From contig JAAXNY010000011.1 of NCBI GenBank assembly GCA_013420905.1, positions 558,001-622,000 on the forward strand: 64,000 nucleotides of DNA. Direction: 5' to 3'. Shown piece after piece: positions 1 to 64,000 of the stretch. The DNA comes from Collybia mongolica. Taxonomy: Eukaryota > Basidiomycota > Agaricomycetes > Agaricales > Clitocybaceae. The notes below the pieces were generated by a model. That model did no database searches. It saw only the letters and a program-made list of their open reading frames with translations, and was not told where the DNA came from. The position numbers and the translations under genes were made by a program. Each line of letters starts with the position of its first letter. Within the stretch, counting starts at the first letter, position 1.

Positions 1-70
1 CCCTACGTGTATATCACAACCCCTAACAATCAAGGCAAGTAAATAATTATTATGACAAAGGTTTAGAAAC

Positions 71-1229
71 CTACTGGTCCAACGGGCGCCCAAACCAAAC
101 TCCTCCAAAGCAAGCTGGGCAACGCTGTACCAGAATTCGAGCACAGATACCTCTTGTGAGACCAGGCGGCCCTTCACCGCATTTTTCGGTAGAGACGTGC
201 GATGACTCTTGTGATTTAGCAGAGCCGGGTGTGGACGGGACCTGCTGAAGACCCGTCGTCGACTGCCTGATTTCGTGTTGCAGAAGTACTTCAGCAGCCA
301 CAACAGCTGCGTCGACACGCTTTTCCAGGAGCGTCCGCAAATTGTCGTACCATTGGACGGCATACCCAAGCCCACGGCGGAACGCGTCTGGCATGGGTTC
401 TCCCTTATACTATTTGTGATAATTATGTGATAAGAGAGAAACAGTTAGACGTACCCGATGGTTTAGTGGGACAAAACCTCGTCGTTTATAGAAGGTATTC
501 AAAGCTCCAGCGAGGGCGTGAATGGCGTCACAGGACCTTTCAAAGAGCGCAGTATAGAATTCAAGTAAGAAGATGGAAACGGCCATACGAGGCGCAGTGG
601 GGGCGGTGGGGAAAAGACCGTTGATGACCAGGACATGAAGTAGGTCCTGGCATTCACAGGAGACAACGTCGAAGTTCTGGAAATCTGTAAAATGTTGTCA
701 AACTTGAAACCGGTATCGGAATGAAAACACACTTACAATCTTGAAATAAACACAATATATTACTCGTTTTCTTTGGGCAATCCAGTTCTAAACATGTGGT
801 TTGAAAGGCCTTAGGCAGGGAGAGTACCTTCCCTGTGGTTTCTGTTACAAAGGCCAGGAGTGCGTCAATGAGACGTGGTAACACCAACTTCCATTTGTCA
901 TATAGCGTATATGTGGCTCCATCTGGGACGGTACGTCGCGCGCGTGGAGACTCTTCATTGTCGAAAGCCAACGGAAACAGCTCTACCTGCGGGTAGGAAG
1001 GGTTGTCAAGGCTTGTGTGTGAGCCATCTGTTGATACGAAAGCGTCGTCGTCATTTAATAGACTATCCAGTTGCTCTTGAAGGCGACGGCGCTTGGCGTC
1101 CTGTCCCAGAGGTGCAAACGGCCGTTTCTTGTCTGGTCGGGCGTGGCGTTTAGGTGGGCTCGTAAAGCATTGACCTAGGCCCGTTGTGGCGAGTTGTTCA
1201 CCACGTGTGGGCGGTTTTGGCGGTGGCAT
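71..1229 (-). CDS. KDZ-family transposase-like gene, partial (N-terminal part)
   Basis: Three exons can be joined in frame on the minus strand: 1229-737, 684-455 and 403-71, with GTAAGT and GTACGT donors and CAG/AAG acceptors. The product has a lysine/arginine-rich N-terminus, then a cysteine cluster (C at LELDCP, CLFQD, VSCEC), then NGLFPTAPTAPRMA and DAFRRGLGYAVQWYD, and ends with RCPACFGGVWFGRPLDQ. This order (CxC cluster, GLFP-AP, FRR-LG-A-QWYD, CPACF-G) is that of KDZ (Kyakuja-Dileera-Zisupton) transposases of basidiomycetes. The reading frame stops at 71, but CAGTAGGT there also reads as a splice donor, so the catalytic half probably lies beyond the left edge. No frameshift was seen in the part present. 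Whether the element is active or domesticated cannot be judged from this part. Confidence 0.78.
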
Positions 1230-1645
1230 GATGCACGGAAATTTCGGAGGTTTCCGTCACGTAAAATAAATTGATCATGATCGAACATACAACTATTAAT
1301 AGCGTCCCTTCCAGTTCCTTCGCCGAGGACCATCTGTGACCGTCCTCTAGAAGGCCACCCTGCTTCCCAATAAGATCTGAGTGATTCCTATTTTGGGTAG
1401 GAACCATCGAAGGTTATTCCCAAGGCCCGTTATTGCTGTCCCATCAATGGGCCTCAAGGCCATGGGAAGCTCCTGTCTAAGGTGGTAGTTTCTGACGCGT
1501 GCATATAGCTCTTCTCTCCTGGTATGGATATGAGTTGCCAAATGTGTTGATTCTTTTGTTCATGTGACTACCTAAGGAGTCTACAAATGCCATACCAAAT
1601 CTCATGACTGGAACGTAAAAGGGTATACAGGAATGCAGAGAAATT
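1230..1645. other. Intergenic, no gene recognised
   Basis: The stretch between the KDZ-like gene start and the stop codon of the first AA9 gene. It holds the promoter of the KDZ gene and the 3' end of the AA9 gene. Small open frames here have no recognisable motif. Confidence 0.6.
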
Positions 1646-2939
1646 TTAAGACCATCTGGAAGTTGGCTTTGGGGTGAGTCCTCTGATGAATAACCCAAGG
1701 CTTAATTGAACTCACACTGCTGGTCCTGGAATGGGGTAAGACTGATTTTGACTTGTGAGGACAGGAAAAGTGGATGCATATCAAAATTACTTACGCCGGT
1801 GTCTGTGGAAGTGGGTTAGTATATGAATTTGAGTGATTAGAGATGTTCTTACTGGTATAAGCGTCATACACAATTCCTATGATTTAGATAAGTCATTAAT
1901 AACCTCAACACAGACTCATAGGTATATGAACTCACCAGGAGTGCTTGCTGTGTAAGCACCAGGGAAGGAGACGAACGAGCTAGGAAGCGATGTGCCTGAA
2001 CCAGTAACTTGTACCTGGATACAGCTGGGGTACACCTGTGCTCCCGGGTATGTGTATGCTGATGAAATGAGATGAGAACATGATCAAACAGAGAACCAAA
2101 GACGTTGTTACCAGAATGCAAAGCAATGCTATGGCAGAACCGTCAAAAAAGGTCTTATCGTGTCGAGATCTGAAAAATACCCACATTTCGTGCCTGATGA
2201 GATATTGACCAGCCTTCAGCTTAGCCGGAATCGTGAATGTATAGACGCTCTTTGATGCCGTGAGGAGATCAGTGGCGGCCCATTTACCATCGGACGTCTT
2301 TCCTAATTGATGAACCTTGAACCAAACGGCACTAAAGTCGGGACGAAGTTATGAGCAGCTATGAAGTTGTTAAAAATGTACGTACGATGTGCCGGGGTTC
2401 CATTTGGTGATGTCACTTGGTGCACGAGCCATATAGGTGATCATGGGTCCCTGTATGTCCTTCATTAGAATAAAAAGGCAAGAACATCGACTACCGACGC
2501 GCACCATGTGGCTGTCGGGCCATGTTGTCCAGTTCAGGGCCAGACTAGAACCCGCGGCAACAGTGGCATAGATGGGAGCAGGGGCGGAGCCACCTTGGCC
2601 ACCTTCGGACCAACCATTGCATTGCAAGCTACGAATTATATCAGATCTGAATGTATGAGTGCATTCGAAAGGAAAATTGGCTTACTCGATCAATGACAGA
2701 TCAGTTACAGGCCCTATACGAGATTTCAGCATGCCAGTAAAGTAAACCTTAGCTCAAAGCTGACCGTTCCCTGGAATCTTGCGGATGATGCGCTGGGGGG
2801 TTGGGGTGGTGTACGGGTCCTGGTACGGCAAGTACCCAGTGTACTTTGTGGAGCCGGAAACGACCTCCTGAACGTAACCGTGGCCACGAACAGACACAAG
2901 AGCCGATAGCAGAGAAAGAGCAAGGGTGAGTTTGAACAT
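1646..2939 (-). CDS. AA9 lytic polysaccharide monooxygenase (copy 1, intact)
   Basis: Secreted copper enzyme that oxidatively cleaves cellulose. The 19-residue signal peptide (MFKLTLALSLLSALVSVRG) is followed directly by the mature HGYVQEVV, so residue 1 is the copper-binding His. Many short introns are removed to give ...GNGPVTDLSLIDLQCNGW, then NWTTWPDSHMGP (second copper His, about mature residue 89), SDITKWNPGTSAVWFK, YLIRHEIIALHSAYTYPGAQVYPSC and a C-terminal GGPAVWS stop. The second-sphere motif H-x8-Q-x-Y of AA9 is complete here (H of ALHS, Q of GAQ, Y of VYPSC). The precursor is about 243 residues, a catalytic domain only, with no cellulose-binding module. It is the closest relative in the window of the inverted copy at 8515-9809, with which it shares intron positions. 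Exon edges are inferred by eye. Confidence 0.93.
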
Positions 2940-3738
2940 GATAGCCAGTCAGAGCGTGTCCTCGAAAATCGGCTGTCCACGTTCGAAGCGGGCGACTTTT
3001 AAACCTTCTCGCCGTGTCATATCGCTCGACTGCGGAGAAATGAGATGTGGGGAACGGTCCGGGGCAGGCAACGACCCCGTCTGCACGGATGGCATGACAT
3101 AGGCGAGAACGGCAAGGAAGACGTCGTGTGCAAGCTCTGAAAATATTTTTACGCCCTCGCGTCGCCAAAAATAACTGGGTCAGTTTTAACAGCGAAGTAA
3201 AGCCGCACACAGCGCCAGAGCTGACATCATTTTCTTCTACTGGTGCCGCCCGACGCGCCGAGGCATTCGGGGTTGATGGTTGGGCGTTGGACTGGATAAG
3301 GTTGCCCACGGAGTTGGATCTAAACTTCGGAAAATCAATGGAGGGGAAGGAGGGGTGAAATACAGTCGTACCACGGGATTGTAAAAGTGTGACTAACGAA
3401 TGCTGTCTTCGTTCGAGGAGGCCACGGTTGTCGGGGTGGGGTGTCAGCACTTGCACACGGAAGGGTTTGCATCAATTTATACGGATATTCTTCTGTTATT
3501 TCTCGTTGTTTTTCAAGTCTTGGCGGTCATTGCGCGACGCTGTGGGGATGACCGCTCTCTTCGTCCAATGTCGCTTGAGGTACGGAATTAATCGTGAAGA
3601 ACAATACTGTGCTCCCTTCCGACGGTGCCAAGAGCAGGTGGACCGATCGATGGATGGTATATATAATTACAAATAGTAGAGTAAGTTTGGCCGACTAGAA
3701 TACAAAGCACATACGCTATTTACAACCTCCCGGGCTCC
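2940..3738. other. Intergenic, upstream of AA9 copy 1
   Basis: About 800 bases between the AA9 copy 1 start and the F-box gene stop. Apart from the shared promoter block at 2991-3041 nothing was recognised. Open frames on both strands lack family motifs and overlap the promoter. Confidence 0.6.
2991..3041 (-). promoter_or_regulatory. Promoter block shared by both AA9 genes
   Basis: Read on the minus strand, TTTCTCCGCAGTCGAGCGAT (about 3041-3022) is followed by a TATA-like TTTAAAAGTCGCC (about 3003-2991), 52-64 bases before the ATG. Closely similar strings sit at 8418-8438 and 8466-8478 before the second AA9 gene, so the duplicated unit included the proximal promoter. Confidence 0.6.
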
Positions 3739-5970
3739 CTACGGTGGAAATTCCGATGGCTCCCGAGCGTGTCCGTCGTCACATCCAAGCCACTCAAGCC
3801 ACTCGGCCGCATGGTACATCACCGTTCTCTTAGACCAAGCCTCCATCTCCCGGAGTGCACCGTCTGGCCCTTTACGAACAGTCCAATAACTGTTCCCCAC
3901 ACGCACCACGCGCACCATTGGGAACCCGCGGTCGACCACCGTGATGACGTTCCGCAGAGGAAGCAAGTCGGAAAGCCCGATATAGCGCAACCCTGGCGGG
4001 ACACCTGCGCGGATTTGCTGCAAAAATACGGGATTCAAATGAGTATGCGTTCGCAATAAAGAGAGGAAGAGGGATATAGGTTACGAACATCAAGGAATGA
4101 CATTGGGTCTCTCGTAGCCGAGGGAATGTGGTCTAGCGTGAGGGCCAAGGCGAGGACACTGCGCGGAATGAGCCACGACGCAAGACCCGGGGAGAGGTCC
4201 GCGGGATACGTGATCGTCAGGCCCTTCAGGTTCACGAGGGAGGGCAACACGCCCCAGACCGACGCATCAAAGCCGACGGCGCGCTGCGCATGCTCGTCGA
4301 ACACTGTCAGCTCCAACGTCCTCAGCTTATCACGCCCACGCAGGAACTCCGCGATTGCGGGGAACAGGTCACGGTCCACCACGCGGCGACTTACGGTGTC
4401 GACCGAGAACGCGAAATGCCGGAGGAACGGCAGCGCGGACTGTAGAGTCCTGAACTGCGACGAACCCACGCAATCGATCATGCCGCCAAGCGTGAGGCTT
4501 TCAAGCTGGCGGCCGTTGAGAAGAATGTCTGCAAAGGTCTGGCTATTGGCAGGGATCGTCCCTCTGAAGTGGATATGCGTGAGGTTACGGATGGAGACGC
4601 TGTTGGTGGGGAATGTCCATGTATGATTGATGATGTATACTGTCCGCAGGAAGTCGCGGTTCTGTGCGAGGAATGTCTGGACTTGATTGTTGGCTCCGCC
4701 ATTGGTTGAGTAGGAGAAGTGGGCGAGGTGCTTGAATTCGAGAAAATCGAGATCGCTCTGGGCATCCGGAGACCTAGGAGGGGTGTTATACGACAGTCTG
4801 TGGAAGTGTGGTGACAGCAAACGTACTCTATTGATAGACCTCGTAAACGTGGAGTGCACATCTGGAGCATGCGCAACACGGGCATTATTCCCTCGGTACC
4901 CGCAGAGATGTGCACATTCCGTAGATTGCTCAGTTTCGGGAGAGCATTTGTCAACATTCCTACATGATGAAGGAGGTTCGGTTAGTTGTGAATGGATACC
5001 GTGGATTGGCAATGACGAACCGGTTTGGAAAGCCATCGAACCATCACGTAAAGGGGCGTAGATTCTCAGCGTCCGCACGGCACTAGCGAACACGGGATCA
5101 ACGATGATGCGGGTTAGTATGTCTGCACTCCGCTGTGCGTCCCGCGAATCTTCGCCCCTAATCAATGGCAGGCCGGAGATCCAGCGGTCACCTTGGAGCT
5201 CTTCCTCAATAGCCCCGAAGTGCAGGTCGAGGTTTCGAAACAGAAGCTGGCTCGCAACGCGGGAGATCGTATGAGGAATGAATAGTAATGCCTTGAGGTC
5301 TTGTCGGGGCAGATACAGTGCGATTTCGCGCCAGATTTCTGTCGAAAAGCGTTCCTTCTTTTGAGGGAGAGGCGAGAGGAGCTATATACAACGTGAGATT
5401 ACACATTAGGGTATGCGAGATGAATGTACCTTCTCGACGGTGACTGAACGTTGGTGAAGCAGCGCTTTAGCTTCTGGATTATCAGGCTCCGCATCCAACG
5501 CTGCCTGTAAGTCTTCACCCATTCCGTATCCATCAGGGAACCGTGTTCGTCGGCTTTATAAAAACATTGTCACACCTTCCTGGGCACCAAAATGAGACCC
5601 TACGGCGAGCCTAGCCCGGGCTCGCAGTATTCTCGCCTTTGCGGTGTTTTCGGGCGACAATGTAGATATTCGCAAACATGACTGGATAGCGTTTTCGACG
5701 ATTGTTCTAGAGCGCCTGATGCACCAGTGGTGAGCATTAAACAGCACATATAATACACACAATTGCTCACGAGACGTACCCTTCGAGTTGTAGGCTCCGC
5801 ATGGCGTAGAGCAAGAGGTCGGCCTTTTGGTTATCTGTCAGACATGACGAGACGTCGCGAATGCTAGCGTCGAGGATTTTTGGATTGAAGATATCCATGA
5901 GGGTTTCTGAGTGGTGTGGTAGTTCGGGAGGTGGGCTCACGTCGTATAAGTAAATTTCCGACCCTTGCAA
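3739..5970 (-). CDS. F-box protein with TPR-like N-terminus and LRR-like C-terminus
   Basis: A multi-exon minus-strand gene. The N-terminal exon starts MQGSEIYLYDVSPPPEL; an inner ATG (MDIFNPKILDASIRD) is also possible. After introns near 5770-5730, 5570-5500 and 5430-5400 it yields helix pairs ending SPENTAKARILRARARLAVG and ALDAEPDNPEAKALLHQRS, which look like TPR repeats. An F-box follows (FSTEIWREIALYLPRQDLKAL, LLFRNLDLHF). The rest (about 5165-4090) has leucine-rich segments such as LRTLELTVFDEHA and LVNLKGLTI, as in fungal F-box/LRR adaptors of SCF ubiquitin ligases. The C-terminal exon ends EWLEWLGCDDGHAREPSEFPP. An adaptor role is inferred from the F-box; the substrate is unknown. F-box genes of this kind are greatly expanded in Agaricomycetes. 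Confidence 0.72.
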
Positions 5971-6038
5971 CTACATGCAACACAAGCAATCGGACCGAAG
6001 GAGAGGTAATTGAGCGCCTTAGTTGGCTGTCGTGTTGC

Positions 6039-6063
6039 GGAGTCTAGACACCGTCTAGACTCC
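6039..6063. repeat. Perfect 11-bp inverted repeat, 3-nt spacer
   Basis: GGAGTCTAGAC, then ACC, then GTCTAGACTCC. It lies 69-93 bases upstream of the F-box gene start, so it could be a dimeric transcription-factor site, or a chance palindrome. Confidence 0.6.
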
Positions 6064-8417
6064 TTGAGCTTGTATAGTCCACGCCAAAGCACACGTCGCA
6101 CCGGGAATCTCTTATTACAGTGTCCAGCGAAGATGATTTAGATAGACTCTTCTGAGACGGCGACCAGATTCTTGTGGGAGGGTAGAAGGTCGAACCTTGC
6201 TCGAATTACCAGAGAAAACATGTGGGCTTGGAGCCAGGCACAACCGAGATAACAACCAGGCACACATAAGTGTCCGTCTAGGCTTCCCTAGGTCCACCAA
6301 TCATCCTTTTCAATAAAAAATCAACAGACCCTGAACATATTCTCTCACAAGTCAACGACTGGCAGGGTACATACTACATACGTTCCCTGAATTCATAGCT
6401 TTCGATTTCTTACTGCATATCTGGTCAACACGTCGTTTTCGAACACGTATAGCATTACTAGCTCGCAATGGTAGCTAAATTATTCATCCAGTATTCTACC
6501 AAGTGATTCCCTTATCGTCAAAAGCTTGCACAGCGAATCAGGCAAGTCGAAGTTGCTTCGGTATGAAGCGCTGGAAGGAGCTGGAAGGAGACGGGTCCCT
6601 GTACGTGTGAAAGAAACAGGATGTCAAAATTGACAGTACATGGTGGGCATTGCAAAAAAGTGTCTGCATTCATCAAGCGACAGCAGGAGGCCATGGCCAG
6701 TGGGAAGCTACAGGGGACTAAACGAGGACTCACGGATGCCCCTTATATACTTTTCCACACCCTGGCTATCCAAAAGCTCGCTCCCAGGAACGCAAAATAA
6801 GAATACACAAACGCAGAACCCGTTCCTCAACTTCAAGCCACTGAGTGCCCAATGTCCTAGTCTCCAAGCCGCGAGTCCCCCCTCACACACCGCAAATGGT
6901 GAACCTGAAACACGATCCGGTCAACTAGGAGCCGTGCGGAGGACGCCTTCCCCACCATGTGTAGCAAGCTGTCGATGGACAATGCCCATAATTATCGACC
7001 CGCACGAACTTCTTCTTCTGGTACTCGACTGTAATACTGACGACGGCCGATAATCGTCAGTGGTCTGAGGGTTAGGCAAACACTCGCATCATCCTTAAGT
7101 CGAAAAAAAAATTTATCCCGCGCAGGGACCAAGTCGCATTTCCAGACGCCCCTGGGCCATGCCCCGACAGTGTTATGATCTCCACAAAAGATAGTAAATT
7201 TAAAAGCATCCCCCAGGCCACTTATATCTAGCCATACCCATACGTGAAACTGAAGCACGGCCGAAATTTAGGTCCCCGTAGTCTGCAATGCCGTTCCCAG
7301 GGTTTTCCAAACGCGCCGTGCGTGCTAAATTTCTTGCGTGGATGACAGCTGCTGAGGACGCCGGATCGGATAGCTTTTGCTAAATGTATGCAACGCGTAA
7401 TGGTGGAATTTGATGTGTCGGTCTGGGCCGTACTGTCATTCTTCATGAACCTTTAAGACCTGGCGATTATACACCCAGGACATCTCCCCGAGCTCAGCGT
7501 TGAGGCTCAAGCCCAACCCCGGGCTGGTCTGGACCACATTCCAGCGATGGTTAAAGGCCCTACGTCATTTCTAGATGTTCGTGATCCCCTTTCCCCTCGC
7601 TTCACTTTTATCTAGAAATTTACACGGGCCAGCCAATGCATGGGGAACAGTCATCATACCGGGCGGAGATGGCACATTTTAAGAGATGGGAATCTTAAGG
7701 GCCTTCGTCTCAAGGAAAAGCTATGAGGAGCGAGGGGTCTAGTAAAACATGTCTTTCGTGTATTGCTCGATCGATCGAACGTATGTATATCGCTCATAAA
7801 TAAATACATCGTATACTGAGTGTTATCGGAAGGATTCCAAAATATGAGGCACACCTAAAAACACCGTTCGTCATCAATCTCGCCCCCCCGACGCGTTGAG
7901 CAAGGCTGGGGTGTCCTCAACCAAGGCTGAAAAAAAAACAACGAGGAACACCAGAAAAAGATCCGCAATAGTGATGTAGCTTGTCCATCTACTGACGGCG
8001 TCACCCTCGTGACTTTATCGAAGGATCATCGTAGCCACTACATACGAACGGCTATGGGCATCACGGCCATGCTTTATTACTCCTGGGTCACACTTAAACA
8101 CCCCGTGGTACGGCTGGACTTCATGCAACACTTCATTCTCGTTAGTTTATGTAAGTCTAAACACACATCATTTGACTCAATCTACTTGCTTGACGACTTC
8201 AAATTCTTCAGAGGGCCGGGTGACGCAATATTCAATAACGCCAGGTCCAAGCGGCTTTACCTCGCTGCTAGGGTCGAGCCAGCTATTTTAGGCGTTGCAA
8301 GGTCACGAAACTAGTTTCAGAGCTTGTCATATTCAACGACTTCCTTACCATATTTATCTATGACATGTCCTGGATTCAGACGGACTCGATGCCCTCCCGG
8401 ACCGCTTTCACGACTTT

Positions 8418-8478
8418 ATTTCTCCGCAGCCAAGCGATCAGATTTTTCAGACGCGAAGAGAAAAGCTAAAAAGTCGCC
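8418..8478 (+). promoter_or_regulatory. Promoter block of AA9 copy 2
   Basis: TTTCTCCGCAGCCAAGCGAT (from about 8419) followed by CTAAAAAGTCGCC (8466-8478), 37-49 bases before the ATG at 8515. It matches the block upstream of AA9 copy 1. Confidence 0.6.
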
Positions 8479-8514
8479 AACTTCCATCCTGAATAAGCTC
8501 TTTGACTTTCTACA

Positions 8515-9809
8515 ATGTTCAAACTCGCCTTTGCCCTTTCCCTGATGTCTGTCCTGGTATCCGTTCGCGGCCACGGTTACGTCCAAGAAGTCGTCATCGG
8601 CTCAACGAAGTACATTGGTTATTTGCCAGACAAGGATCCGTACGAAATCCCCTCCCCTCAGCGCATAATCCGCAAGATTCCAGGGAATAGTCAATTGTTT
8701 CAAACGATAATGCGTCCTTACTAGCACACTGAAGCCCATGTAGATCCTGTCATGGATCTCGCATCGATCGAGTAAGTTACTCCTCTTTTCGGAACGCTCG
8801 CCCCCTGGTCCTGATATGATTATTATCCAGCCTACAATGCAAAGGTTGGTCTGAAGGTGGCTCATCCGGCTCTGCCCCTGCCCCCGTCTTTGCCACGGTT
8901 GCCGCGGGCTCGAGTCTGGCCGTCAATTGGACAATCATGCTCGAGAGCCACATGGTAACTTTTGATGTTAAGTATCATCGCGTTTTTTGAGAATAACGAC
9001 ATCTAGGGATCCATCCTCACGTATATGGCCCGTGCACCGACTGATATCACCAAATGGAATCCTGGTACATCGTATGTTCCCCGAATAACAATACGACAGC
9101 ATGCTCGCTCATATGGATACTCTAGCGCCGTTTGGTTCAAGATCGACGAGTCAGCAAAGACTGTTTATGGTACTTGGGCTACCGTCAATCTCTTCACAGC
9201 TTTGAACGGCATTTACACTTTCACGATCCCGGCTAAGCTCAAGCCTGGTCAATACCTCATCAGGCACGAAATGTAAGCCTTCCAAACAAATATGGCGAGG
9301 CTTCTGACACTCTGCATCCATTAGCATTACTCTACAAACTGGTAAAAATACCTGACTCCGTGCTCGGTTGAGTTTCCGTTCACATTGTCTCATCAGCGAG
9401 CGCGTACCCAGGGGCACAAGTGTATCCCAGTTGTATTCAAGTGGAAGTCACAGGTTCTGGAACCTCTCTTCCTACCTCCTTCGTCTCTTTCCCCGGAGCT
9501 TACAATGCGAGCACGCCAGGTCTGATCATATAATTCTGACATGTATATCAAGTCTAATATCATGTCTTTTCCTATAGGAATCATCTTTGACCTTTTCCTA
9601 CGTAAGTAAATCCTTTTGACTTACCCTCGTTCATATGCTTATCGCCATTCACAGACGGTCGTGTAAATCATTTCCATAAATAAACTCTATCCATTCTCAT
9701 GAGCCAAATCCAGGACCCGTACCCTATCCCAGGACCACCAGTGTAAGTTTGGTTTAGTCTCATGTTCAGAACCTATTTCTAATAGGAGATAACTTCCAGC
9801 TGGTCCTGA
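8515..9809 (+). CDS. AA9 lytic polysaccharide monooxygenase (copy 2, altered second-sphere residue)
   Basis: Signal peptide MFKLAFALSLMSVLVSVRG, then mature HGYVQEVVIGSTKYIGYL. The exons join in frame as in copy 1: NNPVMDLASIDLQCKGW, NWTIMLESHMGSILTYMA (second copper His kept), TDITKWNPGTSAVWFK, QYLIRHEIITLQTASAYPGAQ, VYPSC, and a C-terminal PIPGPPVWS stop. The AA9 second-sphere His of the H-x8-Q-x-Y motif is replaced by Gln (ALHS in copy 1, TLQT here; codon CAT to CAA). All splice sites look usable and there is no stop or frameshift, so it is probably expressed. Turnover or cofactor handling could differ. It stands in inverted orientation to copy 1, 5.6 kb away, with the F-box gene between them. 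Confidence 0.9.
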
Positions 9810-10321
9810 ACTCACTTCATTCTATCAAGTACCATTTTGAGCCGTGAAGTTCGATTTTATAGGTTACCAATCAGTTGTGCAAATAGAGAAATCAGTACAA
9901 TCGTTCATTCACATCCCCACTAGCCTTCATAAACGTTGCTTCGCTAGAGGTATATGGCCCATCAACGGGCAATGTAGGATAGCTCGACAAAGTAGATGTT
10001 TTTACACTAATGAACCTCATACTAGTACAGGGGAAAAAAGATTTCAAGCTGACTTATGACTAATCCGGCCAAAAAAAAAAAAAGAAAGCATAACAAATTA
10101 TTTTGCCATACTCGAAATTTTTGCGATACATTCGAGCGGCCGTTTCTTCGCGAGACACACTGTTTTATAATAGCTTAAATACAAGAGATTGTGACATAGC
10201 TAGTGGGCTTACGATTATAGACTTGACGTCCTTGGTTACAACGAAAACTACCAGGAAGAAATCTTCCCTGGGGTCGGTACAATATCCTAGAAATGTATAT
10301 ATAAATCTAGTGAAATTAACT
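9810..10321. other. Intergenic between AA9 copy 2 and DUF6534 gene A
   Basis: Convergent 3' ends. AT-rich with a poly-A run near 10070. No gene recognised. Confidence 0.6.
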
Positions 10322-12116
10322 TTAATAATTTCGTACACCTGAATTTAAAGCAGCGGGCAACGAAGGACTGCGGAAGCTCGTTGGTTGAAGCTTAACATGG
10401 TGGCGATGCTGATGATTTTGATTATTAGATGGTCGTCCACTTGAGTATTGCTCTGCGTCCCGCGGTTCCCGTGTGGGTTCCCGAGCATTCAGCATCGCAA
10501 AGAATGAGCCGATGTATACTAGACATGGCGGCATGCATCAGTATGGAAAATAAAAGGTGTAAAACTACGAACATTTCGTTAACAAGAACTCTACTGCTAG
10601 GAAAACCAATGTGTCTGGTAGCGTAACGTACTAAATTGCCAGATATGATTATGATCACGATCTTTTGTTCTTCAGTCGAAGGAAAATCACACACTGTAAT
10701 CATTGCTGACAGGGAGCATGTACTGAACCAAAGCATCAGTAACGCCTTGGCCGGACAGATGTGATCTCAGACCTGGTAAATAGTCCAGAGCCAAGTGTAT
10801 ACTGCATTAACCTTGATATCCTGGAATTGAGTCTGAAAAAGAGGTGAGTTGTACACCGAGAGGAAGTATAAAAGACGCTCACCGAGTCCCCATTCCTTTG
10901 CTCTTGCGCAGATAAAAGCACATTGCCCCGCAAAGAACGAAATCTATGGTTGTAGAAGCGGCAAGGGATGCAGTCAATGCCCACTATGACCAAAATCCAA
11001 TATTTAGGTGGCAAAAGGTATCGTCGTGTAAATCACTTGCCCCAAAGTCACGGAGTTCTCGAAACGTGTTGACCACATAACTGATGTGTGCCATTAATAT
11101 CATTCTGACCCCGATATAGACAATCAACGTACACTTGGTGCGTGAGGACTGGTATCATCAATGAATTTGAATATAACGTGAAAAAACAAATCCACTTACT
11201 CATCCCCAGGACTAGAAGCGAGAACATGATCAATGGAGGAAAGCAGGGTGATGACAGTATATATTACTAAATCCGCCTGCGACTGCTGCAGCCTACAAAA
11301 TCAAATGAGCGTGACCCTTTTTAGTGAGCGTCAAGTCTCACCGCAATATATCTCACAAAGCCGTGATGGTAGCCACTAACTAACGAAAGGTACGTCGGTC
11401 AGCGTCTCTAAAGTTTCGAGTGAAGTATAAACAAACTAACGTATCCACACTCGGAAGGCATACAGACTGAAGGGTGGGATAAACCGATAATATAAATAGC
11501 CAATATCAGGAGCTACTTACCACTGAACTATCACAATAACAAGGACCTTGAGGATTGGCGAATGAGTTCCTGTATGCGGGTATGTGGTGAGCTTACATCT
11601 ATCACTGCGCGCAGCTAGATCGGAGTTCCATCAATGCGAATTTAAAAGAAAAAAAACATGCCGTCTGACTTACCCTAATAGACCAATTTATACGTTTCAA
11701 CCCGTCAATATCTCCAAAACCAGTGACCACGTAGGTCCACACTGTGTGAATAGTTAAACACAAATGAAATGTGTCGAGAACCCTAAGCCGCCCATCAGAC
11801 CGGCATTTTATTCAAAGCCTCTTCACTGGACCCTACCAAAGGATGCCGACCTGGGAAGCCCCCTAAATCGCAGACTCCAGATTTGAGGAGCTTGTACTCA
11901 CAAAATATTTATGAACCCATGAGTCCTTTGTGAAACGATGGTAATACCAATACGCCTGGAGAGTGGTGACTCCGAAAAGGCTGAATAATGAATTACAAGA
12001 ATTAGTTAAGTATGACATCGACACACCCTGTGATGTTCTTACAAGGCAGCACCTACAATTCCCAGGAATATGGCTCCGACTGTGTTGTCTATGGTCGGCT
12101 CTTGTAAACTGGGCAT
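10322..12116 (-). CDS. DUF6534-type seven-helix membrane protein, gene A
   Basis: About a dozen small exons join in frame on the minus strand: MPSLQEPTIDNTVGAIFLG, LFGVTTLQAYWYYHRFTKDS, VLDTFHLCLTIHTVWTYVV, ILKVLVIVIVQCLYAFRVWI, SGYHHGFVRYIA, AAVAGGF, WALTASLAASTTIDFVLCGA, MCFYLRKSKGMGTR, LNSRISRLMQYTLGSGLFT, TLPDTLVFLAVEFLLTK, LYIGSFFAMLNARE, then a hydrophilic tail. This hydrophobic pattern and the final SFFAMLNAR-type motif are those of the fungal DUF6534 family, integral membrane proteins of unknown function. One intron (donor at about 11040) begins GC rather than GT (GGG then GCAAGT), supported by phase and by the sister gene. It is the tandem twin of gene B at 13833-15617. Confidence 0.8.
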
Positions 12117-13832
12117 GTTGAAGAGTTATTCACAGCTGGCTACGCAGTCGAGACAGGGAACTCTAGGGCGAAGGTCACATAGATAGAGTATATTTAAGAT
12201 GGTTAGAGACGTCGCGTGACCTTGTCGAACTCCCGTATTGAGTGGACCACAACCTATGTAATAGCCGGATGTCCACGTGTGGATTTGAGACAGACGCAGT
12301 CCTGGAGTCTGGAAGCTCACCACGCGCTCCCAAGGGCAACCAAGCTGGCATGCCGCTGGGATCGTTTAAATTAAGAAACTCCAAAAGGCTTGGATCCGTT
12401 TGCTAGGAGATATTATGTTCGAAACCAGGTACGAGAAGCGTAACTGGGTTCCTGTGACATATAGCGGCCTTTGTGTGGCTGTCGCGACGAGTCCTTTAAC
12501 CTTGGCAGCATCGGAGGACTGAAGGCAGGTGGTAATCTGCCAGAATATCCTTGTATCTGAGCATTAGATGTGCACTAGCTCACAAGGACTGTTAGACGGC
12601 TCACCATAACTCCAGAACATATCAGGTAAAAGAGTATATAAAGTCGTGACTGATTGAGTTAAGCCGTGAAAATAACGACAATGTATACTGGGTCGAATTT
12701 CACACGGAGACTTCAGTGCATGTGTTATTGAGACACTGAGCAACAGCCGGGTAAACCGACGTCCAACATTGGTAGAAAATATGAATCTGCTGACCAGATT
12801 GTACATGTGTCACAGCATACTTGAGTGCCTCAATTGAGACCCTATCTACCCTACCCCGCAAGTTGGTTGCTCTGGGGTGACGGAATTTGCTTCTCCACAC
12901 TCTTCTGTTTAGAACCTTCTGTGAGCTCGTTTTTAGACCGATCGGACATGATAGGAGGGACGGCGGGTTAATAATGTATACGAAATTCAAGCACGTACTC
13001 CTGCGATGGCCCATCGAGTGTAAAGAAACTCGAGCCAGGAGACATATTTCCTTGTGTACCGTGACCGCAGTAACAGTGCCCAGATTACCCGACTGACACA
13101 CGCTTTGGATCTTGAAGTAGTCTGCCGACTGCAGAACCCAGATTGGCACTTGGTTATTTTCTGACCCTGTCTAACGATGTGCGATCCTGAAGCCATACGA
13201 TATTTGGCATGGATTTCACCAAAAGAAGAAAAGGTGCGGAGGCTTTTTCGTGCGGTACCGCGATTTGAGGGGTCACTAAAGCACGGACGGAGTTCCAGGT
13301 TACACTTGTACCTTGAAGACAACGACCATATTCAATGGTACTTAATTAGCACCGGTCAGTGTCGTCACTTATAATGGACCAACATGGATCCAAACCAAAG
13401 GTTGTTTTGGGTCGGAGCTTTCCGGTTAGGGCTCAATTCCCCGCTTGCCGGTAACCTGACACGGACTTTATATGTTCAAAGCGTTGCTATATATTATAAC
13501 CCAAGTGTCGCTACATTGTTGCACTAACGGGAGAAAGGTATATATAGGTAATATCGAAGGAGTGACTGCTTGAACTAGGAGAGACGAAACGAATGTTACG
13601 GGTACAAAATTCAAATTTCCTGATGGTACATGTGGTTAGTTATTCCCTTATGAAACAACCTATCACAAGTAATAAATGTCTCGAACTCCGAACAGTGTAA
13701 CTGATGCACTTACAGAAACACTTTAAGGGTTGGAATACATATATGATCACCATGGATAAATCTTCCCTGGAGGCTGAACAGTGTCCTAAACGATAGATTA
13801 ATCAATAACGGGAAGGAGTGCGTGCCCATAGT
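12117..13832. other. Intergenic between the DUF6534 twins, part of the duplicated unit
   Basis: The upstream region of gene A. Fragments here resemble the region upstream of gene B: in minus-strand translation LVSRFIFSTN and SITHALKSPCEIRPS at 12564-12806 match LVSRFFFLLH and SITHAPPSLPCEIRLW at 16243-16533. The similarity therefore reflects a duplicated DNA segment, not necessarily a coding one. A TATATA-rich spot lies near 12632. No other gene was recognised; the frame at 12700-13149 has no family motif. Confidence 0.5.
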
Positions 13833-15617
13833 TCATACATTAGAGCTCAAAGCCGAGGGTAGTGAAGGGCTGCGGAAACTCGTTGACTGGAGTTTGAATT
13901 GGTAGTGACTCTGCTGATACCGTCCGTTCGACTGCTCAGTGTCCCTTGGTTCACGTGTGCGTTCGCGGGCGTTTAACATCGCAAAAAATGAACCAATGTA
14001 GACTAGATGGAAGCATTGCTGGTTAGCAGCTTTGGAAGTGTGAGTGTGAAAATTCTCCACGAACGCTTCGTAAGCAAGAATTCCACAGCCAGAAAAATGA
14101 GCGTGTTGGGTAGCAGAATATACTGAAATGTTGTATCAGACATTAGTTTTCGTCCGCAACGCCTGAACGATCCGACGTACAGAGAACATAGCCGAAAGGG
14201 AACAGGCACTAGACAGATGTGTAAACCACCTATCATTATCTGCCAATGAAATAACCGACCTGGTAAAAAGCCCAGAGCTAAGTATATACTGCATCAATCT
14301 TGATATTTTGGAGTTAAGACTGCAAGAGCATGAGTACATAGTGCACTGGGATGTAGTGGTAGCGAAACTCGCCGAGTTTCTGTGCCCTTGCTTTTTCGGA
14401 GATAAAAGCACATTGCTCCCGCGATAACGAAATCGATGGTGGTTGAAGCAGCTAATGAAGCGTTTATAGCCCACTGTAATAAGAAAACCAGCATTCAGCT
14501 ATGGGATGGAAGGCGTAAAAGTAGGGTATTCACCCCAACGCTGTTCAGTTGTCGAAAAGTATCAACAGTATAGCTGAACACGGTATTAGAATCACTGAAG
14601 GTCGTATGCGTCGAATTTGAGAAGACTTACACTTTGTATGCGAGGACTGTAGGGTTTGATTAGAGAGGATATATATTTCAAGAAATGAGAACAACTGACT
14701 AATTCCAATCGCTGAGCATGACACAGAAGTGGAATGAGGTCGAGTTTCTCAACGTAACAGCATGAGTCTCATACCGAATCCGCCCGCTACTACTGCAGCC
14801 TGCAACCCACAATCAGTACACGCCTTTTTCAGGGATAGTGCGACTTACTACTAAGTATCCCAAAAAACCCCGGTGATAACCACCAACTAATTCGCGCTGT
14901 CAGTATCTCCAACAGCACAATGAAGCAAGGTGAACTAACGTATCCACACCCGGAAGGCATATAGTCTGGCGGAGACGACTTATCAAAATGGAAGGCTAGA
15001 CAATAGGGCGAGATGCTTACGTCTGAACCATGAGAACAACAACAACCTTAAACGGAAGTTTAATGGAGTCTGCCTGCACCATGTGCCCGAACTTACATTA
15101 ATAGATACCTGCAACTGAATTGGAGTTATATTAATACGAACGAAAAAAGAGCATCATCTGACATACCTTGATCGACCAAACAATATGTTCCAACCCGTCT
15201 CTGTTGCCAAAACCAGTAACAACATAGACATAAACCGCGTGTACAGTTAGAGCTAGATGGAATGTGTCAAGGGCCCTGCCGCTACACATTAGACTGGCAC
15301 GATCCTGAGGAGCTTGACGTTCAACCCTACCAGAGAATACCAACCTTGAAAGCATTTTATGAGTCTAGAGAATCTCTGTATGACGAACTTAGCACTCACA
15401 GAGTACCTGTGCAGACGCGAATCTTTCGTGAAGCGATGGTAGTACCAGTACGCCTGGAGGGTGGTAACGCCGAAAAGACTAACAGTCCAGTTGCCGATCA
15501 TTAGTTGAGTTGTGTTGATAGTGAAACAATAGGACATTCTTACAACGCAGAGCCCACAACGCCCAAAAACGCTGCTCCAACGGTATTGTCCAATGTTGGT
15601 TGTTGCAAGCTGGGCAT
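13833..15617 (-). CDS. DUF6534-type seven-helix membrane protein, gene B
   Basis: Tandem paralogue of gene A with the same exon plan: MPSLQQPTLDNTVGAAFLG, LFGVTTLQAYWYYHRFTKDS, ALDTFHLALTVHAVYVYVV, KVVVVLMVQTLYAFRVWI, LGGYHRGFLGYLV, AAVVAGGF, VLAYKV, WAINASLAASTTIDFVIAGA, MCFYLRKSKGTETR, LNSKISRLMQYILSSGLFT, ILLPNTLIFLAVEFLLTK, LYIGSFFAMLNARERTREPR. All exons keep phase, so the gene looks intact. Here a different intron starts with GC (ACTCG then GCGAGT, about 14370), where gene A has GTGAGC. Conversely, the gene A intron with a GC donor has GTGAAT in gene B. Function is unknown; a membrane location is clear from the helices. Confidence 0.8.
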
Positions 15618-17123
15618 TATGGAAAGTCGTTCACAGCGTGCAACCTCGGCGTGGGCGGTGGAGAAATTGAAAAGCAAAGAGAAACATATACCCCGTTTAT
15701 TTGAGGCGAGGGGAAAATCAGGGTCCGATCGGTTAGCGATGGAGTCTAGGGTCCGTGCCTTGACTACGGAGCCTATATAGTCAATCCGGACGGCGGACTG
15801 TTGTATCCAGCGGAACCCACCCAAATATCTGTGCAGAATCACAATATGCATTTAGCTATACATACTCGGAGCCCACATGTTAGTGGGGTCTGCTGTCAAG
15901 GAGTTCGGAACGCGCACGGTTCCGATGCAGGGATGAAAACGTGCACTGCAGTGCTTGGGCATGTCGATAGATTATCAATGAGTCAGTCTATTTTTCCTCC
16001 AGATAATTTCAAATTGTTTGAGCTCCATCACTTGGTGAGCCCTGAGCGCCCGTATCTTCAGTTGATTCTTCCATGTCCCAGTTATTGTATACATAACACT
16101 TGAGTAAAAACGGAGAGCGTGAGTCTTGAGTGGCGAAAAGCCATGTGTGTCTGTCGTCGCTAAGCGAATTTAAAGTCAGCGGCACTGATCATCGATCATA
16201 CCGGAAAGAGGACCTCAGAAGAAAGCCGACTGCAGAAATAAACTAGTGTGTACACTGTAAAAGCGCCGTGCGTACTCCTCGTTTCCGACGCGAAGCTTTG
16301 AGAACTAAATGGTATTCGTACTTCAGAATCATCACGACACTGGCGAAGATTTGGACGACAAAACAGCACGACGCCCAGAGCCAGAGCCGAATTTCACACG
16401 GGAGGCTCGGGGGTGCATGTGTTATCGACTGTTTCGAGCAACGGTTATAAGTAGTCAGCGCATAAGGTTGATGAAGAAGGAAAAAAAATCTGCTGACCAG
16501 GTGTTGCTTGATCATCGGGTCCCACCCATTCAATATGGGGTGTCCTTCACCTCTCTAATGTTCTTGAATGAGATGCTATTATCTGATAGGACGAGGTGGA
16601 GACGTTCCTAGCTTTATCTCCATACCCACATATCAACACCTAGACTTTGGACTGTCTCATGATCAGCAGGATGGGGAGAAGGGGCAAATACGGGCCGTCG
16701 CCTGGGGAAGATACGGCATACGATGAAGTCCTTAGTCGAAATTGCGAATGTACGAAGCTCACACGCCCGAAGGCTGTGGGCCTCATGTATGTATTAAGGG
16801 TATCTGAATGCTGGCTAGTCCAGGGTGGTGTATCCTGATGCGATATGGAAGCCTTGCGAGCAGATCCATGTTTAAATTTTTGGCGTTGCTTTCCACGATG
16901 CCCGATCCGGTCGTTCGGCCTGGAAACTTTTCCAAAAGAGGTAAGGGCGCGGAAGCATTTACCATGTGCAGGTGAAATTGACCTGTTCAGGACGTCTTGA
17001 GTCTTGATAAAGATAAAAGGCACCTTGGGGTTTCGATGATACAAGGACCGCAGCATATTCAGTGTGTAACTCGAAAGAAATTGTATGATTTTCGTACACT
17101 GTCTATTTCGAGAAGTTAACTTA
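15618..17123. other. Intergenic upstream of gene B, right part of the duplicated segment
   Basis: A TATATAG lies near 15774, about 160 bases before the gene B start. 16243-16533 resembles 12564-12806, as described for the gene A upstream region. Frames at 16640-17056 on either strand have no recognisable motif. Confidence 0.5.
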
Positions 17124-18026
17124 TCATTCCAAGAAATCCGTCTCCCCTTTCGCTATGAATGCGTCCAAGCCTGCTTTGATTGGGGTATCGCCTCCTACCA
17201 AGTCAATGGCGAGACCTGCTGCGTCCTCTCTTTCGAGCAAGAGCGCGAGCGTATTGGCAACATCTTCTCGCTGTGGACACGAATCAGTGAGGACTCTTCT
17301 GCCCAGTGGTGAAAACAAACCGAAATGGGGGCCCCCAGATGCGCCTTTCCTATCGACGCCTTGTGAGTTCCCGGACCATCAGTCAACGTACTGGGACGGA
17401 GGATGGTCCATTTAAACGCGACGCGGTTGGCCAAATCTTTGTCTGCCTCGTATTTCCAGTGCATATATGAGCCCATAGCCTCGCGCATCTTTCTGGATAT
17501 GACCAAGTCCGTTTCATTCTACCAAGACTAATATATTAGTGCTGATATCAGTGTAGAACGGGTAGACATACATAATGCGTGGGCACCTTTTCGGGATTTC
17601 TAACGTCGATAGCTGAAACTAAGACTAACCGCGGTTTGGCCCCACTGACACCTTCAACGGCGTCAAACACTTTGACGGCCCCTTCGTAATCGACCGCCTT
17701 GGTTCGTTCGGCACCGCCTTTTCCACCCGCCCCCGCAGAGAAGTATACGACATCTTGTCCTTCAAAGGCCGCGCTGAAAGCAGATACAGGGGAGTCCTCG
17801 AGAGAAAGGTATACAGGTTCAGCAGATGCAGCCTTGATATCTGATTCGTGGTCGCGAGTTCTGATAATTGATTTGACTGCGTGCGTAGTGCCGAGCAAGC
17901 GTGCTAGACGCAAAGATATCTAGTATATGCGTGGTATAATTGTCAATGGCGACACACAAGTAAGGTGAGGTTCAGGCTCACATTGCCGTGGCCACCAACA
18001 ATGATCACTTTCTTCGAATTCGACAT
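17124..18026 (-). CDS. NAD(P)-binding Rossmann protein, NmrA/YMR090W-like (copy 1)
   Basis: An atypical short-chain dehydrogenase/reductase fold protein. The start MSNSKKVIIVGGHGN carries the glycine-rich dinucleotide loop (GGHGN-V). Next come HAVKSIIRTRDHESDIKAAS, EGQDVVYFSAGAGGKGG, LVLVSAIDVRN, MHWKYEADKDLANRVAFKWT, ILRPSTLTDGPGT, SREDVANTLALLLE and a C-terminal GETDFLE stop. Introns fall after GGHGN, after the ATDVRN-like block, and before REDVAN. The family includes yeast YMR090W, a putative NAD(P)-dependent enzyme of unknown substrate. A second gene with the same plan lies 265 bases upstream in the same orientation. Confidence 0.82.
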
Positions 18027-18291
18027 TTCAGTCAACGTTGAAAGCAGACAGTATCTGGGTGCTGATGGTGGTGTAATAGAGGGAATGAGCGAGAGGCCCC
18101 AACAGAGCCGCCGAGTGAACATGAGATGAAGCTAAATTCTATCACGTCATTAGAAGACAGATAATGGGTGACTAATCCCAGTGCTTTGGTGAACGGCCAT
18201 TCTGAATCTTATACAGAAATAGAAGCCCCATGCCACATGCTGCTTATAGAACGGTTGATTTGACTAAGAGGGACTGTTAACATTCTGCTTG

Positions 18292-19179
18292 TCATCCCAA
18301 AAAGTCCGTCTCGCCCTTCTTGATCGCTGCGTCCAAGCCTTCTTCAATTGGGACATCTCCCCCCACTAGATCGATAGCAAGGCCAGCCGCGTCCTCTCTA
18401 TCGAGGAGAAGAGCGAGGGCCTTTGCAACGTCGTCTCGCTGCGGATTGTATCAATATTGTTTACATTTGAAGAAGCACTGATCCAAACGCACTGAGATAG
18501 TTGTAGTGACATGTGTCCTCCCTATCGAAGCCTTGCCTGTTCCCGGCCCGTTTGTCAGCCCACCAGGACGAAGGATCGTCCACTTGAATGCATCTCGTTT
18601 CACTAAATTTTTATCCGCCTCGTATTTCCAGTGCATGTATGGTCCTATTGCCTTGCGTACCCTGGTGACTACAGCAATATCTGCATCATCCTAGAATACT
18701 TTCGCATCAGTATCAGAAGATACGGATGTGATAGGGTAACGTACATAGTGCGCAGGCATAACGTCCGGATTCCTGACATCAGTCGCTGATACCAAGATCA
18801 GCCTTGGTTTAGGCCCTTTGACGCTCTCTATGGCATCAAACACCTTCACTGCTCCTTCAAAGTCGACTGTTTTAGTTCGATCGGCGCCGCCTTGGCCGCC
18901 TGCGCCAGCCGAGAAGTACACAACATCCTGGCCTTCGAAGATAGCGGCAAAGTCCGATACGGGGGAGTCCTCAAGGGAAAGCAAAATTGGTTCAGCGGAT
19001 ACCTCTTTGATATCGGCTTCATGTTCACTAGTTCTGATCACTGATTTCACAGTGTGCGTTGGGGTAAGGAGGCGCGTGAGGCGCAAAGACACCTAGAAGC
19101 CTTGTCGGAAAGAGAATACGAAGGTAATTCTAGTACTCACATTCCCGTGTCCACCAACGATGGTCACTTTCTTTGCCAT
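18292..19179 (-). CDS. NAD(P)-binding Rossmann protein, NmrA/YMR090W-like (copy 2)
   Basis: Tandem paralogue of the gene at 17124-18026: MAKKVTIVGGHGN, VSLRLTRLLTPTHTVKSVIR, EGQDVVYFSAGAGGQGG, LILVSATDVRNPDVMPAHYV, GPYMHWKYEADKNLVKRD, FKWTILRPGGLTNGPGT, RDDVAKALALLLDREDAAG, GETDFLG stop. The nucleotide-binding GGxGN loop and the SAGAGG and ILRP signatures are all kept. Exon boundaries match copy 1. No break was seen. The substrate is unknown. Confidence 0.83.
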
Positions 19180-20149
19180 GTCACTTGAACGATGGTATTT
19201 AGGTGGTGGGGTAAACTGTATGGGAGACTACGAGAGCCTTCGGATCGAGACAAGTAGAAGCCGGAACCCATCACATCACTGGAAATTGTGTTGCTGATGA
19301 GTTGATTTTGGGATATTGACATGTGATGCGAAAATCATGGACATGTTGCCCAAACTATGGTCAGGAGATATAAAACATGACCAAAAGTCAATCCGAAGAC
19401 GGCTGGAAGAGGAAGACAAATGGAAGCATTGCAGAAGTCAATGTTAGAAGGGAACATGTTTTGAGAAACGCAACATTGGCCCAAGTTCGCCCAGCGTCTA
19501 TCTATTCCGGCTTGTCCTAGCTCATCGGAACACTGCTCTATCAAATCGACCATGTACTATCAGGAAAGTATGCGGGATTTCGTCAAATTGTTCTATGAAG
19601 AAACGTGCTGTCAAAACGACCGGTTCGAAAAATACCACACCAAAATGACCTGTTATACAGCAATCCAGTTGAAACTTGTAGTTTGGTAAAGTCGACTAGT
19701 TGAGAAGGAGAGGGCCATTTGTTCACTTTTGACAGAGTTCTCGTTCTTCTATCAGCAACATAACCTCTCAACTGAGGATTGCGATTGGTTGTGAGAGCAG
19801 AGTCCTTGTTTGTACACGTGTTGAGGTGCCCTACTTGGAGATGTCCTTGATAAGTGCAGGTATTGATGAAGATCCTACGACAGGTGCATTACTTGGACCT
19901 ACTGCATTATTGCCGATTACACGCCTAGAGCTAAGCTCGTTTGTCTTTAAGGTAGCTAACAATTCACTGGTAGTGTTGATCCCGTAATTGTCAGATACCC
20001 ATTTACACATCTCCCGATGGTCATCCTGAATCATATCCCTCAATTTACGACAATATTATTCGCTTCGTGTATTCAGAATCAACGTGCAAATAGGATCGTC
20101 ATAATGCGGCCAATATAAACATGAAGGTTCCCTGAATCACTGTTTTTCA
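19180..20149. other. Intergenic, no gene recognised
   Basis: The promoter of NAD(P)-binding copy 2 and about 0.9 kb of unassigned sequence. A small minus-strand frame at 19831-20043 (starting MRDMIQDDHREMCKWVS) has no known motif and cannot be confirmed. Confidence 0.4.
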
Positions 20150-21334
20150 TCATGGGATAAGAGAAGCTTGTGCATAGCAACGATGGCATCCCAGGGCGGT
20201 GCTAATTCTCCAGTTGGAGAATCGTCCTCTCTTGGAAAAACTTGCTGCCTTCTTCACCTGGTGCCACACTTTGTAAGATGTTTTCCATGTCGGTAAAATT
20301 GAAGAAGGCGACAATCGACGTCTTCCGCTGCTCCTGGCCAATGCTCGAGGAAGGTCGGGAGGTATGTTCCTTTTGACCATATGTACGGTGTAGACCCACC
20401 CAATAAGATGAAACCTTCAAAGCCGGGTTCGCGAAACGTTCCGTCAAAATCGTACACTCCCAGTCCGGCCCATCGGTAATGAGCGCGGAGAGTGAGTTTC
20501 CGTCAGGGTGAAGGCCGATTCCTCTCCGTCGCACGGCGCAACGCTAGATCATCTTTTTCTAACCCGATAGCACGACTCCAGGAAAAAGAGCACCATCGAG
20601 GACATGCTTCAGGCACTCAAGCGTGTTCTTGACGTCCACATACTAAAGTGCTTCCAGGTCCGACGAGAGGCCATCTTTCATGTCACCGTCAAATCTGGCA
20701 ATCTCGTCTTCGGTGATAAGACAAGGATGGGCAATACCACTTTATGCAAACCAACATGATTTACGCCAGGCTATTCTCTCATCAGTGCCTTCGTATGACA
20801 ATACGGGTTCGAAGTGGCCTAAGTATATATCGAGGATTTTCATCGCATTCATAATTTCTTTGTGTTGGCCAGAGTCCCAAAAAAACACATTTCTTCCCCT
20901 CGATCGATTTCGGGTTTTCCAAAAAGCAATGCCTTAACCTTCTTTCCTGGTCACCCTTTAGTTCTTTCGGACCATTTCCACCAAGCATCTGAGGCCCGAT
21001 GTGATGTAGAAGCGTGGCAGTTAGTGCGGTGACTCATGATGTTATTGGGACTCCCTTTTGAGAGGTATTGCGGATGGCTTCAAATGCATATCCTGCATAT
21101 GGCTGTAGAGGCTTAGTCAGACGTCAAAGAATATGTTGTGCATAGGGGTTTAGAGCCAGAGCGCACATCGATAACAGCTACCACAGGCTTTGGTAATTTG
21201 CGGAACGTTAGACCTGAGCTCTTGCATGTTACGCCTTGATTATATTCGTTATAGAGTGCTTCATAAACACGGGAAAACTCGGATCGAAGTTTCCAGCAAT
21301 ATGTACAACATGAAGCCGTGCAGCAACGATCCAT
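20150..21334 (-). pseudogene. Decayed gene; N-terminal part resembles GT1 UDP-glycosyltransferases
   Basis: Minus-strand fragments in shifting frames carry coding-like sequence: FSRVYEALYNEYNQGVTCKS, FRKLPKPVVAVIDV, YAFEAIRNTSQKGVPITS, VTALTATLLHHIGPQMLGGN. The last two resemble the FEAIR-VP-WVTA-GPE-LGG region of basidiomycete glycosyltransferase family 1 proteins. Further downstream fragments (ARFDGDMKDGLSSDLEAL, VYDFDGTFREPGFEGFILLG, GSTPYIWSKGTYLPTFLEHW, FNFTDMENILQSVAPGEEG) are not recognised. In-frame stops and frame changes occur between them (for example after ITS, after CWFA, and near 20360), beyond what introns easily explain. It may be a pseudogene or a badly split multi-exon gene. 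Confidence 0.4.
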
Positions 21335-21399
21335 GGTTAGGGGGCGCGATCTTGAGTGTTTACTTGATTCGGGGCCTAGGGTGATCCCATTCCATTTTC

Positions 21400-23256
21400 T
21401 CCGACTTCTTCTCGAAATCGCCTATAATTTTGTGATACCATACCTCTGTAGTAATGAATGAGAAAATAACACTCGGACGGGCTGTGGCTATGAGCACTGC
21501 GAGCGCTACAAATGGTTTGTTGTGTCCTGATAAGGAAGGTATCCGTTCAGTACGGTGAATTGAATAGAAGAGATGCGAACCTGAGTGTTGTATAAAACAT
21601 GTATTATGATAATGACTACGAAAATATTACTCGCCACAGAATGGAGGTGCGTGAAGAACAACATGTTTAGGGGTTGACGCGAACAATTTACAGATTGACG
21701 TCTTTGCAAGAAAGCTGGCACCTTTGATTATAAACGGAGCGCTATAGCGCCGGCGGGATTTTGAGCCTTGATGTGAGTCCATGCTGTCAGTCTGCTTTCA
21801 GTCGTTTTGAGTGAAGCGCTTTGAAATTGGAACAGTTGAAGCGCTCAATGGTGGTCACATGGTGCCGTGTGCTATAGTAGAACCTGCCCTAAAGCAGATT
21901 CGATCATCCATAAATACAAGAGGAAAAATTTATTTTCCACGCGGCAACCATGCTATGCCGCCGTCCATATCGCCAGTGGAGATGAACAATATTTCAAAGC
22001 CAAGGTGAGCTTGACCTTTTCAGTCCATTCTTGCCTCTATGGCCCGTATATGATGAGATTTTAAATCTTTTCAGTTATCCCTGTCTTAAAATCTATGTCG
22101 AGACTATGAAAATCCGATTCTTCTCATTCGAACTCGTTCTCAACATGAACTGATCTCGTCTCGTTTTCAGATATTGATAAGTGTGTTCCTCACCTCCTTC
22201 ATGTTGGGTTCGTTGTATGGTGCCTTTAGTGGGGGTAAACGGTAAGCATTCATCTTCTGTGAATCCGTTGTGCTTCGTGTGCAGCGAGTGATGAGATTCA
22301 TACTTTTTCAGTTATCCCTGTCTTAATGATTCTGTCGAGATCTTGAAAATCTGATTTTCTTTCTGTTGGCCTCTATAACCATCACTTTTTCTGACACAAC
22401 CTCTTCCAGAAGATGGAACTCGTAAACGCTGCTGGAAAAGGGAAGGTAAGTTGTGTGATTCAACGAGTGCATGGCTTTAGCTTTTGGCTACCTCCCTTTG
22501 TGTCGTACTCATTTTTGTTCGCAATACACTCACTTGAAACAACGTCCATGCTATCGTCAGTACATTAAGTGAAGTTTTGAGATGCTGTTCAGATGTTAAC
22601 CATCTCGTCTGTCAAGATGCTGAGCATGGGTCCGTTCCTTTCGTTTGATGGTCATTGAAGAAATGAAGGTCAGTCAGCAATCAAGATAACGACCGTATAC
22701 TTGTTAGATATCTTAACACTTTTAACCTCATACGTTGAGGAAACGCCAAGAAATCACGGAGCTAGGGGGGGGCTCGTCAGAATACTGAATAAGTACCAGA
22801 CTTCGTCCATATCTGAATCACCAGGTAAGTGATGTACCCACCGTTCGATCATTGATTAATATTGAATCTCTTCCATTTAGGTTCCTTTTATGTAGGCTTT
22901 AGCTTTCCGACATATCGATACTCTTGTTACACGGCTGCGGTCATGCTCGGTCATGGGATGCTTTCAACGTACCTCGCCAAACTAAAATTAGAACTATTTC
23001 CCTTGGCGTGAGTGCAAGCACTAAAACTCACCTATCCTAACCTTACATTGCGCATACTTCAGTTCATTCACCCCTCTATGGCAGGCACTTCATCGCTTAA
23101 CCCCTTTTTTTTTTACGACCACAACGAATGTCAACAAAAAAGATCTAAGTATAGATCTGGGTCAGACTCGTGACGTGTTTACATAAATTCTCGACAGCGA
23201 ATCCGAAGGGTACTGATTATCTTTTTTTTTCTTTCAACCATCATCCGAACGCAAAG
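21400..23256. other. Intergenic, with a short direct repeat
   Basis: About 1.85 kb upstream of the first eEF1B-gamma gene. Two copies of an approximately 70-bp segment, built around TTTTCAGTTATCCCTGTCTT, lie near 22050-22120 and 22290-22360. T-rich tracts near 23105 and 23222 precede the eEF1B-gamma start. No coding region was recognised. Confidence 0.5.
22050..22365 (+). repeat. Pair of approximately 70-bp direct repeats, about 240 bp apart
   Basis: Both copies run GATGAGATT...TTTTCAGTTATCCCTGTCTTAA...CTGTCGAGA-CTTGAAAATC with a few substitutions. Non-coding; origin unknown. Confidence 0.5.
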
Positions 23257-24901
23257 ATGTCAATTGGTACTCTCTGGACCACCCCTGGCCAGTCCAAAGG
23301 CAAAACTGTACGTCCATGATTGGATTGGCATTTCAGTCGATGTCCTGAACGTCGTATCTCCAGATCAGGGCTGCCGCTGCTTGGGGCAAGTTATCGATCG
23401 ACCTCCCGACTGAATACGTCCACCATACAGACAACAAAAAGCCTGAATTTTTGAACAAGTTCTCGCACGGAAGAATCCCTGCATTCGAGGGAAAGGATGG
23501 CTTTTTGCTATATGAAGGCGCCGCCATTGCTCGCTATGGTATGTTTCTTTATCGATGATGTTATCGATCATAGGCATACTCTTGGTGGACCATCCATCGC
23601 GATCTTATTCAAAAAGGATACTTTTTTATTCAAAATGCTCAATCGTTTCCTGATTTGTTGGTTCTGAGTGCTAAATCATTTTCACAGTGGCTGGTCTCGC
23701 CCCCAACTCTGGACTCTTAGGTGGCAGCGCCCAGGAAACAGCTCTCGTGGACCAGTGGACGCATTTGGTAGAAGAGGAAGTTGCCATGTACTCAGATCTG
23801 ATCTTCCATCTCACCAAAGGTGTTTTGACTCCCTACGCCAAGCCCGTAAGTGCGATGATGCCTTGACAGAATCGGATTCTAATCACAAGACTACAAACAG
23901 ATTCAAATGACATTCCACGAGCGTCAACTCAGGGCATTAAAGACGATCGATGCTCACCTCGCGACGCGCACTTTCTTAGTCGGAGAACGTATCACGTTGG
24001 CTGACATCTCTGTCGCGTCTCAAGTTCAACGTGCAGCCCAAATGACACTCGATCCCGCTGCTCGTGCGCAAATACCCAATGCCATTCGACACATGGAGAC
24101 CATTGTCAACCAGCCCAATTTCAAGGGAATATATGAGCCTACGGTATATGCCGAGAAGCTCCCTCAGTTCGTCGCTCCCCCAAAAGAGAAGAAGGAGCCC
24201 AAGCCTGCAGCACCCGCCGCACCCAAAGCGGCAAAAGCACCGAAGGCGAAGGCAGCCGATGATGATGACGATGACGAGCCCGCCGTACCCGCAGAGCCCA
24301 AAGTCCGCAACCCCCTCGACGACCTCCCAAAATCGACATTTAACTTGGAAGACTGGAAGAGAGCCTGGTCAAACAAGGATACTCGCGGCCCAGATGGTGC
24401 ACTAGAATGGTTCTACCAAAAGTATGCGTGATCATTAAGCTACACTTTCGGGTACTGACTGCTCTATCCTTATAGTTTCGACAAGGAGGGTTTCTCTCTC
24501 TGGCGTATTGATTTCAAATACAACGAAGAGTTGACACAGACATACATGTCTTCCAACCAGATCACCGGCTTCTTCAACAGACTGGAAGGGTCAAGGAAAT
24601 ATGCCTTCGGTTCTATGGGTGTTCTTGGTGTTGCCAACGACTCGAGGATCGTGGGTACGTTCATCCTTCGTGGGCAAGAGGCGGGTCCTGTCGTCGACGT
24701 GGCGCCCGATTGGGAGTCGTACTCCTTCACAAAACTTGATCTCTCGAAAGACGACGATAAGGCATTCTTCGAGGCTGCTCTTGCTTGGGACCTGGAGATC
24801 GATGGTAAGAAGTGGGTTGAGGGATCCGGGAAGTCTGTGAGTATTCTGTGCCCTTAATTGCTTCGAGTTTCTTTCTCAAACATCCTTTGCAGCTCAAGTA
24901 A
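23257..24901 (+). CDS. Elongation factor 1B gamma subunit (copy 1)
   Basis: The structural subunit of the eEF1B nucleotide-exchange complex that recharges eEF1A with GTP during translation. Exons: MSIGTLWTTPGQSKGKT (23257-23307), then from 23364 the GST-like N-terminal domain (IDLPTEYVHHTDNKKPEFLN, GRIPAFEGKDG), the GST C-terminal domain (AGLAPNSGLLGG, FHERQLRALKTIDAHLATR, TFLVGERITLADISVA), a Lys/Pro/Ala and Asp-rich hinge near 24180-24290, then the EF1G domain (NPLDDLPKSTFNLEDWKR, SNKDTRGPDGALEWFYQK, FDKEGFSLWRIDFKYNEEL, NQITGFFNRLEGSRKYAFGS, VAPDWESYSFTKLDL, AALAWDLEIDGKKW). The last exon adds only LK and a stop at 24899-24901. Length is about 420 residues, normal for the family. A second complete gene follows 474 bases downstream. 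Confidence 0.95.
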
Positions 24902-25374
24902 ACACGACGGATAATGATTATGTTTCTTTGTAAGTGGAAACAACTATACTCTCACTTTATGTTTGCTCATTAGTCACCAGAAACATTACTACTTGATGAT
25001 AGTGGTCGTGGAACGATGCAATTGATACATTCGCTACCAAAATAACGCGTATTTGCTCTTCTACGTATGTATACGATGAAATATATTTTCACTTTGACCT
25101 CCTTTGCCTTTTCCTCCCAATACATCCCTCGCTTTTCATCCCCCCGTCTATTCGACAATCCAAACTCAGCGTCGCGAATGCAGACAATATTCAGAACCTC
25201 GACGCGTCCAGAACAAGCCAGCCAAGTCAGGCGTCCACAATACATGATTAGATAAGCGCTGAAGCTGATCGATCTTCGTGACTTATCACGCGTAACAGAT
25301 TGTGACACAACTACAAAAATTTAAATCGCCCATCTCTCGATATCTCTCTAACGTTTATCTTTTCTCCTCCAAAA
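24902..25374. promoter_or_regulatory. Spacer and promoter of the second eEF1B-gamma gene
   Basis: Short spacer between the tandem genes. TTTAAAT near 25319 and a CT-rich leader (about 25330-25370) directly precede the ATG at 25375, a layout common for highly expressed fungal genes. Confidence 0.45.
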
Positions 25375-27033
25375 ATGTCTAACACACTCTGGACCATTCC
25401 CATGCAAGCCCCAGGCAAAACCGTGAGTACTACATGATAATAGTGTTCCCATTTTTTTTCAGCTCAAATTGTTAATTCAGGTCCGGGCTACTGCCGCCCT
25501 GGCAGGTATCAAGGTTGATCTTCCCGCAGAATACGTCCACTTTACGGATAACAAGAAGCCTGAATTCTTGGCGAAGTTCCCTCATGGAAAAATCCCTGCG
25601 TTTGAGGGTGCAGACGGTGTCAAAATATTCGAGGGTTCTGCTATCGCTCGTTATAGTGAGTCGTAATCTACCATCTAATCGATCTGGCGCATCGCTCTTC
25701 TCGAAATCTGCAAGACGTCAATGTTTCACCTCGCATCAATTAAGCCCTTGGATGAACTATGCCACAGTTTGATGAAGGTTGAATTGTTATTCATTTACTT
25801 TATCATCTAGTTGCTGCCCTAGCACCCAACTCTGGCCTCCTCGGTGGTGACCTCGTCGACTCAGCTCATGTGGACCAATGGGTCCACTTGGCCGACACAG
25901 AAGTCGACATGTACACGATGCTCATTACACAACTAGTTCGGGGCGTGATCACCCCTTACAACAAGCCCGTACGTGTTCTTCCAAAGAAGTCACATCCCCC
26001 ATCTAACCCTTCTCAGATTCACACTTTATTCGCTGAACGCCAGCTCCGTACCCTGAAGACCCTCGACGACCACCTCGCAACCCGCACATACTTCGTTGGC
26101 GAGCGCATCACCATGGCCGACCTCTCCGTCGCCTCCTCCGTCCAGCGAGCAGCCGGAATGACCATTGACACCGCCGTGCGCGCCCAGGTCCCCAACCTCA
26201 TCCGCCATCTGGAGACAATCACCAACCATCCCCAGCTCACCGCCATCTACGGCGTGACCCCTTCCATCGAGAAGGCCCTCCAGTACGTCCCACCTCCCAA
26301 GGGCGCCAAGTCCTCCGGTGGATGCGGACCTGCCAAGGTTGGGAAGGTCGAGAAGAAACCTGCCCCTAGCAAGAATGACGATGATGACGACGACGACAGG
26401 CCACCTCCCCCCAAAGTCCACAACCTCCTCGACGACCTCCCAAAATCGGCCTTCAACCTCGAAGACTGGAAGCGTGCCTACTCCAACAAGGAGACACGCG
26501 GGCCTGGCGGTGCTCTTGAGTGGTTTTATGAGCAGTATGTCCTTATCCTATGTCCTCATCCTATGTCCTGAGATAGCTGGCAATGCTGACTCTATTTCTG
26601 CTTTTTCTTTACAGCTTCGACAAGGAGGGCTTCTCTGTGTGGCGATTTGACTTCAAGTACAACGAGGACCTGACGCATACATTCATGTCCGCCAACCAGA
26701 TCACCGGGTTCTTCAACCGCATGGAGGCCTCGCGCAAGTACGTCTTCGGCTCCGGCGGCGTGCTTGGGGAGACGAACGACTCCGTCATTGTGGGCGTGAT
26801 CGTCATGCGCGGCCAGGATCACAAGGCCGTCATGGACGTCGCCCCTGATTGGGAGTCGTACGCCTACACGAAGCTCGACCTCGCCAACGACGCCGACAAG
26901 GCTTTCTTCGAGGCGGCCCTTGCTTGGGACCTCGAGATAGACGGTAAGAAGTGGGTCGATGGGAAGCTCGTGAGTTTTGTCTTTCTACCGGCTATTGAGG
27001 AAAAACCCAACTCCTTGTGTGCAGCTCAAGTGA
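25375..27033 (+). CDS. Elongation factor 1B gamma subunit (copy 2)
   Basis: Tandem paralogue of the gene at 23257-24901, same exon plan: MSNTLWTIPMQAPGKT, KVDLPAEYVHFTDNKKPEFL, GKIPAFEGADGVKIFEG, AALAPNSGLLGGDLVDS, FAERQLRTLKTLDDHLATRT, FVGERITMADLSVASSVQR, an Asp-rich hinge (about 26378-26400), then NLLDDLPKSAFNLEDWKR, TRGPGGALEWFYEQ, FDKEGFSVWRFDFKYNEDL, NQITGFFNRMEASRKYVFGS, VAPDWESYAYTKLDLAND, and a final exon giving LK and stop. The hinge differs clearly from copy 1 (PPPPK instead of an Ala/Lys-rich run). Synonymous sites from about 26040 on are distinctly GC-rich with C/G third bases, stronger than in copy 1, which suggests copy 2 is the highly expressed one. Both copies look functional. 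Confidence 0.95.
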
Positions 27034-27870
27034 GAAAAAGCACCGTCGTTGGGGGAGTGATAATCTAGAAGTCATCTTTTGTTTTGTGTAATGCCACATC
27101 TTGTATAGCGCACTGGAATACTCAAATATATGGAATCTCTGTATCAATGGTGCTCACCCACTGAACCCAGCGCTGCTGTTCCGTGGGGCAGCTGCTGACA
27201 GTTAACAACTTACAATAATAGGATTCCCGACTAATACACCATGATAGGCACAACGGGAGTGGTCATGCAGACAACTAGGAGGAATAACAATATTTATTAT
27301 CGCAACACATACTACAAGGAGAGAAAGAACAGCGGGGATGCATATAGACAGCAGACAGTGTGAAGTGTATCCCGTACAGGTTCCATCTGCTGCAATCATC
27401 ATACCTCCTCTGCACATAGGCTAAAACACGGGCACTGCGGTGGGTGCCCTAGTAATCGAAGATACGCCACAACCGAAGGGATGACCAATTTCCCTTGTCA
27501 TTCAGCTTCTCTAAAATCACCTTCATCCCCACGTCATCCGGAAACGCTTCATTAGGCGCCAACACTGAGAACATACTTCGCTGTCCAACTCGCCCCTCCA
27601 GTTTGGCTGATCTCGAAGGCAATGCCCAGGTCGCAGCGAGAATTTCAGTAACACCATTTTTAACCATCAATCATGCAAAAGACATGATGACGGCGGCCAA
27701 AGACAGGATGAGTATCCTACTGGTCGACACCTGTATTGGATACGCTGAGCTGAGGGTTGCGAGGTGTACAGGCCTCCCATGCATAATCAGCCGGTGGACC
27801 GCTGCGGAGAGAGGTAGTGAGAATGTGGTCTGGGGAGAAATGGCAGATGCCAGAAGAAGATATATGGGTT
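27034..27870. other. Intergenic, no gene recognised
   Basis: The 3' flank of eEF1B-gamma copy 2 plus about 0.7 kb of unassigned sequence. A minus-strand frame at 27449-27670 (ends NWSSLRLWRIFDY) and plus-strand frame 27495-27893 carry no known motif. Confidence 0.4.
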
Positions 27871-27879
27871 TTACGCCCA

Positions 27880-28640
27880 GATTTCCCAGTTGAGAGATAA
27901 CACCATCGTATGCTCAGCACCCAAGTCGGTAATGGGAGATTTCTTTTTTTTTTTTCGGGTAATAGAAATAGAACACCTTTCCCCATTCCTCGAGCCCAAA
28001 GCCACGAGGCCGAGGCTGAGCTGGCGCGAGAACGATGCGGCAGCCTCGAGGTCAATGTCGAGTGGGGGTATCGGAGCGGGGGTGTACGTCAGGATATCGG
28101 TAATCAATTTCTGGGTGGTTCTTGGCCGGTGAAGACCTTCGAGCGATGAAGAGGAGAAGTTTGATGACTGCAAGAGTGATCAGTATTTAGTGCAGGAAAT
28201 AGGAGGATCTCGGCTCACGCTGAAAACCCGGACCAGACACTACATAGCAAATCTCAGGCCGCCTTGGAAGGTCTTTGCACACGGGGCAGTATCGCGCAGT
28301 TGACGGACGGCACCTATGTTGCGGCTCATTTGGCACTCCAGCTCCTGCAGTCCTTGGAGTTCTTGCGATTCTGTGGGATTTAGTCAACGCACAACACCAC
28401 AAAATGTAACAGGAAACCCACGACTGTCTCCTCCTCGAAAGCGAGCAAGCCAACTGCTCCATACTTGCGGCGTCTTGGCGGTGCATCTATGGACGACATT
28501 GCAATTAATTTGAAGCGCGATATCGGCCGTCGAGTTGAATTGTGCTCGAACGTGCGATGAATGTCCATACAATGGTGATGGTATCGAAGCCCACGAGGAG
28601 GCCGAAGGTGGGTCAGAGTTGGGTCTGGGGCCTTGAAGTC
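27880..28640 (-). pseudogene. Truncated Golgi pH regulator (GPHR/GPR89) pseudogene
   Basis: Minus-strand fragments are clearly homologous to the intact gene at 44922-46745, with the same exon order: GFDTITIVWTFIARS (intact: GFGAITNVWAFIPRS), SWLARFRGGDS (intact: SWLTRFRGGDS), ELECQMSRN (intact: ALEHQMSRN), KTFQGGLRFAM-stop-CLVRVFS (intact: SFQGRIVNFGGRIFAIYCLIRVFS), and LDIDLEAAASFSRQLSLGLV (intact: VKIEFEAVAAFSRQLSLGLV). A TAG stop at 28240-28242 replaces the Tyr codon. The frame shifts after FIARS. The last membrane segments after LSLGLV are missing and replaced by unrelated sequence with a lysine run. It is therefore a dead partial duplicate about 17 kb from its source. Confidence 0.8.
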
Positions 28641-28719
28641 TTCGAAGCTTTGAAGAATGGGCCTGACTAGAGATAACGTTGATAGGAGTATCAGGTGCTG
28701 ACGCTGCTGCAAAGAACAC

Positions 28720-29061
28720 CCAGTGACTTCAAATTTCGAAATGGGGTGACCAGTTTAATATGTTCTTGAGAGATACTTCGGCTGGGTGTATGGTCCAATT
28801 GCAATATGGGGTGCCAAAACGCAGGTGCTCAGCGCTCATGCACACGTAAGCGATGGTGGGTGATCGGGACTCGGAAGCGCGCCAAATAGACATCACTTTG
28901 ATCTGAGCATCGGCACAGCTTTAAACGATCTTATCCTCTTTACAATCTTCGTAAATCTTGGTAACGTTAACCAATTACTCTGTGCTTACAGTATGTAACC
29001 CATCCAACCATTACATGACATCTATATATAAATCTAATTCCCGGATGTGAAGCTGTTACAT
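28720..29061. promoter_or_regulatory. Promoter region of the GTPase gene
   Basis: Spacer between the GPHR pseudogene and the GTPase start. TATATATAAA lies at about 29024-29033, 30-40 bases before the ATG at 29062. The CpG content is still normal here. Confidence 0.4.
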
Positions 29062-32000
29062 ATGTCACAATCAAATATCTCGCAAGCTCCAGCAACCGTC
29101 GACATGCAGGCAGTAGAAAAGAGGCGTGCAGAACTGAGGGAGCGAGCTGGGCGATTCCGCGTTCTCATTATCGGCAGGGCCAATGCAGGCAAGACAACTA
29201 TCCTCAAGAAGGTCTGTAACACAACCGACGATCCTGAGATCTACACCAAGGATGGACAAAGGGTCAGTGGAGTGGCGATCTAAGTGGTATATATTCAAAC
29301 TCACACGCAAAATATGCTACAGATTGACATAACAAATGTTGAACCCAGTGCGCAAGTGGGTTGTTGATATACTTCTCCATAGCAAATAACTAACTGTCAT
29401 GCAGCGTGGGCTTCATGACATCGAGAGCGAAATGGTTTTTCGCAGCAACCCTACTTTCATATTTCATGATTCTCGAGGGTTTGAGGCGGGTGGTGTCGAC
29501 GAACTGAAAAAAGTGAATGATTTTGTGTTGGCTCGCTCGAAGGCGAAGAAACTCCGCGACCAGATTCACGTTATTTGGTATGTCGATTTAAATTGAATCA
29601 CCCATGGAAGTGCACAGGAGGTAATCAGATGTTCTTGCAAGGTATTGCATTCCGATGGATGATGACCGTCCTATCACACATGCCGAACAGCAGTTCTTTT
29701 CTCGGGTGGGCACAGGCAAGGGTAAATGTAATACTAAATCATCAAATGCCATTCTGATTGGTCCGACAGTTCCTCTCATCGCTGTGTTTACAAAGTGTGA
29801 GGCACTTGAGATCAATGCTATAATTGCATTGGAGGACCAAGGTTGTAGTTTTGAAGAGGCAACAGAGCATGCACTGGAGTATGTTCAGAACAATTTGAAG
29901 AACACTGATTTGGATCTGCAGAAGATGAGATATCCTCCTCAGGGTCATGTGTACCTGCAAAGTTTGCAAAAATTACAATCTGTTCAGAGAAAAATACTAA
30001 CATCAATACAAGAGTTAAATAAACCAGACCAGCAATGCCTGGAGCTGGTAGAATGCACAGTAACAGTCCTTGACAGTGATATTCTGCAAGCAGTCTTTAT
30101 TTCAACACAACAAAACAATTTGGAGTTGTCAATGAAATACTCTCTTGAGTGAGTGCCTTGAATGCAGATGGATAATGAAAGCTGATTATTACCAAAATAG
30201 GTGGGGTGTAAAAGAGGCCTTGAAGCCCAAAAAGGAGAGGATGTCCTATGCCAGCATGTTTCAAAAAGTAATGATATACTTTCCCTATTATGTGGTGAGT
30301 AATGCCAGATAAATCTTGTTGTCTGCGGTACACTAAAAAGCACTTAGAGTAAGCAAGCAAGTAGTGGAAGACAACTAATAAATCATGTGCTTTGTGGATA
30401 TTACAGGCTGTGAGTGGCTGCACTTTCTAGTTGAGATATAAGCCTATCTTACTACTTGTAAAATGGATGGGCATAAAAGTGGGTAAGTGTTTATTAAGCT
30501 GAAGTGGAGTGCACCTCATTGCAGGCATATTGGCTTGATGTATACTGCAGGATGTGAGTAGCTATGCTTTTTTTGTATTTTTAAGCCCATCTCATAGCTT
30601 GATATATGCTGCAGCTTGTGAGTGGCTTTGCTTCTTTGTGTTTGTAAGCCCATCTCATGACTTGATGTGTGCTGCAGGAAGTGAGTGGTTGTGCTTTTCC
30701 AAATCCATGAGCCCCTCTCATGGCTTGATGTATGCTGCAGGAAGTGAGTGGCTGTGCTTCTCTGTATCCATGAGCTGCTCTCATGGCTTGATGTGTGCTG
30801 CAGAGAGTGAGTGTCTGCACCCCTCTGTATTCATGAGCTCATCTCATGGCTTGATGTATGCTGCAGGATGTGAGTTGCTGCACCTCTCTGTATCCATGAG
30901 CTTGTCTCAAGGCTTGATGTATGCTGCAGTATGTGAGTGGCTCTGCTCCTCTCTATCCATGAGCTTGCCTTATAGCTTGATGTATGCTGCAGATTGTGAG
31001 TGGCTCTGTTCTTCTTTATCTATGGGCTCATCTTATGGCTTGATGTGTGCTTCAGCATGTGAGTGGCTGTAGCTTCTCTGTATTCATGAGCCCATCTCAT
31101 GACTTGATGTGTGCTGCAGGAAGTGAGTGGCTGTGCTTCTGCAAACTCATGAGCCCATCTCATGGCTTGATGTGTGCTGCAGAGAGTAAGTGTTCATGCT
31201 TTTCTATAGCTATGAGCCCATCTCATGGCTTGATGTGTGCTGCAGAGAGTAAGCTTGCATCTCCAAATCAATGAGCCCATCTCATGGCTTAATGTGTGCT
31301 GCAGATTGTGAGTGGCTGTGCTTTTTTGTATCCATAGGCCTATCTCATGGCTTGATGTATACTGCAGCTTGTGAGCAGCTGTGCTTCTCTGTATCTAAGA
31401 GCCCATCACATGACTTTATGTGTGCTGCAGACAGTTAGTGGCTGTGCTTCTCCAAATCCATGGACCCATCTCATGACTTGATATGTACTGCAGAATGTGA
31501 GTGACTGTGCTTCTCTGTCTCTGTATCCATAAGCCCATCTTGTGTGTGCTACAGAATGTAAGTGGCTGTGCTTCTTTGTATCCACAAGTCCATCTCATGG
31601 CCTGATATATACTGCAGGAAGTGAGTACTTCTTGGTATCCATAAACTTGTCTCATGGCTTGATGTACACCCTAGATTGTGAGTGGCTCTGCTCTTCTGTA
31701 TTCATGGGCCTATATCATAGTTTGATGCCTGCTGTAGCAAGTGAGTGGCCATTCTAAACATTGTGGTTTTCTACTATTCTACTTGTCATATATCAATTAT
31801 AGATACTCTCAAGTGATGAGGTTACTCAGTCCTTAAGAAGTCTGGTTTGTTGCACCAGTTTCTGAGTCATTTCAACCAGTTCAATATCTTATATGCCTTT
31901 CAATAGCTTGAACATCTCTCATCCCCTCTGGATATCCAAACCATGAATTATTCATGTGGTTTGTCATTTCTTTACTTTCAAATATTGCAGCACCTCATAA

Positions 32001-32334
32001 ATTTCAAGCTCTTTCTATTATTGCAGAACACCTCATTATAATTTGTAACCAAGGGCACAAGTTATCTGTTGGAACTGTTTCTGCTACAATTTTTCTGTAC
32101 CAACAGTCTGTGCAGTGTGGCAAAGTTACAGAGGCAGTTCAAAGGGCATTTTTTGAATACCAAATGGGCATATCTACTCTGCCAGAAATACTTGTTTCCA
32201 CAAGTAAGAAGTTCAGGTTCAAGAATTTCATTCCAAAAAGGTGCAGTACATCTCTTTTCAAAATTAGCTTTAACATGATTAATTTCTTTATAGTCAAAGA
32301 CAGAAAGCCAAGAATAGAGATGTTGCTGCCATAG
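29062..32334 (+). CDS. P-loop GTPase (fungal G-domain family), split by a microexon/intron array
   Basis: Start MSQSNISQAPATVDMQ at 29062 (an in-frame ATG at 29047 is possible). G1 is GRANAGKTTILKKV; G3 is FIFHDSRGFEAGG (DxxG); G4 is VFTKCEAL (a TKxD variant). Exons join as KDGQR, IDITNVEPSAQ, RGLHDIESEMVFRSNPTF, QIHVIWYCIPMDDDRPI, FFSRVGTGKVPLIAVFTKCE, HALEYVQNNLKNTDLDLQKM, VLDSDILQAVFISTQQNN, WGVKEALKPKKERMSY, FQKVMIYFPYYV (ends 30294). From there to 31740 runs a chain of intron-like repeat units with 3-nt inserts. After about 31990 coding-like sequence resumes (HKFQALSIIAEHLIIICNQG, FLYQQSVQCGKVTEAVQRAF), plausibly its C-terminal region. Such GTPases are numerous in Agaricomycetes and of unknown role. 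The N-terminal part to 30294 is firm; the continuation through the array is inference. CpG content drops sharply within the gene. Confidence 0.7.
30407..31740 (+). repeat. Tandem array of 63-bp intron-like units separated by 3-nt putative microexons
   Basis: Twenty consecutive junctions from 30551 to 31740 (plus one at 30407-30409) read ...CAG or TAG / three bases / GTNAGY.... Spacing is 63 bp for 15 of 19 steps, else 57, 59, 61 or 64. Every unit keeps AG before and GT after the triplet. The donor is GTGAGT in 15 of 20, otherwise GTAAGT, GTAAGC, GTGAGC or GTTAGT. A branch-point-like TTGAT lies about 11 bases before most acceptors. The triplets vary: GAT, CTT, GAA, GAA, AGA, GAT, TAT, ATT, CAT, GAA, AGA, AGA, ATT, CTT, ACA, AAT, AAT, GAA, ATT, CAA. 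None is a stop codon, and the flanking exon ends in phase 0, so each triplet would add one residue. Non-multiple-of-three steps break any read-through frame, so the 172-residue open frame at 30554-31072 is not a convincing gene. Confidence 0.75.
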
Positions 32335-33180
32335 ATAGCTTGACTACTGGCATTGTAGGAACCCAGGCCAGAGAAAAACTTCTTGGCACACTTTTTGAAG
32401 TCATCTGGGCCAATCAATTAGGTTAACTTGATGTTACATTTTAATACATTTCTTTCAGCTAATCCATTTACTTTTTACCAACAGACAAGCAGATGATGGA
32501 AAACAAATTTACAGTGGAATAGTGATTAATAAACATATGTTTGATTGGTTGTCAGGACAGAAAACTCAATTGTATCTTTGTATTCAGAATTCAAAGGAGC
32601 TATTTACAGTGGCATCCAAAAATATTGCACAACAAATGCAAACAAATCAAATTAGATACTACAAAACAGGAACCTATTGTGAACATCTGTACTTGAGGTA
32701 GAGGGCTATTACTGGCAGATACAAGCCCTTATGTTTTTTTTTTGATTAACTTTTCTTTATATTTCTAGAACCAGGTTGTTGCAATAGAACTAGCTATCCA
32801 GAATCTCTTCAACTTTATATTACTTTTTGGTGTTGATAAGTTTAGTTCTGGAACACTTGTCAGGCATTGTCCTAGAATTAGGTTGTAGGGTACAGGGAGT
32901 AGCTTGACATCATGGAAGGCCTGATAGATCCACAACATGAAGATGTAATATGACCACAGATTTGAGCTTGTGAAATACTTGTTGCACTTCTGTAAGGGGT
33001 CATGTTGCCAAGAGGCTCAGACAGGAAGCAGTATACACAGTATGAACAACCACTATGAGTAGAGAACCCAGACCAAGTCTATTGCAAAGGTGCCCTTCCA
33101 TGGAGAGGAAGGGGCACCTTATATACAGTACATTGTGCCTATGTCTCAAATAACAACAGAATCTGATATCAGTAACTCTA
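32335..33180. other. AT-rich, CpG-poor sequence without recognised gene
   Basis: It follows the GTPase C-terminal region and precedes the first R1 repeat. Some stretches (about 32480-32700) look formerly coding, but no frame stays open and no family was recognised. Confidence 0.4.
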
Positions 33181-34096
33181 CTTGGGTGGAGTGGGCCAAC
33201 ACACTGTGTGGCAGGTACTCATTCTTTATTTCTTTTTTCTATTTTTTTGTAGGAGAAATAAGTCCATTCCACATTCAGGAAGTTGTAACTGACTAAAAAC
33301 AATGTAGGTGATAGTTTATAGAGGTCATGTGACCATAGGAAAATGTTGCCAAGTAAACAAGCAATGCCTGTGCACAAAGCCCAATGCCATAGCTTGCCTG
33401 GTTATGGAGAAAACACAAAAACCATCAGAACTAACTTTTACCAGGATCATGTACACTTAATAAGCATTCAGATTGTTGTCATGTATTTGGTATACTTATG
33501 TGGTGGAATAGATCATGTGACATGTGTCAATAAATAGAGAAATCAATCCTCTTTGTATTTCAGGTAAATATAGTAGTAGTTGTTGATTATTCCAATGTTT
33601 AGTGTAATTTCCCACAAGGGTCATGTTTGGTCAGGGTCATTATTGTTATAAGATGTTTGTTCACCCCTGGCATAACACACAGACCTTCAAAACTAGCTGA
33701 ATCTGGACATTTCTGATATTTTGCTCAAAATGGACCATGGGAAAAATATGCTCAACAAGGAAATTGTAGAGCCATGTTTGTACATTCCAAACATATAAAA
33801 ACAAAGTTAATAGCTTTACTGGTTATGGAGAAAAACACAAAATAAATTTTGAAACGCAACACTTTGAAATATTAGATATGCATAATTTTGATGGCATCAT
33901 TAAAAGCATTATGTAAGCATCCCAAATACATGCAAAATATGTCACAATACTTTGTATTTGTGGAGAAATGCTATAAAAAGCCATAAGAGAAGAAAAATCC
34001 CATTATGGAAATATTTTCCCGCAGTGTTGAAATATGAATGAATGAATCACTCAATCAATCAACTTTTTGCCCGAAAACTGGGTTGATAAAGAACTC
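33181..34096 (+). repeat. Dispersed repeat R1, copy 1 (forward)
   Basis: Starts CTTGGGTGGAGTGGGCCAAC and ends ...GTTGATAAAGAACTCATAA. Two reverse-orientation copies lie at 36025-36882 and 42113-42998. The length of about 0.9 kb and the shared ends suggest one mobile or duplicated unit. No protein recognised. Confidence 0.75.
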
Positions 34097-34109
34097 ATAA
34101 TAACAAGAG

Positions 34110-34940
34110 ATTATAATCAAATTTGGAAAGGTACAAACAAATATAAATATACATTTCCTGGTGTACCCCCTCCATAGGTCTAGGAGTAGTAACAATTTCA
34201 ATTGTCTCTGTTAGCCTTGTATTTGCTGAGATATGCATCATCTATATTGTGGGAACTTCATTAATATTGTTTGTTTGTCCAGATGTTGGCAAAGTAATAT
34301 ACAGATGATATTCATTTGTAATATGTAGTAAGAAAATTGTTGATAATGAGATTTGGAAGAGTACAACAACTACAAATACATATAAATATACAAATAATGT
34401 ATTCCTTTACAATGTCTAGTAGTAGCATGTCCATCAGCTTTGTATTTGCTGAGATAAGTATCATCTATATTGTGGGAAATTTCTTTAGTATTATTGTTTG
34501 TTTGGCCAGATGTGTGATATACAGACAGTATTCATTTACAATATGTAGCAAGAAATTTGTTGTTGATGAGGTTTAGAAAGAGAAAAACAAATACAAACAC
34601 ATAGACAAGGTACTACTTCACCATATCTAACACTAGCAATTTAAATTACATCCATAAGCCTTGTTGTTGAGATATGCAATGATTTATATTGTGGGAACAT
34701 TGATATTATTGTTTGTTTGGCTAGCTGTGTGGCAAAGTCATATACAAACTTGATATTCATTCATAACATGCTTATAGTGAGAGAGCTGCTTTTGATCATG
34801 ATGTTTGAAGGTGTACAAACAAATACAAATACATATAAATATCTACATTGGGTAGCCCCTCACCATATCTAGTAGTAGCAATTTAAATTGCATCCATAGG
34901 TCTTGTCATTGTTGAGATATGCAATGTTTTGTATTGTGGG
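34110..34940 (+). repeat. Tandem repeat of 219-245 bp units (about 4 copies)
   Basis: The string TATTGTGGGA recurs at about 34244, 34468, 34687 and 34932. Between these come shared blocks for TTGTTTGTTTGGCCAGATGTG, TATTCATTTGTAATATG, TTTGGAAGAGTACAA and CATATAAATATAC. Satellite-like, between R1 copy 1 and R2 copy 1. Confidence 0.65.
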
Positions 34941-35392
34941 AAAAGTTTGACCCAATGCGGAACAAGCCTCTTGTAATCGTGCTTACGTTTGTCAACTATG
35001 CTGTTAGCTCTAACAGCGTAGTTGACAAACGTAAGCATGATTATGCAGTGGACAGTTATTAATTAATTGAGATATCCCAAGAAAAAGACCAATCAACTCG
35101 AATTTATATTATTAAATGCAGCTTATGTTAGTAGTTGCCTTTTTTGCTCGAAATCCGCGCGTCGGCTAATTTTGATTCCCACAGTTAGAAAAATATCTCC
35201 ACGACTACAAAGTCTTACTGATGTACTTCAAAATGTTTACTGATCATATTCTAATGAAATCTCGGCACACTTCAAACTTACTGACCGTGGGAAAAACAAC
35301 ACTGGATCTTGTTGGGTACGCTGAATACTCCCCGCAAACCCAGGATGATGAATGAGTTACTTATGTAAACATAAGGACTTGTAATAAGGGCT
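34687..35392 (+). repeat. Dispersed repeat R2, copy 1 (CpG-retaining)
   Basis: A direct repeat of about 0.7 kb, also at 37205-37908 and partly at 40701-40869. Near its 3' end a CCCACAG acceptor-like string is followed by an open frame LEKYLHDYKVLLMYFKMFTD, HILMKSRHTSNLLTVGKTTL, DLVGYAEYSPQTQDDE stop. This copy keeps several CG sites that are TG or CA in copy 2, so it is the least decayed copy. The encoded peptide is not recognised. Confidence 0.7.
34974..35043. repeat. 70-bp near-perfect palindrome (34-bp arms)
   Basis: The left arm begins TAATCGTGCTTACGTTTGTC; the right arm is its reverse complement with 2 mismatches in 34, around a 2-base centre. Single strands could fold into a long hairpin. 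A second copy lies at 37496-37565. Confidence 0.8.
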
Positions 35393-36024
35393 TGAAAGGT
35401 AGCTAAAACAGTGCAAATTTATTGTAAACTATGTACAGAGTCAAGTAATAAAGAGGAAGTAATTTGATATTCTGTCAAAAAAGTGCTGGGCTTTCCTCAA
35501 AATTCTATACACCACTGTACATAACACAGATGCAGTTTAGCAAACTACAGTAAGTAAAGTCAGAATGTGCATGCATGAAAGGTTGTTGTACATGGCATAG
35601 TAGTTCTCCACATGGAGAGTCACCATGATGACCCCAGCAGGGGTCTAAGTCATTCACCTGGTAAGGGGCACTGGGGAGACAGATCCCTTGGAGCAGCTCA
35701 CCACCCAAGGAGCACCAGCCTTAGCCAGCCCCAACTTAGCCTGTATAGTATGAGGGTGAGGAGGTGAGCCTTCTTCCTATCAAGGGAAACCTCCAACCAT
35801 AACAGGTATCCCCCTCAGCTGTGCTTGGGGGGCTTGTGGTACATCAAATGAAAACACACCTGGGTTGTCATCTAGGAATTGGATCAGCCATTTATAGCCA
35901 AGTTAATGCCTGGGTCAGGATGCCTGCTTGTGTACCAGGTAGTTCCAGAGGATGTGGAGCACAGTCCCCACAGGGAAACTGTACTTGTAGGCACATCCTC
36001 CCTAGGGAAGAAGCAGTCCCAGTT
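35393..36024. other. CpG-poor spacer between R2 copy 1 and R1 copy 2
   Basis: No gene recognised. A moderately GC-rich stretch at 35590-36010 has short open frames on both strands without motifs. Confidence 0.4.
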
Positions 36025-36882
36025 ACGAGTTCTTTATCAACCCAGTTTTCGGGCAGAAAGGTGATTCATTCATTCATTCATATTTCAACACCGCGGGAAA
36101 ATATTTCCATAATGGGATTTTTCTTCTCTTATGGCTTTTTACAGCATTTCTCCACAAATACAAAGTATTGTGACATAATTTGCATGTATTTGGGATGCTT
36201 ACATAATGCCTTTGATGATGCCATCAAAATTATGCATATCTAATATTTCAAAGTGTTGTGTTTCAAAATTTATTTTGTGATTTTCTCCATAACCAGTAAA
36301 GCTATTACCTTTGTTTTTATATGTTTGGAATGTACAAACATGGCTCTACAATTTCCTTGTTGAGCATATTTTTCCCACGGTCTATTTTGAGCAAAATATC
36401 AGAAATGTCCAGATTCAGCTAGTTTTGAAGGTCTGTGTGTTATGTCAGGGGTGAACAAACATCTTATAACAACAATGACCCTTACCAAACATGACCCTTG
36501 TGGGAAATTATCCTAAACATTGGAAAAATCAACAACTACTACTATATTTACCTGAAATACAAAGAGGATTGAATTCTCTATTTATTGACATATGTCACAT
36601 GATCTATTCCATCACATAAGCATACCAAATACATGACAACAATCTGAATGCTTATTTAGTGTACATGATCCTGGTAAAAGTTAGTTCTGATGGTTTTTGT
36701 GCACAGGCATTGCTTGTTTGCTTGGTAACATTTTCCCAGGGTCACATGACCTCTATAAACTATCATCTACATTGTTTCTAGTCATTTACAACTTCCTGAA
36801 TGTGGAATGGACTTATTTCTCCTAAGAAAAGAAATAAAGAATGAGTACCTGCCACACAGTGTGTTGGCCCACTCCACCCAAG
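36025..36882 (-). repeat. Dispersed repeat R1, copy 2 (reverse)
   Basis: Inverted copy of 33181-34096, from GAGTTCTTTATCAACCCAG to CCACTCCACCCAAG. Together with copy 1 it forms an inverted repeat flanking the satellite and R2 copy 1, a fold-back arrangement of about 3.7 kb. Confidence 0.75.
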
Positions 36883-37204
36883 TAGGCACCAATGGGCATG
36901 GCCAGTAATAGCCTGCGCAAATCTGGCAGTAAGTGTGGTGCTGTTGTGCACCCTGGCAAGCCATGGGCTGTAAGGGGAGTGCACACACCCCACATCTAGT
37001 CACTCAGATACACCTTACTTATCATATGCTCACTCATATGCCACTGCACACCTCAAGACATCTCAGCATAACCCTACCTATTCTGTGACACCCTCCTAAC
37101 CCTTTCACATTTATTAGGTTACTCCTTATTGACATGTTACATATGTATCATTTGCACAGCCCTGGTGGGCTGATATAGGTTTCCAAAGTATATTTCCATA
37201 GTAC
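36883..37204. other. CpG-poor spacer, nothing recognised
   Basis: Between R1 copy 2 and R2 copy 2. No gene or repeat family identified. Confidence 0.4.
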
Positions 37205-37908
37205 AATATATTGTGGGAACTTTGATGGTATTGTTTGTTAGGCTAGCTGTGTGGCAAACTCATATACAAACTTGATATTCATTTGTAACATGCTTGTAGT
37301 GAGAGAGCTGCTTTTGATCATGATGTTTGAAGGTGTACAAACAAATACAAATACATATAAATGTCTACATTGGGTAGCTCCTCACCATATCCAGTAGTAG
37401 CAATTTAAATTGCATCCATAGGTCTTGTCATTATGGAGATATGCAATGTTTTGTATTGTGGGAAAAGTTTGACCCAAAGCGGAACAAGCCTCTTGTAATC
37501 ATGCTTACATTTGTCAATTATGCTGTTAGCTCTAACAGTGTAGTTGACAAAAGTAAGCATGATTATACAGTGGCCAGTTATTATTTAATTCCTGAGATAT
37601 CCCAAGAAAAACACCAATTAACTCAAATTTATAATATTAAATGCAGCCCATGTTAGCAGTTGCCTTTTTTGCTCAAAATCTGCATGTCAGCTAATTTTGA
37701 TTCCCACAGTTGGAAAAATATTTCCACAACTACAAAGTCTTACTGATGTACTTCAAAATGTTTACTGATCATGTTCTAATGAAATCTTGGAACACTTCAA
37801 ACTTACTAGACATGGGAAAAACAACACTGGATCTTGTTGGGTACACTGATTTTTCCCTGCAAACCCAGGATGATGAATGAGTTAACTTATGTAAACATAA
37901 GGACTCAT
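37205..37908 (+). repeat. Dispersed repeat R2, copy 2
   Basis: Direct copy of 34687-35392. It encodes the same kind of frame (LEKYFHNYKVLLMYFKMFTD, HVLMKSWNTSNLLDMGKTTL, DLVGYTDFSLQTQDDE stop) after a CCCACAG. Where copy 1 reads CTCGAAATCCGCGCGTCGGC this copy reads CTCAAAATCTGCATGTCAGC, i.e. almost every CG has become TG or CA. Confidence 0.72.
37496..37565. repeat. 70-bp palindrome, second copy
   Basis: Same structure as 34974-35043 but with more arm mismatches, mostly transitions consistent with CpG decay. Lies at the same place within R2 copy 2. Confidence 0.75.
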
Positions 37909-38612
37909 AATTTCACTACTCTACAGGAGTCTTTTCCAACACTTGTTCAGAGATCTGTGGAGCTGCAATAGCAAAACCCTCTGCCCCAATATCTGACATC
38001 AGAACTCATCAAGTGACAATTAAGTTAACTTGGAGTCGGAATTCCTCATTCTGACCCTTGCACTAGTGTCAAGATTTTGTGTTTTCCACTTCCATATCAA
38101 TAATGTCTAACCATGGAGCATATCCATGGTCAAATTCTTAAGGATGCAAGACATCTCTCTTCTCCCTCAACAACTCAATCCTCACAATCCTCATGGCTAA
38201 ATTCTCAGCATTGAAAGTCAATAAGTGTGGTGGCAAGGTCAAGTCAGGGTCAACTCCCTCTGCCAAACATAAAGTATTAGGTAGTTGCCACTTCCTCTAG
38301 TAGGATGATTTCACTAACTGTATTACACCTGATCAGCAGCACAGACCATGACTTTACAAGCTAAGCTGAAGAAACTACAAGGTACCTACATCCAATTTAT
38401 TTCTTGTTCAATGTGCACTCAACTTCATCAATACCATCAGCTGAGAATGACACCCTGCACAAATCCACTGCTGCAAAAGAGATAACATCGGACTTGATAC
38501 CACAGCCAGCACACAGCTCTAGCAGAAAGAAATTTAACTTACAGTTTACAATGTGTTTAGAAGATGACCAGGATTTATATACATCAATCTGCATAAGTTT
38601 CATTTTTATTCA
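37909..38612. other. CpG-poor spacer, nothing recognised
   Basis: Between R2 copy 2 and the Ty3/Gypsy fragment. Probably degraded transposon sequence, but no motif is readable. Confidence 0.35.
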
Positions 38613-38875
38613 CAGAATCTATCTGATTGTCTATAGTGTCTAGAGAAAAACAAACTCTACTTAAAACCAGAGAAATGCACATTTGAAGCAGAGAAAGTAG
38701 AATTCTTGGGTCTCATGATTTCAAATGGCCATGTGGAAATGGATCCAGTCAAAATTCAGGGTGTCACCCATTGGCCTATACCCAAATCCAAGAAGGATGT
38801 TCAGTCATTTTTAGATTTCACAAACTTCTACTGGAGATTTATAAAATCCTATTCAAAGATAGCACTGTGCACCTG
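38613..38875 (+). mobile_element. Ty3/Gypsy retrotransposon pol fragment (reverse transcriptase end)
   Basis: The plus-strand frame reads KNKLYLKPEKCTFEAEKVEF, LGLMISNGHVEMDPVKIQGV, THWPIPKSKKDVQSFLDFTN, FYWRFIKSYSKIA. This is the thumb/connection part of Ty3/Gypsy reverse transcriptase (L-KPEKC-F-V-FLG, G-MDP-K-V-WP-P, Q-FLG-NFYR-FI). An in-frame TAG (38640) precedes it, and homology stops abruptly at 38875. A relic with no LTRs recognised. Confidence 0.85.
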
Positions 38876-39260
38876 GTGGGGGTGGTTTTCCCCCACTTAA
38901 TGGATGAAAAGGGTTTTTCCTAAGTTTAGTGGATGAAATTAAGGGGTATGAAAATAGGATGAAATTTCATCCCAGATATTTCATCCCTTGAGAGGATGAA
39001 TTTCTGCTCTTATAATTTCAGAAATTTTCATCCCTTAGTGGAGTGAACTTTCATCCCATTAGAGGTGAATTATATGGGACAATTTTAATCCAGTGAAAAA
39101 GAGGGGAATTTCATCCCATAAAGGGTGGGTTTTATTAGATGCTTTTAATCTATTAGAGAGTGAATTTTCATCCCATAAAAAGTGGAATATGTGGGATGAT
39201 TTAAGTTCAGCATATAAGGTATTTCATCCCACAAATAGTGGGTTTATGCTGTACTTTACA
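38876..39260. repeat. Degenerate short tandem repeats with a TTTCATCCC motif
   Basis: The strings TTTCATCCC, GGGATGA/GGATGAA and AGAGGTGAATT recur every 30-60 bases. Because TTTCATCCC and GGATGAAA are reverse complements, the tract is also rich in small palindromes. Starts directly where the Gypsy homology ends. Confidence 0.55.
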
Positions 39261-39419
39261 CTGAGCCACATGTTTGTGGACTCACTTACTTTTTTCTACT
39301 ATTATAAATTACTTACTTTGTTTCTTACTGACAATTCTATATACATTGATAATAATACTATACATTGATACTAAATACCATACATGATAGTAAATACTTA
39401 ACTTAATATGGGTGGGGGC

Positions 39420-39890
39420 CCCTGCTGCCCCTGTCATCCTCATGGCCATTGTTTTTGGCACCAGGTGGTGCATAATTGGCCCCCATGGCATCATCAGTGG
39501 CCTGGGTAGCCTGGCTTCTTGAACAATGTCAGGCATTGGGGTCAAGGCCTTGCCATTGTTGTTACCAGCTGTGTGGGGTGGTACTGGCTTGTTGCTGGCC
39601 TTCCCCTCATCATTGTTGTTATGCGCTTTGTCATTGCATGATTCACCTTTGTCCTCACCTTTGTTGTTGTTTTCATTGTCATCTTCATCCTTGTCCTCAT
39701 CCTCGTCCTTGTTTTTGTTGTAGTTGTCCACTCTGTTGTTGTCACTGCTGCTGTTGTTGCTGTTATTGCTGCTGGCCTTGTCATTGCTGTTGCTGCTGCT
39801 ATCTTCATTGTTATTGTTGTTGTTGTTTTTGTCTTCCTTGAGTATAGTCTTCATATCCAAGTGTTGCAGACACCTAGTTGTCATTCAGGT
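39420..39890. repeat. Trinucleotide low-complexity tract (GTT/GCT/CAT-rich)
   Basis: Compositionally biased triplets give open frames in several frames at once (Asn/Asp/Ser-rich on the minus strand, Leu/Ser/Cys-rich on the plus). That is why a 191-residue frame (39309-39884 minus) exists; the bias explains it better than a gene. Its 3' part has a tract GWPTHIK-like without known homology. Confidence 0.5.
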
Positions 39891-40700
39891 GACTTTGCCC
39901 TGCACTGGCAGGGTGGGCATGGTGGCTGATTGTGCATAAGGTGGGAGTGTGATGCTGGTGGTTCCTGCATTGAGTGCATGTTTGGTCCTGGGATGGGGAA
40001 TTAGCACTGTGAAACTGAGAATAGATGAAATTCAACCCTGTGTTTCATCCTCTTAAATAAGAGAAATAATACTGTATATAGATTGGGCTGCCCAATTACA
40101 GATAACACCTTTGCAATGAACTAGGCCCAGGTGTCTTGCAATAAAGCCCAATTAGTCCTCTGGTGCCCCCTTCCCTGTGTGGCTCAACCCTGCTGCTCAT
40201 ATCAATCCCCCCTTCTATCACTCAGTGTGAAACTGATGCACAACCCTAGACTATAGACAACCCCTACCCTCTAGAATACCACTGTATACAGGAGGCCACC
40301 TACTGCAGCAGCATGCAAACACAACCCATCCCTTGCACATCCCACACCAGCAAGTACTGATGCAAAATCCAATAAGGGGGCCATGGTAACTGAGGACAGC
40401 AGGGGAGTAGCAGGCTTGTGTGGGGGACAAGTTCTTGAATAGACTTATATTTTGTGTGATGTAAGGAAGTAATATCAATCCAAATACCTATAATAGAAAC
40501 AAGTTCCCACAGGATTGAAATATATATCAACCATTCAACATTTAACAATTTATTTCTAGCCTTGCATCCTGGGTTAATCAAGAACTTATCAGATATGCTA
40601 AAGATAGAAATGTAATTATCAAAGACAAACTTCAAACAACTGTACATATATGCCTGTTAAGTATTTTTTTTGTTAAATTATCACATACAATATTTGGCCA
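39891..40700. other. CpG-poor spacer, nothing recognised
   Basis: Probably degraded repeat sequence. No open frame with motifs. Confidence 0.35.
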
Positions 40701-40869
40701 TACTGATGTACTTCAAAATGTTTACTGATCATGTTCTAATGAAATCTTGGAACACTTCAAACTTACTAACCATGGGAAAAACAACACTGAATCTTGTTGG
40801 GCATGCTGAATTTTCCCCACAAACCCAGGATGATGAACAAGTTACTTATGTAAACATAAGGACTTGTAA
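40701..40869 (+). repeat. Dispersed repeat R2, copy 3 (partial)
   Basis: Only the 3' coding-like part is present: LMYFKMFTDHVLMKSWNTSN, LLTMGKTTLNLVGHAEFSPQ, TQDDEQVTYVNIRTCKGGVY. The stop codon of the other copies (after QDDE) is a CAA codon here, so the frame continues to GGPE stop at 40912. Confidence 0.7.
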
Positions 40870-41024
40870 AGGTGGAGTATATATACAACTACCTAAGGGG
40901 GGACCAGAGTAAAATAAATATGGAGAGAGGTAAACCAAACATAACCAGAGTAGTATACAGCATTGATCAAATGATAAAAGATAAGATAAGATTGAAAGAT
41001 GAAGATAAGATTGAAATGCAAATT

Positions 41025-41466
41025 TCATGACATCCTTGTGGTACCAGGTGCACCAAAGATCAATGGCCTAGAAGTTAGGGGAGGGAATGTAGGCATCACA
41101 CATGACAGCAGCAATACAAGGCCCAGTGGATGATGAATCAAATGCCTCTTGGAGGAGGGCTCTATGCTCAGAGAAGAACTTCTGCCTCTCATCCTTGCTA
41201 CTTTTAGGGGGAGCAGAGAGGTCATAAAAGATCTGACCTTCCAGGCAGTCAAGGTGATGGCTACCTAGGCAGGTTGCAGGTTCAAAGGGATTGAGGTCCT
41301 CTGTGGTGGAGTCCTGGTTGGTCCAGGCATTGTTCACAGGGGACTTTATTCTCCTCTGCATAGAGGGAGAGAGGGAGTCAACAGAGTACTTGTGTGTAAG
41401 GGCAACCCTATGACATGCTGCACTAACCCCAAGTTGGCCAATGCATGATCTAGCAGAGGAATCCAA
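41025..41466 (-). CDS. Unrecognised coding-like fragment
   Basis: A 132-residue minus-strand frame: MDSSARSCIGQLGVSAACHR, ALTHKYSVDSLSPSMQRRI, WTNQDSTTEDLNPFEPATCL, DLSAPPKSSKDERQKFFSEH, RALLQEAFDSSSTGPCIAAV. It has balanced amino-acid use and looks like genuine protein sequence rather than low complexity, yet sits in the CpG-poor block. I do not recognise the family. It may be part of a transposon-borne gene or a trapped host gene. A coding region cannot be proven from sequence alone. Confidence 0.35.
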
Positions 41467-42112
41467 AGTTATATTTATGAAGTCAAGTATCAGGCTATCT
41501 ACTTACCTAGCAGAGGAAGTCAAAGAGAACGTTCTGAGGATCCTCTGCCAGGGGTCTCTATCCTGTGTACCTATTCTAAACAATAGCCATGGAGTCCTAT
41601 TGTTGCCACATGGCTCAGGGTCATAGTGTACACTATCTACAAGCAAATTGATGTACTCTGATGGGAAGCCAATGTACTCCAACTGGAATCTGATGTGCAA
41701 GTGCAAGTGCTGATGCACAAATGTGAGTGCTGATGTACAAACATGCTGATGTCCAATGTGTGAAGTGAGCCATGGGCATGGAATTGGGTATTCCCCTTAC
41801 ATTGTGGTTCCTGTTGATGAGGTTCCAAAATGCATAAGAATGCACTAGAGTGCAGGTGTGGGTTTGGCTCCTATCCACCAGCTTATGTATATGTAGGTGT
41901 ATAGGTGAAAGGCCCACAATGTGTTGGAAATTTCTGGATTGAGTCACAAGGGCTTACAAAGCCTTGTAAGTATGTCAGCAGATTGGTAGCATACAAGCAG
42001 TTATAAGCAAGATGATTATTGGCAAGGGACATTGCAATCTTATCTTACAAAAGTAATTATAAGTTGGTTTGACCATCAAAAGGAGTGATCTGACTTTTAT
42101 CAGATTAGTTAT
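41467..42112. other. CpG-poor spacer, nothing recognised
   Basis: Contains short overlapping motifs such as GATGTACAAA / GTGAGTGCTGATG around 41690-41760. No gene recognised. Confidence 0.35.
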
Positions 42113-42998
42113 AAGTTCTTTATCAACCCAGGTTTCAGGCAAAAAGTTGATTCATTCTTTCATTCATTCATATTTCAACACCATGGGAAAATATTTCCAT
42201 AATAAGATTTTTCTTCTCTTATGGCTTTTTACAGCATTTCTCCACAAATACAAAGTATTGTGACATAATTTGCATGTATTTGGGATGCTTACATAATGCT
42301 TTTGATGATGCCATCAAAATTATGCATATCTAATATTTCAAAGCATCATGTTTGAAAATTTATTTTGTGTTTTTCTCCATAACCAGTAAAGCTATTAACT
42401 TTGTTTTTATATATTTGGAATGTACAAACATGGCTCTACAATCTCCTTGTTGAGCATATTTTTCCCATGGTCCATTTTGAGCAAAATTATCAGAAATGTC
42501 TAGATTCAGCTAGTTTTGAAGGTCTGTGTGTTATGCCAGGGGTGAACAAACATCCCATAACAACAATGACCCTTACCAAACATATACACTAAACATTGGA
42601 ATAATCAACAACTACTACTATATTCATATGAAATACAAAGAGGATTGATTTCTCTATTAATTGTCACATGTCACATGATCTACCATTGCATAAGCATACC
42701 AAATACATGATAACAATCTGAATGCTCATTTAGTGTCCATGATCCTGGGAAAAAGTTAGTTTTGATGGTTTTTGTGTTTTCTCCATAACCAGGCAAGCTA
42801 TGGCATTGGGTTTTGTGCACAGGTATTGCTTGTTTACTTGGTAACATTTTCCCATGGTCACATGACCTCTATAAACTATCACCAACATTGTTTCTAGTCA
42901 TTTACAACTTCCTGAATGTGGAAGGAACTTATTTCTCCTAAGAAAAGAAACAAAGAACAAGTACCTGCCACACAGTGTGTTGGCCCACTCCACCCAAG
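42113..42998 (-). repeat. Dispersed repeat R1, copy 3 (reverse)
   Basis: Same family and ends as 36025-36882, with scattered transitions and small indels. Lies 5.2 kb from copy 2. Confidence 0.75.
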
Positions 42999-43849
42999 CA
43001 ATCTCAATTCCTGCCATTTATGGTTAGCTGTTGACTGTTTAGTTTGTTGCTATTACCCAGATTTGAACCCATGACCCTGTAAGAGCCATTGTAATGGGGA
43101 GGGGCAATGATTACCTACTCCACATTCATAATACAAGTAAACAAATGACGAATTTGGAGAGATTTTGTGACCCACCAAAATTTTATGCTTTTGGGAGCAC
43201 ATCCTCATGAGACAAAACATGTTAAGCTAGTAGAAATTGAAGGGCAGAATATGTAAAGAGTTCCCATCTTGTTTTGAGCTCCATAGAGCACTGCATTAAT
43301 GAGAATTAAATTATTTTCCATGAGGGTATAGTTTCAAGCTGAGTTTCAAATAACATGTTTCCATGTTCAGCTCACTTCTGATTAGATTTGGTGTGTATTT
43401 TGGTGACTTGATGTTTTGGCTATCTAAATTTCAGACCACAAGGTGAGGTAACAGACAACAGTGTGCCATCACTGACATCTTCCTTGGCCACAATACAGCT
43501 TAACTTCCTTGATCAATTTAGATATAGACCACTATATATATCTACTTTCTTAGCAAGTAGCACTCTTTAAGTCAGGCCACTGCTCAGATGTGTGCACTTA
43601 GGTTCCTCAATTACAGAAATAGTACTAATAGGGAGAAATATTGATTGTGGTTGGTATAGATAAATATTGGGGGGGGGGGTGAAACTAATCCAGCTGTAAT
43701 ATCCCACTGCTCAACTAGGTAGGCATGGCTGCCCTTTTTGAACACTGAGTTGCTCAAGTTCCAGGGATTGACTTGTCAAGGGTTGTCTTGGCAGTGGTGG
43801 GCAGGGCTGCATTGTCAGATCAATGTCAGATGTTGACCCCTAGACTCTC
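42999..43849. other. CpG-poor sequence with a tRNA-like B-box
   Basis: On the minus strand near 43055-43075, GGGTTCAAATCTGGG matches the RNA polymerase III B-box consensus. This hints at a tRNA-derived SINE relic. No convincing A-box or cloverleaf was found. A run of ten Gs lies near 43670. No gene recognised. Confidence 0.3.
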
Positions 43850-44095
43850 CTCTCACCTGCCCCCACCACAAGCCATGGCCCCAAACATTGTTTTCAGGGC
43901 CCTCTCCTCTCATAGGCCACCCCCACCATGAACCAAGGCCCTGAACTTCACATTCAGGGCCTCTTCTCTTGCCCACTGCCCTCACCACAACCCATAGCCC
44001 TAAACATCATGTTCAGGGCCCTCTCATCTCATCTGACCTCCCCACCACAAGCCAAGGCCCTGAACATGAGGTTCAAGGCCCTTTGTTTTCAGGCC
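43850..44095 (+). repeat. Tandem repeats (about 65 bp, 3-4 copies) with palindromic core
   Basis: Units contain CCCACCAC(A/G)A-CCA-GGCCCTGAAC followed by GTTCAGGGCC and CTCTCCTCTC. The GGCCCTGAAC...GTTCAGGGCC core is an inverted repeat, so each unit could form a short hairpin. C-rich and distinct from its AT-rich surroundings. Confidence 0.6.
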
Positions 44096-44297
44096 CTTGT
44101 TGTTTCCCTGATGGATTTGTATGTGTACACACACCCAACACTGTTTAGTACTGGTAATGAAATAATAAAATTAATTCTGAGTCCATATATATTGACTTAT
44201 ACATTATTCCCTCCTCATCATCTTGTGGTCCAGTAGAGTGTGACATTGCAAAGTGGGATGAAGTTGTTGAGCAGTTCAAGTGGTATCAATCCCTCCA

Positions 44298-44620
44298 TCA
44301 AGGTAGTGATCCCTGTGTTCTCACAATCAGATAATGAGTGAAATGATGTGCTTGCAACTGACATCTCACACTTTGTAAGGCAACCATAATCTGATCATAA
44401 TTCACATGCCTTACAAGGGGCAAAATAAATTCCAACATGGTTCCAGAGGCATTATTTGGGGTCATCCTGAACAAACCAGTGATCCAGAGTGCAGCACATC
44501 TCTGCATCTTGCAGAGATTATCCAGGGGACCAGCCATTCGGGCTTCTTCAAAGTTCTAGAGTCTCGAACCATATGTAGCAATAGGGGGACAACAATTGTA
44601 ACAGTTTACCACAGTATATA
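44298..44620 (-). mobile_element. LINE (non-LTR retrotransposon) reverse transcriptase C-terminal fragment
   Basis: The minus-strand frame reads IATYGSRL, then MAGPLDNLCKMQRCAALWIT, GLFRMTPNNASGTMLEFILP, LVRHVNYDQIMVALQSVRCQ. It corresponds to the LP-ATYG-RLW...L-MQRRAALWITGAFRTSP...L-GLIPIH region of Agaricomycete LINE polyproteins. An in-frame stop precedes MAGPL, and the remainder of the element is absent. A relic at the right edge of the CpG-poor block. Confidence 0.65.
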
Positions 44621-44921
44621 AAAAATTTTCCCCAAACCACACTGGATTTCCAAAGCATGATCACTCTTGCCAAGAACATATCAAGACCAAGAGCATGCCT
44701 CACTTCCTCCCCATCTAGATTTCCAACCGTGTAAAATCACTTCCACATACATGTAGAACACCACCTGTCCCTGAGCTCACATCCACATCACACTATGTGT
44801 CAAACCTGTATATTGCAATTGCTTAATGTACACATGCACTCTCTTCCAAACGTAATTCTAAAAAATGTGCACTACGAACCACATACATCCCACCCCATCC
44901 TGCCCCTCCAATGCCCCCACC

Positions 44922-46745
44922 TCACATATCCCCAACACCATCCACCCGCTCTTTTCCCCACCTCCAAAACGCAGTACCCCCCGCTGCAAGCACAAACGAC
45001 CAGTCAAACAGCGATCCAAACACCTCAAACTCAGGGATCGTCGAGAACAGGTTCGTCGCGTCTGGCATGGTGGGAGACGTATCATGCTCAACTGGGACGG
45101 CTCGCCGGGCCAGGGCCAGTGGCGCGTCGCGAGTTGTTGCTGGGTCGAAGCCAGGTTTCAGCACAGCGTCCACTCTGGCGGGGACAAGTCCGGGTGTGGT
45201 GGGCAGGACGGGGTCGGGAATGGGAACGGCAGGAGTTGGAACATTGCTAGTGAGGGGCGGGGGGAACGACGTTCGGAGTTGGACGATTGTGGTCAGCAGG
45301 TAAATTCCCTATGGTCACACGTTAAAACAAACGGTTGGTAAAGTGCTAAAACTCCTACCATTAGTTGTGCAAGAAGCAGTAGCATGACCGATGCACCCCG
45401 GTTGCGGCTCGTCACTCGTAATACCTAGGTTGTTGTCAGATATCCGGGAATCGGTAGACCGGAATGTAAAGTAAGATCACGCACTCGGGTCACGCCCCGC
45501 AGGACGAGCCGGATGTTGGTGAGGATAATCAGGCCTACAAGGCCGAGACTGAGCTGACGCGAGAATGCCGCAACAGCCTCGAATTCAATTTTGACTGGGG
45601 AGACCAGAGCAAGGACGTATGCCAGGAGGTCTGTGATCATGTCCACATTGTTCTTGGCGGGCGAAGACCTTCGGGCAACGGGGAGGAGGATGTTGATGAG
45701 TGACTGCGAAAATATATCAGTATTAAGTGCAAAATATGGTATGATGGTCTAGACATACACTGAAAACCCGAATTAGACAGTATATAGCAAATATACGCCC
45801 TCCGAAGTTGACGATCCGACCTTGAAACGATTTGGCATACCGGGCAGTATCGCGCCGCTGACGGAGGACATCTAAGTTCCGGCTCATTTGATGCTCCAAC
45901 GCCTGCAATCCTTGGAGTTCTTGCGACTCTGTGGAAAGTTATCAACACATGATGCCAGAAATGGAACGGGAAACTCACGACTGTCCCCTCCTCGAAAGCG
46001 AGTGAGCCAGCTTCCCTGAACCTGCGGCATCTCAGCTGTGCGCTTATGTATGTCGCTGCGAATGGTCTGAAGCGCGTGGTCGGTCGTCGAGATGTCTGCG
46101 TCCGTTGGGGCGGTTCTCGAACGCGGAATAAATGCCCATACATTAGTGATGGCACCAAAACCCGAAAGAAGGCCGAGGATGAGCGTTCCCAGCACGAGGA
46201 GGCGCGCGAGTGTTGCTGCCGCGATCGAAGTGGTAGCGAGAGCAGCGGGGAGGGGCACCTGGGACAAGGCGGCGAGGTACAACGCCACGGGGAGGATGCT
46301 GAGGAAGACGCGGCCCATGATCAGGACGCTGAGGCACAAGGGCACGAGAATGAGGATGGTAGCCATGAGGATAGCGAGGGAGATCCTCCAGTGCAGCAGG
46401 CGGGTGGCCGGCGTGAAGATGTCGAGGGCTTGGGCCATGAGTAACACGAACATCGTGCTACCCTCCGTGAAGGATAGTGCAAAAACCGAGCGCGCGAGCG
46501 TGGAGTGAGGGATATCATTGGGTGTGCTAGCGCTTGTGGGAGATGGGAGAGTGGCCTTGGGCGTCGAGAGGGCCTGCAAATCGGAGTAGAGACTTCGTAG
46601 AAGGTATTTGCGACATGCGAAAAACAAAATGCCTCTGTGAGGTTATTAGAGAATTCAGCCAGTCATCAGGTGAATGGATAAAGGAATTAGAGAAAACGTA
46701 CTGTAAGCCAAGGAGAATAACGCTTTCTGGCACCGTTGGGTTCAT
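44922..46745 (-). CDS. Golgi pH regulator / GPR89-like (ABA_GPCR family)
   Basis: A multi-pass membrane anion channel-like protein that in animals acidifies the Golgi. Exon 1 is MNPTVPESVILLGLQ (46745 down). Then GILFFACRKYLLRSLYSDLQ, STLARSVFALSFTEGSTMFV, RLLVLGTLILGLLSGFGAIT (GPHR N-terminal domain, about residues 30-230), SWLTRFRGGDS, ELQGLQALEHQMSRNLDVLR, FGGRIFAIYCLIRVFS, VDMITDLLAYVLALVSPVKI, AFSRQLSLGLVGLIILTNIR, LVLRGVTR, RNRGASVMLLLLAQLM, GIYLLTTIVQLRTSFPP, IPEFEVFGSLFDWSFVL (ABA_GPCR domain with R-LL-T motif) and a C-terminal WRWGKERVDGVGDM stop. All exons are in phase, so it appears functional. A dead partial copy lies at 27880-28640. An intron near 46640-46700 carries the splice acceptor AG before GGCATTTTG. 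Confidence 0.9.
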
Positions 46746-48147
46746 CTTGTCGAACCATTAACATTAGCGGTTAGTCGGGCGGTAGCGTGGCTCATCGTGG
46801 TTCCTGGTCACGATGTTGTTGACCAATAATCTGCCGTAAATTTCGCCGAACCGCATTGGGATTGAATATTGAATATTTATTGAATCTCCATTCCTTCGCA
46901 ATGCATCTGTCCATTCAGTGGATAGGACATTCCACAGTAGCTTTTGGAAAAATGGTGGACCCATTCTTAGGCGATCAGGACGGCATTTTTTTGACCAAGC
47001 TTCTGGCGAGTCAAAGACCCCGCCCCAGAAAGCCTTTGCAACCGTAAACGAGCTCACTCTGGTCCACCAACAACACCATTATCAGCACACCAAATCGAGA
47101 TGTTGTGTTCCTGCTCCATTTCAATGCACCGGGCCTCTTCTACCTCCTTTGCTACCTTCTATCTACGGTTCTTGCAATCGACATGATAACCGTCAGTTAT
47201 GACAAATGTTCCAAACCCTAAATACTGGGCCGCTTCTCGAAAGGGTTTGTGCAGAGTACTCAAGGATCGGAGCACCATTGGACTGGTGGTCATCCATATT
47301 GGTGTGACCTAGTAAGTTCCTAAGTCACGGTAGCACTGCAAGCGCACAGTGGTTGTCAAGATACCCTTAGGGTCCAAGGACACTGCCCACGATTACAGGT
47401 CCCAGTAACTGTCTACTCGCCTACTGGACCCTCTTGTCTTCTCCCCGACGTCACAAAGACTTTCCCCCAAAAAACCACAAAGACCTTGCAGGGCACCGTT
47501 GCACAGCCTGCCATGACGTGTTTCACAACTCTAATGTCCTCGGGTCGATAACCATCAGTGGTTGTGTCTCAGCTCGATACACTCACATCAGTCTGTTCAT
47601 TGCCATGTACCTGGGCGATACCAACCTCTTTATGGCCTAAACTACGCATGTTGTTCCGTGTTGGGTGAGGGAGTGCACAAACGATATTTGCAATGCAGTA
47701 TGTTGCATCGACCGTTACAGAGCATCGCGATCAACTTTCATTCTCACTTGGGCGTCTTAGGAAACCCATTCTTCGACGCCCATGCGTCGGAAGCGAATAT
47801 GAAATCTTCATAATGGAGATTCAGGAGCCCGGATCTCTTGAAGCTTTGCATTCGAGTAGCTCTTCGAACAAAAACTTTGTAAATTCCAAAAAGAAGTGCC
47901 CCTCGGATTTCTCGGCTACGCACTCAATAGAACTCAGATTGAAACCGTGAAAAGTCGATGCCCTCATCCCCTTTGCTCGTAACGCTGATATCATAATGCT
48001 ACGGCGCCAGGATCTGAGATCCAGAGCCGAATATAACAGCCTCATGAACACTAATAGACTCGACCCCAACCGAGCAAAAACCGAAAAGGAACAATTCAAT
48101 TGGAATCTCGAAAACAAAGATGTACAAAATAGGAAACTAAGCAAATA
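46746..48147. other. Intergenic, no gene recognised
   Basis: About 1.4 kb between the GPHR gene start and the 3' end of the Ser/Thr-rich protein gene. Short frames on both strands have no motifs and CpG content is normal. Confidence 0.5.
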
Positions 48148-50502
48148 TCAAATGACTCGCCTCAACCGCCTTCGTCTGTCCGTTATCGCGTTATGAACCA
48201 CCTCGTCGTTCTCGGAATAATCACCGATCGCAGTCGTCGTGCCATCTGTTCTGTATGACGAAAACGAGCAGCCAGATGACGACAGCCGCGATACGTTCAC
48301 CGGCCTCTCGTGATTAGCCCCATCCTTCTTCGCGGCAGGGCCAAGAGGATCGATCGTCATGGTGCTATGCCGCGAAAGCGCAGGGATACGCGGCGGGTGC
48401 GGCACAGGAGCCTCGCTTCCAGGGTACGCAGACGACGTCCCAGACGCCATCGAATACACGCTGCTCGCACGCGAGACCGACCCGGCGTTACAGCCCGCAG
48501 CGAACCTCGCACCCCTACCGTAATTCGACAGCCGGCTGTAGATGTCGGGCCTGAGGAATGCACTCTTGGGCTTCTTCGTAACTATGAGAGGCGTCTGGGA
48601 ATCCTGCGAAGGGGGGCGATACATGTCCGTCCCGATATCCGATCGGCTCTCGTTTTGCAGCGAGAGCGAGGAGCCAACTTGGGGGGAGAAGGCGTGATCA
48701 GCGCCGCGATACCCCCCCAGCCCCCGGAAATGAACGGTACCAGAGCCGTTACCACTGTCTTCTAGGGTCCACGCGTTTGAGCTTGTCGTGCCCTCCCTGT
48801 CCATGCCCTGCATGCCCCCGGTGAATCCGTTCCATTCCCTTGATGGGTGCCGGCCCGATCGCGACCGATCGGCGGCTTGGCGGGACGGGGTAGGCGTTAA
48901 GCGGTCTTCCTGTGCCTCTTCCATGTTCGGGCCGGATGGAAGATTGGCAGCAACAGCGTTGAAGGCGTTCATCAGGTTAGACTTCAGCGCCGCGGTCCAT
49001 CCATCACGGTCTGCGGCCTCCTGCTCCCGCACAGACTCGCCGGGCATGGGGAGAGGGGAGAGGTGCTCCCAGTTGCCACCACCACTGCCCATCCGGCTGC
49101 GTCGACTCCCGAAACTCCTCAAACCCGGGCGGGAAGCGGGGGCGTTCGTCCAAGGTACTCGAAGGCCTTCACCTTGTAGCCCTAGAAATCTGGGTCGCGA
49201 GCCGGTCATATCTTCCCGAGGGGTGCCGCAGCCATGCTCTCCAGAACTGGCAGGATTCATGCCCAGAGCAGTTGGCGCCCGGCTTGATGACGCAGAGGTG
49301 TCGCCAGGCGTCATGTTGGCTACTTGCAATGGCCCAAGTGTGGACGAGCTGTCATGATCATCAACGCTCCCCCTTGCATCAAAGTCAGAGCCAGTCAAGT
49401 GGAATGGAGCTCCGCGGGTTGTCATGTAAGGGCTATTGTACGCCGGCAGGGGGTACGCAGCGCTGTCGGCCAGGTGTGGATATTGCGCGTTGTCCGAAAA
49501 CGGGTCGTATGTCGGAGTGACCTGCCGATAGGGCGAAATAGGCGCAGTCACACAGCTCTCTGCTCGCCTGGGTTCACCGACGTCGCGGTCGCCGCGAGGT
49601 TCCCATGTATGGGCGTGCGCCATCGCATCTTGACTGCTGAAATCCAGCGCCGAGGTGTCGACTGTAAGATTCCTGGACCCCGAGAACGCGAGATGCCGCC
49701 CCTCTTCCAGGACCCCGTCGTTGTTTCCTGGCTTCGCCCATGGAACGTCGAGACTGCTTTCTGATCGGCGTCTTGCGTGGGTGCGTAGCCGGACCCCCCA
49801 TGCAACTAGAGCAGCCAGAAGAGCAACGACAACGATCGTACCGAGGACGATGCCGACATAAAACGGAGGGCCGTGACTGGAGCCTGAGGAAGACGAAGAT
49901 GCTGAGGGCGAAGGTGTCTGCGAGGGCTCCGACGTTTCACTCGCTGAAATTGCAGCCACGGCGGCTGACGTTTCTAGGAGGACAGAAGAGCTCGAGTTAT
50001 CTTCAAATACATCCTCGGGGGTACTGGTGGACGTAGGCAAGACCGTTGACACGGATATAGATGTCGACAAAGAGAGTACCATCGAGGTAGAGACAGACGT
50101 CGACACAGGCATCATCACTGATGTGGAGATAGACGACGGTTGGATAGGACTTGTGCTCGATGTGCCGATAGAAGGAGGAATTGACGTCGAGGATGCCAGG
50201 GGAGTAACCGTAAACGTAGAGATTGTAGGTGCAGGAGCATTGGAAGACGATAGCTGTGGAACTAACGACGTGCGTTGTGGTTGGCCAGGTGAAGAACTAG
50301 GAGTAAAGTTCGGAGTACTTGGAAACGCTGCTGATTGAACCTGCAAGGGGGCTTGGTTTGGCAGAGCAGGGGCGGGTTGAGGGGCATTGTTATCCGGGGC
50401 GACTGATACTTGGCCTCCAGGACCAAAGCTGAAATCCGAACCTGTGTCAGGTTGAGGGGCTTGCCTACCGTTTGGGGGTTTATGGGATGGAAACCCGTTC
50501 AT
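48148..50502 (-). CDS. Intronless Ser/Thr-rich single-pass membrane protein
   Basis: One uninterrupted frame of 784 codons, unusual in this intron-rich window. The first 215 residues are Pro/Gln then strongly Ser/Thr-rich (likely O-mannosylated), without a clear signal peptide. A single membrane helix follows (FYVGIVLGTIVVVALLAALV, about residues 220-240) with a basic stop-transfer RLRTHARRR. The remaining 540 residues are a disordered cytoplasmic tail with many Ser/Arg sites. The layout resembles fungal wall-stress sensors (Mid2/WSC-type) or Axl2-like proteins. No cysteine-rich WSC domain is present, so the assignment stays generic. The gene lies convergent with nothing and divergent from the adenylation gene downstream at 51475. 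Confidence 0.85.
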   Translation of the reverse strand: MNGFPSHKPPNGRQAPQPDTGSDFSFGPGGQVSVAPDNNAPQPAPALPNQAPLQVQSAAFPSTPNFTPSSSPGQPQRTSLVPQLSSSNAPAPTISTFTVTPLASSTSIPPSIGTSSTSPIQPSSISTSVMMPVSTSVSTSMVLSLSTSISVSTVLPTSTSTPEDVFEDNSSSSVLLETSAAVAAISASETSEPSQTPSPSASSSSSGSSHGPPFYVGIVLGTIVVVALLAALVAWGVRLRTHARRRSESSLDVPWAKPGNNDGVLEEGRHLAFSGSRNLTVDTSALDFSSQDAMAHAHTWEPRGDRDVGEPRRAESCVTAPISPYRQVTPTYDPFSDNAQYPHLADSAAYPLPAYNSPYMTTRGAPFHLTGSDFDARGSVDDHDSSSTLGPLQVANMTPGDTSASSSRAPTALGMNPASSGEHGCGTPREDMTGSRPRFLGLQGEGLRVPWTNAPASRPGLRSFGSRRSRMGSGGGNWEHLSPLPMPGESVREQEAADRDGWTAALKSNLMNAFNAVAANLPSGPNMEEAQEDRLTPTPSRQAADRSRSGRHPSREWNGFTGGMQGMDREGTTSSNAWTLEDSGNGSGTVHFRGLGGYRGADHAFSPQVGSSLSLQNESRSDIGTDMYRPPSQDSQTPLIVTKKPKSAFLRPDIYSRLSNYGRGARFAAGCNAGSVSRASSVYSMASGTSSAYPGSEAPVPHPPRIPALSRHSTMTIDPLGPAAKKDGANHERPVNVSRLSSSGCSFSSYRTDGTTTAIGDYSENDEVVHNAITDRRRRLRRVI

Positions 50503-51474
50503 AGCTTGCGCGTAGAAAAGAGGATGCTACCAGAGCTAGAACAAATGCGACTGTAAAGAAAAAAAAAACTTGACCAGCAAGTGAAGAGAGTGAAGAGATT
50601 CAAAAATGGCCACCCGCTTTTGCCTCCATACCCCTATTTTTCTTTGCTTCGACCGGACCGTCGATGAGGCTGGCAGACACTTGGAAGACGCTTTTAAGTA
50701 GACCGACGATCCCGGTCCAACGCCACTGGCCTAGTCCAAAAATTCTCAGCAGAGTTGCTTACATAAACGGGTCAAAATACATTGTACAAAAGTAAAGCAG
50801 TGATTGTTCCTCACCGTTCACGACTGCTACCAAAATTAAATGTGTATTTGGGAGGCATTGCCCCCGTGGCTGACCTGGTTGGCTGTGTTTGTCAGATGCG
50901 CCGCGGCTTGGGGCTGAACTCCGCAAAGTTGATTAAAAGTGTGGATAGGACTTGATTGCTGATGATCCCTAACGATCCAGTTTGAAAGCTGTAAACCCAC
51001 AAACGGCATCTTTTTCCAAGCCCAAAATAGTAGCGATTGCGAATCCCCGGGAAATGTGGTTATACCATCATGTTTCGCTCACCCGGTGCGAGCCTCATCA
51101 CCGTCCCTGTCGGACCTCCGTGACTGAATTGATAGTAGCCGTAACGGACCAATGGGCGACGATCAATCATCTATCCAGTGAAACACCACTTTGTGGCGGT
51201 ACCCATTTCCCTCTCTATCAGCCGCCCGTGGTTCCTGGCCGCAACGTGGCCAACTTTGTGATCTGAGAAGTCAAGAGTAAGTGGCTTGGTCGAAAACGGT
51301 TATGGATTGAGCGAATGATTGGGCGCGTATCATGCCGAATCTCGTAACAACCCCAGAACCCCGGCAATTCAATCCTATCATTGGATACTTGTCCGTTTCA
51401 TCTCCTGGATATCCTCCTTATAAAAGGATGGAAGGTAGATGCTATCGTGTGCTTTCTCAACTACTTCCTGGGCC
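50503..51474. promoter_or_regulatory. Divergent promoter region, TATA box of the adenylation gene
   Basis: The spacer between two divergent genes. TTATAAAAGGA at about 51418-51428 is a good TATA box 47-57 bases before the ATG at 51475. That supports this start over the in-frame ATG at 51439, which would be only 11 bases from the box. No other gene recognised. Confidence 0.55.
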
Positions 51475-53347
51475 ATGGTCAGATCCCATCTCTCTCTTCT
51501 CGACTCCGGCTCCGAGCGCTTCTCTTCTTCTCCTGTCTTCAAGGTCCCTCAGCTAGATTCCAATGGCAGCGTAGAGAGTTGGAAGTCGATCTCATACAGC
51601 GCGTTCAAGAGCGACGTCGAGTCGTATGCTCGACACTGGTCTCGGGTGTTTCGACGCGATGGGATCCCTCCAAGATCTGTAATCGGCATATGGTGCGTCC
51701 AACACATTGCTAACCACCTATGTGACTCATTCTAGTACAGGGTCGGCGGGTTCACCTACACGGATGTCCTACACATCTACGGCATCTCGAGAGCTGGCTA
51801 TATCCCCCAGCTTTTCAGCCTGCGATTACCCAACCCGGTGGTGATCTACGAGCTCTTAGAAAGGGCGGACGCGAAGGCTCTCATCTACGATGCCACCTTC
51901 GAGCACGTCCTAGACGAGAGTCCCGTCCCCATTCATTCGGCAGTTGTCGTCGAGGATGACACATCAGACGAGACACTGCCTGACGTCCCTTCGCCGAGTA
52001 AAGATGACATAGCGTTCATCTTTCACACCAGTGGATCAACTTCAGGCCGTCCCAAACTTGTACCCTGTAGCTATAGTTGGGTTGAAACTGTCGTCCACAA
52101 ATCAACTCAGATTTCGCGGCCTCAAAACCCGAACCGTCAGGATGTCACCGTTTGCATGTACGTTGAAGATCATTTCCTGCGCCCAAAAAGCCTGACATAT
52201 CTATCATATTATAGGGGAAGTATGTGCCACATCGCCCAATCATTCAGTATGTCCCTTCCAATACATCTGCCAATTTTCTTTTTTTTAACGTTGAATTTTA
52301 ACCCAGTGTTCATCGGGACGCTTCTATATGGGTCTTGCGTAATACAGCCGACGAAGATTTCGTTTTCATCTGAAGAGCTCATCGATATGATAACCCGTTG
52401 TGGCCTCAACCGCTTGAACCAGTTCGCCTCATTCCTCGCAAATAATCTGCGTAATTCTCGATCCGACCCGAAACTATTACATCTACTCTCTAATCTGGAC
52501 GACATAGTCTACAGCGGTTTGCCTTTGGTTCGTGAAGAAGAAGAATGGGCATACAAGAATGGCATGAAGCTTCGGGTAAGTCGTTGCAACCTTGGGGCGA
52601 ACTATGGGTAATAACTGTGGTTCGTAGAATTTGTTTGGTAGCACTGAGTGCGGGGGAATGCTTTTGTCTGTCGGGGCTGCTGGCCGCAACCCTGGCTTAC
52701 TTCGATCCCTGGATGGATTTTCTTACCGTTTCGTTCCCACTGATTCAACGACTCCGGAATCTGGCCCGCAGTCCACAGCCCGGCTCCTCGAACTCATTAT
52801 CCCTGCCGAATCCCCAGATTGCCCTGACGTCTCCCTGCGACACGCTGATGGTGATTTCCATACTGGGGATCTATTCCAGGAGGCATCACCTGGACTCTAC
52901 ATCTCTCGGGGCCGCGACGACGACTGGATTAAGTCCGAAAATAGCCTGCGGTGTGATACCAAGTATGTCCTCTTTCACAATATCTTGTATTCCTCGTTAT
53001 CAACCAGCATCAATTTACGCAGGGCGATCGAGGAAAACGCTTTAGCGATGTGTGGGAACCTGATCGCTGAATGTATTGTCGTAGGGTCAGGACGCCCATC
53101 GCCTGTGATGTTCATCGAGCCAGCGGTTGATACCGATCACGCCAGACTGAAGAAGGAGATTATTCGCAAGACGCGCCACTTCCACGCGAGACGTTACCTC
53201 CACGAGCGTATCACCTCGGTTGATATGATCGTCGTTGTCCCGCGACAAACCTTACCCCGTACGGCGACCAAGGGTAACATTCGACGCAAGGCCGTCGAAG
53301 AGTCTTTCAAAACACAGCTCGACCAGATATTCGAGCGTGTTCGATAA
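51475..53347 (+). CDS. Stand-alone adenylation (AMP-binding) enzyme, NRPS-like
   Basis: An acyl/aminoacyl-AMP-forming enzyme of the ANL superfamily. Joined exons: MVRSHLSLLDSGSERFSSSP, FKVPQLDSNGSVESWKSISY, DVESYARHWSRVFRRDGI, FTYTDVLHIYGISRAGYIPQ, ELLERADAKALIYDATFEHV, then A3 FIFHTSGSTSGRPKLV, FIGTLLYGSCVIQPTKISFS, NLRNSRSDPKLLHLLSNLDD, A5 NLFGSTECGG, A7 HTGDLFQE, A8 GLYISRGRDDDWIKSENSLR, and near the end A10 LPRTATKGNIRRKA with the catalytic Lys. No thiolation or condensation domain follows before the stop at 53345-53347. So the protein is a monodomain synthetase like many Agaricomycete NRPS-like enzymes. The substrate is not readable. The P-loop-like STSGRPK is complete. Confidence 0.85.
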
Positions 53348-53970
53348 TTCATTTCGCTTGGAACGCCCATCACCAACTCAAACTTATCATAACTATAATG
53401 GTACCTGTAGCACTAGCAAAACCTAAACCAAAACCACTTATACCGCCTATAATTATACTCATCCCCTATACACATAACTATATGTCATATATTACACCCC
53501 TTATTCAATACGATTAATTCTAATCACATTTAATTCAATGTTCGTCGGCAACGAATAATCATGGGCGGACTACGATAACAACCTTCTAGTGCCAAGTATC
53601 GTTGCTTTCAAGGCATAGTCTGTGTGTAAAGATGGAAGCCCATCGGCACAACGGAAACCCCGATAGTGGTGAGAAGGGTAATGGCGCATTGGGAATAGGA
53701 AGGAGTGATCAAACACACGTTGGCGCCTATACTTCCCATCTATCCAAAACTGTGATTGTTTTTCCTGTGTAACCCCGAACGTCACTGATCTGTTTTGGCA
53801 ATGTTTCTGAAAAACGGAGGCGCAGTTGACAAGATTTGACAGTCCCTGTCCAAAGTCTGACTAACAGTGCCTCAAGGCCCAATTATGCGGTTAGGGGTGA
53901 CCATCCGACGTTTAACTGCGAAATTTAATATAATGCAGATGGCTATGAAAGGTACAAGTGAGACGGGGCC
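53348..53970. other. Short spacer between convergent 3' ends, nothing recognised
   Basis: AT-rich from 53380 to 53530. No gene. Confidence 0.6.
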
Positions 53971-56532
53971 TTAATCATCCTGGTGATAGATTGATTCTTC
54001 CTGCATCTGCCAGAGGATTAGCAGAGTTTCATGTTCGGGCAAGTGGCCGTGATGGTTCACTCACCCAAGGTTCGTCATTGCCACGTGCGTACTTCTTTGG
54101 GGGTCTCTCCCAACACGCGACCCGATTAACAGCACTTTCGTCCTTCAACGGAAACATAACCCCGAGCTCGTAATTCGATATCTTGAGTTGCCGGTGAAAA
54201 GAAGCGAGAATGCCGGATGATTTATGCTCACATTTAATATAGGGTTGAACCCCGAACCTGAAAGGGTGCCCCACGCTGAAGGGGTAAAATTGTGTGAGCC
54301 GATGTACGCCCACCCAATTGCAGGCTGAATTATCTGTATGTCAGAGTCTGAGTCATCCTCAGTTTCGGAGTCTTCTAGCTGAGTCGTATTGCTCGAAGAG
54401 GATGACGCCTTGAAGGTAGCGATGATCATCTGACCACATATGAATGAACTCAATCAAAAAACTACCCACTGAACGGGTCTAGTACCTTTGAATGCATGAG
54501 CACGGGACCGCCTTTGCTCTTTGAGTCATAGAAGTGATCGCGAGGGAAGTTCTTCGCGACCCACTGTTTCCGTCTGCAGAATATTGTGCCACCCCCCTGT
54601 TCTCACGGATGTCAACCTAGCGTACCACGAGGCAGAACAACGGACCTGTTCTCCAAGCTGACTCTTCTGAACATTCGCTTTCGTCGGAAAGACGACCTTC
54701 ACGGGGGGAAAAGGAAGCTTCTCTCTATACTTCTTGGGCTCATCCAACCAGTCTTCAGCCGACTCACCCCGCGCTGACCAATGAAATTCATTAAGCCATT
54801 GAGTGGTATAGTTGCCGAGACTGGATCCCTGTGGAATGTTTTCCGTTGTAAGGGTAAATGAAAATACCTTGGCGAGGCAGACACATACCTGGCATTCTAA
54901 AATTAGCTCTTTGGAACCTTTGCCCTTGGCTCCTCGCATTGCCATTTTCCGTACGACAGCCATAAGCCGCGGATGACCTGTTCTGAGAGAAAGTTTTGCT
55001 TCCGTAAGTCGAATGAGGGTGGAAAAGGAACTACGACGCGGACTTTACTACCGCAGGCCATCCTTCATGTTTACCAGCTATTGAAGGGACCAGATGAGCC
55101 TTAACTTTTGACCAATCCCAACGCATCCTTAGCTCTTCGATCGCCTTCAGTGGTAAATCAGGGTGCTGAGAAGAGAGTAAAAGCTGTGATTCGAAGCATC
55201 GGCATGACAGAAAAGTGCCTGACGTTATCTTTGATCATGATTTTTAACGCTGGCTGGACATTCACGGAATGAAGCACGCGCTGTAATACTGAAGCGAAAT
55301 CATCTACGGCCTTTGGGTCATGGGGGATTGGCGAAGAACGCAGTGGAAGGTCCTGAAGCCATACGGTCTGTATCTGTGTTACTAGAAACTCATATATGGG
55401 AACGTCATTTGAGACTGACATTTTCCATGTCGCGGTAATCATATGCTATAAGATTTGCCGTGGATACGACAACCCGTAGACGTCCTGTCTTGTAAAAAAG
55501 CTTGTCTGAGGCGTGAGCTGAGAAATAAGGCGCATATGAGAACAGCCCTTACAAGCATGAACTGAATAAAAGGTAAGGTGAATACACGTAAAAGTAAAAT
55601 TAAATTAAAATATAAACTCTTACCTTCATATGCATACAACCGCGACCACCCCGAAGCAAAGGAGTTGTCTTTATCCAGTGTGGAAGAACGTTTTTCAAGC
55701 TGGGTTGACCAGTTGCATCGGGCTGCGCAACCATGATAACTGGAACTGAGCGGTCAAAAAATTCATAGATCCACGAGAAATCCAACGAATACGACGACAT
55801 GATAGCGAACGATAAATCGGATTTCTGCCCATCTATTAGTGACCCAGACGATTGAGGCAGATAGTGTATTAGAATTTCTACCTTCCCCAAAATTTCCGTA
55901 AGTCTGAAAGTTGGCTGTCCGTCTTTCCGAGGTTCGGCATACCGTGTTGCGGTTTGTCGGAATTCTCCATCCCAGAATACCTGTTCAATGACTGGTGTGT
56001 TCGCAGCTGACGCGCTGCCACTTGCACTGCTACTGGGCCTGTACGAAGAGGAAGCTGGGTTAGCTTTGCCCTTATCAGCCCGCACTCCAGACGAGGACGA
56101 AAGGCGTTGCCTCTTGGCAGGTGGCTCGTCATCCTCACGCCCACCATCTTGATCACCGTCATCGTCGTCCCGTGCTGCATCCGGCCTGAGGCGCTTCTGG
56201 CGTTCGCGCCGCTCCTTCTCTAGCTGTGCCCGTTCGGATAAGAACGCAGAGGCTGGCACAGTAATTGGAAGTTCTGACGCAGGATTCTTAGCGTGTTCTT
56301 GAGATGTTCGAGACACTTCAGTTTTGGAAGCTTCGAGAGCGCGTTTCAGCTCAGTTTGAAAGCGTGCCTCTTCATCGTCTTCTTCTTCGGTGTCACTGCT
56401 AAGATCTATCACCTCCGGTCTCGTCTTATCGGTACGGCTCAATGCGATGGCTCTGTTCGAGTCATCTGGTTGACAGCTGAGGCCTTGAAAAGAGGAAGAC
56501 CAACCTGGCGATGTCGTCGTCTTCATTGACAT
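53971..56532 (-). CDS. Tyrosyl-DNA phosphodiesterase 1 (TDP1)
   Basis: A DNA-repair enzyme that removes topoisomerase I-derived phosphotyrosyl ends. N-terminus: MSMKTTTSPGWSSSFQG, IDLSSDTEEEDDEEARFQ, a helical TELKRALEAS stretch, then a charged linker with KRQR nuclear-localisation-like basics. Catalytic domain: VFWDGEFRQTATRYAEP, SYSLDFSWIYEFFDRSVPVI, LLRGGRGCMHMK (first HxK), LFYKTGRLRVVVSTANLIAY, VWLQDLPLRSSPIPHDPKA, LGNYTTQWLNEFHWSARG, GPVLMHSKMIIATF (second HxK), IGWAYIGSHNFTPSAWGTLS, FNPILNVSNYELGVMFPL, and a last exon ending DEPW then MQEESIYHQDD stop. Both HKD signatures are present, so it should be active. Many short introns split the frame. The N-terminal LKRALEAS-type helix after an acidic run looks like a ubiquitin-interacting motif. 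Confidence 0.92.
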
Positions 56533-56878
56533 TCATTCAGACTGAGTCTTGAGGGTAGTCGGGACTGCCACAAATCTGAGGATCAGTTTCGATGAACAAT
56601 TGCAACAAGGATATCCGAGCGTGACGTTTTTCGTCGCGTGGCATGTGCTGTAGTTGAGTCACGTGTCTGCGTGACTTCTACGCGATCCGTGACTCACTCT
56701 TTCTCGCTCAAAGAAATTTCCGAGGTTGTGCCGCTACTGAGACCTGTTATGAATCCCCTGGCCATGGCTTAAATTTACATATGTCAACGTCAACGACAGC
56801 TTATTATAACTCGAAGAGTCGAAATATGATCTATATCCATAAAACAGGGTCCACATCAACGTCAGCTACTGACTTCGA
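56533..56878. other. Promoter region of TDP1 and the 3' flank of the esterase gene
   Basis: No gene recognised. Short tandem symmetry ACGTGTCTGCGTGACTT around 56660 was noted only. Confidence 0.4.
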
Positions 56879-58420
56879 TCAAGCTTTACATGTTCCTAAA
56901 ACCGCTACTGTATAGTCACTGATTAGTTTGTGCGTTGTTGACGATGGATGGCCAGCTAAAGGTAGAAGCCTGTCAGAGTTTTGAACAAAGTGGAGCGGCC
57001 ACCAATACTAACGTATGTAGAAGACACTGTGATCTGGATCTGAGCACCCGCCGACACTTGTTGATGTGCTAACAAGGCAGGTTGGGTTACCCCGGTAACC
57101 AAACGACGCGGAATCGCTTGATATTGCCGTAAAAAGGCTTGTGGACGTTGATCAGAATAACCGATCAAGGACTAAATATATGTGAAACGGAGATCCCACC
57201 GTTCAAGATTGACGAAAGCCACAGCTGTACCGTTCACTACATGCGCATCCCGCAAGTATTCGAAGATTCTATTTTGCAGGATGTCGCTATTCGGGTGGCT
57301 CTTGTACATCTAAGTACGTCAATCAAGTAGCTAAATAACTAGACTTGATAAAGGCGCTTACTCCTTGAATCAAAATATTTTTCGCCCCACTCTCCTGTAG
57401 TTCGCCCAGTTTCCTCGTCTTTGATGGGGCATCAGCGCAACCTAGAGACGTGATGTTGAGATAGACGCACGTATGTATTGTACGCCAAATTCCAATCGCC
57501 GCCAGCTGGCATAACGTTAAGTATATATAGCATACGGTTATAGGCAGTATATATACCTATTTCGTATTGCCCTTCATCACTAAAACTCGTTCTTCCAACC
57601 CGGAGTGTATGAGATAGACAGTTTTTGACTCACTTGATTCCAAACGATATCGTATACAGGGTTTGACTCGGGACCAACGAATCTAGATATTTTCCTTGAA
57701 GAAAGAAAAGGTTCGTCTCAGCGACAAAGTCAGTCCTTTGCAAACCCTAATGGGTCATATGAGCCATGATTGAACAAGGTGAGGAACAGGCGAGGCTAAC
57801 CGTTCTGTTCAACGGCGAAGTTGTATTCCATGCGAAGTTGTCTATAATTGCACCTCCCCAAGCGTACTGAGCGTTTCGAAGGTCGCGTTAGATCCAAAAT
57901 ATAGAAAGTAGGTGACAGCTTACATTTAACAGCTTTGCTCCGAGACTATTGGCCAACACTTCAACCCAAACAAATCCATTGGAAGCCCTTCTGTTTGACG
58001 TCACGCGTGAGCCCGCAGACGGCGACGGTGGCCAGACTATCGGAGGCACCGGGACAGAGCCGTTGGCTGGACAGTACTTTCATGATGAGATTGGTTTTCC
58101 GTGGACAAGAAGTGTGTGTACGAACCACCATTCGAAGTCCAAGAGTCACCAAACGCGACGATTGTTCTGCGAAGGGGGAAATGCTTATTTGAGGCCTTTA
58201 AGACAGACGAACTCGGATAGACCTACCTTGTCGCACCCAGATTGATTCCTGTGTTTATCTCGGCGAATGTGGACGAGCCCAAGGTTCCGCAAGCGGGCTT
58301 TATCGCAAGAGTGAGAGGAGATGTCACATTAACAATTACTGGGAAATCCAAAGTCGTTAATACCGTCTGAACTATCGAGGCAAAACAAAAAGACCAAAAG
58401 ATCCTTGAACGGAAAACCAT
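56879..58420 (-). CDS. Secreted GDSL/SGNH esterase, carbohydrate esterase family 16-like
   Basis: Start MVFRSRIFWSFCFASIVQTV with a hydrophobic signal segment, then TSPLTLAIKPACGTLGSS. After an intron (58223-58170 area): TIVAFGDSWTSNG, where GDSW is the nucleophile-serine block I. Then VPVPPIVWPPSPSAGSRVTS, FVWVEVLANSLGAKLLN, YAWGGAIIDNFAWNTTSPLN, KYLDSLVPESNPVYDIVWN, RKLGELQESGAKNILIQG, DPDHSVFYI and PGHPSSTTHKLISDYTVAV, with catalytic Asp/His block V, ending GTCKA stop. Domain order and length fit CE16 acetylesterases that deacetylate hemicellulose oligosaccharides. Several exon joins (57930-57600) are inferred. No cellulose-binding module was seen. Confidence 0.82.
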
Positions 58421-59793
58421 AGCTTGGTTGGGTCAATTTCAAGTATTACGGATGTGAGTGGGGTCTTTTCAATGTTATGAAGTATGACAAGTGATAATCT
58501 CGGAAGCGAAATCAAGTGCCATAATCGCCGCATAGAATACCAGGTGACTTCAATCTTCAACATGAGGTGGCCAATTGGATGCATTACTATGAGGTGCTTC
58601 GGCTGGATGTAAGGGGGAGCGGTCCGACCTCAACTGCCGGAACACGGGTGCCGGTTTGGAGTAGGGCTCCCGCGCTGAGCCAGAGTGGTGTGAAGACGCA
58701 GGCGTACGTTATTAGCTTGATGAGATGCCTACGGGTTTGTTGATACGGTAGACGATGATCAACACCAGGGGCTGTACCCTTTGCATTGAAGTAAAGATCT
58801 CGTGATGGAAATGGACTGTGTTAACAAATCAATATGCCCGATAGCCTGAACTATGTGCACTTGCAGAAAGGGTATTTATGTAGTCATGCATTGATCATGG
58901 GTCAGGAAGATACTAAAATATTTTGCATTCGCAAAGGGGGGTCTGCGCATTATCACGTGATCGTGTGCCCATCCAGGCTGTATATAAACCCGCTCACAAA
59001 ATTTTTCGTTTCTCTGATTCTTCCACAATCAAAATCGCCAATGACGATAACTTCAGGTGCAGAGAGTTGAGCACAACCCCCTTCGGGTTGGGTCGTGCAT
59101 TGACATCGCCCGTTCGGCACCCCATACCTTGTTTACAAAAAGGGACGGGCTTGGACATATCTGACGGCGTCCATTTTTTGATTGTGCGGGATGATGGACA
59201 TATGTAATATGCAATGCGTCAGTGCGGGCATGGGGATGTTGTGCACATCGCTTCGCGGATGAATCTTCTACACTACACTGCATATAGATTTCTGTGGTGT
59301 TTGTAAAATAATTGTGATTAGCGCGATGTCAGCGCCTTCGAAGATCGATCATCAGAGTGGTGGTTTGATCTTCTGTCGAAACCTGTTGTGATGGGTTGGT
59401 TTTTTGACTTCATGCCAAGGGGGATGTTAAGGTTCGCCCGAGAAGTTGGGCGTTGGTCGTTACACACTTCAAGACTGGTGAAATTACATGTCAAAAGGAC
59501 AGTGCTTTTACTTACAAACAATACCATGGAATTAGATGTAATAAATACGTGGCAGTGAGGTATTGTGCAAACCGTGATGCATCTAGAGTAAGCGCAATCA
59601 CGAGATGGATGTGTGATATGCTTGTGTGGTGCGCTCAGGGGGCGGATGGTGTCAGGTTCGTTGAGTAGTAAGGTAGGAAATGCCTAAGCAAAAACTTGTC
59701 TATGTCGTGAATGAAAGGAGCAATGAGTGTCCACTATGTCACCAGGATCGACAGATACGTCCAACTCGAGCGCAATTAACTATAATGTAGAGG
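58421..59793. other. Intergenic with a promoter-like TATATAAA and a hairpin
   Basis: TATATAAA at about 58980, a CT-rich leader, then ATG at 59041 look like a plus-strand pol II start. The frame ends after nine codons unless an intron begins at 59057 (CAG/GTGCAG). Downstream, CACAACCC-CCTTC-GGGTTG near 59070-59090 forms a short hairpin. No coding continuation was recognised, so the gene is undefined. Confidence 0.35.
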
Positions 59794-60508
59794 TTACCAG
59801 ATTGTCCATACCGCACCCGCCAAACAGCCAGCCATTACACTTGCCAAGCCCCAGGCCTGACCAGCGCTCCCAAAACTTGCAAGGACGCCATTTGCAGCGG
59901 CCGGGAATGTCGTTGCAAACGGTCGTGTAGGATTGGGGGCTCCACTAACCGTCACCGTCGGTGCATTAGGTATTGCCGTTGGCTGACTAGCCTTTGCAGG
60001 AGAGGAGGCAGGGAGAACAGCGAACCGTGGGGATGTAGCATGCATGACTCCGTGTGTAGAGTTGATAAATATAAGGAAGTAGTCGTCGCCAGGCGGTACG
60101 TCCTGCAGTAGAATATTTAGCGAGGTGCTCGTTGCAGGGACTGCGTGGGTGCACATTGAGAAAATTAAGCGTCGGTTACAGGGCAGGGTATATTGTGTTC
60201 TCACCATTTCTCGCAACAAACGTAAGGCCGTCTTGACTTAGGCGCGCCATTTCCACATCGAACCCAGCGATGCCATCGAGAACGCCTTTTCGCCATGTAA
60301 CCGGATTCGCGACGCCATTTGTCCATTGTGACTCTCGCGTCGGCTCCGATATCACGAAATATGCTGAACAAGTCGAACAACAAGTAGAGTTTATATGATG
60401 CATACTGTCCAGAATTATTTGGTGCTACTCACCCGCTGCCCTCGCCGCTAAACAACCCACAACCACAGATACGCTGGTGCACGTCCTTATTATGTTCGAC
60501 AAACGCAT
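59794..60508 (-). CDS. GPI-anchored Kre9/Knh1-like cell wall protein
   Basis: Signal peptide MRLSNIIRTCTSVSVVVGC. Next, two or three exons give YFVISEPTRESQWTNGVANP, TWRKGVLDGIAGFDVEMARL, SQDGLTFVARN, VPATSTSLNILLQDVPPGDD, YFLIFINSTHGVMHATSPRF: the Ig-like Kre9/Knh1 N-terminal domain, used by fungal beta-glucan and wall proteins. A Ser/Thr/Pro-rich stalk follows. The C-terminus is hydrophobic (WGLASVMAGCLAGAVWTIW stop), as expected for a GPI-attachment signal with a small omega residue near AANG. Location: cell surface. Exon boundaries are inferred. Confidence 0.8.
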
Positions 60509-61433
60509 GGCAAGAAGAAACCGCGTTTTTCTCGTCGTGCTGGTTCTCGGCCTAAAGTGTCCGGCTTGTTGTTCCGCGCTAAAGTTATGAAAAGTCGTCC
60601 AAGGGGCGGCGGGGAAGAACGAAAGTTGGGGTGTAAGGTAAAGAATGCTGTGGTCTGTCAATAGACCCGTATTAACAAGTCGGAGAGACGAAGGTGGCAG
60701 ATGGACACTGGCAGGTGGTTGCGGGCGGCCAAAACGCCTAGTAAGAATCGTGACAATAAACGTGACAGCCCCTCTGTGACAGGAACGATCAGTACTATTC
60801 TGGGAGATTCTTGGGACGCGAAAATATTCAAAAACACCTAGCTTAGCAGGCATAGGCAGGTCTGGGTCCTACGGACTCTGTGTCTTATCGAAGGACCAAT
60901 CGGAAATGAAATCCTCCTTCGTGAATCAATACATCTAGCAGTGCTGTCTGGGTAGATTAATTGGATTTGCTTCCGACATCACATTACGATTATTTAAGCG
61001 GAAACGAAAATAAGCAATGACTGGTTCCGTGGAAGTAAAAGTTGTATTTCCACAACTGCCGCCGTCGAACTCATAGATACGGGATGTCGTCAACAGGTTT
61101 TGACAATCCTTCGTGGATGACGGACCATCACGGACGCCCTCTCGTTGTCGTACATCAGTCATAAATAGTGTTTCGCCAAGCGATATAGCCGAACTTTTTC
61201 TTCAGCCGCCACTTAAGCATTCGTCGAAATCACGTGGCAATCCCAATGAATATTGGTCCAGTAAATGTTTGAAGGGGCTAACAGAGAAAGGTTCGATGAT
61301 GTTCGTCGTGCCCTACATCGAGACCGAAGCGTATCCGAAACCGGAGCCTTCTAATCCTCTAGCAACAAGTGTAAATTGTTGCGCAGCATCCCGCGTCCTC
61401 TTAAGGGAACGCGACCTATAAACAAGAACATAG
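60509..61433. other. Intergenic, promoter of the Kre9-like gene
   Basis: No gene recognised. A 102-codon plus-strand frame (61113-61421) overlaps the 3' side of the karyopherin gene and has no motif. Confidence 0.5.
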
Positions 61434-64000
61434 TCAAAATATGCATCGCACGAGATCCCCGAGGCCGACTGACCCCATAACGGCCTTTACAAACTTCTCT
61501 TTGACTTCGGGTGTCGCCTTAGACGGAACGAAAGTGTCCTGTCACAAATGAGCTATGTGACCTCTCATACACGACTGGAGGGTGACTTACAGCAAATAAT
61601 ATCTCCGACATCCAGGTTGCCGCTACTGCCCCTCCCGCTCCTCCCCCACCCCCAGTTCCTCCACCAGCTCTGCTGAGTAGCGTCCCCAACAACTCGATTA
61701 AATTCGGAACAACACTGATCACGCCTTGTTAGTAAATACGCAGGTGCAAGGGATCACGATCAACCTTCTGGGCGCTACACTTGCGAACCCTTCCAACACA
61801 GCTTTCATAATGCTTCGCCCATGTGTTTGCATGAGGCGGTCCTTTTCCAATGAGAGATTTTGATGTGTGGATGATCGATGTATTAGATATGACTATAGTA
61901 GGCATGGAATGTCGGAAACAAGGCACCAAGTAAAAAAGATTCCTACGAACCAAGAAAGTACAGGCAGAGACTAAAGAATATCGTTCTTGGAGGGCCAATC
62001 CGGCAATCGCACAGTGTATGAGGGCATCCAGGGCGGCAGGCTGTAGGGAGTGATAAAATGAGCTTGTGAAGTCTTGTGCCACCTAATGCAAAAAACAGAT
62101 TAGCAAGATGTGTTTCATAAAAGAGCGTAATATTCACTCTTTCCATGCACGCGAAGAACTCTTGTACCACATCTGGATTCTATAGGTGCAGCCATTAGCA
62201 AACCTTGTACCCACAGTAAACAGGAAACGACGCACACTCTCCATGGCACCTGGAACCCCGAGCATACCAAGTGAGCATTCCAACAAAACCGGCAAGGCAC
62301 TACCGACGATAGCCTGCGCTTCCACTGTCGGTCCCGCCTTGACAGTTGCTTTATTAGATGAAAGTAATATAGAGGGAGGCGGGTTGAGTTGCCCAATCAA
62401 GATGGCTGCAAGTGAAAGCCACGTGGCCGTTAGCTGACGCCTAGAAGCAAGGCAGACAAGCTCCAGAAGAGGTCCAGCAGGTAGAGTGATCAGAGTTGTA
62501 TCAGTTGGGAGGGAGGTTATAGACTTGAACAGATCACTGAGCGCCTGTGAGATTGTGTATGACTAACAACCCTCAAGCGAACACTTCAAAGGGAAGACTC
62601 ACATGAGAAACCTCCGCGTCTGTTGACCACCGATCGACGACACCCCGTACAGCAAGGAAGATTGCGTCGCGTAATTTGACCATCCTCACATCCTCACGTG
62701 CACGCATCATCTCTTCCAACTTTACTTGCGTCTCAGAATCTCCTTCCAAGAGGATTAAAATTCCATCTGTACTCCGTGTCAGACCTTTAGCAACTCCCGA
62801 AAGTGTCTCGAGTTGTTGGATTGCTATTATGCGCGCTTCATCAGGGAGCTAAGCCATCGTATGAGTACACATGTCATGAGCTAATGGGTCTCGAGATGAT
62901 ACACACCACGGTAGATGGTTGCAACGCCGCTGCCAGTCTCTGAACAATCGGGTCCACAATAGCCTGAAAAGCGCAGGGGCGTAAGCATCTGTATCAAGCC
63001 ACGGCAGCGTAAATTCTACCTCTATCGGTGGTATCTCTTCACCAGGTGGCAAAGCCTGAATGACGCTCGCAATTGACTGCAACACTTTGCTTTTCTCTGT
63101 ATCCTGAGCTTTCACGTCGGTGGGTACTGACTGCGGAATCCAAAACAGTGCCGTACCGGTATGCTCCCCAACCCTGCATGCAATTCTGCAAACGCCGCGA
63201 TCTGAGGCGCAAGCACCTTGCGATTCGCATCACAGAGATTCCGCAAGGCGACCGCAGCTTGTAGACATAGTAGTGTGTCGGTGAGAGCCGGAACAACGTA
63301 GGAAACAACATTCATGAGCAGAGCTGAAGCATCAAGCTTGCTGGCGAACCAAGAAGAGTAGGTGGCTAATAAAGACGATGAGATTTGCCGTGAAATGCGA
63401 ACAGATCCATACCAATCAGGGTCAGCATCGTTCGCCTGATACGACCGTGTCCGGTTGAAGGCAAACGTCCAAGGATTTCTGGGGTGAATAGTCTTCGAAG
63501 ATGGAGGCTCTTTGTCATATCCATTGCTTCTTGAATGGACACGACACAATGGAGCGTCGCTTCGATCTCCTATGTTCAGTGGAAAACATAAACTTTTGAT
63601 ACAGCCAAGATAAGGACCTTACGCACCTGCCATCCGTCGTTCTCCTGTCGCGAATTCAGCCGCTGAGATACATCATCCACGTAATATCCCAACATATCGT
63701 CCCGCAGTATATAATATCTGGTTACGATCAAAAAAAAAATATGAAAAGGGATAGGATTCAGGGGCCTACGCATTGATGAGTGTATCGCCAACATCTCTCC
63801 GATAACTTGACGAAATGTGAGTTTTACGCATAGCTGGCATGTAAATTGACTCACACTTGGAACTTGTCGATCTGATCTAGTAGACAATGATATCATGAGC
63901 ATAAAGACACGTTAAAAAAAAAAATAAGAAAAGCAAAACCTTTAGACCACACATTTCCCTTCGAAGGGAAGGCAACCTTTCTCCTCAAGACCTGAACGAG
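61434..64000 (-). CDS. Importin-13/Kap122-like karyopherin, partial (cut by right edge)
   Basis: An alpha-helical repeat nuclear transport receptor read on the minus strand from the right edge. The first visible exon gives LVQVLRRKVAFPSKGNVWS then DQIDKFQ. Then YYILRDDMLGYYVDDVSQRL, LLMNVVSYVVPALTDTLLCL, AAVALRNLCDANRKVLAPQI, VLQSIASVIQALPPGEEIPP, AIVDPIVQRLAAALQPS, AIQQLETLSGVAKGLTRST, LLELVCLASRRQLTATWLSL, VVQEFFACMERV, ALDALIHCAIAGLALQERYS, a glycine-rich insert (about 61620-61670), FVPSKATPEVKEKFVKAVMG, DLVRCIF stop. The HEAT-like pattern and C-terminal FVKAV block match importin-13 and Kap122 (Pdr6). The Gly-rich stretch GGGTGGGGGAGGA is unusual. The N-terminal part lies outside the window. 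Confidence 0.72.

Follow-up and report, generated by a model that had tools for sequence, protein, structure and literature searches.

The closest described counterparts of the locus considered here are the NACHT-ANK (nank) genes of the truffle Tuber melanosporum, which, according to the accessible text of several papers, contain dozens of 3-bp exons (Iotti et al. 2012, via PMC4986451, PMC10197012, PMC3689799, PMC9815663). In the same accessible accounts, combinatorial use of these exons is reported, a different subset being included in each transcript (PMC4986451, PMC10197012, PMC3689799, PMC9815663). Another paper states, in its available part, that functional microexons are undescribed in filamentous fungi (PMC11121469); the truffle work is older. 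The repeat domains of Podospora HNWD/NLR proteins are presented, in the available sections of one of these papers, as nearly identical repeats that are shuffled by recombination and differ at a few hypervariable codons (PMC4986451). Recursive splicing in Drosophila, as outlined in the available portion of its source, proceeds stepwise through ratchet points in long introns, where an acceptor abuts a donor (PMC8605326).

The locus belongs to Collybia mongolica (Basidiomycota; Agaricales; Clitocybaceae; assembly GCA_013420905.1) and lies on contig JAAXNY010000011.1, in positions 558,001-622,000 of the forward strand. This whole stretch of 64,000 nt is called the window below, and feature positions refer to it. 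Its array is very probably a run of single-codon exons in a P-loop GTPase gene, encoding a hypervariable, perhaps recognition-related, segment. As far as the accessible descriptions go, it resembles the nank genes in having tens of codon-sized (here predicted) exons in an expanded fungal family. It differs from them in that the truffle proteins are NLRs of an ascomycete, whereas a basidiomycete G-domain protein with neither a NACHT nor an ankyrin match is concerned here; further differences may lie in the Collybia introns, which are tandemly repeated in many copies, and in the hypervariability of the codons between them. In a sequence-only reading of the same DNA, it had been remarked that such a structure had not been met before; in principle, it is described for the truffle genes in the text available. 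In the accessible open-licence literature, no description of a basidiomycete GTPase family with such arrays was found. Codon-sized exon arrays as a kind are already known; their occurrence in a GTPase family of basidiomycetes, with the introns homogenised and the codons hypervariable, appears to be new.

The Podospora domains likewise combine near-identical repeats with hypervariable codons; in the accessible account, however, the repeats there are coding (WD, ANK, TPR), whereas here each repeat is intron except for one codon. Juxtaposed acceptors and donors are shared with the Drosophila ratchet points, as those are described in the text available, but each step here would leave one codon. 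The zinc-finger arrays of PRDM9 show concerted evolution of repeats without introns between them, together with hypervariable contact codons; the present arrays are similar in the homogenisation of the repeat and the hypervariability of specific codons, but introns separate the codons here. In the micro-exon genes of Schistosoma, runs of small symmetric exons larger than 3 nt give variable proteins, and here a comparable run would consist of exons of just 3 nt.

The array and the gene that carries it

All features of the gene lie on the + strand, and the larger exons were placed by the spliced open reading frame. The first exon (29062-29262) opens with the start ATG, contains the P-loop GRANAGKTT and has a Pfam MMR_HSR1 match. 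It is followed by exon 2 (29323-29355), exon 3 with FHDSRGFEAGG (29405-29577), exon 4 (29642-29721), exon 5 with VFTKCEAL (29770-29961), exon 6 (30013-30148) and exon 7, which ends in YFPYYV (30201-30294). These seven coding exons (29062-30294) splice to 303 open codons with phase 0 at the end, and the spliced frame confirms the earlier placing of the end of the upstream exon at 30294 in this phase. The 303-residue part matches MMR_HSR1 with E 5.4e-5, above the family cut-off; the G domain with its P-loop and the motifs of the agaricomycete GTPase family is present. Neither in this part nor in the C-terminal exon of one paralog was a NACHT or ANK match listed by Pfam up to E 0.1.

The pattern AG-NNN-GTNAGY, with sites linked at 48-85 nt, forms one chain in the 64-kb window, i.e., 22 sites from 30405 to 31736 on the + strand. 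Linked and unlinked sites together number 30 on this strand and 6 on the - strand, and no second linked pair occurs elsewhere in the window on either strand. The array slice without its last site contains 21 such sites, compared with a mean of 0.34 and a maximum of 3 in 1000 under a dinucleotide model. The run of AG/3 nt/GTNAGY junctions at intron-like spacing, claimed in the sequence-only reading, was confirmed, the chain being corrected to 22 triplets; in place of the 11 different triplets counted there in 20 units, the recount gave 10 among the last 20 and 12 among all 22. That none of the triplets is a stop, also claimed there, holds for the 22 in the window and extends to 465 triplets of the family. 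TRF detects a repeat of 63 bp x 19.5 at 30531-31749. Its second repeat in the window (43860-44082, 60 bp x 3.7) has no linked chain of 3-nt sites.

An intron of 112 nt (30295-30406), also placed by the spliced frame, precedes the array, which (30407-31740) comprises 22 predicted three-base exons with the one-letter translation AWDLEERDYIHERRILTNNEIQ. In order, they are GCT (A, 30407-30409), TGG (W, 30480-30482), GAT (D, 30551-30553), CTT (L, 30615-30617), GAA (E, 30678-30680), GAA (E, 30741-30743), AGA (R, 30804-30806), GAT (D, 30867-30869), TAT (Y, 30930-30932), ATT (I, 30993-30995), CAT (H, 31056-31058), GAA (E, 31120-31122), AGA (R, 31183-31185), AGA (R, 31246-31248), ATT (I, 31305-31307), CTT (L, 31368-31370), ACA (T, 31431-31433), AAT (N, 31494-31496), AAT (N, 31555-31557), GAA (E, 31618-31620), ATT (I, 31675-31677) and CAA (Q, 31738-31740). 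The acceptor before TGG is AAAAG, and CAACAG stands there in several paralogs. A post-array exon of 14 codons in phase 0 (31803-31844) reads ILSSDEVTQSLRSL, and the next exon of the window copy (31907-32041) has an in-frame stop at 32039-32041, placed from the translation.

Paralogs in the genome and relatives in other fungi

The 46-Mb genome was searched with DNA and protein queries for relatives of the window array. The first units of the array, used as a DNA query, gave at least 97 matches, located in the window and 14 other regions; these matches also served to judge dispersal in unrelated genes as a test for introner-like elements, and all 14 regions outside the window carry pieces of the GTPase gene family. 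Two protein exons gave at least 25 and at least 28 matches, and a third gave at least 33, including 26 with E 1e-11 or better; all these census counts are lower bounds. Beyond the window, 20 loci with chains of 3-nt exons were found, each holding pieces of the same GTPase family.

The statistics given below refer to 21 loci with 24 array segments (three loci are split) and 31,799 bases. Loci were picked by DNA or GTPase similarity, and array segments were delimited by the splice motif. Left out were L022 (5 sites), L032 (4 sites) and L028, a copy of L027 (99.3% identical over 4.8 kb), as well as L029, L031 and L034-L038, which lack a four-site chain in the stretch examined. L039 was found later and is outside the counts, and L040 has no chain of 3-nt sites. 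L039 (C16:928500-932500) holds a further array of 21 sites with one CCC triplet, about 16 kb from the GTPase half L029. L027 and L028 lie about 60-71 kb from the starts of contigs C2 and C18, and their identity suggests a recent duplication.

Distant paralogs have units of 64 bp (L023), 75 bp (L024), about 67 bp (L025) and 67 bp (L026, L027, L030); in L033, with units of about 64 bp, the introns are strongly diverged and the 3-nt grammar is kept. Distant paralogs with unrelated introns thus share an identical acceptor-triplet-donor grammar.

Splicing by projection was applied to eight of 12 aligned copies, the other four (L011, L013, L014, L018) appearing broken. In L011 the gene is split, its array having the 5' portion on one strand and the 3' portion on the other, with transposon-like sequence at the break. 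The array of L014 (reverse strand, 3668-5251) is interrupted by an insertion, flanked, by eye, by two nearly identical direct repeats. In L023, sequence at 1500-2600 which by eye looks like retroelement coding sequence separates the first and second gene halves. In L037, a close paralog (read on from 1737), the chain ends after two 3-nt sites and is followed by unrelated sequence; an insertion is probably the cause of this break.

A search with the window GTPase gave 1657 proteins at E 0.001, of which the best 120 were listed. Among the matches listed, the closest are homologous agaricomycete 'G domain-containing' proteins, with a best identity of 65% in Collybia nuda; they include proteins of Collybia, Suillus, Serendipita and Laccaria. 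No relatives of solved structure were found by sequence at E 0.001. The matches listed from two protein searches make up a set of 191 relatives. Only 13 of the 191 run more than 45 residues past a WFPH-type motif in the motif scan, the remainder being shorter or without the motif, in which they differ from the window family. The scan passed over P0057, which has WFPI. Many other genomic models terminate at a WFPH-type motif.

Six JGI proteins (P0020, P0021, P0121, P0122, P0123, P0127) are uninterrupted through the G domain and the array site and come from contigs of 1.6-2.6 kb; because of these uninterrupted frames on short contigs, they are probably transcript-derived. Directly after WFPH/WFPQ, they contain a stretch rich in D, E, Y, H, L, R, N and W, for example, YHHREEEEYHHHHHYLEYEEYL and YYYDDVRDLDVLDLLRDLDVLLLLKREK. 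Chosen by position and by eye, the stretch is in all six cases closer to the microexons in composition than is every non-overlapping window of the protein concerned. Four of them (P0021, P0121, P0122, P0123) extend into the C-terminal part, and P0020 and P0127 terminate shortly past the stretch. A matching stretch in apparently intronless proteins supports a coding role of the array, in other organisms only. P0057 (JGI) and the Suillus models P0074, P0115 and P0131 contain both parts with only a short stretch in between, and would be either proteins with shorter segments or models joining across the array. The C-terminal part of P0021, used as a query, matched only P0021 itself.

The tails of Suillus P0135, P0136, P0138 and P0152 resemble translated repeated introns (VSVSILLRA-like). 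In P0136 and P0138, two residues stand between the translated intron repeats, hinting at 6-nt exons in Suillus.

The alignment used for structure prediction took 61 of the 191 proteins. The predicted structure of P0021 (one model only; mean pLDDT 84.2, pTM 0.84) comprises a G domain and a helical part, and its stretch 303-355 is partly helix, with low-confidence pLDDT blocks of 49-80. In the fold search, entries of immunity-related GTPases (IRG) top both lists at TMq of at most 0.38 and rmsd of 7-10, with EngB and septin Z nearly equal, a leaning too weak for an assignment to the IRG fold.

Probable coding character of the triplets and competing readings

The spacing of the splice motifs is very specific. 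In the 24 segments, 444 instances of YAG-N{L}-GTRAGY have L=3, whereas any other value of L between 0 and 12 is represented by 0-3 instances, compared with dinucleotide-model means of 1.3-2.9 per length. The 450 array introns taken from units spaced 48-80 nt apart are 50-73 nt long, while the triplet exon length stays 3; 18 of 470 steps exceed 80 nt, and a unit there is lost or has no motif. Donors of the 450 introns include GTGAGT (259) and GTAAGT (129), and 443 acceptors are CAG or TAG, these frequencies being partly by construction, as the motifs helped to define the units. Not by construction, YTNAY is present 9-32 nt upstream of the intron end in 422 of the 450, compared with 117 for a control stretch near the intron start, although units within one array are non-independent.

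No stop was found among the 465 family triplets, compared with about 24.5 expected; within-array permutation gave 24.6, with a minimum of 11 in 5000. The first part of each of the eight projected copies is free of stops and has a length divisible by three, giving 303 codons (L015 without ATG), and in all eight, of 12 aligned, the 14-codon exon after the array is in phase 0. Four copies (L012, L016, L019, L020) are stop-free across the projected C-terminal exons, giving 484-503 residues; at the projected end there is a stop codon in L016 and L019 and none at that point in L012 and L020. As regards the NRL/HRL-type motif expected at the end of the C-terminal part in the agaricomycete G-domain family, NRL stands in L012, L016 and L020 and NQL in L019, and the window copy stops earlier in frame. 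As judged from a median dN/dS of 0.245 (range 0.17-0.40, 28 pairs of 8 loci), the upstream GTPase coding part is under purifying selection; by the same measure (0.51-0.87, 6 pairs), the C-terminal part is under weak constraint. At the level of the DNA, the 3-nt exon grammar, the phase, the absence of stops, the constraint on the GTPase part and the hypervariability of the triplets considered below are established, and from them we infer that the 3-nt exons are actually spliced in Collybia mongolica.

How completely they would be included is a separate matter. The 3-nt exons may be real and included combinatorially, with many isoforms per gene, which is compatible with the single-codon exon reading and which we regard as a tentative possibility, somewhat short of an even chance. 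Since each unit exon has 3 nt, the frame is preserved whatever the number of units and whichever of them are skipped, a skipped unit costing one codon, and the truffle NACHT-ANK precedent is described likewise in the accessible text.

The variability of the unit is concentrated in the triplet. In 180 units with introns of exactly 60 nt, from 14 of the 24 segments, the entropy is 1.95 bits at triplet position 1, 1.46 at position 2 and 1.01 at position 3. The sequence-only reading had proposed that the triplet should be uniquely variable in such a table; this is borne out for positions 1 and 2, which are the most variable, but not for position 3, as five intron columns have higher values (1.10-1.39). 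The way in which the units were searched for makes AG and the first donor G invariant; this does not apply, or not fully, to donor G5 (180 of 180) and T6 (176 of 180). Among 313 pairs that match exactly in their 9-nt flanks, the triplets show 0.406 differences per site, compared with 0.004-0.062 in 13 control intron windows. Of 52 unit pairs whose introns are identical, 56% differ in the triplet; of 160 pairs whose introns differ once or twice, 76% do.

This variability might stem from a local mutational process and not from selection for new residues. Where the 24 nt on either side of the triplet are identical, 37 of 81 pairs differ in the triplet, 23 of them by two or three bases, as such a process would allow, although the pairs are non-independent and 18 of these 23 come from L010. 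The triplets, however, contain no stops, and the start of the array is conserved despite the same grammar (TGG in 10 of 12 copies, CTT-GAA, once CTT-GAG, in 11 of 12), so this explanation seems unlikely to us.

Very improbable is a single long intron enclosing a minisatellite, in which the AG/GT pairs would be inherited decoration of the repeat, with no internal exon. TRF does detect a tandem repeat, and several copies are broken through insertions or rearrangement; against this stand the absence of stops (about 24.5 expected), the exon length fixed at 3, the centring of variability on the triplet and the chains with unrelated introns in distant paralogs. The distribution of CpG also argues against it. 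Only 40 CpGs are found in the arrays, compared with 1479 expected; 20 of the 40 are within triplets, as CGN arginine codons, at a density 30 times that of the remaining array sequence. No CpG occurs at the triplet|GT junction, and none of the 465 triplets ends in C, which is what CpG loss at NNC|GT would give. A neutral minisatellite was rejected, the triplet being both more constrained, in having no stops, and more variable than the rest of the unit.

An unspliced 63-bp unit read as a 21-residue repeat (LMYAAGSEW) has an open frame of 177 stop-free codons (30539-31072) in its favour, but is hardly conceivable and was rejected, as at least 3 stops occur in each of the three forward frames in 24 of 24 segments and the paralog units of 64 and 67 bp change frame at every repeat. 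On the minus strand, stops occur in all frames of all segments, except one frame of the 147-bp L014a.

The single-codon exon reading agrees with what the sequence-only reading had proposed, i.e., successive 3-nt exons in one gene, produced by tandem duplication of an intron; this proposal gains support from the paralogs, the phase, the constant exon length beside variable introns, the lack of stops and the hypervariability.

Proposed mechanism and the state of the window copy

In the mechanism that we propose, each short intron (mostly 50-73 nt) would be removed through intron definition, and one residue per unit would be added in frame between the GTPase/helical part and the C-terminal part. 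A 3-nt exon is too short to hold both splice-site complexes simultaneously, so complete inclusion of the microexons is not guaranteed; with acceptor and donor just 3 nt apart, simultaneous recognition of adjacent introns is hardly feasible, and removal would probably be stepwise. The repeated introns would provide homology for unequal exchange, by which they would stay alike while the array changes in length; recurrent triplet blocks (up to six in L030, five in L016) are the expectation from such exchange. Single codons may diverge under diversifying selection, a locally high mutation rate being the alternative. The product would be a segment some 20-35 residues long, hypervariable in sequence and possibly helical. 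The least certain step of the proposal is its likely role, recognition of self/nonself or another partner, which is modelled, by analogy, on proposals for fungal NLR repeat domains in the accessible text of PMC4986451.

A bolder version, which we consider rather doubtful, is a receptor-diversifying system of mushrooms, with repeated introns for recombination, one variable residue each, combinatorial inclusion and many variants per gene. If true, it would mean a genome-encoded, immune-like repertoire in a GTPase-coupled sensor of many mushrooms, which would have escaped notice because 3-nt exons are beyond what gene finders can model. Should splicing proceed as predicted, the family would offer a test of the spliceosome on 20-40 adjacent 3-nt exons and a clean case of concerted intron evolution with hypervariable single codons. 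It would also place codon-sized exon arrays, in candidate recognition proteins, in both main fungal phyla, make nonself recognition in mushrooms directly testable and point to frequent mis-annotation of a large fungal gene family at the array site.

The claim of single-codon exons rests on the whole family and not on the window copy. The C-terminal exon of this copy is one base shorter, as in L009, L010 and L015, and the early C-terminal in-frame stop comes after this difference; a very short extra intron was considered as the cause in all four. At 31978-32241, similarity to the C-terminus of the family continues in a different frame. In the successive 4-kb bins of window positions 28001-44000, CpG observed/expected is 0.49, 0.14, 0.07 and 0.01, compared with 0.80-1.03 in the remaining bins, which resembles a methylation- or RIP-like decayed island. 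Because of the early stop, the weak AAAAG acceptor and the CpG-purged island, the window copy may be decaying, though its 303-codon part is intact.

Two further features were noted by eye on the + strand of the window: an open frame at 38637-38900 resembling a fragment of Ty3/gypsy reverse transcriptase, and two elongation factor 1B gamma-like copies at 23883-27068, apparently a tandem duplication.
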